From a virus: DNA of 27,210 nucleotides. The translations under genes were made by a program, and so were the position numbers. Numbering within the stretch: position 1 is the stretch's first letter; each line of letters opens with the position of its first letter. The stretch covers positions 1 through 27,210 of the IMG/VR virus record IMGVR_UViG_3300044971_001761; one strand, given 5' to 3'. The notes beneath the pieces were generated by a model that was not told the origin of the DNA, did no database searches, and saw only the letters and a list, made by a program, of their open reading frames with translations. Shown here piece after piece: positions 1 to 27,210 of the stretch.

Positions 1-468
1 TGCACCTGCATCCAGACATTCTTTTTCAAATGCATCGATTACATCTTGTGCTGGCGCTGATTGGTGAATTAGAATTCTACAGCGATCAGGCAGTTTAGAA
101 TCTAATAAAGCATTGTAGCGGTTCCACCAAGTATCAAAAGGATGATACTTATCAAAAGCCCAGAGCGTAAAATCTGGTTCACCATCAAAGCGCATACAAC
201 CAGAAGTGGACTGGTTGAACACATCAGGCGCGTTCTTATCTCCAACAATAATCTCACAATCAATACCTTCTAACAGTTTGGCATTTTCACGCACATATGC
301 TTGAATAAATTTATTTGGAATAGGTTTCAAAGACCTAGAATATGGAACACCGCCGAAGACAATACAGCGAATGCCGTCCAATTTTTCAGACATGAATAAC
401 ACATCTGGTTGTGTCTTAACTTTAGAATGCTCAACTGCAAGCAAAGGTTTAAAATCTTTTGGAATCAT
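1..468 (-). CDS. ATP-dependent DNA ligase, N-terminal part (runs off left edge)
   Basis: The reading frame continues past base 1, so only the first 156 residues are visible. The N terminus MIPKDFKPLLA is followed by EKLDGIRC (residues 28-35), which fits ligase motif I K-x-D-G-x-R with Lys29 as the adenylated residue. CEIIVG near residue 70 fits motif III, and QSTSGCM followed by FTLWAFD resembles small phage (T7-type) ligases. The family seals nicks in duplex DNA using ATP during replication and repair. I chose ATG 468 because it directly follows the upstream stop (470-472) and gives the usual ligase N terminus. An ATG at 594 in the same frame would overlap a better small gene and has no Shine-Dalgarno. 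It is the last visible gene of the operon from the promoter at 814-841. Confidence 0.86.
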   Translation of the reverse strand, partial: MIPKDFKPLLAVEHSKVKTQPDVLFMSEKLDGIRCIVFGGVPYSRSLKPIPNKFIQAYVRENAKLLEGIDCEIIVGDKNAPDVFNQSTSGCMRFDGEPDFTLWAFDKYHPFDTWWNRYNALLDSKLPDRCRILIHQSAPAQDVIDAFEKECLDAGA

Positions 469-469
469 A

Positions 470-646
470 TCAGCCTGGTGTAGAGTAAACGGAACGGCGA
501 CCAGTCTTTGCGGCTTGGGCGCCCAATTGATAAATTGAATATTTCGATGCACCTTGCCAGGTGCGCTCATTCGGCCGAGGTTTGGCCATGGCATACACAG
601 TCAGTTTAACGCCATCAGAGGTCACGTAGGATTGCAAGACTTTCAT
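470..646 (-). CDS. Small phage protein, 58 aa, unknown function
   Basis: Starts MKVLQSYVTSDGVKLTVYAM and is rich in basic and aromatic residues, with no membrane segment or recognised motif. GGAAA lies about 7 bases before the ATG, and this ATG overlaps the stop of the upstream gene as ATGA, which supports translational coupling. It lies between a 46-aa protein and the ligase in one operon. The longer frame of the ligase runs over the same bases, so one of the two must be non-coding here. I prefer this one because of its ribosome site and coupling. Function unknown. Confidence 0.6.
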   Translation of the reverse strand: MKVLQSYVTSDGVKLTVYAMAKPRPNERTWQGASKYSIYQLGAQAAKTGRRSVYSTPG

Positions 647-783
647 ACAATTTCCATTTCAGTGGGTTCAAAAACATTTGATGTTACAATAGTGCCGCCA
701 TTGATAACTTGATACAACTCAGCAACAGCTAGGATGTAAAAAGTCATAACGCGACCAGTTGGCGTAATCAGGGTATACTGCAT
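643..783 (-). CDS. Small conserved-type phage protein, 46 aa
   Basis: The peptide begins MQYTLITPTGRVMTFYI and ends EPTEMEIV. It is the first gene behind the cassette promoter at 814-841 and has a strong ribosome site, GAGGAA, just before the ATG. Its TGA overlaps the next ATG. Short proteins of this kind are common in T4-like genomes; no function is known to me. A hydrophobic stretch in the middle (FYILAVAELYQVI) is too short and too polar to call a membrane segment. Confidence 0.7.
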   Translation of the reverse strand: MQYTLITPTGRVMTFYILAVAELYQVINGGTIVTSNVFEPTEMEIV

Positions 784-813
784 TGAATTCCTCAACAACT
801 TATAACAGTACCT

Positions 814-841
814 ATTATACCAGGAATTCCGGAATTGTCAA
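814..841 (-). promoter_or_regulatory. Sigma70 promoter, cassette type, minus strand
   Basis: On the minus strand TTGACA (841-836) and TATAAT (819-814) are separated by 16 bp, with TGG before the -10 as an extended -10. The spacer holds nested palindromes (ATTCCGGAAT, GGAATTCC) and ends CCTGG, as in the plus-strand cassettes. It serves the 46-aa, 58-aa and ligase genes. It is the only copy of this 16-bp-spacer cassette I found on the minus strand. Confidence 0.85.
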
Positions 842-846
842 TATAC

Positions 847-868
847 GAAAAAAGTATTCATTATACTT
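847..868 (-). terminator. Rho-independent terminator of the kinase operon
   Basis: Minus-strand AAGTAT, a five-base loop and ATACTT form a 6-bp stem followed by a run of six T. The hairpin overlaps the TAA stop of the kinase gene (861-863). The next promoter begins a few bases further on, so one operon ends and the next begins within about 55 bp. Confidence 0.65.
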
Positions 869-1328
869 TCCAGATTTCCATGAAGCCTTCTTCCAGTGTC
901 GGCTCTTCCCAATTGCCGATCATCCTATCAACAACATCAATCGGAACAATTTTGTTGGGTCTTGATGCAAGGCGTCTTTCCAATTCTTGTCTTTCAGGAA
1001 TAGGAAACACAACAGCAATGGCATAATAATTTGGAAGCATCCGAAACTTCTTGGCGCGAGTTCCGATTGAGGTTGAAGTTTGATCCCAAATAATATTGCG
1101 GCCAGCTTCCCTAGCTTCAATCACAGCATCCGTCATTCTGTCAACTGCAATCGGCATATACTCCTGAAATGCCTCAGTGTATGTTTTGCCAGTTTGTGCG
1201 GCATACTCTTCAACGTATTGATCGGTTGATATGATAACACAATCATCCGAGAATGATTGATTGTTGGACCAAGTTGTCTTACCTGAAGCTGGAATGCCAA
1301 CTAACATGTATAGTCTATTCACGATCAT
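861..1328 (-). CDS. P-loop kinase, polynucleotide-kinase-like (5'-kinase domain only)
   Basis: 155 aa. Walker A is GIPASGKTTW at about residues 11-20, followed by ISTDQYVEEYA, where the Asp matches the general base of T4 polynucleotide 5'-kinase type enzymes. IIWDQTSTS and the Arg-rich segment ERRLASR resemble the Walker B-like strand and lid. There is room only for a kinase domain, without the 3'-phosphatase domain of T4 PseT. The family transfers the ATP gamma phosphate to nucleic-acid 5' ends or small substrates, and zeta-toxin-like kinases share the fold, so the substrate is not certain. The start overlaps the previous stop (ATGA), and a terminator follows at once. Confidence 0.72.
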   Translation of the reverse strand: MIVNRLYMLVGIPASGKTTWSNNQSFSDDCVIISTDQYVEEYAAQTGKTYTEAFQEYMPIAVDRMTDAVIEAREAGRNIIWDQTSTSIGTRAKKFRMLPNYYAIAVVFPIPERQELERRLASRPNKIVPIDVVDRMIGNWEEPTLEEGFMEIWKV

Positions 1329-1555
1329 TTATAATCTTTCCCAAAAATCTTCATATGAAGTGCCCGCACCTCTGACCTATCCTCACGTTCAGCAATCACA
1401 TTCATTTCAAACTCCGATGGATAATGCCGAAGCAATCTTCGCGCCTGCGCACGAACATCTTCTGGCACTCGCGGAGTTTTCTTCGGATCAAGTAAGTCAT
1501 AAAGAAATTTCTCAGTATTGATAACTGCGTTTGTTCTTTCAACAGGTACTGTCAT
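1325..1555 (-). CDS. BPSL0761-family small protein, 76 aa
   Basis: Begins MTVPVERTNAVINTEKFL and contains QARRLLRHYPSEFE. This layout (ERTxAV, then RRLLRHYPS) matches small proteins annotated as BPSL0761 family in Burkholderia, Pseudomonas and their prophages; I recognise it by sequence pattern only. Function unknown. Both ends overlap neighbouring genes by four bases (ATGA). Its presence is one of two weak hints of a betaproteobacterial or related host. Confidence 0.68.
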   Translation of the reverse strand: MTVPVERTNAVINTEKFLYDLLDPKKTPRVPEDVRAQARRLLRHYPSEFEMNVIAEREDRSEVRALHMKIFGKDYK

Positions 1556-1746
1556 AGATCACCACCATAAAACGAAATCAAAAGTTCCAGTGCATAAATC
1601 AATTGGTGATTCTTCGCAACATCTTCTGGATGAAGATATGTGCCTTCCTCAATATGAGATTTCAATTCCGCCTTTATATATTGATAACTATCTTTCAAGG
1701 ACGCTAGTGCAATTCGGTCTGCGACTTCACCATCTAATTCAATCAT
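1552..1746 (-). CDS. Conserved-type small phage protein, 64 aa
   Basis: Begins MIELDGEVADRIALASLKDS and continues with a mainly helical, charged segment ending LLISFYGGDL. I start it at ATG 1746, which has GAGAGGAA directly upstream and overlaps the last codons of the preceding gene. A longer in-frame extension to 1857 would lie inside that gene and is not needed. The HPEDVAKN motif and length fit a family of unknown function common in T4-like phages. Confidence 0.75.
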   Translation of the reverse strand: MIELDGEVADRIALASLKDSYQYIKAELKSHIEEGTYLHPEDVAKNHQLIYALELLISFYGGDL

Positions 1747-2137
1747 TATCTTCCTCTCTTGTGTGTTCACCACATGCAGTGTAAATCCATCCATGGCCGC
1801 GGCGCTTGCCTGGTTTGCCACATGTCTCACAAATTCTTCCAGACATACTCTCAGCAAACCAAATCATGCCGCGTGTGAGGTCATCACCACCACTAACATA
1901 AAATCTCAGTGTGCCAAACTTTTCCTTGACTTGTTCAACAACAACTTGTGGAACATTCAGCCTAGGATTTTGATCAATGTATCTTTGAATACTGTCACAC
2001 AATTGATCAATCAAATCAAACCAGCCATCACGACATTCAAAACCCCAGTACATACAAGATTCTTGCATACTGGAATTCCGATTGACGAACATTTTAGGAT
2101 ATCGTTCGCACAGCAATTTATCCAATTCATCGTTCAT
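1739..2137 (-). CDS. Phage protein with C-terminal zinc-finger-like motif, 132 aa
   Basis: The N-terminal part (MNDELDKLLCERYPKMF, then CMYWGFECRDGWFDLID) is followed by VKEKFGTLRFYVSGGDD and a C-terminal CETCGKPG with CGEH about 17 residues later, which could bind one zinc ion. This arrangement is frequent in phage proteins of unknown function, probably nucleic-acid or protein adaptors (inference). It overlaps the upstream gene by ATGA and the downstream one by eight bases. Confidence 0.75.
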   Translation of the reverse strand: MNDELDKLLCERYPKMFVNRNSSMQESCMYWGFECRDGWFDLIDQLCDSIQRYIDQNPRLNVPQVVVEQVKEKFGTLRFYVSGGDDLTRGMIWFAESMSGRICETCGKPGKRRGHGWIYTACGEHTREEDND

Positions 2138-2451
2138 ACAGCGTCCTCACGTTCCAGATATTTGTAAAAATCTTCATCCGTTTCATATACAAATTCTGTA
2201 CCATCAGCATGAATGCAATGTGGACCAGGAGTTTTGCCTGCCTCAAATTCATATAGAAACCATTCAACACTTTCGGTATAATCACCAAACAATGCACGAA
2301 TCAAAAGAGTACGTTGGATATGACACTGTTCAAAATATTCACTCTCAAAAAAGATACTATTGATATCCCGAGGAACAGAACAAATATATTTGTCCTGCTT
2401 TATATCACTAGCACGTAATTGTCGGACCACATCAATCAATTCTTTATTCAT
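2134..2451 (-). CDS. Unknown phage protein, 105 aa
   Basis: I start at ATG 2451 (MNKELIDVVRQL), which has GGAATTCAAG before it and overlaps the previous stop. An ATG four codons upstream would also be open. The protein is acidic and aromatic-rich (EFVYETDEDFYKYLE near the C terminus), soluble in appearance, and shows no motif I recognise. It is coupled on both sides to neighbours in the operon. Confidence 0.65.
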   Translation of the reverse strand: MNKELIDVVRQLRASDIKQDKYICSVPRDINSIFFESEYFEQCHIQRTLLIRALFGDYTESVEWFLYEFEAGKTPGPHCIHADGTEFVYETDEDFYKYLEREDAV

Positions 2452-2641
2452 CTTGAATTCCAAAACTATCTAAAATATTTGCGCCGATATTCTTTTGACC
2501 GTGATGTTCCATGAGACCGGCAATCAACGCACAGTTCTTTACGATCAACTCGGCAAACTTTTCTGCATTGTCGATACTCATCCACTTGCCGCTGGTGTCT
2601 GTGCCAGCCTGCAACATAAAATCACGAATACAATCATTCAT
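2444..2641 (-). CDS. FAELIV-family small protein, minus-strand copy, 65 aa
   Basis: Starts MNDCIRDFMLQAGTD, holds EKFAELIVKNCA in the centre and ends SFGIQDE. This is the pattern of a paralogous family found five more times on the plus strand (6927, 7608, 12823, 14143, 14618): an N-terminal helix MNxRIKEL, a variable middle, the EKFAxLIVxxCA helix and a C-terminal FGVEE. No function is known for the family. I start at ATG 2641, which overlaps the preceding stop; an extension to 2677 is open but lies inside the upstream gene. Confidence 0.72.
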   Translation of the reverse strand: MNDCIRDFMLQAGTDTSGKWMSIDNAEKFAELIVKNCALIAGLMEHHGQKNIGANILDSFGIQDE

Positions 2642-2771
2642 TTTCAAACTCGGCCATATCGTTAGCGACTTCCTCAACCCACGCCACAGGCACGTTCAGT
2701 GTGTCAGCAACACTCTGCCACGACTCGCCGCGCTCCAGCATATCTTGAATATCCATGTAAAGTTCAGACAT
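2634..2771 (-). CDS. Small helix-turn-helix-like protein, 45 aa
   Basis: Begins MSELYMDIQDMLERGESW and continues QSVADTLNVPVAWVEEV. The spacing of these two helices resembles a minimal helix-turn-helix of the kind seen in short phage proteins, so DNA binding is possible but not shown. GGAGAAATTT precedes the ATG. It is cotranscribed with the upstream nucleotidyltransferase-like gene, 26 bases away, and overlaps the next start. Confidence 0.65.
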   Translation of the reverse strand: MSELYMDIQDMLERGESWQSVADTLNVPVAWVEEVANDMAEFENE

Positions 2772-2797
2772 AAATTTCTCCAGTTAGTTTCTCTATC

Positions 2798-3370
2798 TTA
2801 CAACAAAACGTCATCATTGTCAAGTGTCCATCCACGTTCCAGGAATTTCTGTTGCCTTTTCGCAACAGGCTCTCTACCACCAGGATTTTTTACCAATCTT
2901 TTTGCAGCAATAACTTCAAGTTGTTTTTGTGAAATATAAAATACATTCTCAGCTAAATCCAAATATGGCAAGCAATGTATATAATCAAACTTTTTTCTTT
3001 CAGTGTAATAATCACCCAATGTAATTATTTGAAAGTCATTGATCAGTGTGATGGCATTTTCGGTAATTAGCGGTTGTGAACTTTGTAGATTACCATACTT
3101 TGCAGCCACATCCATGATATAGTCAGAGTAGTCACAAATTATAATGTCGCGCAGGTACTGAATTTTTGCGGGATCACGGAGCCAGAAATCATAGTCTTTT
3201 GGCTCTTCTTTATGATATATTGAAGAGGTACAAGAACCAGACAGAATGCAGCTATCGTGAATCATCCACCACAGCGCCTTAGGCAACAAGTCCTTCTGTT
3301 TATAGAGCTTTAGTACTACATCGCCTTTCAAGGTAGTAGCAGTTTTATTCCAAGATGTATTAGTATTCAT
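2798..3370 (-). CDS. Predicted nucleotidyltransferase-fold protein, 190 aa
   Basis: SGSCTSS at about residues 44-50 followed by PKDYDFWL near residue 60 matches the GS...DxD signature of the DNA polymerase beta nucleotidyltransferase superfamily, in which the two Asp bind metal. The C terminus (KRLVKNPGGREPVAKRQQ, then ERGW) is basic, as in phage relatives. The substrate cannot be read from sequence. This is the first gene of the leftward operon; its ATG lies about 28 bases past the -10 of the promoter at 3399-3427. Confidence 0.6.
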   Translation of the reverse strand: MNTNTSWNKTATTLKGDVVLKLYKQKDLLPKALWWMIHDSCILSGSCTSSIYHKEEPKDYDFWLRDPAKIQYLRDIIICDYSDYIMDVAAKYGNLQSSQPLITENAITLINDFQIITLGDYYTERKKFDYIHCLPYLDLAENVFYISQKQLEVIAAKRLVKNPGGREPVAKRQQKFLERGWTLDNDDVLL

Positions 3371-3398
3371 AAATTATTCTCAAGTACCGACACCGACG

Positions 3399-3427
3399 AT
3401 TCTACGCACATTTCCACCGGTTGTCAA
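3399..3427 (-). promoter_or_regulatory. Sigma70 promoter for the leftward operon
   Basis: On the minus strand TTGACA (3427-3422), a 17-bp spacer and TAGAAT (3404-3399). The spacer differs from the 16-bp cassettes, so this is an independent promoter. It is divergent from the plus-strand cassette at 3462-3489, with the -35 boxes about 35 bp apart. Confidence 0.65.
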
Positions 3428-3461
3428 GTTGTTTTTTTGCAACACCAACATCTTTTACCTA

Positions 3462-3489
3462 TTGACAATTACCATGGGCGTGGTATAAT
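3462..3489 (+). promoter_or_regulatory. Sigma70 promoter cassette 1
   Basis: TTGACA (3462-3467), 16-bp spacer and TATAAT (3484-3489) with TGG before the -10. The leader AGAGCCTTAGACAG resembles that of the other cassettes. It opens the plus-strand island. Confidence 0.88.
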
Positions 3490-3521
3490 AGAGCCTTAGA
3501 CAGACAGAAAGCGAGACCCTA

Positions 3522-3770
3522 ATGCGAACCAAACAGTTGATCCGTGGCTTGAAAAACTCCCAACGTATCCGTGTGATCCTCAATAATGTAGCATTTTTTA
3601 CTACAGCATCGGGGACTGACGATATCATGTATCGTAACCAGCGCATCGCGGTTCAGTTTGCACTGGAGCGTATGGTTAAAGAAAAAATTACCGGACTCGC
3701 GACCACCTTTTCGTGCTACAATGAAAAGATGGAATCCGAGCGTATCCAAGTACAGGTGGACTTAGTATGA
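3522..3770 (+). CDS. Unknown phage protein, 82 aa
   Basis: Begins MRTKQLIRGLKNSQRIRVIL, basic at the N terminus, then mixed. No domain recognised. It is the first gene behind cassette promoter 1, with a weak purine-rich ribosome site (GCGAG). Its stop overlaps the next start as ATGA. Confidence 0.65.
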   Translation: MRTKQLIRGLKNSQRIRVILNNVAFFTTASGTDDIMYRNQRIAVQFALERMVKEKITGLATTFSCYNEKMESERIQVQVDLV

Positions 3771-3928
3771 CAAGAATTCTTTTTTATCGCCTCCAAGCTC
3801 TGGAAGCCTTGCGCTGCACTTCAATGCAAGCCACCAAAATTGGTGATATTTGGTGCGAAGGTTGGATCAGCGAAGCGGACATGGAAACATTCCGACTGAA
3901 TGGCTGGTGGTACGAAGTTCAGAAGTGA
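3767..3928 (+). CDS. Unknown small protein, 53 aa
   Basis: Begins MTRILFYRLQALEALRC and ends WYEVQK, with four Trp in the C-terminal half. The ATG overlaps the preceding stop. Its TGA stop is the first base group of the next promoter cassette (TGAGTACTTTT), a junction repeated across the island. No function assigned. Confidence 0.65.
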   Translation: MTRILFYRLQALEALRCTSMQATKIGDIWCEGWISEADMETFRLNGWWYEVQK

Positions 3929-3943
3929 GTACTTTTACTGTAC

Positions 3944-3971
3944 TTGACAATTACCTAGAACCTGGTATAAT
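3944..3971 (+). promoter_or_regulatory. Sigma70 promoter cassette 2
   Basis: TTGACA (3944-3949), 16 bp, TATAAT (3966-3971). Upstream an inverted repeat AGTAC/GTACT flanks a seven-base loop and starts at the stop codon of the gene before. Confidence 0.9.
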
Positions 3972-4001
3972 AGAGACTTAGAACGAAACGAAGGAATCAA
4001 A

Positions 4002-4169
4002 ATGGATATCACCACGGCAATCGCGCAAATCAACCAAGAAGCCGAACACTTGGGCTTGGGTCTTTTGGAAACACTTCTGGATATCCAAGAGCGTGGTATG
4101 TCAGCATACAGTTATGATACCATGCGCGCCTATCGTGTGTTCATGGCTGAAGGTGCCAAACTTTTCTAA
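4002..4169 (+). CDS. Unknown small protein, 55 aa
   Basis: Begins MDITTAIAQINQEAEHLGLG and is probably all helical. AAGGAA precedes the ATG, and the cassette 2 leader runs straight into it. No motif recognised. Ten bases separate it from the next gene, which has its own AAGGAG-type site. Confidence 0.68.
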   Translation: MDITTAIAQINQEAEHLGLGLLETLLDIQERGMSAYSYDTMRAYRVFMAEGAKLF

Positions 4170-4178
4170 GGAGTAGTT

Positions 4179-4460
4179 ATGAAGCAAAATTATACAATGT
4201 ATATTTACAAAGCCGACCGCCGTTGCAAGACTGGTGAGCGCCTGTTCTCCACTACCGTGTGGCCTAACCGTGATGAAGCCACGATCCGCCGCGAGTGCAA
4301 CGAATTGTATGACCTGTATCCCGCGACAAAAGGGTGGCGCTTTGAATGTCACCCAACCACAATTACCGTCAAAAGTTACATGACTGGCGAGGATGTCCAA
4401 ATCGACCGCGACACACCATGGTGTTGTAATCCTGCGTCAGAATCTTTTTGGTCAATGTAA
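4179..4460 (+). CDS. Conserved-type phage protein, 93 aa
   Basis: Begins MKQNYTMYIYKADRRCKTGE, with an alpha/beta composition and a C-terminal part containing VKSYMTGEDVQI and DTPWCCNP. Proteins with this MYIYKADRRCKTGERL start occur in several T4-like phages as hypotheticals; recognition is by pattern. It is soluble with three cysteines, no paired metal motif, and unknown function. AAGGAG lies before the ATG. Confidence 0.72.
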   Translation: MKQNYTMYIYKADRRCKTGERLFSTTVWPNRDEATIRRECNELYDLYPATKGWRFECHPTTITVKSYMTGEDVQIDRDTPWCCNPASESFWSM

Positions 4461-4467
4461 AAAACGC

Positions 4468-4495
4468 TTGACAAGTCTCCACCAATCTGTATAAT
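4468..4495 (+). promoter_or_regulatory. Sigma70 promoter, diverged cassette 3
   Basis: TTGACA (4468-4473), 16 bp, TATAAT (4490-4495). The spacer (AGTCTCCACCAATCTG) departs from the common form but keeps the 16-bp length, the TG before the -10 and the AGAACC leader. It drives the membrane-protein cluster, and the first ATG lies only 8 bases past the -10. Confidence 0.8.
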
Positions 4496-4502
4496 AGAAC
4501 CT

Positions 4503-4598
4503 ATGAAACTGATTACTGAAATCTTCCAAGCCGCCATCATCGCCACTCTGATGTTTGGTCCTTTCTTTTATTACTTCCTTTTTATGATGAAACCATGA
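4503..4598 (+). CDS. Single-span membrane peptide, 31 aa
   Basis: MKLITEIFQAAIIATLMFGP followed by FFYYFLFMMKP: one hydrophobic helix with a short charged N terminus. The ATG lies so close to the -10 (TATAATAGAACCTATG) that transcription would start at about the start codon, giving a leaderless message, unless read-through transcription supplies a leader. The stop overlaps the next start. Function unknown; small inner-membrane peptides are frequent among phage host-takeover genes. Confidence 0.55.
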   Translation: MKLITEIFQAAIIATLMFGPFFYYFLFMMKP

Positions 4599-4771
4599 TC
4601 CGAGTTATTTTGGCCTGGGCGATCCTAAGCGCCCTCATTGCATTCTTGATTACCATGTTCCGAAGTTTGTCTGGTAAACAAAAATGGCAGTTGACAAAAG
4701 TTGTTGGCTATGCTACAATGTGTTCTCTTATCGCAGTAGCAATTCTTGTTGGTATTGTTGTCCTCTTTTAA
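4595..4771 (+). CDS. Two-span small membrane protein, 58 aa
   Basis: Two hydrophobic helices (about residues 3-20 and 38-57) flank a basic loop containing FRSLSGKQKWQL. This hairpin layout with GKQKWQL in the loop is known to me from hypothetical proteins of T4-like phages. The start overlaps the previous stop. Its central coding part contains a good sigma70 promoter (4691-4719) for the genes downstream. Function unknown. Confidence 0.65.
   Translation: MIRVILAWAILSALIAFLITMFRSLSGKQKWQLTKVVGYATMCSLIAVAILVGIVVLF
4691..4719 (+). promoter_or_regulatory. Possible internal sigma70 promoter upstream of the SPFH gene
   Basis: TTGACA (4691-4696), exactly 17 bp, TACAAT (4714-4719), inside the coding sequence of the 58-aa membrane protein. 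It would transcribe the 28-aa peptide and the SPFH lipoprotein separately from cassette 3. It differs in spacer length and sequence from the cassettes. Confidence 0.45.
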
Positions 4772-4780
4772 GGAGTTATC

Positions 4781-4867
4781 ATGTTCAGTGACCTTTTGCT
4801 AAGGCCCTTGTATTTCATCCTGGGCTTCCTTGTTTGTTTTGTTCTTTTTTCTTTTGGAGTTCTTTAA
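4781..4867 (+). CDS. Single-span membrane peptide, 28 aa
   Basis: MFSDLLLRPLYFILGFL and a further hydrophobic stretch ending FGVL. AAGGAG sits nine bases before the ATG. Its stop and the next start are one base apart, and TTTTGGAG within its last codons is the ribosome site for the SPFH gene, so it may act partly as a coupling leader. Confidence 0.55.
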   Translation: MFSDLLLRPLYFILGFLVCFVLFSFGVL

Positions 4868-4868
4868 T

Positions 4869-5666
4869 ATGAATCGTTACCTGAAACTTGGCGCTATCGC
4901 CGCAGCCGTTGCTTTGACTTCCGCATGTACTCGCATTGAAACTGGTGAGGTCGGTGTTCGTGTCGGCTTTGATAAACAGGTGCAGTCTGGTGAGTTGCTG
5001 CCAGGCTCATTCAACCAAACTATCGTTGGCACTATTTTGACTTTCCCAGTCAAGGACGTTAACGTAGTCCTGGAGAATATGACACCCGTTGCAAAAGACA
5101 ACAGCACCATGAAAGACTTGGACGCTGTGGTTGTTTACAACATCAATCCACAAACCGTTGCTGAACTATACTCCGCAAAGAACAAATCGTTCCACGCAGA
5201 ATTCAAAGGTGACACATATGTGATGTATAACTATGTGGTGCAAAACGCACGGAATGCCATCTACAAAGCCGCACGAAAGTATGAAGCATTGGACATGGCT
5301 GATAACCGCACGGATATGGAAAACTATATCAAGGATGAAATTCAGCGAAACCTTGCTGAGGAAAAACTTGACGGTAGTATCACTATCTCCCAGGTCATGA
5401 TCCGTAACGTATTGCCAAGTGATACAGTGGTAGAATCCGCTAACGCATTGGTTCGTAGCAAAAACGAATTGAAGCAAAAGGAAGTGGAAGTGAAAACTGC
5501 TGAGGCCGAAAGCCGTCGTATGGCTGCATTGGCTAACAACTCAGGCAGTTCCATTGCATTCATGCAAGCACAAGCTATGTTGAATATCTCAGAAGGTATC
5601 AAGAACGGCAAGGTGCAGACAATCGTTGTGCCATCCAACTTCAATGCTTTGATGATGGGTAAGTAA
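4869..5666 (+). CDS. SPFH/Band-7 (prohibitin-stomatin family) lipoprotein, 265 aa
   Basis: The N terminus MNRYLKLGAIAAAVALTSAC is a lipoprotein signal with lipobox TSAC and the lipidated Cys at residue 20. After it come ETGEVGVRVGFDKQV, VKDVNVVLENMTPVAKDN, DAVVVYNINPQTVAELY and the SPFH-type end ISQVMIRNVLPSDTVV, then a charged coiled coil (NELKQKEVEVKTAEAESRRM) and a hydrophobic C terminus, as in prohibitin and HflK/HflC proteins. Bacterial relatives form large membrane rings that restrain the FtsH protease. A phage copy could remodel the inner membrane, guard phage proteins from FtsH, or affect superinfection (inference). I start at ATG 4869, preceded by TTTTGGAG; an in-frame extension to 4830 would lie in the peptide before it. 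Genes around it are small membrane proteins, which fits a membrane module. Confidence 0.85.
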   Translation: MNRYLKLGAIAAAVALTSACTRIETGEVGVRVGFDKQVQSGELLPGSFNQTIVGTILTFPVKDVNVVLENMTPVAKDNSTMKDLDAVVVYNINPQTVAELYSAKNKSFHAEFKGDTYVMYNYVVQNARNAIYKAARKYEALDMADNRTDMENYIKDEIQRNLAEEKLDGSITISQVMIRNVLPSDTVVESANALVRSKNELKQKEVEVKTAEAESRRMAALANNSGSSIAFMQAQAMLNISEGIKNGKVQTIVVPSNFNALMMGK

Positions 5667-5683
5667 ACATTTCGGAGTGGTGA

Positions 5684-6040
5684 ATGAAAGCCTATCTGCA
5701 TGGAAAAATCCACGCTAAAAAATATGGAGGAGTCGCCGATGACTACGCAGACATTGACGACTTCATTGACAGCTCTAAAGCATCGGTTGCAGATGTGCGG
5801 CACCGAGCCGTACTACACTCTGCTTTTGGCTGTTTTGTCGTTGAACAAATGTTCGGTAGAACCAGAATTAATTCAGATGGCAAAGAGTACAGCCCAAGAG
5901 ACATTGCCGAAGACCACATTCAGCAAGACCTAGGCTTCATTCCTACCATGGAAATGTATCTAAACAACATGACGCTCCAACCTTGGATGTCAGGCACAAT
6001 GAAAACCAACCGTAGTAAATTTATCAAACTTGAGGACTAA
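5684..6040 (+). CDS. DUF6915-type phage protein, 118 aa
   Basis: Begins MKAYLHGKIHAKKYGG, with FIDSSKASVADVRHRAVLHS in the middle and YSPRDIAEDHIQQDLG later. The pattern KAYLHG...HAKKYGG...DIDDFIDSSK...HSAFGC...SPRDIAEDHIxxDLG is, as far as I recall, the DUF6915 family of phage and bacterial proteins. Conserved His and Asp residues suggest a metal-dependent fold but no activity is established. GGAGTGGTGA precedes the ATG. Confidence 0.72.
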   Translation: MKAYLHGKIHAKKYGGVADDYADIDDFIDSSKASVADVRHRAVLHSAFGCFVVEQMFGRTRINSDGKEYSPRDIAEDHIQQDLGFIPTMEMYLNNMTLQPWMSGTMKTNRSKFIKLED

Positions 6041-6041
6041 C

Positions 6042-6455
6042 ATGTCAATAATTAAAGCTGGATATCGTATTACCGTCACCTCTTGGGAAAATGACGCAGA
6101 CAATTACAATACCAAAACTGTCGAGGGTTTGAATGAAGATGAAGTTAATTTTCATATTGATCTTTTGAAGTTGATTGTGGGTAGTAACAGCAACGACAAA
6201 ACAGTATTCGGTAACATGTATAATCCTAGGGATAGTGAACTTGAAGCATTTCAGGAAGCTGTTATTAGAGTTTTTCTGAAACATTCACGGCCAGATAGCA
6301 TCTATGAACCTCTAGATATTGCAATGGACATTATCGGCGAGTACACTGGTTATGGTGGTGATGGGTTCTACACCCGTGTAGCAGAATCTATTGTGGTCGA
6401 GTTCGTTCCACAAGAAATTATTATTGAAGACGTATCAACTAAATTTGGAGTTTAA
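6042..6455 (+). CDS. Conserved-type phage protein, 137 aa
   Basis: Begins MSIIKAGYRITVTSWENDAD and contains VFGNMYNPRDSELEAFQEA and GEYTGYGGDGFYTRVAES. Proteins with this YRITVTSWENDADN start occur in many T4-like phages without known function. I start at ATG 6042, preceded by GAGGACTAAC, rather than four codons earlier inside the preceding gene. Acidic, soluble. Confidence 0.75.
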   Translation: MSIIKAGYRITVTSWENDADNYNTKTVEGLNEDEVNFHIDLLKLIVGSNSNDKTVFGNMYNPRDSELEAFQEAVIRVFLKHSRPDSIYEPLDIAMDIIGEYTGYGGDGFYTRVAESIVVEFVPQEIIIEDVSTKFGV

Positions 6456-6457
6456 TC

Positions 6458-6940
6458 ATGAAACAAATCAACGAAATCGAAGCATTGTTCGACCAAATGA
6501 ACGCCGAAATGGAAGAACTGAAAGCGACATACCAGAAACGCGGCCAAGAAATTTTCAAACTTGCATTCAAAGAATTCTTTGATGCAAATCCTGAGGTAAA
6601 GGTTGTCGGCTGGCGTCAATACACTCCATACTTCAATGATGGAGATGCATGTACATTCAATTGCTATGCATCATACGCATTTGTTTCCAATGCAGTGGAC
6701 TATGATAGTGTCCGGTATGGTGAATATGAAGGTGATGATGAAACTGTTTGGATCAATGATCCCGACTATGGTGATCACAATGAAGAATTGATTCCTGATT
6801 CCGTTTCTGCGAATAGTGAAGCATTGCGCAAATTGCTTTCTAAGATTTCGGATGATGTGTTCCTTGACATGTTCGGCGATCACTGCAAGGTGTTTGCGAC
6901 CCGTGAAGGTTTTGATGTTCAAGAATATGACCACGACTAA
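6458..6940 (+). CDS. Unknown acidic phage protein, 160 aa
   Basis: An N-terminal coiled coil (EIEALFDQMNAEMEELKATY) is followed by a globular part with GWRQYTPYFNDGDACTF, a strongly acidic middle (EYEGDDETVWINDPDYGD) and a helical end. It resembles hypothetical proteins of T4-like phages. GGAG lies eight bases before the ATG and the last codons overlap the next gene. An acidic surface of this kind could mimic DNA, but nothing else supports that. Confidence 0.7.
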   Translation: MKQINEIEALFDQMNAEMEELKATYQKRGQEIFKLAFKEFFDANPEVKVVGWRQYTPYFNDGDACTFNCYASYAFVSNAVDYDSVRYGEYEGDDETVWINDPDYGDHNEELIPDSVSANSEALRKLLSKISDDVFLDMFGDHCKVFATREGFDVQEYDHD

Positions 6941-7169
6941 TACGCGAATCCAAGAATTTATTCTGGAAGCAACAGTGACGACTGATGTGTATAATCCTGA
7001 TACAGGTATTACACATTACCGTGAATTCTTTGACCATGAAAAGTTTGCTGAGTTGATTGTGAAGGAATGTGCCGAAGTTGCTCAGATGAACACTCCCGAT
7101 ACCGAGGAGTGTGAATATACACATCTTATCAGTGAAAAGATAAAAGAACATTTCGGAATTGAAGAATGA
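6927..7169 (+). CDS. FAELIV-family small protein, 80 aa
   Basis: MTTTNTRIQEFILEATVTTD starts it, with EKFAELIVKECAEVAQ in the centre and KEHFGIEE at the end. It is one of six clear copies of this family in the window. An upstream ATG at 6915 has the better placed GAAGG and would add four residues (MFKN). The stop overlaps the next ATG. Confidence 0.75.
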   Translation: MTTTNTRIQEFILEATVTTDVYNPDTGITHYREFFDHEKFAELIVKECAEVAQMNTPDTEECEYTHLISEKIKEHFGIEE

Positions 7170-7624
7170 ACGCAACTAACCCTATTGAAACCCTAGCTGG
7201 CTGTATGGCTCATGCCGCATATGTGGCGTTTCCTGAATACAAGTATCAAGACCGCGACTGGGCCAAACATGATAAGTGGCGAGCTACGCTGACGCGAGAA
7301 GAAATGAAAACAGCGGTAGCACCAGCCGATTGTTTTGTTGAGAAGTCTCGCAAGCATTCATTATATGACTTGACTGTGTACAATATGTTTCCACAGACCT
7401 GGAGTAGCACAGCACTAGGCTTCGGTGGGATTGGTGGTCAAGCTATTACCAGTGCATATGTTTGTATCATTGAAAGCGACTTGGTTGGTGGCTTTGCAGT
7501 GTACTTTGGTGGTAGACCGGCTTATGTTATCAACCGACCTAATGAAAAGTTTATAGAAGACATTGAGCGACACCGTATGGTAGATGCCAAGTTAGGAAAG
7601 GCTACGTATGAACGAACGAATTAA
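7166..7624 (+). CDS. Unknown phage protein, 152 aa
   Basis: The first half (MAHAAYVAFPEYKYQDRDW) is helical and aromatic. The second half is glycine-rich and beta-like (TALGFGGIGGQAITSAY, FAVYFGGRPAYVINRP). It looks like a fusion of a short N-terminal module to a conserved phage beta domain, but I cannot name either. Its last 17 bases overlap the next member of the FAELIV family, so the two are coupled. Confidence 0.65.
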   Translation: MNATNPIETLAGCMAHAAYVAFPEYKYQDRDWAKHDKWRATLTREEMKTAVAPADCFVEKSRKHSLYDLTVYNMFPQTWSSTALGFGGIGGQAITSAYVCIIESDLVGGFAVYFGGRPAYVINRPNEKFIEDIERHRMVDAKLGKATYERTN

Positions 7625-7886
7625 AGACCTTGCAAGAGAAGCCGGCTATTACCTTTATGATCTAACTGAAACACATGAAATCAAAACTGTTGAAACTGAC
7701 AGTACAGACGAGTGGATCACATTAGAAAAGTTTGCCGAGCTAATTGTTCAGGAATGTGCTAGAATTGCCAGAGCAACACCTTTTCCAGATACTGATGTTG
7801 AAGTTAGAAAAACGTTCGGACATACATGGGATATGGCTGCTAGTGAAGCTGGTCGTGAAATTGTAAATCATTTTGGAGTTAAGTAA
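7608..7886 (+). CDS. FAELIV-family small protein, 92 aa
   Basis: Begins MNERIKDLAREAGYYLYDL, contains LEKFAELIVQECARIARA and ends IVNHFGVK. This is the longest variable middle of the family. Its first 20 bases are nearly identical to those at 14143 and 14618. Function unknown. Confidence 0.78.
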   Translation: MNERIKDLAREAGYYLYDLTETHEIKTVETDSTDEWITLEKFAELIVQECARIARATPFPDTDVEVRKTFGHTWDMAASEAGREIVNHFGVK

Positions 7887-8050
7887 TGTGGAATAAATTT
7901 AAATCATTGCCGTTGTCTGTGCAGTTATCAATCGGATTCCTAATCGGACTTTTGACTGTTGCCATTATAGTATTTCCGCCAGCGGGTATTGTACTTGGAA
8001 CAATTGTAGCCGGTTTCAGGGTGTTCATCTATTTGACTGATGGTGTGTAA
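7886..8050 (+). CDS. Small membrane protein, 54 aa
   Basis: MWNKFKSLPLSVQLSIGFLI, then a continuous hydrophobic stretch to about residue 45, enough for two close helices (residues 14-29 and 33-47), with PPAG as the turn. The start shares a base with the stop before (TAATG). TTTTGGAG precedes it. Function unknown. Confidence 0.65.
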   Translation: MWNKFKSLPLSVQLSIGFLIGLLTVAIIVFPPAGIVLGTIVAGFRVFIYLTDGV

Positions 8051-8051
8051 T

Positions 8052-8204
8052 ATGAGCAACCTTTGGTTCAATATTAGATTTGGTACCAGACACTGGCAGT
8101 GGGGTCCTGATGGTATGTCATGGAGAGTGAATCCCTATTTTATAGAGAATGCACCCACAAAGTGGTTTGAAATATACTGTTTGTTTGGAAGAGTGCCGGA
8201 ATGA
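8052..8204 (+). CDS. Unknown small protein, 50 aa
   Basis: MSNLWFNIRFGTRHWQWGPD, rich in Trp, ending CLFGRVPE. No family recognised. It is one base after the preceding stop and overlaps the next start by ATGA. The Shine-Dalgarno is poor, so coupling is likely. Confidence 0.55.
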   Translation: MSNLWFNIRFGTRHWQWGPDGMSWRVNPYFIENAPTKWFEIYCLFGRVPE

Positions 8205-8422
8205 CTAAAAAGAAAGAAGCAAAGAAGTTTATGTATGGCGTAGGCTTCTATTGGGAAGGCGATAGCGGTCACGTAGGTCTGTATGCATCTGGTAGCGAAG
8301 TCTTTTATGGCACAATGGAAGAAGCCAAGAACTTCCAAGCATACTGTCAGTCACGCCCAGATAACAGAGGTAAGGAAAAGCGCGAGTATAAGATATTCCA
8401 ACTTATCGAGGTACCAGAGTGA
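8201..8422 (+). CDS. Unknown basic small protein, 73 aa
   Basis: MTKKKEAKKFMYGVGFYWEG, a lysine-rich start then a beta-rich segment and EKREYKIFQLIEVPE. No motif recognised. It belongs to a chain of overlapping genes from 7608 to 9414, each start overlapping or touching the previous stop. Confidence 0.62.
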   Translation: MTKKKEAKKFMYGVGFYWEGDSGHVGLYASGSEVFYGTMEEAKNFQAYCQSRPDNRGKEKREYKIFQLIEVPE

Positions 8423-8637
8423 ATCAACCCATAACATTTTATAACACCAGTTTCACAGGTGTATTACCCACCTCAGCCGTGGGTAAAGGCGTTATAAACA
8501 AAACAGTCTGGGAACAAACCACGTATCCCAATGGCTCAGTAGTCACCAGAAGCTATCATGATACCATTGAAGTGTATGATAAAAATGCAGTCGTGACCAA
8601 ACACAATCAACAAAACATTATAGACATGATGGTATGA
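8419..8637 (+). CDS. Unknown small protein, GTG start, 72 aa
   Basis: Starts with GTG at 8419, which overlaps the TGA of the gene before as GTGA. The peptide MNQPITFYNTSFTGVLPTSA is followed by a beta-rich, polar segment and ends NIIDMMV. No recognised domain. The GTG overlap is the only start in frame that fits the tight spacing. Confidence 0.58.
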   Translation: MNQPITFYNTSFTGVLPTSAVGKGVINKTVWEQTTYPNGSVVTRSYHDTIEVYDKNAVVTKHNQQNIIDMMV

Positions 8638-8828
8638 ACGATAAAGACAATATCAAAGCTGGCGCAGATATGAACGCAGGTGATGGTGGTTATAGAATAG
8701 GCACTCAGGAAGCATATGAGGAGTTTGTAAAGCTCCGAAACGAAGCCATAGCACTAGCCAAAAAAGAAGGTATCAAAGAACGCCACTATACCAACTCAGG
8801 TAAACCGATTGACTTTCCTGATAGATGA
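8634..8828 (+). CDS. Unknown small protein, 64 aa
   Basis: MNDKDNIKAGADMNAGDGGY, then a helical EAYEEFVKLRNEAIALAKKE and the end GKPIDFPDR. Overlaps the previous stop (ATGA) and its last 20 bases overlap the next gene. No function assigned. Confidence 0.58.
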   Translation: MNDKDNIKAGADMNAGDGGYRIGTQEAYEEFVKLRNEAIALAKKEGIKERHYTNSGKPIDFPDR

Positions 8829-9414
8829 CAAAGATGTTTGGCATACATTAGATGCTGACGATCTTTGGATTTATGATAAGCTAATCCTAGCCAAGAAACT
8901 TGGATATAAAGCCGCGCCCGCAGGTGTTCCAGTTGATAGCCCTAATTGGTACATTGTTCGCCCTATAACCAATCTCCGCATGATGAGTCGTGGTGCAGCA
9001 AAGCAATGGCTAACGCCCAATGATGTTAACGCAATTCCAGATGGTTATTTTTGGTGTGAGTTTTTCACTGGTGACCATATCTCAGTAGACTATCATTATG
9101 GTCAACAACACATTTGTGTACAAGGGTTTAGAAACAGTGATAGGCTTGATAGATTTTGCAGATGGACTAAAATAGATAAGCACATTCCAATACCACTTCC
9201 GCTAAAGCACTTATCAGAAAAATACGAATGGATCAATGTAGAGTATGTTGGTGGTAATCCGATTGAAGTCCATGCAAGGTACAATGACGACTTCACCAAC
9301 CATTCATGCAACACTATAATACCCGTTTGGAAAAACGAATCCATTGAGCAACCACCAGGTTCTTCATGGTACGAATCGCCCTCAGCAGAACGATTAGGAT
9401 TTTGGATATACTAA
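8809..9414 (+). CDS. Conserved-type phage protein, 201 aa, TTG start; possibly ATP-grasp-like
   Basis: Contains LILAKKLGYKAAPAGVPV, YIVRPITNLRMMSRGA, the signature IPDGYFWCEFFTGDHISVDY and, near the end, VEYVGGNPIEVHARYNDDF. This order (RPI...SRGA...GYFWCEFF...G..HISVDY...GG.PIEVH.R.N) is shared by phage hypotheticals and recalls the nucleotide-binding halves of ATP-grasp enzymes, but this is an inference from pattern. There is no ATG before codon 54; I use TTG 8809, with CAGG eight bases upstream, inside the end of the previous gene. Confidence 0.66.
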   Translation: MTFLIDDKDVWHTLDADDLWIYDKLILAKKLGYKAAPAGVPVDSPNWYIVRPITNLRMMSRGAAKQWLTPNDVNAIPDGYFWCEFFTGDHISVDYHYGQQHICVQGFRNSDRLDRFCRWTKIDKHIPIPLPLKHLSEKYEWINVEYVGGNPIEVHARYNDDFTNHSCNTIIPVWKNESIEQPPGSSWYESPSAERLGFWIY

Positions 9415-9456
9415 AAGTAATACTTTAGTCTTACACCAAGTTTAGTCAGGTATTGG

Positions 9457-9484
9457 TTGACACTTACCGGAAACCTGGTATAAT
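9457..9484 (+). promoter_or_regulatory. Sigma70 promoter cassette 4
   Basis: TTGACA (9457-9462), 16 bp with ACCGGAAACCTGG, TATAAT (9479-9484) and leader AGAGCCATAGACAG. The upstream ACTTT element is present but lies further away than in other copies. Confidence 0.9.
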
Positions 9485-9513
9485 AGAGCCATAGACAGTA
9501 AGAAAGACAAATC

Positions 9514-9702
9514 ATGGCCTTCGAATCAAAAATCCTCTCCCTTGTTGCTAAAGTCACCACCGATGCTGAATTCACCAGCGGTACTCTTTTCGTGACATGC
9601 ACTCCACGTGAGGCCGCTAAAATCCAAACGATTTTGGAAAATCCCGCTTACGGCGTGATTGTCTCTCCTGTTGGTGATCAATTTGCTTTTGACTTTGTTT
9701 GA
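9514..9702 (+). CDS. Unknown small protein, 62 aa
   Basis: MAFESKILSLVAKVTTDAEF is followed by a beta-alpha-beta-like segment, TPREAAKIQTILENPAYG, and ends FAFDFV. It is the first gene after cassette 4 and has only the purine-rich GAAAGA as ribosome site, as do most first genes after cassettes. No family recognised. Confidence 0.65.
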   Translation: MAFESKILSLVAKVTTDAEFTSGTLFVTCTPREAAKIQTILENPAYGVIVSPVGDQFAFDFV

Positions 9703-9713
9703 TTGGAGTTTTT

Positions 9714-9797
9714 ATGTTTGAATTTTTAGTCGTTGTTTGTGTTGTGTTGGTCTTGGTTGGTGGCACTGTTAGTGGCTCCGTTGAGACCTTAGGTTAA
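9714..9797 (+). CDS. Single-span membrane peptide, 27 aa
   Basis: MFEFLVVVCVVLVLVGGTVS followed by GSVETLG. One hydrophobic helix. GATTGGAG lies eight bases before the ATG. Function unknown; it is one of at least seven tiny membrane proteins in the island. Confidence 0.55.
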   Translation: MFEFLVVVCVVLVLVGGTVSGSVETLG

Positions 9798-9816
9798 TCC
9801 TTTCATTGGAGTTATC

Positions 9817-10113
9817 ATGAAAATCGCTCGGACTATTCTTGATCAAATTGGATATCTAGACCCATGGGCTATGTATGCTTGGGGTGCAGTAGACCTCACT
9901 GATATGGGTGATGGCTTACAATTTAAAACAACTGGTATGACACCATTCAAAGGTTTGGTGTATATCCAATACAAGCCTTGCCCTGACCTGTATAACATCA
10001 CATTTATGCAAGTCCGTAAGGTCAAAGGCGTTCCTACAGTGAAAGTCCGCAAGATAGTGGTGGACGTATATGCTGAGGACTTGATTCGTACCATTGACGA
10101 ATTCGTAGGATGA
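9817..10113 (+). CDS. Conserved-type accessory protein, 98 aa
   Basis: [20 protein letters not shown] and then a beta-rich segment, [20 protein letters not shown] and [15 protein letters not shown]. The frame I..TI.DQ.G......GA.DL......L.F......F.GL..I.....DLY......R..KG.......VYAE.L matches a family of small proteins common on phages and plasmids with unknown function. Its last 36 bases recur at 10776-10812. ATTGGAG precedes the ATG. Confidence 0.68.
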
Positions 10114-10114
10114 T
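10078..10114 (+). repeat. 37-bp duplicated segment, first copy (gene end plus Shine-Dalgarno)
   Basis: This stretch encodes the last residues of the 98-aa protein ([11 protein letters not shown]) and carries the AGGA used by the next gene. It matches 10776-10812 at 36 of 37 positions, the one difference being T10086 against C10784. Confidence 0.9.
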
Positions 10115-10118
10115 CCAA

Positions 10119-10316
10119 ATGAAATTCAAACTAGGTGACACCGTTAGAAAAGTGTCTGGCTCACAGTGGCATGGCACCATTGTGGGAACTTATAGCACCA
10201 AACTTACACCAGAAGGCTATGCTGTGGAAAGTTTCACAGAGGTGGGTTCAGTCCAGATTTATCCAGCTAAGGCGTTGGAACTATTCACACCCAATAAAAA
10301 GAGTACTTCCGACTGA
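10119..10316 (+). CDS. Homologue of type II (R67/DfrB) dihydrofolate reductase, 65 aa
   Basis: The sequence [32 protein letters not shown] and GSVQIYP aligns without gaps to plasmid R67 DHFR at a constant offset of 21. Gln46-Ile47-Tyr48 match the catalytic VQIY residues Gln67, Ile68 and Tyr69; Lys11 matches Lys32, which binds cofactor and substrate; Trp17 matches the interface Trp38. Position 45 of R67 (Trp) is Thr here. R67 is a tetramer of SH3-like barrels that reduces dihydrofolate with NADPH and is insensitive to trimethoprim. It would support phage folate metabolism, though ThyX does not release dihydrofolate, so another role is possible. I start at ATG 10119, eight bases after AGGA, not at 10110 where AGGA abuts the ATG. 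The last codons and TGA come from the promoter cassette. Confidence 0.8.
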
Positions 10317-10317
10317 C

Positions 10318-10345
10318 TTGACAATTACCTATAACCTGGTATAAT
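10318..10345 (+). promoter_or_regulatory. Sigma70 promoter cassette 5
   Basis: TTGACA (10318-10323), 16 bp with ACCTATAACCTGG, TATAAT (10340-10345). The upstream part (GAGTACTTCCGACTGA) codes for the end of the DfrB-like protein, and its TGA is that gene's stop. Confidence 0.92.
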
Positions 10346-10378
10346 AGAGACTTAGATAGAAAGAAACAGGAGTTGGAA

Positions 10379-10756
10379 ATGGCACGTGAAACAGTAGCAC
10401 AACGTAATGCACGATACGCCCAAGAGCGTGAAACATACCTCGCAAAGCAAGTGGATGAATATCCACAGCGCCTCATGCTTGCTCTGGCACGTGCTACAAA
10501 AGCATACTTTGAACTCACTGTAAGTAACAACAACAAGTTCCAACTTACTAACCGTAACGACCGTTATGATTATTTCTCTTTGGCTTACGCACATTCTCCC
10601 GATAGCCAAGAACAATTAGAATCGTTGGAATATGATCTGGATCGCCATGAAGCGGAACTTGCTGAACGTAAGCGCCTGGCCGAAGTAAAGGCAGAGGCAT
10701 TGCGTAAGGTCAATGAATTGTTGACTGCGGAAGAGCGTGAATTGTTGAACTTGTAA
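10379..10756 (+). CDS. Coiled-coil phage protein, 125 aa
   Basis: MARETVAQRNARYAQERETY is followed by helical, heavily charged sequence. Residues about 80-120 (EQLESLEYDLDRHEAELAER and onward) form a likely coiled coil. A CAGGAG site precedes ATG 10379; a TTG six bases upstream is not needed. Function unknown. Confidence 0.68.
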   Translation: MARETVAQRNARYAQERETYLAKQVDEYPQRLMLALARATKAYFELTVSNNNKFQLTNRNDRYDYFSLAYAHSPDSQEQLESLEYDLDRHEAELAERKRLAEVKAEALRKVNELLTAEERELLNL

Positions 10757-10775
10757 ATACTGAGTACTTTCCACT

Positions 10776-10812
10776 GACTTGATCCGTACCATTGACGAAT
10801 TCGTAGGATGAT
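10776..10812 (+). repeat. 37-bp duplicated segment, second copy, fused to a promoter cassette
   Basis: It copies 10078-10114 with one mismatch. Directly upstream is the left half of a promoter cassette (GAGTACTTTCCACTGACTTGA), but after TTGA the sequence changes to the gene-end copy, so this cassette has lost its -35, spacer and -10. The copy still supplies AGGA to the next gene. Confidence 0.85.
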
Positions 10813-10815
10813 ATT

Positions 10816-11019
10816 ATGAAACTGAATAAATTTATTGAACAATTGCAAAAACTCCAAACCGAGGGTCATGGCGATAAGGAAGTTTTCTATCGGCACGGCG
10901 CCTCAGGTGATTGTGGTCCATTGTCCTCAGCATTCATTACCGATGAAGTAGATGGTGATTGTGGTCCATTTGACCTAGACGAAGGTGAAGAGTATGTTTC
11001 CATCTATGCAGGAAATTGA
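10816..11019 (+). CDS. Conserved-type small acidic protein, 67 aa
   Basis: MKLNKFIEQLQKLQTEGHGD followed by a repeat of DCGP (GDCGPLSS, GDCGPFDL) and an acidic end. Proteins of the form LxxFIxxLQxLxxEGHGDxxV are common in phages with unknown role. It has no promoter of its own; AGGA comes from the duplicated segment. Its TGA begins the next cassette. Confidence 0.7.
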   Translation: MKLNKFIEQLQKLQTEGHGDKEVFYRHGASGDCGPLSSAFITDEVDGDCGPFDLDEGEEYVSIYAGN

Positions 11020-11034
11020 GTACTTTTCACTGAC

Positions 11035-11062
11035 TTGACAATTACCTATAACCTGGTATAAT
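11035..11062 (+). promoter_or_regulatory. Sigma70 promoter cassette 6
   Basis: TTGACA (11035-11040), 16 bp with ACCTATAACCTGG, TATAAT (11057-11062), leader AGAGCCATAGACAGAAAGA. Its spacer is identical to cassette 5. Confidence 0.93.
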
Positions 11063-11087
11063 AGAGCCATAGACAGAAAGATTCCAA

Positions 11088-11312
11088 ATGACCAAACAAT
11101 TCGTCCAAGTCAGTGCCCACAAAGATAGCAATAACTTTGCTCACTGGAGCAATCTGAGTATCATGGCAAGCATGGGTCTGACTGCTGAACAGGCCCTGCG
11201 CCGCTTGCAAGCCATGGCTGATAACTACGCACTGAACGGATATACCATTGAGTGGATCCGTGAGGATTTTGATGCCGCTTACGAAGAAATGTACGGAGAC
11301 CTGTTTGTATGA
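11088..11312 (+). CDS. Unknown small protein, 74 aa
   Basis: MTKQFVQVSAHKDSNNFAHW and a helical centre (LTAEQALRRLQAMADNYALN), ending YEEMYGDLFV. It is the first gene of cassette 6 and overlaps the next start by ATGA. No function known. Confidence 0.66.
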   Translation: MTKQFVQVSAHKDSNNFAHWSNLSIMASMGLTAEQALRRLQAMADNYALNGYTIEWIREDFDAAYEEMYGDLFV

Positions 11313-11515
11313 CAAAAGTATACACTGTAGAGTTCCATGACAAGACTATGGACTTCCGTCTGGTGCGATGGACAACCATTAGCCCAGGTATTCGCTCAGG
11401 TGAAGACCTGAAACGGTTTGATTCCGAGGACGAAGCTATGAAAGTGGCGGACTGGATGAACGTGGGCGAAGAGTGGGACCTGTACCACCACCAATTGTGT
11501 GAATTTGATAATTGA
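11309..11515 (+). CDS. Unknown small protein, 68 aa
   Basis: MTKVYTVEFHDKTMDFRLVR then RFDSEDEAMKVADWMNVGE, ending HHQLCEFDN; likely a small alpha/beta domain. The stop TGA is the first triplet of the next cassette (TGAGTACTTTT). Confidence 0.66.
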   Translation: MTKVYTVEFHDKTMDFRLVRWTTISPGIRSGEDLKRFDSEDEAMKVADWMNVGEEWDLYHHQLCEFDN

Positions 11516-11530
11516 GTACTTTTACTGTAC

Positions 11531-11558
11531 TTGACAATTACCAGAAACCTGGTATAAT
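11531..11558 (+). promoter_or_regulatory. Sigma70 promoter cassette 7
   Basis: TTGACA (11531-11536), 16 bp with inverted repeat ACCAG-AAAC-CTGGT running into the -10, TATAAT (11553-11558), leader AGAACCATACCAGA. Upstream inverted repeat AGTAC/GTACT. Confidence 0.93.
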
Positions 11559-11585
11559 AGAACCATACCAGATAGAAAGACACCA

Positions 11586-11741
11586 ATGAGAACTTACCAA
11601 GCATTCTACAAAAACCGCGTTATCACCGTAACTGCATCCACCTCATATGAGGCGCAGTTGAAAGCCGCAGCCGTGTTCAAGGCACGTAAGTCCTATGATG
11701 TGGCTATCGTGTTGGCTGATACACCCGTTTTTATTGATTGA
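11586..11741 (+). CDS. Conserved-type small phage protein, 51 aa
   Basis: MRTYQAFYKNRVITVTASTS, then YEAQLKAAAVFKARKSYDVA. The pattern TSYEAQ.KAA..FKA.KSYDV is frequent in phage proteins of unknown function. GAAAGACACCA lies before the ATG, and an AAGGAA after it serves the next gene. Confidence 0.72.
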   Translation: MRTYQAFYKNRVITVTASTSYEAQLKAAAVFKARKSYDVAIVLADTPVFID

Positions 11742-11753
11742 AGGAAACCTACC

Positions 11754-12265
11754 ATGAATGACAAAGAAGCATTGAAGCTGGCGCTGGAGGCGTTGGAGTG
11801 GAACATGGACTATCTACCATCGCAAGGTCACGGCACATCAATGGCGAGTAAAGCCATCACCGCCATCAAGCAAGCCCTTGAAGCACCTGTGCAGAAACGC
11901 CCACCCAACTGTGGAACGGGCTATTGTTCGTGCGTTGAATGCGTGATGGAACCCGCAGCACAGCCAGCACAGCAAGAGCCGATTAACGTAGCGCAAGCCT
12001 ATGCGATGGCTCAGGTCTGCTTAGATTTGCATGATGCCCTCGGCTGCAAGTGGGGTGACAACCCGTATCTTGCAATAGACCGACTCAAAACCGCAGCACC
12101 TGTGCAGGAGCCTGTGGCGTGGCGTGGCGTGTGAGATTCCACTACGGCACGGATGGTATGGCTAAACGAATTGGTGATTGGAAACTTTATGGATATTCAC
12201 CGACTCCCGAGGAAGACAAAGAAATCGAACCCCTCTACACCACCCCACCCCAGAACCATGTTTGA
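11754..12265 (+). pseudogene. Prophage-type KEALKLALEALE protein, frameshifted
   Basis: The intact frame (11754-12134, 126 aa) begins MNDKEALKLALEALEWNMDY and has AITAIKQALEAPVQ, a cysteine pair region (CGTGYCSCVEC) and AAPVQEPVAWRGV, then a stop. This is the layout of small proteins common in Burkholderiales and other proteobacterial prophages, which normally continue past EPVAW to a PLYTTPP end. That end is here in another frame (12131-12265: FHYGTDGMAKRIGDWKLYGY, then EPLYTTPPQNHV). The break falls in three tandem copies of GTGGC, suggesting slippage. The base composition is richer in G and C than the neighbours. The 126-aa product may still be made. Confidence 0.72.
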
Positions 12266-12374
12266 CTTTATACTAGCCTTGATACAGGCCATTTTGATTT
12301 TCCTGATCCTATCTTTATGGGTGATGTTAGCCGTCATACCTGGAATCTACCACCTAGTGAAATTAGTACTTTAG
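12258..12374 (+). CDS. Single-span membrane peptide, 38 aa
   Basis: MFDFILALIQAILIFLILSL and a further hydrophobic segment ending IYHLVKLVL. The ATG overlaps the last codons of the frameshifted gene (CATGTTTGA). No clear Shine-Dalgarno. Its stop TAG overlaps the start of the next cassette. Function unknown. Confidence 0.5.
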   Translation: MFDFILALIQAILIFLILSLWVMLAVIPGIYHLVKLVL

Positions 12375-12380
12375 TCTGAC

Positions 12381-12408
12381 TTGACAATTACCAGAAACCT
12401 GGTATAAT
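12381..12408 (+). promoter_or_regulatory. Sigma70 promoter cassette 8
   Basis: TTGACA (12381-12386), 16 bp with ACCAGAAACCTGG, TATAAT (12403-12408), leader AGAGCCATACACCAGAG. Confidence 0.92.
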
Positions 12409-12436
12409 AGAGCCATACACCAGAGAAGGAAAGAAC

Positions 12437-12673
12437 ATGTACACAACAATTTGGTCAGGCCGCAATGTCCGTGCTGCACTGACAGTAAAGGTGCTCCAAG
12501 AGTCACCAGCAGCTATCAAATTTGTAGTAGCAGATAATGAAAAAGCTACCTTTTGGTTGCCAAAGAAAGCATTGAAAATGGTGGATGAATGCTATGACTT
12601 AGCATTTTGGTTCACAAAAGGTGAGTACCTGGCCAGTCTGTTCAACCGCTATGCTAACCACTATAAGACTTAA
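12437..12673 (+). CDS. Unknown phage protein, 78 aa
   Basis: MYTTIWSGRNVRAALTVKVL followed by a beta strand segment and WLPKKALKMVDECYDLAFW. No recognised family. GAAGGAAAGAAC precedes the ATG. It is first after cassette 8, and the next gene is ten bases on. Confidence 0.68.
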   Translation: MYTTIWSGRNVRAALTVKVLQESPAAIKFVVADNEKATFWLPKKALKMVDECYDLAFWFTKGEYLASLFNRYANHYKT

Positions 12674-12682
12674 TAGGAGAAA

Positions 12683-12826
12683 ATGATGTTAATGATTAGT
12701 TTGATTTTGTATGCCGTCCTTGGCCTAGTGCTGGGTCTTTTGGGTATCAATGTGATTGAAAAGCCCATTGAATTCATAGCGATTATGGCTCTAGTCGCAA
12801 TGATTGATTTGAAGGGAAGTATGTGA
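12683..12826 (+). CDS. Small membrane protein, 47 aa
   Basis: MMLMISLILYAVLGLVLGLL forms a first helix and FIAIMALVAMIDL a second, with INVIEKPIE between. AGGAGAAAA precedes the ATG. The stop TGA overlaps the GTG of the following gene. Function unknown. Confidence 0.62.
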   Translation: MMLMISLILYAVLGLVLGLLGINVIEKPIEFIAIMALVAMIDLKGSM

Positions 12827-13035
12827 GTGAACGAATAAAAGAACTTGCTGAACAGGCTACTAGAAGCAAATACTGGAATGCCACAACTCAGGTAATGATT
12901 GAAGATTTTGATAAAGAAAAGTTCGCCCAGTTGATTGTGGCAGAATGTGCCGAGATTGCACTTACTGATGGACAAGCAACTGGTAACTTTGAGGTCTTCA
13001 ATAAGATTACAAAACATTTCGGAGTTGAAGAATGA
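12823..13035 (+). CDS. FAELIV-family small protein, GTG start, 70 aa
   Basis: Begins MSERIKELAEQATRSKYWNA, contains KEKFAQLIVAECAEIAL and ends KHFGVEE. It starts at GTG 12823, overlapping the previous stop, where other copies have ATG. The last 24 bases match those at 14618's gene almost exactly. Confidence 0.78.
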   Translation: MSERIKELAEQATRSKYWNATTQVMIEDFDKEKFAQLIVAECAEIALTDGQATGNFEVFNKITKHFGVEE

Positions 13036-13364
13036 ACGTTAAAGCATTGTACCGCTGCACCGATTGCGGCCATGAACAAACCGTAACAGAAATCCATACC
13101 GAAGACGGTAGTGTCTATGTGGGTAGTGGCGCCAACTGGTGTGACGAATGCATGGATGGTCTTCCGGAACGAGTAGAGCCCAGGGAAAAAACCCTACTAG
13201 GTAAAGTCCTCACACAAGAGCACCACGACTACCTAATCCAACTGAGGGATTCTGGTGCCACCAACATGTGGGGAGCTACACCCTATATTGAACGGGAGTT
13301 TGGTGTACCGTACGTGGATGCAAAGGCCATTCTATTGGAGTGGATTGAGTATATGTCCAAGTGA
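13032..13364 (+). CDS. Zinc-ribbon protein with helical C-terminal domain, 110 aa
   Basis: MNVKALYRCTDCGHEQTVTE carries the first CxxC (residues 9-12) and WCDEC at about residues 36-40 the second, a likely zinc ribbon. The C-terminal half (LTQEHHDYLIQLRDSGATNM, YIEREFGVPYVDAKAILLEW) resembles short phage helical proteins found alone elsewhere, so this may be a fusion. Role unknown; RNA or DNA contact is possible. Its TGA starts the next cassette. Confidence 0.68.
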   Translation: MNVKALYRCTDCGHEQTVTEIHTEDGSVYVGSGANWCDECMDGLPERVEPREKTLLGKVLTQEHHDYLIQLRDSGATNMWGATPYIEREFGVPYVDAKAILLEWIEYMSK

Positions 13365-13379
13365 GTACTTTTGATGTAC

Positions 13380-13407
13380 TTGACAATTACCAGAATCCTG
13401 GTATAAT
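13380..13407 (+). promoter_or_regulatory. Sigma70 promoter cassette 9
   Basis: TTGACA (13380-13385), 16 bp with inverted repeat in ACCAGAATCCTGG, TATAAT (13402-13407), leader AGAACCATACCAAGACGAAAG. Upstream AGTAC/GTACT inverted repeat. Confidence 0.93.
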
Positions 13408-13434
13408 AGAACCATACCAAGACGAAAGATACCA

Positions 13435-13614
13435 ATGAAATATACTGTCCAAGAACTCGCCCTCCAATACGCCGAAAAGCTGGTGGCATTTCACGAAGCA
13501 AAAAACAGCGACCAAGAAGATCGGAGTCATGTTCTCCGCGCCTATGAAGAATGGTGCCATGCTCAGGCTGCATTGGACACTGCCTGCGAACGCGCCGCTA
13601 AACTTCTGGCTTGA
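13435..13614 (+). CDS. Unknown helical protein, 59 aa
   Basis: MKYTVQELALQYAEKLVAFH then HVLRAYEEWCHAQAALDTAC, all helical with two Cys. It begins at the cassette 9 leader (GACGAAAGATACCAATG). AAGGAA after it serves the next gene. No function known. Confidence 0.66.
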   Translation: MKYTVQELALQYAEKLVAFHEAKNSDQEDRSHVLRAYEEWCHAQAALDTACERAAKLLA

Positions 13615-13627
13615 ATAAGGAAATACC

Positions 13628-13834
13628 ATGTCGTGGATATTAGATGGACAAAAAATCTCGGCTTGCTACCTTGGCACAGCCGTCACTGGTCGAGTTGTCT
13701 CCAGTCGCGTGAAGTATGGTGGCAGTGTCCAATACTCAGTAGAGCTGGACGAACCTGTCCAGTTGCCTTGGCGCTCAGAGCCTACCAGTTTTCTTCTGGT
13801 GGATAAGAACGAAGTAATTGATGTAATCGGATGA
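13628..13834 (+). CDS. Conserved-type beta-rich phage protein, 68 aa
   Basis: MSWILDGQKISACYLGTAVT, then VVSSRVKYGGSVQYSVELDE. The G..V...V.SSRVKYGG.V.Y.V.LD pattern looks like a small beta barrel and is found in other phage hypotheticals. GAAATACC before the ATG gives only a weak site. The stop overlaps the next start. Confidence 0.68.
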   Translation: MSWILDGQKISACYLGTAVTGRVVSSRVKYGGSVQYSVELDEPVQLPWRSEPTSFLLVDKNEVIDVIG

Positions 13835-13995
13835 AAACCCTAGCCCAACAATACATGGATATGGTGGACCAGTATGATATGGTCCCTGAGGATGCTCTGG
13901 TGGATATCCTAAAGCTATTGGAGAAGGTTGCTCCAGATGCACTCCGTACGGAGATTGAAAACATTGAGGAGTATATCTCCAGCTGGTCGGAGTGA
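13831..13995 (+). CDS. Unknown acidic helical protein, 54 aa
   Basis: MKTLAQQYMDMVDQYDMVPE followed by DALVDILKLLEKVAPDALRT and ending EEYISSWSE. All helical, acidic. Overlaps the previous stop; one base separates it from the next ATG. Function unknown. Confidence 0.64.
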   Translation: MKTLAQQYMDMVDQYDMVPEDALVDILKLLEKVAPDALRTEIENIEEYISSWSE

Positions 13996-13996
13996 C

Positions 13997-14146
13997 ATGA
14001 CCAAGCATTACTTTGTGGTCTATAAGTCCTACCAAAGACCTGGGCTAGAACACTTTGAGGTTGATGCTGCTAATAAAGCAGAAGCACGGAGAATGTTTCT
14101 GGAAGCCAACATCAAGCACGATTACATTATCAAGATTATATTATGA
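13997..14146 (+). CDS. Unknown small protein, 49 aa
   Basis: MTKHYFVVYKSYQRPGLEHF then VDAANKAEARRMFLEANI, resembling small phage alpha/beta proteins with a helix of AEAR type. GGTCGGAG precedes the ATG. The stop overlaps the following family member. Confidence 0.64.
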   Translation: MTKHYFVVYKSYQRPGLEHFEVDAANKAEARRMFLEANIKHDYIIKIIL

Positions 14147-14376
14147 ACGAACGAATTAAAGAACTTATGATTGAGGCTTTTCAGAGTCACTACGGTGATC
14201 CAGTTACGCCAGTGTCTAGAGAAAAAGCTGTTGAATTAGTCAGTGGCTGGGGAGAAAAGTTCGCCCAATTGATCGCCGAAGATTGTGCTAAGATGTTGGA
14301 CGAAGATTCATACATCATGCCCGAACTCGGTGGTTACGCTCACGACATTCGTACACGCTATGGAGTCCAAGAATGA
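14143..14376 (+). CDS. FAELIV-family small protein, 77 aa
   Basis: MNERIKELMIEAFQSHYGDP begins it, with GEKFAQLIAEDCAKML in the centre and RTRYGVQE at the end, slightly diverged from the FGVEE ending. The first 20 bases equal those of the copies at 7608 and 14618 but for one base. Confidence 0.77.
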   Translation: MNERIKELMIEAFQSHYGDPVTPVSREKAVELVSGWGEKFAQLIAEDCAKMLDEDSYIMPELGGYAHDIRTRYGVQE

Positions 14377-14621
14377 AAACAATTTACAAATACACAGTAA
14401 CCGGTCGCTCCGACACAGAAATGCCGGTTGGTGCCCGTATACTCCATTGCAATATGCAGGGAAAAGATTTCTGTATGTGGGCACTGGTAGACACTGATGC
14501 TCAAATAGAACCTCGAACCTTTGAGGTTGTAGGGACTGGATGGGAACTGGACGAGAATATGTTCTACATTGGGACCTGTCTCGAGGGGTCATTTGTTTGG
14601 CATATTATGGAGATTGTATGA
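14373..14621 (+). CDS. DUF7352-type protein, 82 aa
   Basis: MKTIYKYTVTGRSDTEMPVG, then ARILHCNMQGKDFCMWALVD and VVGTGWELDENMFYIGTCLE. The order KTIYKY......IEMP.GA.IL......LWALVD......GTG......YIGT fits the DUF7352 family of phage and bacterial proteins as I recall it. Beta-rich, unknown function. It lies between two FAELIV-family genes and overlaps both by ATGA. Confidence 0.72.
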   Translation: MKTIYKYTVTGRSDTEMPVGARILHCNMQGKDFCMWALVDTDAQIEPRTFEVVGTGWELDENMFYIGTCLEGSFVWHIMEIV

Positions 14622-14845
14622 ACGAACGAATTGAAGAACTAATGTTTGAGGCTGGTAGGTATGCTGATAAAAATACCGGAAGTTCAGACCGAAGTGGGAT
14701 GTGGGTGTATCAATATAGTGAAAAGTTCGCCGAGTTGATTGTGAAAAAATGTATGGAACTTACCAAACGGTGTTCCACTGGTAAAGGCATACACGATTTA
14801 TTTGCCGATGAAATCATTAAAGAACATTTCGGAGTTGAAGAATGA
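14618..14845 (+). CDS. FAELIV-family small protein, 75 aa
   Basis: MNERIEELMFEAGRYADKNT begins it, with SEKFAELIVKKCMELTK in the centre and KEHFGVEE at the end. It starts at ATG 14618; a frame extending upstream to 14540 lies inside the DUF7352-type gene. Stop overlaps the next start. Confidence 0.78.
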   Translation: MNERIEELMFEAGRYADKNTGSSDRSGMWVYQYSEKFAELIVKKCMELTKRCSTGKGIHDLFADEIIKEHFGVEE

Positions 14846-14982
14846 TTTATATTAACCTACTATTTGTTGTGACCAGTGCATACTTTTTGTCCGTATCTGA
14901 GAACAAACCCTCCATTATACTCCATGCCGTGGCTTTGGCACTGAATACATTGGCGGTGATTCTCCACCTAGCCATTATGTAA
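14842..14982 (+). CDS. Small membrane protein, 46 aa
   Basis: MIYINLLFVVTSAYFLSVSE is the first helix and IILHAVALALNTLAVILHLA the second, with a short polar turn (ENKPS). The start overlaps the stop of the FAELIV gene, and the GGAG within its FGVEE codons is the ribosome site. Function unknown. Confidence 0.64.
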   Translation: MIYINLLFVVTSAYFLSVSENKPSIILHAVALALNTLAVILHLAIM

Positions 14983-14996
14983 TACTTTCTTCTGAC

Positions 14997-15024
14997 TTGA
15001 CAATTACTGGAATCCTGTTATAAT
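14997..15024 (+). promoter_or_regulatory. Sigma70 promoter cassette 10
   Basis: TTGACA (14997-15002), 16 bp with ACTGGAATCCTG, TATAAT (15019-15024); TGT rather than TGG precedes the -10. Leader AGAACCATACTAAGACGAAAG. Confidence 0.9.
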
Positions 15025-15051
15025 AGAACCATACTAAGACGAAAGATGACC

Positions 15052-15210
15052 ATGCAAACCCAATTGACTGTAGCAGAATTGATCCGTATTTTGCAAGCAT
15101 TGCCAGACCAGGATGCCAGCGTTGAGATGGCCATGAACCAAGAGTATCAAAGCCCAGTTTTCGCCTCGGACATCCATGTTTGGGGTGATACCATTGTAAT
15201 CGGAGAGTAA
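15052..15210 (+). CDS. Unknown small protein, 52 aa
   Basis: MQTQLTVAELIRILQALPDQ followed by DASVEMAMNQEYQSPVF and GDTIVIGE. This LxxxLxxLPxDAxVEM pattern is common in small phage proteins with unknown function. I start at ATG 15052 because it aligns with the leader-to-start spacing of cassette 9; ATG 15046 in the same frame adds two residues. Confidence 0.68.
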   Translation: MQTQLTVAELIRILQALPDQDASVEMAMNQEYQSPVFASDIHVWGDTIVIGE

Positions 15211-15211
15211 T

Positions 15212-15598
15212 ATGGCCATTGGACATGTATACTTAATTGGACCCATCAAACCCCACAAAGGTTGGACTAGTGGAACTGGAACATGGCCATTCAAAATTGG
15301 TGTTTCCAAAAGCAATAAAGGTGTAGCCAAACGCCTGTCAACTTTGAATACCGGAAACTGGTTGCAGTTGGGCATAGAATATATCTCACCTCAAATTCCA
15401 GAACCATATGACGTTGAATTGTATTTACATAAGAATTACTCCAAGAGACTAATCAGAGGCGAATGGTTCAAATTATCCTATGCTGAATTCAAATATATTG
15501 TAGACCGTCTGGATAAGGAACCGGCTGAAACCTTCGATTCAATGAGGGACCGCGGTGCTCACATACGGGAATGGCGCGATAACCACGCCTTGTGGTAA
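15212..15598 (+). CDS. GIY-YIG protein, T5orf172/MUG113 type, 128 aa
   Basis: GHVYLIGPI near residue 4 and PFKIGVSKS near residue 26 correspond to the GIY and YIG strands. AKRLSTLNTGN carries the conserved Arg, and VELYLHKNYSKRLIRGEWF the conserved Glu and the GEWF motif typical of the T5orf172/MUG113 group. Members occur singly in phages and next to Bro-type DNA-binding domains; nuclease activity is presumed by fold, not shown. It is unlike the other GIY-YIG gene at 16545. It lies one base after the preceding stop. Confidence 0.78.
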   Translation: MAIGHVYLIGPIKPHKGWTSGTGTWPFKIGVSKSNKGVAKRLSTLNTGNWLQLGIEYISPQIPEPYDVELYLHKNYSKRLIRGEWFKLSYAEFKYIVDRLDKEPAETFDSMRDRGAHIREWRDNHALW

Positions 15599-15617
15599 AA
15601 GAGAACTTTCCACTGAC

Positions 15618-15645
15618 TTGACAATTACCGGAATCCTGGTATAAT
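15618..15645 (+). promoter_or_regulatory. Sigma70 promoter cassette 11
   Basis: TTGACA (15618-15623), 16 bp with ACCGGAATCCTGG, TATAAT (15640-15645). The leader changes here to TGTATGGAAG instead of AGAGCC, as in cassette 12. Confidence 0.92.
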
Positions 15646-15671
15646 TGTATGGAAGAAAGCGAGAATTGATT

Positions 15672-15887
15672 ATGAAAAAGACCTACGCCATGTTTACTCC
15701 AGCCGGAGATGCTGCTGTCCGTAACATCACCTTAGCGGCTAAAGCTGCTAAATTGTCCTGGACTACAGTTGATGCTATGTTGACTGCATTGTCCTATGAC
15801 TCACGTTATGCTGAGGCGCTGGATACGGAAGTCCGTGAATGTGTTTATGCCGAGTTGAGCAAATCAGCCAAAACCTATATTCTGTAA
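15672..15887 (+). CDS. Unknown helical protein, 71 aa
   Basis: MKKTYAMFTPAGDAAVRNIT then LAAKAAKLSWTTVDAMLTAL, ending AKTYIL. The ATG at 15672 follows GCGAGAATTGATT; an in-frame ATG at 15645 overlaps the -10 and could not be translated from this promoter. No family recognised. Confidence 0.66.
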   Translation: MKKTYAMFTPAGDAAVRNITLAAKAAKLSWTTVDAMLTALSYDSRYAEALDTEVRECVYAELSKSAKTYIL

Positions 15888-15889
15888 TT

Positions 15890-16327
15890 ATGAAAATCAA
15901 ATACGCTGTTGTATACACCGGAGATAGCATTGATACCGTGATGTGTGGAAATCGGATATCCCGAGCCGCGCACTGCGCCCAACAACATTATGGTATTGAT
16001 CACACATTCATTTTACATAGAAACGCAGAAAAGGCTCTCGATAACCTTTTGCGAATGTATGCTCTAACTTTAGATTATGATATTGATTTTACAGATAGAC
16101 AAATTGAATATAACACTCATAGATTGGCGTGGTATAAAAATGAGCTCCTAACTGCTATCATGCATGATCAAAGAGGTCGAGCCGGTGCCATGAAAAGGCA
16201 GGTTAATCGTGTAACGAATTGTATTGCTAAGAATCGCGAGGAACTGAGTAAACTTCTGGATGAGTTAGCCCTGGTTCATGTGAAGCCTGTTCCTTTCGTT
16301 ATCGTTGAGGTTCAAGTGGCCTCATAA
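15890..16327 (+). CDS. Unknown protein with coiled coil, 145 aa
   Basis: MKIKYAVVYTGDSIDTVMCG starts a short beta segment. Residues about 50-125 are helical and charged (DFTDRQIEYNTHRLAWYKNE, RVTNCIAKNREELSKLLDEL), and the end VPFVIVEVQVAS is a beta strand. This last plus-strand gene is two bases after the previous stop. No function known. Confidence 0.64.
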   Translation: MKIKYAVVYTGDSIDTVMCGNRISRAAHCAQQHYGIDHTFILHRNAEKALDNLLRMYALTLDYDIDFTDRQIEYNTHRLAWYKNELLTAIMHDQRGRAGAMKRQVNRVTNCIAKNREELSKLLDELALVHVKPVPFVIVEVQVAS

Positions 16328-16355
16328 TCATTGATTTTAAAACGGTCTTCTCCAA

Positions 16356-16411
16356 GTCAATAGGCATGCGGGTTCCAAGAGCCCGGATTTCGGATATCCG
16401 ATTCTATTGAT
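16356..16411. other. Folded element in the convergent junction
   Basis: TCAATAG (16357-16363) pairs with CTATTGA (16404-16410). Inside are a 6-bp hairpin CGGGTT/AGCCCG with loop CCAAG (16369-16385) and a perfect 12-bp palindrome TCGGATATCCGA (16390-16401). Together they make a three-way-junction shape on either strand. No T run follows, so it is not a standard terminator. It could end converging transcripts, stabilise an RNA end or be a protein site (inference). The rest of 16328-16544 holds only the promoter at 16473-16500. Confidence 0.5.
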
Positions 16412-16472
16412 GGTTATTGCGTGGATAGTATGGTAGTACCAATCCAGGCATTTATGCATACTTTCCACTGAC

Positions 16473-16500
16473 TTGACACCAGATCCACCTGTGGTATAAT
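16473..16500 (+). promoter_or_regulatory. Sigma70 promoter cassette 12, orphan and antisense
   Basis: TTGACA (16473-16478), 16 bp, TATAAT (16495-16500) with TGG before it, and the upstream ACTTTCCACTGACTTGACA block as in cassettes 6 and 11. The spacer has diverged. No plus-strand gene follows; the transcript would enter the GIY-YIG gene antisense. Confidence 0.85.
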
Positions 16501-16544
16501 TGTATCAGATCGAAGCAAAAGGCAGGGTGGACGGTGGGAGTGGG

Positions 16545-16952
16545 CTACCGTTGGATCAAGTTCCGCTTCATCACTTTACATGAACACCACTCATTGTACC
16601 ATCTGTCGCTTAGTAGTGCCTCATACTGAAATATAAAGTGGGTTTCATAATAGGTACACTCGGAGCGGGTCTTACACAGGCGGATGATGTACCGCTCAAA
16701 GTTATCTACCCCAAGTGTAGCCACATCCTCTAGCAAAGTCTTATTGGATCCATAGTAATCTTGCCAATCACTAGCAAGGCGGATCTTCTTCCTCTTACCC
16801 TTTACTGTTCTATAGCCAGCTTTGGTGAAGAACTTCTTACCAACATAGCGGCGACCGGTCACCTTGTTCATTATAACATAGATGAAACCCCAGTGCCCAT
16901 CAAGCATTTCATCCGTAACTGGCTTACCGTTATCAATCGTCCATGCTGTCAT
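16545..16952 (-). CDS. GIY-YIG endonuclease, phage Seg-like, 135 aa
   Basis: GFIYVIMNKVTGRRYVGKKF (about residues 22-41) holds the GIY and YIG strands. DWQDYYGSNKTLLED follows, then YETHFIFQYEALL with the likely catalytic Glu, and the final WYNEW. The catalytic core is present but no DNA-recognition domain, so either it acts alone or it is a reduced homing endonuclease of the kind common in T4-like phages. I start at ATG 16952, five bases after GAGGAG and 20 bases inside the preceding gene; an in-frame extension to 16976 is possible. It is the last gene of its operon and is crossed antisense by the promoter at 16473. Confidence 0.78.
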   Translation of the reverse strand: MTAWTIDNGKPVTDEMLDGHWGFIYVIMNKVTGRRYVGKKFFTKAGYRTVKGKRKKIRLASDWQDYYGSNKTLLEDVATLGVDNFERYIIRLCKTRSECTYYETHFIFQYEALLSDRWYNEWCSCKVMKRNLIQR

Positions 16953-17091
16953 CGGACTCCTCGGACGGCGTATCAATTAGATATTCTGCACAGAAAGGAC
17001 AATGAATTGGATCGGCGTTGCACTCGTCTCCATCATATACTATCTTGAAGGCGTTGTCACAATTTTCGCATTCGTGCTTTATTGTATTCAT
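16933..17091 (-). CDS. Small zinc-ribbon protein, 52 aa
   Basis: MNTIKHECENCDNAFKIVYD with CxxC at residues 8-11, then HCPFCAEYL with a second CxxC at about residues 32-35, and an acidic tail (EESDDSMDD). This is a minimal zinc ribbon with acidic tail, a layout I know from several T4-like phages. Function unknown. Its end overlaps the GIY-YIG gene. Confidence 0.75.
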   Translation of the reverse strand: MNTIKHECENCDNAFKIVYDGDECNADPIHCPFCAEYLIDTPSEESDDSMDD

Positions 17092-17106
17092 GCATTTCCT
17101 TTATTC

Positions 17107-17424
17107 TTATAACCATGAGGTATCGTCCTCATCGTGATATGTATGCATGTTATCTGTGGTCAGCGGAATGTCCAGCATCCAATCCGGATCCTCAAGGACG
17201 TATTCACCGGACCGCTCAAGGGCTCTATTCTTATTCAGGCGATTGGCAAAATCCGATGCGATGGACCTGGTGGCGGCTCCTTCAGGACTCGCGTGATAGG
17301 CCAATAGTTTCGCGGACTTCTGCGCCTTCAATTCATCGGACTGTGGGCGACTATTGCCGCATGATTGACCACAAAAACGCCCTCTCTTTTTATGTTGGGC
17401 GCCACATACCGGGCATGTTTTCAT
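17107..17424 (-). CDS. Zinc-finger protein, 105 aa, homing-endonuclease-associated type
   Basis: MKTCPVCGAQHKKRGRFCGQ and CGNSRPQ give a likely four-Cys zinc site (residues 4, 7, 18, 22). SDELKAQKSAKLLAYHASPE is a helix resembling NUMOD3-like DNA-binding helices in homing endonucleases. Short proteins of this build are common in phages. The ATG lies eight bases after a TATAAATA late promoter, leaving almost no leader. Confidence 0.62.
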   Translation of the reverse strand: MKTCPVCGAQHKKRGRFCGQSCGNSRPQSDELKAQKSAKLLAYHASPEGAATRSIASDFANRLNKNRALERSGEYVLEDPDWMLDIPLTTDNMHTYHDEDDTSWL

Positions 17425-17533
17425 AATGCAATATTTATAGGAAACGTCAGTAGTGGAGTAGCACTGTGCTTTTATACAGTGGTTTCAGCAAGGATATTGC
17501 TAGGATTACACCATTATTGAAAGGATATTGCTA
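17425..17533 (-). other. Intergenic stretch with a 13-bp direct repeat and a hairpin
   Basis: AAGGATATTGCTA occurs at 17490-17502 and again at 17521-17533. CACTGT/ACAGTG (6 bp) forms a hairpin around an 8-base AT-rich loop near 17463-17481. No gene seen. This lies between the end of the 17534 gene and the late promoter. Confidence 0.6.
17432..17439 (-). promoter_or_regulatory. T4-type late promoter (TATAAATA)
   Basis: A perfect TATAAATA on the minus strand (17439 to 17432), the sequence recognised by the T4 late sigma factor gp55 with gp33. There is no -35 element, as expected. Start would fall at about the ATG of the zinc-finger gene. Confidence 0.5.
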
Positions 17534-17722
17534 TTATTTCAATGATTGAGCTATCTTTTGAGCCATTTCCATTAGTTCTTTATACTCATTGACCATCTCT
17601 TGGTACTTGTTTGTCTTGAATGTGATACTGCTATAGGTGGATGCTTCAAACTCTGCTTGTTTACCATTGATATAGTATTGAATTAGCTCTTGGATCTTTT
17701 GATTGATTTCTTGATTTGTCAT
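17534..17722 (-). CDS. Unknown coiled-coil protein, 62 aa
   Basis: MTNQEINQKIQELIQYYING then YQEMVNEYKELMEMAQKIAQ; all helical with heptad-like spacing. AAGGAAAACC precedes the ATG. It is the last gene of the stretch before the direct repeats. Function unknown. Confidence 0.66.
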   Translation of the reverse strand: MTNQEINQKIQELIQYYINGKQAEFEASTYSSITFKTNKYQEMVNEYKELMEMAQKIAQSLK

Positions 17723-17737
17723 TGGTTTTCCTTTTGT

Positions 17738-17938
17738 TTACCAGTCGGATTCGTCTGTGATTGATACTGTTACTGTCGTGTCATAGTTGCTTATTGGTAC
17801 GTCTACGCTTGCTGTGAGGATTGTTCCTATACCGGATGAATCATCACATTCTATTGTTACTCTTGGTGCATTCGGAAATGTATCTATAAACTTCTGAATG
17901 TCTATTAGTTCTTGTCTGCTGAGGATAATTTTATTCAT
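17738..17938 (-). CDS. Conserved-type phage protein ending ITDESDW, 66 aa
   Basis: MNKIILSRQELIDIQKFIDT, then VTIECDDSSGIGTILTASVD and the end VSITDESDW. The SSGIG segment and an ITDxSxW end recur in small phage proteins of unknown function. The start overlaps the previous stop without a clear Shine-Dalgarno, so coupling is likely. Confidence 0.7.
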   Translation of the reverse strand: MNKIILSRQELIDIQKFIDTFPNAPRVTIECDDSSGIGTILTASVDVPISNYDTTVTVSITDESDW

Positions 17939-18246
17939 TTGTTGTGGTGCTCCAGAATAATTTGCTTTACTTTGTTCATTGAAAAGACTGTTGCATTAGA
18001 TTCAAATGAATAACTGGATCGGATGATTCTATAGATTTCGGATGCGTCTTCTCTATTATACCAGGTGCCGATGAATGAGCCATGGATTTCTTTTAGGCCA
18101 TGGAGCATACATGGATCAGTTACGTACCGATATTGATATTGCTCCCATTTTTCCGGATGATTTTTTGCGATATCACGGACATAATCTCCATATTGCCGCC
18201 AACACCCGGCTATGATCCAATATTGTGTTTTATTAATTCTAGGCAC
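17935..18246 (-). CDS. Tandem paralogue B of a phage protein, 103 aa
   Basis: It shares with the gene upstream the order YWIIAG...YGDYVRDI...HPEKWEQYQYRYVTD...GSFIGTWYNREDASEIYRII. Clearly a tandem duplicate of 18239-18619, diverged in its two ends. Aromatic-rich, alpha/beta, unknown function. The start overlaps the last eight bases of the upstream copy. Confidence 0.75.
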   Translation of the reverse strand: MPRINKTQYWIIAGCWRQYGDYVRDIAKNHPEKWEQYQYRYVTDPCMLHGLKEIHGSFIGTWYNREDASEIYRIIRSSYSFESNATVFSMNKVKQIILEHHNK

Positions 18247-18619
18247 CTACTGCTCCTACTGGTTTACCATATCGGTCTAGGACCTTTCTTGCGGTGAATA
18301 GTCCTGGATTGTATGTGTTTTCGGCGTACCCGATGTGGCTTGCACTTATGATTCCATAGATTATTCTTGCGTCTTCTCTATTATACCAGGTGCCGATGAA
18401 TGAGCCTCGCATGTTTCTTTGACCTCTGATTATATCAACATGCCGGACATACCGATAATCATATTGCTCCAACCTTTCTGGATGAATGTCTGTAATATGG
18501 CGGATGTATTCCACATATTCTTGGTGATTTCCTGTTATCACCCAATAGATTGGCTTACGCTTCTCATTCCAAACCAACGCCTGTAATACCCATGCTGCTA
18601 CTACATCATCGTCTAACAT
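18239..18619 (-). CDS. Tandem paralogue A of a phage protein, 126 aa
   Basis: An N-terminal extension (MLDDDVVAAWVLQALVWN) precedes the shared domain KPIYWVITGNHQEYVEYIRH, HPERLEQYDYRYVRH, and GSFIGTWYNREDARIIYGII. Both copies keep the segment GSFIGTWYNREDA exactly, so it is probably functional. I start at ATG 18619, overlapping the exonuclease stop; a GTG nine bases upstream is possible. Confidence 0.74.
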   Translation of the reverse strand: MLDDDVVAAWVLQALVWNEKRKPIYWVITGNHQEYVEYIRHITDIHPERLEQYDYRYVRHVDIIRGQRNMRGSFIGTWYNREDARIIYGIISASHIGYAENTYNPGLFTARKVLDRYGKPVGAVGA

Positions 18620-19196
18620 CTTCTTCACCTGTTACGCCATATAAGATTTGCATCACATCCAGGATACAATCGTCCACTGGGTTGTGCTTTGTAATTTCAA
18701 GAAAGGAGTCCCACTTTGGATAGTCCACTTTCACATAGCCATTCTTGGTACCATACAGAAAATCTACCGCTGTACGGACATCTCGCCACCTGTAGTGTGG
18801 AAAGATATGCTCCAACTCGCATTGCTCTACGATATCATCCAGGACTAATTGATCCAGATTACCACGGGCCCATACCCAACTGTCCGGTTCATCAAAGGAC
18901 CGGGCCCACTTGCACATCCTTTCATAGCCCTGTTCAAATGGTACATCAGCGGTGGATGGCTTGAAGGACTTGATCCGTACATTGTCACATTGTTTAGACC
19001 ACCATTCAATGGTGCTTTTGTCGCTCTCACGTTTCAGGCGTTGGATTTGATCCGATACACTGAATTTGGCAAAGAACGTATTTGCTCGGAGTGTCTCGGG
19101 CCTTGGCTTGGACTCAGGATCAAACCAGGTACAAGCCATTGATAGAATAACAGAATTGGATCGCTTACCTAGCGTCTCCACATCAAACATAAACAT
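18606..19196 (-). CDS. dexA: DexA-like 3'-5' exonuclease (DEDD family), 196 aa
   Basis: MFMFDVETLG carries the first two acidic residues (Asp5, Glu7), followed by STIEWWSKQ as in T4 DexA, WVWARGNLDQLVLDDI with the middle Asp, and HNPVDDCILDVMQIL with the final Asp. The order and the STIEWW motif match T4 exonuclease A, which degrades DNA 3' to 5'. It may recycle host DNA or trim ends. The length is close to that of T4 DexA. The start shares an A with the previous stop (TAATG). Confidence 0.82.
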   Translation of the reverse strand: MFMFDVETLGKRSNSVILSMACTWFDPESKPRPETLRANTFFAKFSVSDQIQRLKRESDKSTIEWWSKQCDNVRIKSFKPSTADVPFEQGYERMCKWARSFDEPDSWVWARGNLDQLVLDDIVEQCELEHIFPHYRWRDVRTAVDFLYGTKNGYVKVDYPKWDSFLEITKHNPVDDCILDVMQILYGVTGEEDVRR

Positions 19197-19495
19197 TATT
19201 TACGTGCCCTTCCGCAGACAAATGCTGCTTTCAAATAATCAATAACAATCTGCTTGGTTCTTGGGTCATCACTGAAATGGCTCAGGAGCCACTCTGACCT
19301 CATGCTGAATCCTTGCAGTTCATTGAACCAATCGTCAAACTCTGGATACTCATACCGTGTTAGGATATTGCACTGTGATAATGTAAGGTCACTATAATCT
19401 GAGTGGCATGTATCACACTCATAATAAAATAGGTTGTCGGTCAGTTTTATCTCAGCCTGACCATCGCCGCAAACGTCACACGTTACTGTTTTCAT
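19196..19495 (-). CDS. Zinc-ribbon protein, 99 aa
   Basis: MKTVTCDVCGDGQAEIKLTD with CxxC (residues 6-9) and YECDTCHSDYSDL with CxxC at about residues 27-30 form a zinc ribbon. The C terminus (EWLLSHFSDDPRTKQIVIDY) is helical. This resembles antitoxin-type (MqsA or HigA-like) and phage ribbon proteins, but no helix-turn-helix is evident. It overlaps the end of the upstream SLOG gene by 20 bases. Confidence 0.66.
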   Translation of the reverse strand: MKTVTCDVCGDGQAEIKLTDNLFYYECDTCHSDYSDLTLSQCNILTRYEYPEFDDWFNELQGFSMRSEWLLSHFSDDPRTKQIVIDYLKAAFVCGRARK

Positions 19496-19928
19496 TGTAT
19501 ATTTCCACGTTGTTCAAAATTGGTTCTTTTATTGTCTTACTTAGATGCACGATTGTTTTGAATTCTTTGCACCATGGTATATCAGTCCGAATCACGTATG
19601 TCCACAATCCGGCTTTGATTGATGTATCTATCATATGTTTCGTGCCGGTTGATGTGCCATTCCAAAATGCTATGCACTGTTCGGCATACTTAGACATTTC
19701 CACATTCCTCATGGGTCCTGCTTTGCGCCCATGTGTGTCCCAATCAGCCGGAAATAATTTCAGTTGCTTGCCATGCATTGTGGCCCAACGCTCACCAAGT
19801 GTATCAGCACCGGCTGCATGACCGGATACTACCTCAGTGATTTCAACCCATGGTGGTATTGTACTCATGTATCCACTGAAATACTTCCAGTCTTCAAAAC
19901 CACGCCCACCACATATGATTGTCTTCAT
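19476..19928 (-). CDS. YspA/cpYpsA-related SLOG-family protein (DUF2493 type), 150 aa
   Basis: MKTIICGGRGFEDW, then VVSGHAAGADTLGERWA and WDTHGRKAGPMRNVEMSKYA, with IAFWNGTSTGTKHMIDTS. The GGRxF start, SGxxxGADxLGExWA and RKAGPxRNxxM motifs are those of the YspA/DUF2493 branch of the SLOG superfamily, which binds nucleotides or nucleotide-derived signals. The phage role is unknown. The start overlaps the previous stop by ATGA. Confidence 0.82.
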   Translation of the reverse strand: MKTIICGGRGFEDWKYFSGYMSTIPPWVEITEVVSGHAAGADTLGERWATMHGKQLKLFPADWDTHGRKAGPMRNVEMSKYAEQCIAFWNGTSTGTKHMIDTSIKAGLWTYVIRTDIPWCKEFKTIVHLSKTIKEPILNNVEIYNENSNV

Positions 19929-20119
19929 GAATAATCACCACTGTATTGTTTCCGTATATAATCAAAGACTCTCTTTTGGTCATACTCCCACACATCCGCA
20001 GGTGTCTTCATGTCCAATGCATAATTTGGTGTGTCCCACCACAGGTTGACCATCCGCTGGTTGCCAAGCAGAGGCAACAACAATGCATTGATCCTATCGA
20101 CCTCATCATCAATTCTCAT
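19925..20119 (-). CDS. ParS/MbcA/Xre antitoxin-domain-like protein, 64 aa
   Basis: LGNQRMVNLWWDTPNYALDM followed by KTPADVWEYDQKRVFDYIRK. W.xTPNxALxxxTPxDV......RVxxYI matches the C-terminal toxin-binding domain of the Xre/MbcA/ParS (DUF2384) antitoxins. The DNA-binding N terminus is missing and no RES-type toxin gene is next to it. It could bind a host toxin or have another partner (inference). Next to the SLOG gene. Confidence 0.55.
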   Translation of the reverse strand: MRIDDEVDRINALLLPLLGNQRMVNLWWDTPNYALDMKTPADVWEYDQKRVFDYIRKQYSGDYS

Positions 20120-20376
20120 AATATTCTTTCATCTTGATATGAATAGCCCTTACCGAATACAATACCTAGGATGGTAATAGTTGTCTGTTGGTAGTAATCA
20201 TATTCAAATTCTTCATAGTCAAACAACCTATCACCTATCCCAATCAGGATGTACCAGTTTTCTTCATGTTCCCAGTACTTATCATTGTCGTGTGGATTGG
20301 GCGCGGCATACCACTTGATACGATAGTTCCAGTGCAATTCTTTTTCATGTAATTCAAATTGTTGTGTGTATTTCAT
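20116..20376 (-). CDS. Unknown aromatic acidic protein, 86 aa
   Basis: MKYTQQFELHEKELHWNYRI, then a segment very rich in Tyr, Trp and acid (DKYWEHEENWYILIGIGD, YEEFEYDYYQQTT). No motif recognised. I start at ATG 20376; GGAG lies 12 bases before, but between them is the -10 of the nested promoter, so a transcript from that promoter would be leaderless. First gene of the operon running to 16545. Confidence 0.66.
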   Translation of the reverse strand: MKYTQQFELHEKELHWNYRIKWYAAPNPHDNDKYWEHEENWYILIGIGDRLFDYEEFEYDYYQQTTITILGIVFGKGYSYQDERIL

Positions 20377-20382
20377 GAGTCT

Positions 20383-20411
20383 ATTATACTCCAAAGAAAA
20401 TCCCGAGTCAA
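20383..20411 (-). promoter_or_regulatory. Sigma70 promoter nested in a terminator
   Basis: On the minus strand TTGACT (20411-20406), a 17-bp spacer and TATAAT (20388-20383). The -35 box lies mostly in the loop and right arm of the terminator hairpin, and the spacer is the T-rich tail. It drives the operon from 20376. Confidence 0.68.
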
Positions 20412-20421
20412 GCTCGGGATT
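20390..20421 (-). terminator. Rho-independent terminator of the tail cluster
   Basis: A 9-bp perfect stem (AATCCCGAG, loop, CTCGGGATT; 20399-20407 with 20413-20421) is followed on the minus strand by TTTTCTTT. It lies 26 bases after the stop of the 49-aa gene and ends the late cluster. Confidence 0.82.
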
Positions 20422-20446
20422 GATTGTTTACCTGGTGGTTAGGTTG

Positions 20447-20596
20447 TTATGGTTGTGCCGTGAGAATATTCGGAACCTCAGGAGGTTCCGGCAACTCATT
20501 GTAATTACCATCTGGATAGTTAGACAACATAAATTCAATGTCGGCTGCGATCCTGTTGGTGACTTCACCATCTTCGTTTAGTATTTCATATATCAT
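20447..20596 (-). CDS. Small tail-cluster protein, 49 aa
   Basis: MIYEILNEDGEVTNRIAADI is followed by EFMLSNYPDGNYNELPEPPE. Short proteins beginning xYxILNxDGxVxNxIxAD are common behind tail-fibre genes and are often called tail-fibre assembly or virion proteins; here it follows the polyglycine tail gene. GGAGCAAACAT precedes the ATG. Role inferred from position. Confidence 0.68.
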   Translation of the reverse strand: MIYEILNEDGEVTNRIAADIEFMLSNYPDGNYNELPEPPEVPNILTAQP

Positions 20597-20608
20597 ATGT
20601 TTGCTCCG

Positions 20609-21397
20609 TTATGCAAGAAAATATTCAATGATTACACCACCAACACCACCAGCAACGGCGTAGCCTTGGTAGTTGGTGAAGCCTCCTCCACCAAATTTTC
20701 CTGCTGCGCCGCTATAACCGCCACCCGCAAATAGTCCAGCCTGCGCCGCAAAGCCATTGCCCGAGCCGCTCATGCCTCCCTGTCCAGGATGTGGAGTAAT
20801 TTGACGGCCATAATCTCCCCACCAGTAGTAATAAATTCCACCGAGAGGTTGCAGTAGTCTTCCACCAAGAAAGCCATCGGAAGTATGTTCTACACCCACA
20901 AGAGCACCAGTCACTGATGCTCCTGCATATTGGACGGACGATGCTGCGGGTGTCGTTCCATATACTCCAACAGCGCCTCCTCCAAAATAATCTCCATTTC
21001 CTGCGCTTCCACCTGTCACATTCATAATATTTCCGCCAGAGGCAGTGCCTCCAGCACCACCAGTGCCTGTGGAAATTGCACCACCGTTTGCTGTCAATGT
21101 TGTGATGCCTGAGCCTGATACCGTTGTAGTGCCACCAGCTGTGCCTGGATATCCGCCTGCGCCGCCTGCACCAACAGTCAGTGTCAGCACGACACCGGAA
21201 GAAAGGGATACAAGCGACTGTGCCAGTCCTCCACCACCACCTCCACGGTACGCACCGCCGCCGCCACCGCCACCGCCACCTCCGATTGCAGTGATCAAAT
21301 ACTTACCTGAGACTGGTGTAGTAAAGCTGCCGGAGGTATTTGTGCTGTATTGAATTGGCACTCCGCCAGCAGCAAAAAATTGACTCATCGTACTCAT
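20609..21397 (-). CDS. Glycine-rich tail fibre/adhesin protein, 262 aa
   Basis: The N-terminal part GSFTTPVSGKYLITAIGGGG opens a glycine-rich domain with a run of ten Gly and a second of six, then repeated GG-rich turns through the rest (GGAGGTASGG, GGAGGYPGTAGG, AAGKFGGGGF). This is like receptor-binding tail proteins that use polyglycine II-type sheets, such as the T-even gp38 adhesins and host-range fibres. It probably contacts the host surface (inference). AAGGAATAACAC precedes ATG 21397. It follows the 21408 gene with ten bases between. Confidence 0.75.
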   Translation of the reverse strand: MSTMSQFFAAGGVPIQYSTNTSGSFTTPVSGKYLITAIGGGGGGGGGGAYRGGGGGGLAQSLVSLSSGVVLTLTVGAGGAGGYPGTAGGTTTVSGSGITTLTANGGAISTGTGGAGGTASGGNIMNVTGGSAGNGDYFGGGAVGVYGTTPAASSVQYAGASVTGALVGVEHTSDGFLGGRLLQPLGGIYYYWWGDYGRQITPHPGQGGMSGSGNGFAAQAGLFAGGGYSGAAGKFGGGGFTNYQGYAVAGGVGGVIIEYFLA

Positions 21398-21407
21398 GTG
21401 TTATTCC

Positions 21408-21740
21408 TTAATTAAAAACCCAGCCGCGTGTTGCATCGGCGTAAACAAGCTGTAACGGTACAAAGTTTGCGTCAAGTGTCATGTTCTCAGCCAATGACAT
21501 AATGTTGCTACCGTTTCTTGCGATAACGGCTGTGGTTGTACCGCTACTGTTTTGTATTTTCACCCAATCTCCTGCGGTGGGAGATGAGGGCAGAGTTAGT
21601 GTCAATGATGCGGTCAACACATACGTGCGGAAAGCCACGGCTGTAGTGTTTGTACCGATTACCTGTATAATTTCTCTAGCTGAAGTTCGTATTGTGTCAT
21701 CAGGAAATTTAACGCCTGTTGCTACCAAATAAGTTGCCAT
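21408..21740 (-). CDS. Tail fibre-type virion protein, 110 aa
   Basis: An N-terminal MATYLVATGVKFPDDTIRTS is followed by LTASLTLTLPSSPTAGDWVK and the end AVIARNGSNIMSLAENMTLD, LQLVYADATRGWVFN. The VIARNGSNIM...LVYADATRGW motif is typical of phage tail-fibre end domains. It lies directly behind the late promoter at 21764-21771. GAGGATATACAG precedes the ATG. Confidence 0.76.
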   Translation of the reverse strand: MATYLVATGVKFPDDTIRTSAREIIQVIGTNTTAVAFRTYVLTASLTLTLPSSPTAGDWVKIQNSSGTTTAVIARNGSNIMSLAENMTLDANFVPLQLVYADATRGWVFN

Positions 21741-21763
21741 CTGTATATCCTCAATTGATCTTA

Positions 21764-21771
21764 TATTTATA
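21764..21771 (-). promoter_or_regulatory. T4-type late promoter of the tail cluster
   Basis: A perfect TATAAATA on the minus strand (21771 to 21764), about 25 bases before the start of the 110-aa virion gene. It overlaps the stop region of the gene at 21767. Together with the gene content behind it, it supports T4-like late control. Confidence 0.68.
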
Positions 21772-22018
21772 CAGACAAAACAGTGGGATCCAGCATTGTT
21801 ATCATGTTGATGAATTTAACGGCATCGTCCTCATCAATGAAATACCTCAAGAATGTCTGTCCTGTGTACTTGGACACAATGATTAATAAAACATCTGAAT
21901 TTTTATGAACGGAGAATTTTATAATCCATCCGTTCTTTAGCGCAGGCTGGAAGTATGAGGTGTTACTTCTTATTTCCTGCAAAAGCAAGTTCCGTGCTCT
22001 CGATGATTTTTCTTGCAT
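21767..22018 (-). CDS. Unknown phage protein, up to 83 aa, start uncertain
   Basis: IIKFSVHKNSDVLLIIVSKY, then TFLRYFIDEDDAVKFINMIT at the end, a small alpha/beta domain. The only ATG in frame (22018) lies 56 bases inside the upstream gene. A TTG at 21982, six bases after GGAA, would remove twelve residues and fits better. Function unknown. Confidence 0.55.
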   Translation of the reverse strand: MQEKSSRARNLLLQEIRSNTSYFQPALKNGWIIKFSVHKNSDVLLIIVSKYTGQTFLRYFIDEDDAVKFINMITMLDPTVLSV

Positions 22019-22175
22019 TCTTGGTAATTTCGTCCGCTACATTGGTTAGTCCATGTAAGTATGTAGCATATTCAGTACCTGCAAATTTCTTCAATGCATC
22101 GATGCCTGAGTGTGTAGCAGTTGAATTGATTTGAATAGCAGTCAGTGCTAGTTCTTTGAATTTAGTATTGTCCAT
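21963..22175 (-). CDS. Phasin-like small helical protein, 70 aa
   Basis: MDNTKFKELALTAIQINSTA, then DALKKFAGTEYATYLHGLTN and a helical end IIESTELAFAGNKK. The FxEL......S..S.DALKK....E.ATYL..LT pattern resembles phasins, helical proteins that coat granules, but the length is short and a general helical phage protein is as likely. AAGGATACAAA precedes the ATG. Confidence 0.62.
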   Translation of the reverse strand: MDNTKFKELALTAIQINSTATHSGIDALKKFAGTEYATYLHGLTNVADEITKNARKIIESTELAFAGNKK

Positions 22176-22184
22176 TTTGTATCC

Positions 22185-22259
22185 TTATTGTAAAGCGATT
22201 GGTGCTTTGCTGAATAGATGTTTTATCTCAGCGATTGTTGATAGAATTGTTTTTAGCAT
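22185..22259 (-). CDS. Small amphipathic peptide, 24 aa
   Basis: MLKTILSTIAEIKHLFSKAP then IALQ. A likely amphipathic helix; peptides with a MLK.I.S.IAE.KHLFS start occur in other phages as hypotheticals. GAGGA lies 11 bases before the ATG inside a hairpin loop (22263-22293). Short length keeps confidence moderate. Confidence 0.5.
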   Translation of the reverse strand: MLKTILSTIAEIKHLFSKAPIALQ

Positions 22260-22262
22260 GTT

Positions 22263-22293
22263 ATATGGTGTCCTCGTTAGTGAGCAACACCAT
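22263..22293 (-). promoter_or_regulatory. 5' leader hairpin holding the Shine-Dalgarno
   Basis: TATGGTGT (22263-22270) and ACACCATA (22286-22293) form an 8-bp stem at the very 5' end of the transcript from the promoter at 22297-22325. The GAGGA for the 24-aa gene lies at the edge of the loop and right arm. Possibly affects translation or RNA stability. Confidence 0.5.
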
Positions 22294-22296
22294 ACA

Positions 22297-22325
22297 ATTA
22301 TATATCAGAAAATGTTGTATTGCAA
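22297..22325 (-). promoter_or_regulatory. Sigma70 promoter with its -35 box in a hairpin
   Basis: On the minus strand TTGCAA (22325-22320), 17 bp, TATAAT (22302-22297). It drives the 24-, 70- and 83-aa genes. Confidence 0.58.
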
Positions 22326-22328
22326 CAT
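22307..22328 (-). terminator. Weak terminator-like hairpin overlapping the promoter
   Basis: ATGTTG, five-base loop, CAACAT (22312-22317 with 22323-22328) followed on the minus strand by TTTTCT. It lies 22 bases after the stop of the 98-aa gene. Short and A+T-rich, so weaker than the hairpin at 20399-20421. Confidence 0.45.
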
Positions 22329-22349
22329 GATTTTACTAGAGTACCGAGT

Positions 22350-22646
22350 CTAATCAATCTTATAGGCAGTACGTAGAATTTTCACTTGATCATTTGGTGC
22401 TAGATATGCACGAACACGGAAGGTGCGAGTAGCACGGGCATGATCCTCAACCATAGTAAACTCTACCAGTTTGTTTTCTAACATGTATTCCAGCATTTCC
22501 ATTAGTAAACGCTTTTTTATCTCTTCTTTGCCGCCAACAACATTGTTCATCATATCAATTGCATCCAACTCAGACACCATATATGAACCAACAACCATTT
22601 TGCCACCGATAGGATAGTCATGTGAAGTGAACGTTACATCATTCAT
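22350..22646 (-). CDS. Unknown phage protein, 98 aa
   Basis: MNDVTFTSHDYPIGGKMVVG, then MMNNVVGGKEEIKKRLLMEM and a beta-rich end VEDHARATRTFRVRAYLAP. Helix-rich centre, basic C terminus. Proteins of similar shape are found in other phages; no function is known. The start overlaps the upstream gene by eight bases. Confidence 0.68.
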   Translation of the reverse strand: MNDVTFTSHDYPIGGKMVVGSYMVSELDAIDMMNNVVGGKEEIKKRLLMEMLEYMLENKLVEFTMVEDHARATRTFRVRAYLAPNDQVKILRTAYKID

Positions 22647-22791
22647 CTTTGTTCTTTATGTTCATCATAATTGCAAGCGATAACATGAACCACCAGCCAG
22701 ACCAGTCATGCACCGCAACAAGCCATGCTGTGCCTGCAACAATTGCAAAATTGTATATCAGTACGGCAACGCCGAGCATGGTCTTACTCAT
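22639..22791 (-). CDS. Two-span small membrane protein, 50 aa
   Basis: MSKTMLGVAVLIYNFAIVAG is the first helix and WSGWWFMLSLAIMMNI the second, with VAVHDW between and a charged tail NKDE. This layout (YNxAIVAGTAxLVxVHxWSxWWF) is common in T4-like genomes, function unknown. The start overlaps the previous stop. Confidence 0.74.
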   Translation of the reverse strand: MSKTMLGVAVLIYNFAIVAGTAWLVAVHDWSGWWFMLSLAIMMNIKNKDE

Positions 22792-22964
22792 AGTTTTTTG
22801 ACTTGTGCCCAACCAATATCAGTTGTTGGTCGTATCATGTGAATTGTGCCATCATCACACAATGCAAACAGCATTATCTGTCCTGTGCCGGTGGTTGATG
22901 TTGCGATTTGGATAGCTTTGCGATCCAACTCTTTTACTTTCTCTTGTTTAGCTTCAGTTGCCAT
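22788..22964 (-). CDS. Conserved-type small phage protein, 58 aa
   Basis: MATEAKQEKVKELDRKAIQI, then GQIMLFALCDDGTIHMIRPT and DIGWAQVKKL. The LFALCDDGT strand pair is often seen in small phage proteins that look like a single blade of a beta-propeller. AAGGAAGAAGAAA precedes ATG 22964; a longer frame to 22991 lies inside the upstream gene. Confidence 0.72.
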   Translation of the reverse strand: MATEAKQEKVKELDRKAIQIATSTTGTGQIMLFALCDDGTIHMIRPTTDIGWAQVKKL

Positions 22965-23187
22965 TTTCTTCTTCCTTTGTTTTGAATGCACGAATTATAT
23001 CATACACGCCATCGGCGCTTTTGTCAATGTAAATTTCTGGTCCAAAGCCAGCATACTCAAACTTATGATCACCAACCAAATCAAAGGCATCAATCATAAT
23101 TTCTGGTTCACCCATTACGGAGTGGTATTCAGCATCGTAAGAGTAATACAGGTCTTCAAGTTGGTGAATTAAATCAATCAACTTCAT
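22954..23187 (-). CDS. Unknown acidic phage protein, 77 aa
   Basis: MKLIDLIHQLEDLYYSYDAE, then GEPEIMIDAFDLVGDHKFEY and PEIYIDKSADGVYDIIRAF. The pattern LIxxLxxLxxxYDxE....EPEIxI resembles small phage proteins with the LxxLxxxxGxxxVxI layout. Function unknown. Overlaps both neighbours. Confidence 0.68.
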   Translation of the reverse strand: MKLIDLIHQLEDLYYSYDAEYHSVMGEPEIMIDAFDLVGDHKFEYAGFGPEIYIDKSADGVYDIIRAFKTKEEENGN

Positions 23188-23456
23188 TTACCAAACTCTT
23201 TCAGTAAGTCCTCAACAATTTGCTTCTTGATGCCACCAATCATGCCATGATCATATGTGGTAAACGTTTTCTTTTTGCAAGACTCTTCAACCGATTGGAT
23301 AACTTCCTCAAGCATCCTATCATATAGGCCTTGAAGTTGTTCATCATACAGTGAGGACCAATCGATGTTATCTGGACCAGGACCATATGGTTCATTGTCC
23401 CAGAATGCAAAGCCTGCATCTCTAGCTAGTTCTTGAAGTTTTTTGTTTAATGTCAT
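23184..23456 (-). CDS. Distant FAELIV-type relative, 90 aa
   Basis: MTLNKKLQELARDAGFAFWD resembles the family's N terminus (NxxxxELAxxAG), and the end KKQIVEDLLKEFGK recalls its HFGVEE end. The EKFAELIV centre is replaced by YDRMLEEVIQSVEESCKKKT. I treat it as a remote relative only. I start at ATG 23456, five bases after GGAG; this is also where a TATAAT ends (23466). Confidence 0.6.
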   Translation of the reverse strand: MTLNKKLQELARDAGFAFWDNEPYGPGPDNIDWSSLYDEQLQGLYDRMLEEVIQSVEESCKKKTFTTYDHGMIGGIKKQIVEDLLKEFGK

Positions 23457-23465
23457 AGTGACTCC

Positions 23466-23494
23466 ATTATAATACAAAACAGAGCAGTTGTAAA
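23466..23494 (-). promoter_or_regulatory. Sigma70 promoter nested in the nrdB terminator
   Basis: On the minus strand TTTACA (23494-23489) in the hairpin loop, 17 bp, TATAAT (23471-23466), followed at once by GGAG. A transcript from this promoter would start after the GGAG and so lack a Shine-Dalgarno. Confidence 0.58.
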
Positions 23495-23504
23495 GCTGCC
23501 CTGT
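23471..23504 (-). terminator. Terminator after nrdB
   Basis: ACAGGGCAG, eight-base loop, CTGCTCTGT on the minus strand (9 bp with one G-T pair; 23496-23504 with 23479-23487), then TTTTGTATT. It begins 12 bases after the nrdB stop. Confidence 0.66.
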
Positions 23505-23515
23505 TCATTTTTACC

Positions 23516-24492
23516 TTATGCCCAAACGTCATCCCATGTGCCAGACAAGGCACCTTTGGCATAGTCTGTGCTCCGATTCTCAAAGAAGTTGGTATGTGTA
23601 GGAGCATTGATCATTTCTTCCACCCATGGTAATGGATTCCTCTTGACCTTAAAGATACCTTTCATACCCAAACCAATCAGTCTACGGTCAGCAATGTAAC
23701 GGATGTATTTCTTCAATTCATCCTTGGTCAGACCTTCTCCCTCTGCGATACCGAAAGCCAAATCAATGAATCTATCTTCCAATTCTACCATTTTCTCAGC
23801 GATGGTGTAGATGGAGCCTTTGAGTTCATCGTTCCAGATTTCTGGATTCTCACCGATGTATGTCTTGAACAATTTCATCATGTTCTCGGCATGCATCGTT
23901 TCATCAACGATAGACCAGGTAACGATTTGACCCATGCCTTTCATCTTACCATGGCGTGGGAAGTTCAACAACATAATGAATGAGCTAAACAATTGCATAC
24001 CTTCAGTGAATGCACTGAACACCGCAATGTGCCTTGCTGTGTTTTCTTTAGTGCCATTCTTGTTTGAGATATCTAGCACATAGTCATGCTTGTCCTTCAT
24101 CTCCTGATACGATAGAAATTCATTGTAGGTTGTTTCAGGCAGACCAAGAGTTTCAATCAAGTGACTATATGCAGCCACATGCAATGCTTCCCGTGCTGCG
24201 AAGCCCAACAACATCATACGAACTTCTGGCTGTGGGAAGTATGGAAGATAGTTCTTCACATAACCACCAGCAACGTCAATGTCACCTTGTGTGAAGAATC
24301 TAAAGATGTTTGTCAGAAACTTCTTTTCATCATCAGTAAGTCTTTTCTTCCAGTCCTTGACGTCCTCCATCATCGGACATTCTGTATGCAACCAGTGACT
24401 CTGTTCGTGTTTCAACCATGCATCGTAGGCCCAAGGATAAGAAAATGGTTTGAACGAACTACGTTCATCAGTCAGTTTTGATTCTTTGTCAT
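23516..24492 (-). CDS. nrdB: Class Ia ribonucleotide reductase small subunit NrdB, with a one-base frameshift near the start
   Basis: The di-iron ligands can be placed: GDIDV (Asp), REALHVAAYSH (Glu, His, with the radical Tyr), FTEGMQLF (Glu) and DETMHAENM (Glu, His). It supplies the tyrosyl radical to NrdA, encoded three genes upstream. The conserved N terminus ERSSFKPFSYPWAYDAWL has no ATG in its frame. ATG 24492 overlaps the thioredoxin stop as expected but its frame stops after six codons (MTKNQN). One more A in the run at 24476-24479, or a -1 slip there, would give MTKNQKLTDERSSFKPF, just what the family predicts. Otherwise translation would need CTG, or TTG 24415, which loses the conserved PWAYDAW part. 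A terminator follows. Confidence 0.88.
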
Positions 24493-24734
24493 TCTTTTAT
24501 CCAATTTTCTAATTTATCTTTTGTCACCAGGCCGACCATTCTACGAACTTCGATGTTTTCATCAAGCATGACCAGTGTAGGAACCGATCTGATTCCATAA
24601 TCAACAGCCAATTCAGACTGTTCATCAATATCAATGACTTCAATCGGTAGGTTGGTGTCAACACCATCTATCAATTTAGCCATAGCTTTGCATGGTTGGC
24701 ACCATGATGCGGTGAATCTCAATACTTTTCTCAT
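24489..24734 (-). CDS. Thioredoxin-like protein, 81 aa
   Basis: MRKVLRFTASWCQPCKAMAK carries the redox motif WCQPC, and SVPTLVML the cis-proline loop. Eighty-one residues is short for thioredoxin but usual for phage versions. It probably reduces NrdA for ribonucleotide reduction, as its position between nrdA and nrdB suggests. I start at ATG 24734, one base after the previous stop; a longer frame to 24785 lies inside the nuclease gene. Confidence 0.85.
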   Translation of the reverse strand: MRKVLRFTASWCQPCKAMAKLIDGVDTNLPIEVIDIDEQSELAVDYGIRSVPTLVMLDENIEVRRMVGLVTKDKLENWIKE

Positions 24735-24735
24735 A

Positions 24736-25173
24736 TCAGCACCATGATGTTTTAGCTTCGCCGTAGTACTCACGGGCAAAACCATTTGTTATCAACATTT
24801 GACGCAGGCTCTTGCCGTCAAGCAAAATATCACCCAATACACGCCCACCATATTTGTCCCAACCCATCAATACAACTTGGCGTTTCTGTGCCCCATTGAT
24901 TTGTGCCTTAGTGAATGCAGTTGCAGCTTGACCACGTGCATCTTCACTTGGGCACATTGCGCGATGACCCTTCTCAGGTGTATCAACACCAAATACACGG
25001 ACACTCAATTCCTTTTTCAGAGGCTCAGGCAACCAGTTAGCTTGAAACGCCACTGTGTCACCATCAATTACTCTGGTCAATACTGCATCATATGCAACAC
25101 CAGCTTTTTCTTTTTGTGCAAAACTTGCGATTGCGGTTAGTGCTATCATAGCACCGATTATTATTTTTTTCAT
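24736..25173 (-). CDS. Secreted staphylococcal-nuclease-like protein, 145 aa
   Basis: A signal peptide (MKKIIIGAMIALTAIASFA, cleavage likely after Ala19) is followed by the SNase fold: VIDGDTV (Asp37, Asp39), VRVFGVDTPE (Arg59, Asp64, Glu67) and KYGGRVLGDILLDGKSL (Arg111). These match Asp19/Asp21, Arg35, Asp40, Glu43 and Arg87 of the Staphylococcus enzyme, so it should be active with calcium. Cys74 and the last Cys could form a disulfide, in keeping with the periplasm. It may cut host or competitor DNA there (inference). It sits between nrdA and thioredoxin. AAGGAATAAAA precedes the ATG. Confidence 0.85.
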   Translation of the reverse strand: MKKIIIGAMIALTAIASFAQKEKAGVAYDAVLTRVIDGDTVAFQANWLPEPLKKELSVRVFGVDTPEKGHRAMCPSEDARGQAATAFTKAQINGAQKRQVVLMGWDKYGGRVLGDILLDGKSLRQMLITNGFAREYYGEAKTSWC

Positions 25174-25187
25174 TTTTATTCCTTTTG

Positions 25188-26981
25188 TTATTGGCAAGCT
25201 AGGCATTCATCACCACCAATGATTGCACTCAAGTCCAATTCTTTGATGATTTCACGCTCAATGCGCTTTGATACCTTATCCGCTTTAGCCAACTTCTCAC
25301 TGCGGCAATAGTACAAAGTCTTCAACCCACGTTTCCATGCTAGGAAATGGCAAGCATGGATATACTTGATGTGTGCATCTGGACGGAAGAATAGATTCAA
25401 ACTCTGTGCTTGATCAATGTATGGCTGTCTATCTGCGGCGTGTTCAATGACCCAACGCTGATCAATCTCCATAGAAGTCTTGAACACTTCACGATCATTT
25501 TCATTCATCCATGTTAGGTGTTGCACCGAGCCATCGTTGGCAATGATTGACGACCAAACTTCATCAGCCCAGCCATCTGTATGAGTCTCAGCTTCTTTCT
25601 GAATGATCTTGTCCAACCAACGATTCTTGTTCAGTGAAGAACCACTCAGTGTGTCTTGGCGATAAGCATTTGCGCGGTATGGTTCAATGGATGGTGATGT
25701 ATTGCCCATGATGATGGACGATGATGCATTTGGTGCAATAGCCCACATGTGGCTGAATCTGCGGCCTGTGCCGACAGCATCAGGTGCCTCACCTCGCTCT
25801 TTACCCAACTCAAGATTAGCAACAGCGCCCTTTGTATGGATGTTCTTGAACATCTGGATGTTGTATGACTTAGCCATCACACCTTCAAATGCAATTCCCT
25901 TTTTCTGCAAGAATGCATGGAAGCCCAGTGCACCGATACCAATGCTTCGCTCACGCATAGCAGAGAATTTAGCCCTTGCGATGGTGTCTGGTGCATTGTC
26001 GATGAAGTATTGCAAAACGTTGTCTAACATCTCTGCGATATCACGAATGAATAGTGGATCATCTTTCCATTCATCATAGTACTCCAGATTCACGGAAGAC
26101 AGGCAACACACCGCGGTGCGGTCTTTGTTTGTTGGAAGAATGATTTCAGAACACAGATTGGATTGTGCAATCTTCAAGCCCAAGTCTTTCTGAAACTGTG
26201 GCATTGCACGATTGCTTGTGTCAATGAAGTGGATGTATGGCTCACCTGTCAACATACGCATTTCAAGGACTTGTTGCCACAACTCTTTAGCTGATACTGT
26301 ATCACGAATGGTGTTATCATGTGGATCACGGAAGTGCCAACTATCATCAGCATTTGGATCCAACATAGCCTGCTCAACCAATTGCATGAAGTCATCGGTG
26401 ATATTGATACCGTGATGCAAGTTCAAGGCCCGCATATTTGGATCACCAGTTGGCTTCCTCATATCCAAAAATAGAGGAATATCTGGATGGCTAATATCAA
26501 GATAAGCGGCATAAGAACCGCGGCGAGTACGGCCCTGCCTATAGGCGAGGCTTGATGCATCATAAGTCCTAAGATGAGGCATGATGCCAGTAGACTTGTC
26601 ATCAGCAGAACGAATAGCGAATCCAATTCCAATACCTCCGCCGAGCATACTCAGCCAGTTTACCTCCGAGAGACAATCCACCAAACCTTCTGCACTATCG
26701 TGGAGATATGGTAGAAAGCAAGAAATAGGTAGGCCCCGGCTGCTACGACCAAAAGAAAGGATAGGTGTAGAATAGCTGAGCCAATGCTTAGAAGAATATT
26801 CATACAACCTCTGAGCATGTGCTTGATTAGATCCAAAAGTTTTGCTGACAAACGCGAATCTCTCCTGTGGTGATTGTTCCTCATCTTTCATGTAGCTTTC
26901 TTTAAGGCGCTTCCTACCTAAATCATCGAATAGATTATCCCGAGAATAATCCACTCTAATATCGTGAACGATACTTTCCAT
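25188..26981 (-). CDS. nrdA: Class Ia ribonucleotide reductase large subunit NrdA, 597 aa
   Basis: Catalytic residues are visible: PISCF (Cys88) and AVCCLSS (Cys292/293) as redox cysteines, QSNLCSEI with Asn275, Cys277 and Glu279 as the thiyl-radical site, the radical-transfer pair TLYYCRS (Tyr557, Tyr558) and the swinging-arm CLAC (Cys593, Cys596). It reduces ribonucleoside diphosphates with NrdB. The N-terminal ATP-cone regulatory domain of long NrdA is missing, as in short phage forms, so overall activity may not be shut off by dATP. The start follows AGGAGACAAG. The stop is 12 bases inside the following frame's open upstream extension but 14 bases before its real ATG. Confidence 0.92.
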   Translation of the reverse strand: MESIVHDIRVDYSRDNLFDDLGRKRLKESYMKDEEQSPQERFAFVSKTFGSNQAHAQRLYEYSSKHWLSYSTPILSFGRSSRGLPISCFLPYLHDSAEGLVDCLSEVNWLSMLGGGIGIGFAIRSADDKSTGIMPHLRTYDASSLAYRQGRTRRGSYAAYLDISHPDIPLFLDMRKPTGDPNMRALNLHHGINITDDFMQLVEQAMLDPNADDSWHFRDPHDNTIRDTVSAKELWQQVLEMRMLTGEPYIHFIDTSNRAMPQFQKDLGLKIAQSNLCSEIILPTNKDRTAVCCLSSVNLEYYDEWKDDPLFIRDIAEMLDNVLQYFIDNAPDTIARAKFSAMRERSIGIGALGFHAFLQKKGIAFEGVMAKSYNIQMFKNIHTKGAVANLELGKERGEAPDAVGTGRRFSHMWAIAPNASSSIIMGNTSPSIEPYRANAYRQDTLSGSSLNKNRWLDKIIQKEAETHTDGWADEVWSSIIANDGSVQHLTWMNENDREVFKTSMEIDQRWVIEHAADRQPYIDQAQSLNLFFRPDAHIKYIHACHFLAWKRGLKTLYYCRSEKLAKADKVSKRIEREIIKELDLSAIIGGDECLACQ

Positions 26982-26995
26982 CTTGTCTCCTGTTA

Positions 26996-27210
26996 TTATT
27001 TTGATACGAACTCTTGCGCCAAAGGAAATACCTCAGCGATCACTTTGGCAATTTCAATTGCCATTTCCCTGTGTTCTTTTTGCGTTGCTTTTTCAGAGCG
27101 GACTTCTATGTAGTGAATGAAGGAACGCAGTGTACCATTGATGTACATGCGTGACACGGTATTTCCTTCGGGTAGAATGGCTCTGGCTTGCTCTTTTGCA
27201 ATACCCTATT
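26996..27210 (-). CDS. thyX: ThyX-type flavin-dependent thymidylate synthase, C-terminal fragment
   Basis: GIAKEQARAILPEGNTVSRM, then LRSFIHYIEVRSEKATQKEH and MAIEIAKVIAEVFP match the C-terminal half of ThyX, including the QAR...LP and H..R....TQ.E.R segments that bind dUMP and FAD. ThyX makes dTMP from dUMP with methylene-tetrahydrofolate and FAD. The frame is open from 27205 down to the TAA at 26996-26998; directly before GIAKEQ is an in-frame TAG (27206-27208), so the gene is interrupted at the window edge. It heads the nrdA-nrdB operon. Confidence 0.78.

Follow-up and report, generated by a model that had tools for sequence, protein, structure and literature searches.

The window, that is the whole stretch of 27,210 nt analyzed here, is a 27.2 kb fragment of a viral contig encoding a ribonucleotide reductase and further phage metabolism genes. 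A comparison with 50,697 phage records gave no DNA relatives for its positions 2500-14500 or 14500-27210. Of eight large contigs with close relatives of the window SPFH gene, four encoded a T4-type capsid protein (PF07068), so T4-like myoviruses are probably part of the group. The four ORFs of 31, 58, 28 and 265 aa that the initial annotation had placed at this locus were all present, and the following features were assigned:

4468..4495, + strand: perfect sigma-70 promoter TTGACA-N16-TATAAT upstream of the cassette (exact match)
4503..4598, + strand: hydrophobic ORF of 31 aa, doubtful or clade-specific, which would be nearly leaderless (ORF list)
4595..4771, + strand: two-helix membrane hairpin of 58 aa, the conserved SPFH partner (comparison and model)
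4691..4719, + strand: putative internal sigma-70-type promoter TTGACA-N17-TACAAT in hairpin codons 33-34 and 40-42 (synonymous conservation)
4781..4867, + strand: one-helix peptide of 28 aa, optional third member (comparison of loci)
4869..5666, + strand: exported SPFH/Band_7 protein of 265 aa, phrog_200 (HMM matches and model)
4869..4928, + strand: predicted lipoprotein signal ending at the lipobox Cys20 (read from the sequence)
4932..5510, + strand: SPFH (Band_7) domain, residues 22-214 (Pfam HMM)

The stop of the 31-aa ORF overlaps the ATG of the hairpin gene. The SPFH frame starts at TTG 4830 in the ORF list, and the ATG at 4869 gives the protein of 265 aa. The gene 3' of the cassette (5684-6040) encodes a DUF6915 protein (E 1.9e-38) and was not found adjoining SPFH in 60 relatives.

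The 265-aa product had been described as a Band-7/SPFH protein with a lipobox, and this was borne out by a score of 65.4 bits against Pfam Band_7 (PF01145, curated cut-off 23.6) and by the N-terminal ...LTSAC, in which Cys20 was read from the sequence. The protein also matched phrog_200 (lipoprotein, E 2.5e-31), a family that holds proteins of Vi01, N4 and RCS47 as well as MbpS. A structure model built from 54 sequences (pLDDT 77.1, pTM 0.58) comprised the SPFH domain and two long C-terminal helices. Foldseek matched this model to HflK (6.8e-12), prohibitin (2.8e-11) and QmcA (8.9e-8), and VIA gave a Z of 16.4 to prohibitin (rmsd 5.0 over 210) and of 15.6 to HflK 7vhq (rmsd 6.7 over 238); erlin and stomatin were also resembled. 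A profile search of solved structures placed HflK first (5.5e-8), followed by QmcA and HflC. The ring-forming parts supposed earlier for this protein appear to be present in the model, its predicted SPFH domain and two long helices matching the subunits of the solved rings of HflK, prohibitin, erlin and stomatin.

The lipobox Cys was conserved throughout the 82 loci of the window cluster. The residue at +2 after this Cys was Thr in 81 of them and Ser in one, whereas the P1-like cluster had Asp here in 80 of its 84 members. In E. coli, Thr at +2 would target a lipoprotein to the outer membrane and Asp is the inner-membrane signal, so the membrane in which the SPFH protein resides may differ between the clades. 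Several other SPFH clusters had an N-terminal hydrophobic segment in place of the lipobox Cys, and the basic start before this segment suggests that these proteins also face away from the cytoplasm.

Close relatives of the SPFH protein were detected in 460 stretches of viral contigs; the best 80 of the 460 were fetched, thus the counts for the window clade describe close relatives. Among the 60 window-clade loci with full flanks, tblastn located a hairpin relative directly upstream of SPFH in 49, while five flanking genes lay within 1.6 kb of SPFH in 3, 4, 0, 0 and 0 loci. The hairpin and SPFH genes were separated by about 97 nt where the 28-aa gene was present and by about 10 nt where it was missing. 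When the hairpin was used as the query, 23 of 24 loci had SPFH 9-13 or 97-98 nt downstream, at least eight of the 24 being contigs already in the SPFH set, and the hairpin of the 24th locus was truncated. Since the pairing persisted in both search directions while the neighbourhoods changed, the hairpin and SPFH genes travel together as a cassette. A strict rule for the hairpin (ATG start, 50-62 aa) left 9 of the 80 loci without one; it missed the hairpins of L037 and L032 (the same loci as L266 and L265, respectively), which have a GTG start, and that of L033 (L284), which is broken at its start.

The 28-aa peptide is an optional member of the cassette. It was present in 34 of 80 window-clade loci and was found by tblastn in 26 of the 60 loci with full flanks, and its differences by codon position numbered 1784/1011/2420. 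The 31-aa ORF occurred within 1.6 kb of SPFH in 3 of the 60 loci, which were the closest relatives only. This ORF begins 7 nt past the -10 of the perfect promoter at 4468-4495 and no Shine-Dalgarno sequence was found among the motifs checked; behind the other plus-strand perfect promoters the first ORF lay at 21-33 nt (an ORF was found for 10 of 11). As a module part it was retained as doubtful only; it would be nearly leaderless. Conservation of the three tiny membrane genes next to SPFH, on which the earlier proposal had been made to depend, was found for the 58-aa hairpin, in part for the 28-aa peptide, and not for the 31-aa ORF.

The pairing was then compared across phages generally, using SPFH genes gathered from named phages and further viral contigs, the clusters of which reflect the choice of queries. 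A partner was defined as an ORF of 35-110 aa with two TM segments, called by a Kyte-Doolittle window, ending at -120 to +60 relative to the SPFH start, and a cluster was scored positive if at least half of its loci had such an ORF. The cluster count required at least 350 nt of upstream sequence, which left 246 of 256 loci. A two-TM gene was located directly upstream in 21 of 28 SPFH clusters (60% identity), compared with 14 of 457 control genes, the controls being ATG ORFs of at least 90 aa that we called ourselves in the same loci and not annotated genes. At other clustering levels the partner was detected in 62 of 69 (90% identity) and 11 of 17 clusters (45%). The paired clusters included N4, SSU5, P1-like, Vi1 and Acinetobacter T4-like kinds of phage, and several partners were unannotated in the records (phiEa2809, RCS47 and Pokken). 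Among the seven clusters without a two-TM gene at the tested site, one had it a gene further up, two had a one-TM gene and the remainder had nothing; the exceptions comprised AM24 and Herod, PaP4 and MbpV (one TM), HCTV-10, a faecal contig and L216. Conserved neighbours alone are no proof of a complex.

The SPFH protein of Pokken was matched by 680 of 50,697 phage records, and SPFH relatives were also found in haloarchaeal and staphylococcal viruses. A cellular donor was considered and rejected, the 61% relative occurring in one of 129 genomes of its order, where phage capture or a binning error is likelier. This clearest chromosomal-looking relative (L257, 3612-4406, 61% identity) lies in a Bacteriovoracaceae MAG, and no two-TM partner was noticed beside it; judged by eye, its neighbours are presumably a rhodopsin and a carotenoid-cleaving enzyme. 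A second, partial match of this kind was detected in a Quisquiliibacterium MAG (L258).

The model of the 58-aa hairpin consisted of helices 2-24 and 27-57 (mean pLDDT 80.6). Two charge classes of partner were distinguished. A basic loop with neutral ends was found in the window, BUCT-ZZ01, Vi01 and Ea2809, and a neutral loop with a basic C-terminus in N4, SSU5, RCS47, 4MG and DSS3P8; the partners of Acinetobacter phages carried charge in both loop and C-terminus. The sense of membrane insertion is governed by the positive-inside rule, thus the first two classes would insert in opposite senses. Homology of the partners across clades was not upheld, as a convincing BLAST match was missing for most pairs; matching pairs were some among N4/SSU5/Klebsiella/4MG, AB441/Navy71 and S-CREM1/B23. 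The N4 and SSU5 partners belong to phrog_1130, in the category moron/host takeover.

Over 690 pairs from 38 loci, the mean nonsynonymous difference was 0.39 for the hairpin and 0.10 for SPFH, while the synonymous differences were close to each other (0.67 and 0.63). Most simply, an adaptor varies on a scaffold that stays constant; weak constraint on lipid-facing residues would also fit the fast change of the hairpin. Small proteins with a common FAELIV..CA segment that end in or near FG[VI] are encoded elsewhere in the window, at 2444-2677 (minus strand), 6816-7169 and 7608-7886. In relatives, an FG[VI]-like ending (GGAGTTGAAGA) directly precedes the hairpin ATG and could be its ribosome site.

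The window contained 13 exact TTGACA-N16-TATAAT sites, compared with 0.01 expected in shuffles. One is located at 814-841 on the minus strand and 12 on the plus strand between 3462 and 16500. In most of the 13, TGG precedes the -10 and the spacer is a common one (AATTACC...CCTGG), which makes them a repeated, presumably early, promoter element. The site in front of the cassette (4468-4495) was at the same place only in L003-L005. The internal candidate within the hairpin gene matched the consensus at 11 of 12 positions, and 44 of 56 distinct hairpin genes scored at least 11 of 12 at the same codons, where synonymous resampling with SPFH-gene codon usage expects 0.57 of 56. Synonymous conservation was calculated from 41 hairpin representatives with less than 85% nucleotide identity against the hairpins' own codon usage; z reached 23.8, 10.6, 10.3 and 6.3 at codons 33, 34, 40 and 41 and at most 0.7 in the spacer codons 35-39, these values not being probabilities since the hairpin sequences are related. 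With peaks at the -35 and -10 codons and none in the spacer, the internal promoter proposed earlier at 4691 is real by evolutionary criteria.

Smaller synonymous peaks were observed at codon 2, at codons 44-45, which is about where transcription would start, and at codons 56-57, towards what may be the next ribosome site. The hairpins contain ATA, a rare codon that the SPFH genes use at 10 of their 1,167 Ile positions, and rare codons of this kind are hard to explain except by the promoter. The LT and I of an apparent LTK...YSI hairpin motif were conserved mainly where the promoter was also conserved, and hairpins with VTK instead of LTK had no internal site. The embedded promoter clearly exemplifies a protein sequence that has been shaped by a regulatory site. 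L274-L276 and L281 belong to a hairpin subfamily that lacks the usual promoter; in these an 11-of-12 site was located 12 nt downstream, possibly reflecting promoter turnover. A common promoter motif in other clades was not supported, the best sites within 350 nt upstream being near shuffle level in most of the 43 loci scored (a 44th, L092, was left out for want of a position); 11-of-12 upstream sites were present in L047, L067, L084, L085, L205 and L211.

The cassette was compared with known systems. It resembles HflK/HflC in the SPFH fold, the long C-terminal helices, the domain outside the cytoplasm and the best profile match, but the window clade has a single gene with a lipobox in place of the N-terminal TM segment. 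NfeD-SPFH operons such as QmcA-YbbJ (PDB 8z5g) likewise encode a small membrane partner in one operon with SPFH, as described in the available text of PMC2636767. QmcA was among the matches of the window protein, and the partner encoded beside SPFH, as counted above, agrees with this type. However, the phage partner has 53-92 aa in most clades, without room for the NfeD domain: in the window, the two helices fill the 58 aa and leave no soluble (OB-type) domain, and NfeD was absent from the Pfam hits of 30 hairpin-family members. In the Kayvirus pair MbpV-MbpS, the gene of a small membrane protein overlaps the SPFH gene and MbpS belongs to phrog_200 (PMC7150955, in the part available), but MbpV has one TM segment, MbpS has an N-terminal TM, and an embedded promoter was not found. 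N4 gp19-gp20 and SSU5_061-062 also have a two-TM gene directly before an SPFH lipoprotein, whereas their neutral loop and basic C-terminus give a charge pattern opposite to that of the window hairpin. SPFH ORFs have been reported in the T4-like phages 44RR, Aeh1 and RB43, where the available text lists them as Pfam hits only (PMC1524935). None of the four proteins matched a PADLOC defence model, and a known anti-phage defence system was rejected.

The function of phage SPFH proteins has been called poorly understood (PMC7760394) and unclear, with adsorption and entry proposed (PMC13239085), while lysogeny by analogy (PMC8540360) and help to secretion (PMC7150955) have been suggested elsewhere, as far as the available portions of these four papers go. 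An SPFH protein with an operon partner is already known. The general pairing with a small partner and the embedded promoter were not found in the open-licence literature searched, within which the phage version, its partner being only a hairpin whose gene embeds a promoter, is new.

We propose that the exported SPFH protein forms a ring which, together with its membrane partner, acts on the inner membrane of the host early in takeover, a reading to which we give a probability of about one half. It draws on the gene pairing and the selection on the embedded promoter, together with the predicted folds of hairpin and SPFH. The mobile phage cassette of two, sometimes three, genes would supply an inner-membrane hairpin, the optional one-helix peptide and the exported SPFH protein. 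To judge from their consensus, host-type sigma-70 promoters probably express it early, and the promoter inside the hairpin gene would give SPFH its own transcript, so SPFH could be made in excess over the hairpin. The SPFH subunits most likely form a dome that covers the inner membrane from outside, fixed there by its lipid anchor and by a presumed contact with the hairpin, which would be a membrane-embedded partner as NfeD-type proteins are to QmcA-type SPFH proteins. Thr at +2 in the window clade counts against inner-membrane residence under the E. coli rule. Such a dome would wall off a patch of the inner membrane with its proteins, and the likeliest benefit is to protect or alter this membrane while the host is taken over, with the exclusion of later phages included. 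Membrane protection or exclusion is the most likely output, at lower odds than the architecture itself.

As a wider model, tailed phages may share a membrane-compartment system in which a constant exported SPFH ring is combined with a fast-evolving, exchangeable hairpin adaptor, a design that would have arisen by convergence with NfeD-SPFH and HflK/C-FtsH pairs. For the window clade, the ring would be driven by the promoter embedded in the hairpin gene, and part of the hairpin motif would be that promoter. We rate this model at slightly under even odds. Phage SPFH proteins are common, usually with a small membrane partner that is sometimes unannotated, also in model phages such as N4. The cassette would suggest a widespread means by which phages manage the membrane of the host at an early stage of infection, and the finding of the partner makes SPFH function testable by a two-gene deletion in a laboratory phage.

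Other explanations were weighed against this reading. The SPFH protein could be a decoy or an extra subunit for host HflK/HflC that alters FtsH proteolysis and spares phage membrane proteins or regulators. The order of the solved-structure profile matches and export like that of HflK/C agree with such a role, as does the existence of temperate carriers (P1-like phages and a Klebsiella phage with a CII-type repressor). However, the window protein had no hit to the HflC equivalog TIGR01932 and N4 gp20 reached 20.7 against a cut-off of 134.4, the haloarchaeal and staphylococcal viruses carry SPFH as well, and the hairpin and the embedded promoter would be left unexplained. One Band_7 match was detected in each of the eight large contigs, so the two-gene arrangement of HflK/C is absent, and the available text of PMC8540360 treats some carriers as strictly lytic. 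The link to FtsH and the lysis-lysogeny choice drawn by the initial annotation is thus unsupported, and we consider a decoy role unlikely. A lysis-timing module, with the hairpin as a holin or anti-holin controlled by SPFH, appears distinctly less probable. The 58-aa protein showed weak holin similarity (phrog_126, E 0.0067; TIGR01594, E 0.052), the Kayvirus pair lies beside an endolysin and a resemblance of MbpV to holins has been noted (PMC7150955, available part), but most other inspected loci sit among small genes away from annotated lysis genes. The holin scores were below the curated cut-offs (PF05106, 12.9 vs 23.8; TIGR01594, 13.8 vs 55.05), and a phrog_126 match at E 0.1 or better was obtained for only 3 of 30 hairpin-family members. 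The holin reading of the hairpin was therefore rejected, the initial similarity not being sustained over the 30 members.

A little less probable again is that the hairpin ORF serves chiefly as a leader carrying the promoter and that its product has no role with SPFH. The joint conservation of LT and I with the promoter would be expected of a leader, but the length stays near 58 aa, K35, Y39, V55 and F58 are conserved at 0.93-1.00 independently of the promoter hexamers, and clades lacking such a promoter have a two-TM partner as well. Peptides of SPFH have been reported from purified virions of Sajous1 (3 spectra, PMC10892097), of an Erwinia jumbo phage (low count, PMC6034870) and of Eneladusvirus (no counts given in the available text, PMC7760394), as would be expected if SPFH were a virion-associated protein for DNA entry. 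The counts are minimal where given, the Sajous1 table warns of cellular contamination (PMC10892097, available part) and an abundant membrane protein is a likely contaminant, thus we regard DNA entry as the least probable of these roles.

Returning to the proposed ring on the host inner membrane, a gene related to superinfection exclusion was observed near the cassette in unrelated phages of N4-type, Vi1-type and Ea2809. N4 gp18, which adjoins the cassette, shares 63.6% identity with P22 gp17, a protein that bears the label superinfection exclusion. Relatives of P22 gp17 were located 0.5-1 kb upstream of SPFH in ten kuttervirus loci and 1.7 kb downstream in Ea2809, and the window had no hit to these proteins. 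The P22-gp17-like genes lie at 1880-2194 in L192, 4170-4490 in L083 and 5721-6194 in L090. Near the cassette of two Synechococcus phages (L082, 480-3250; L091, 5667-8789), NAD-salvage genes encoding nicotinamide-nucleotide adenylyltransferase and nicotinamide phosphoribosyltransferase were observed.
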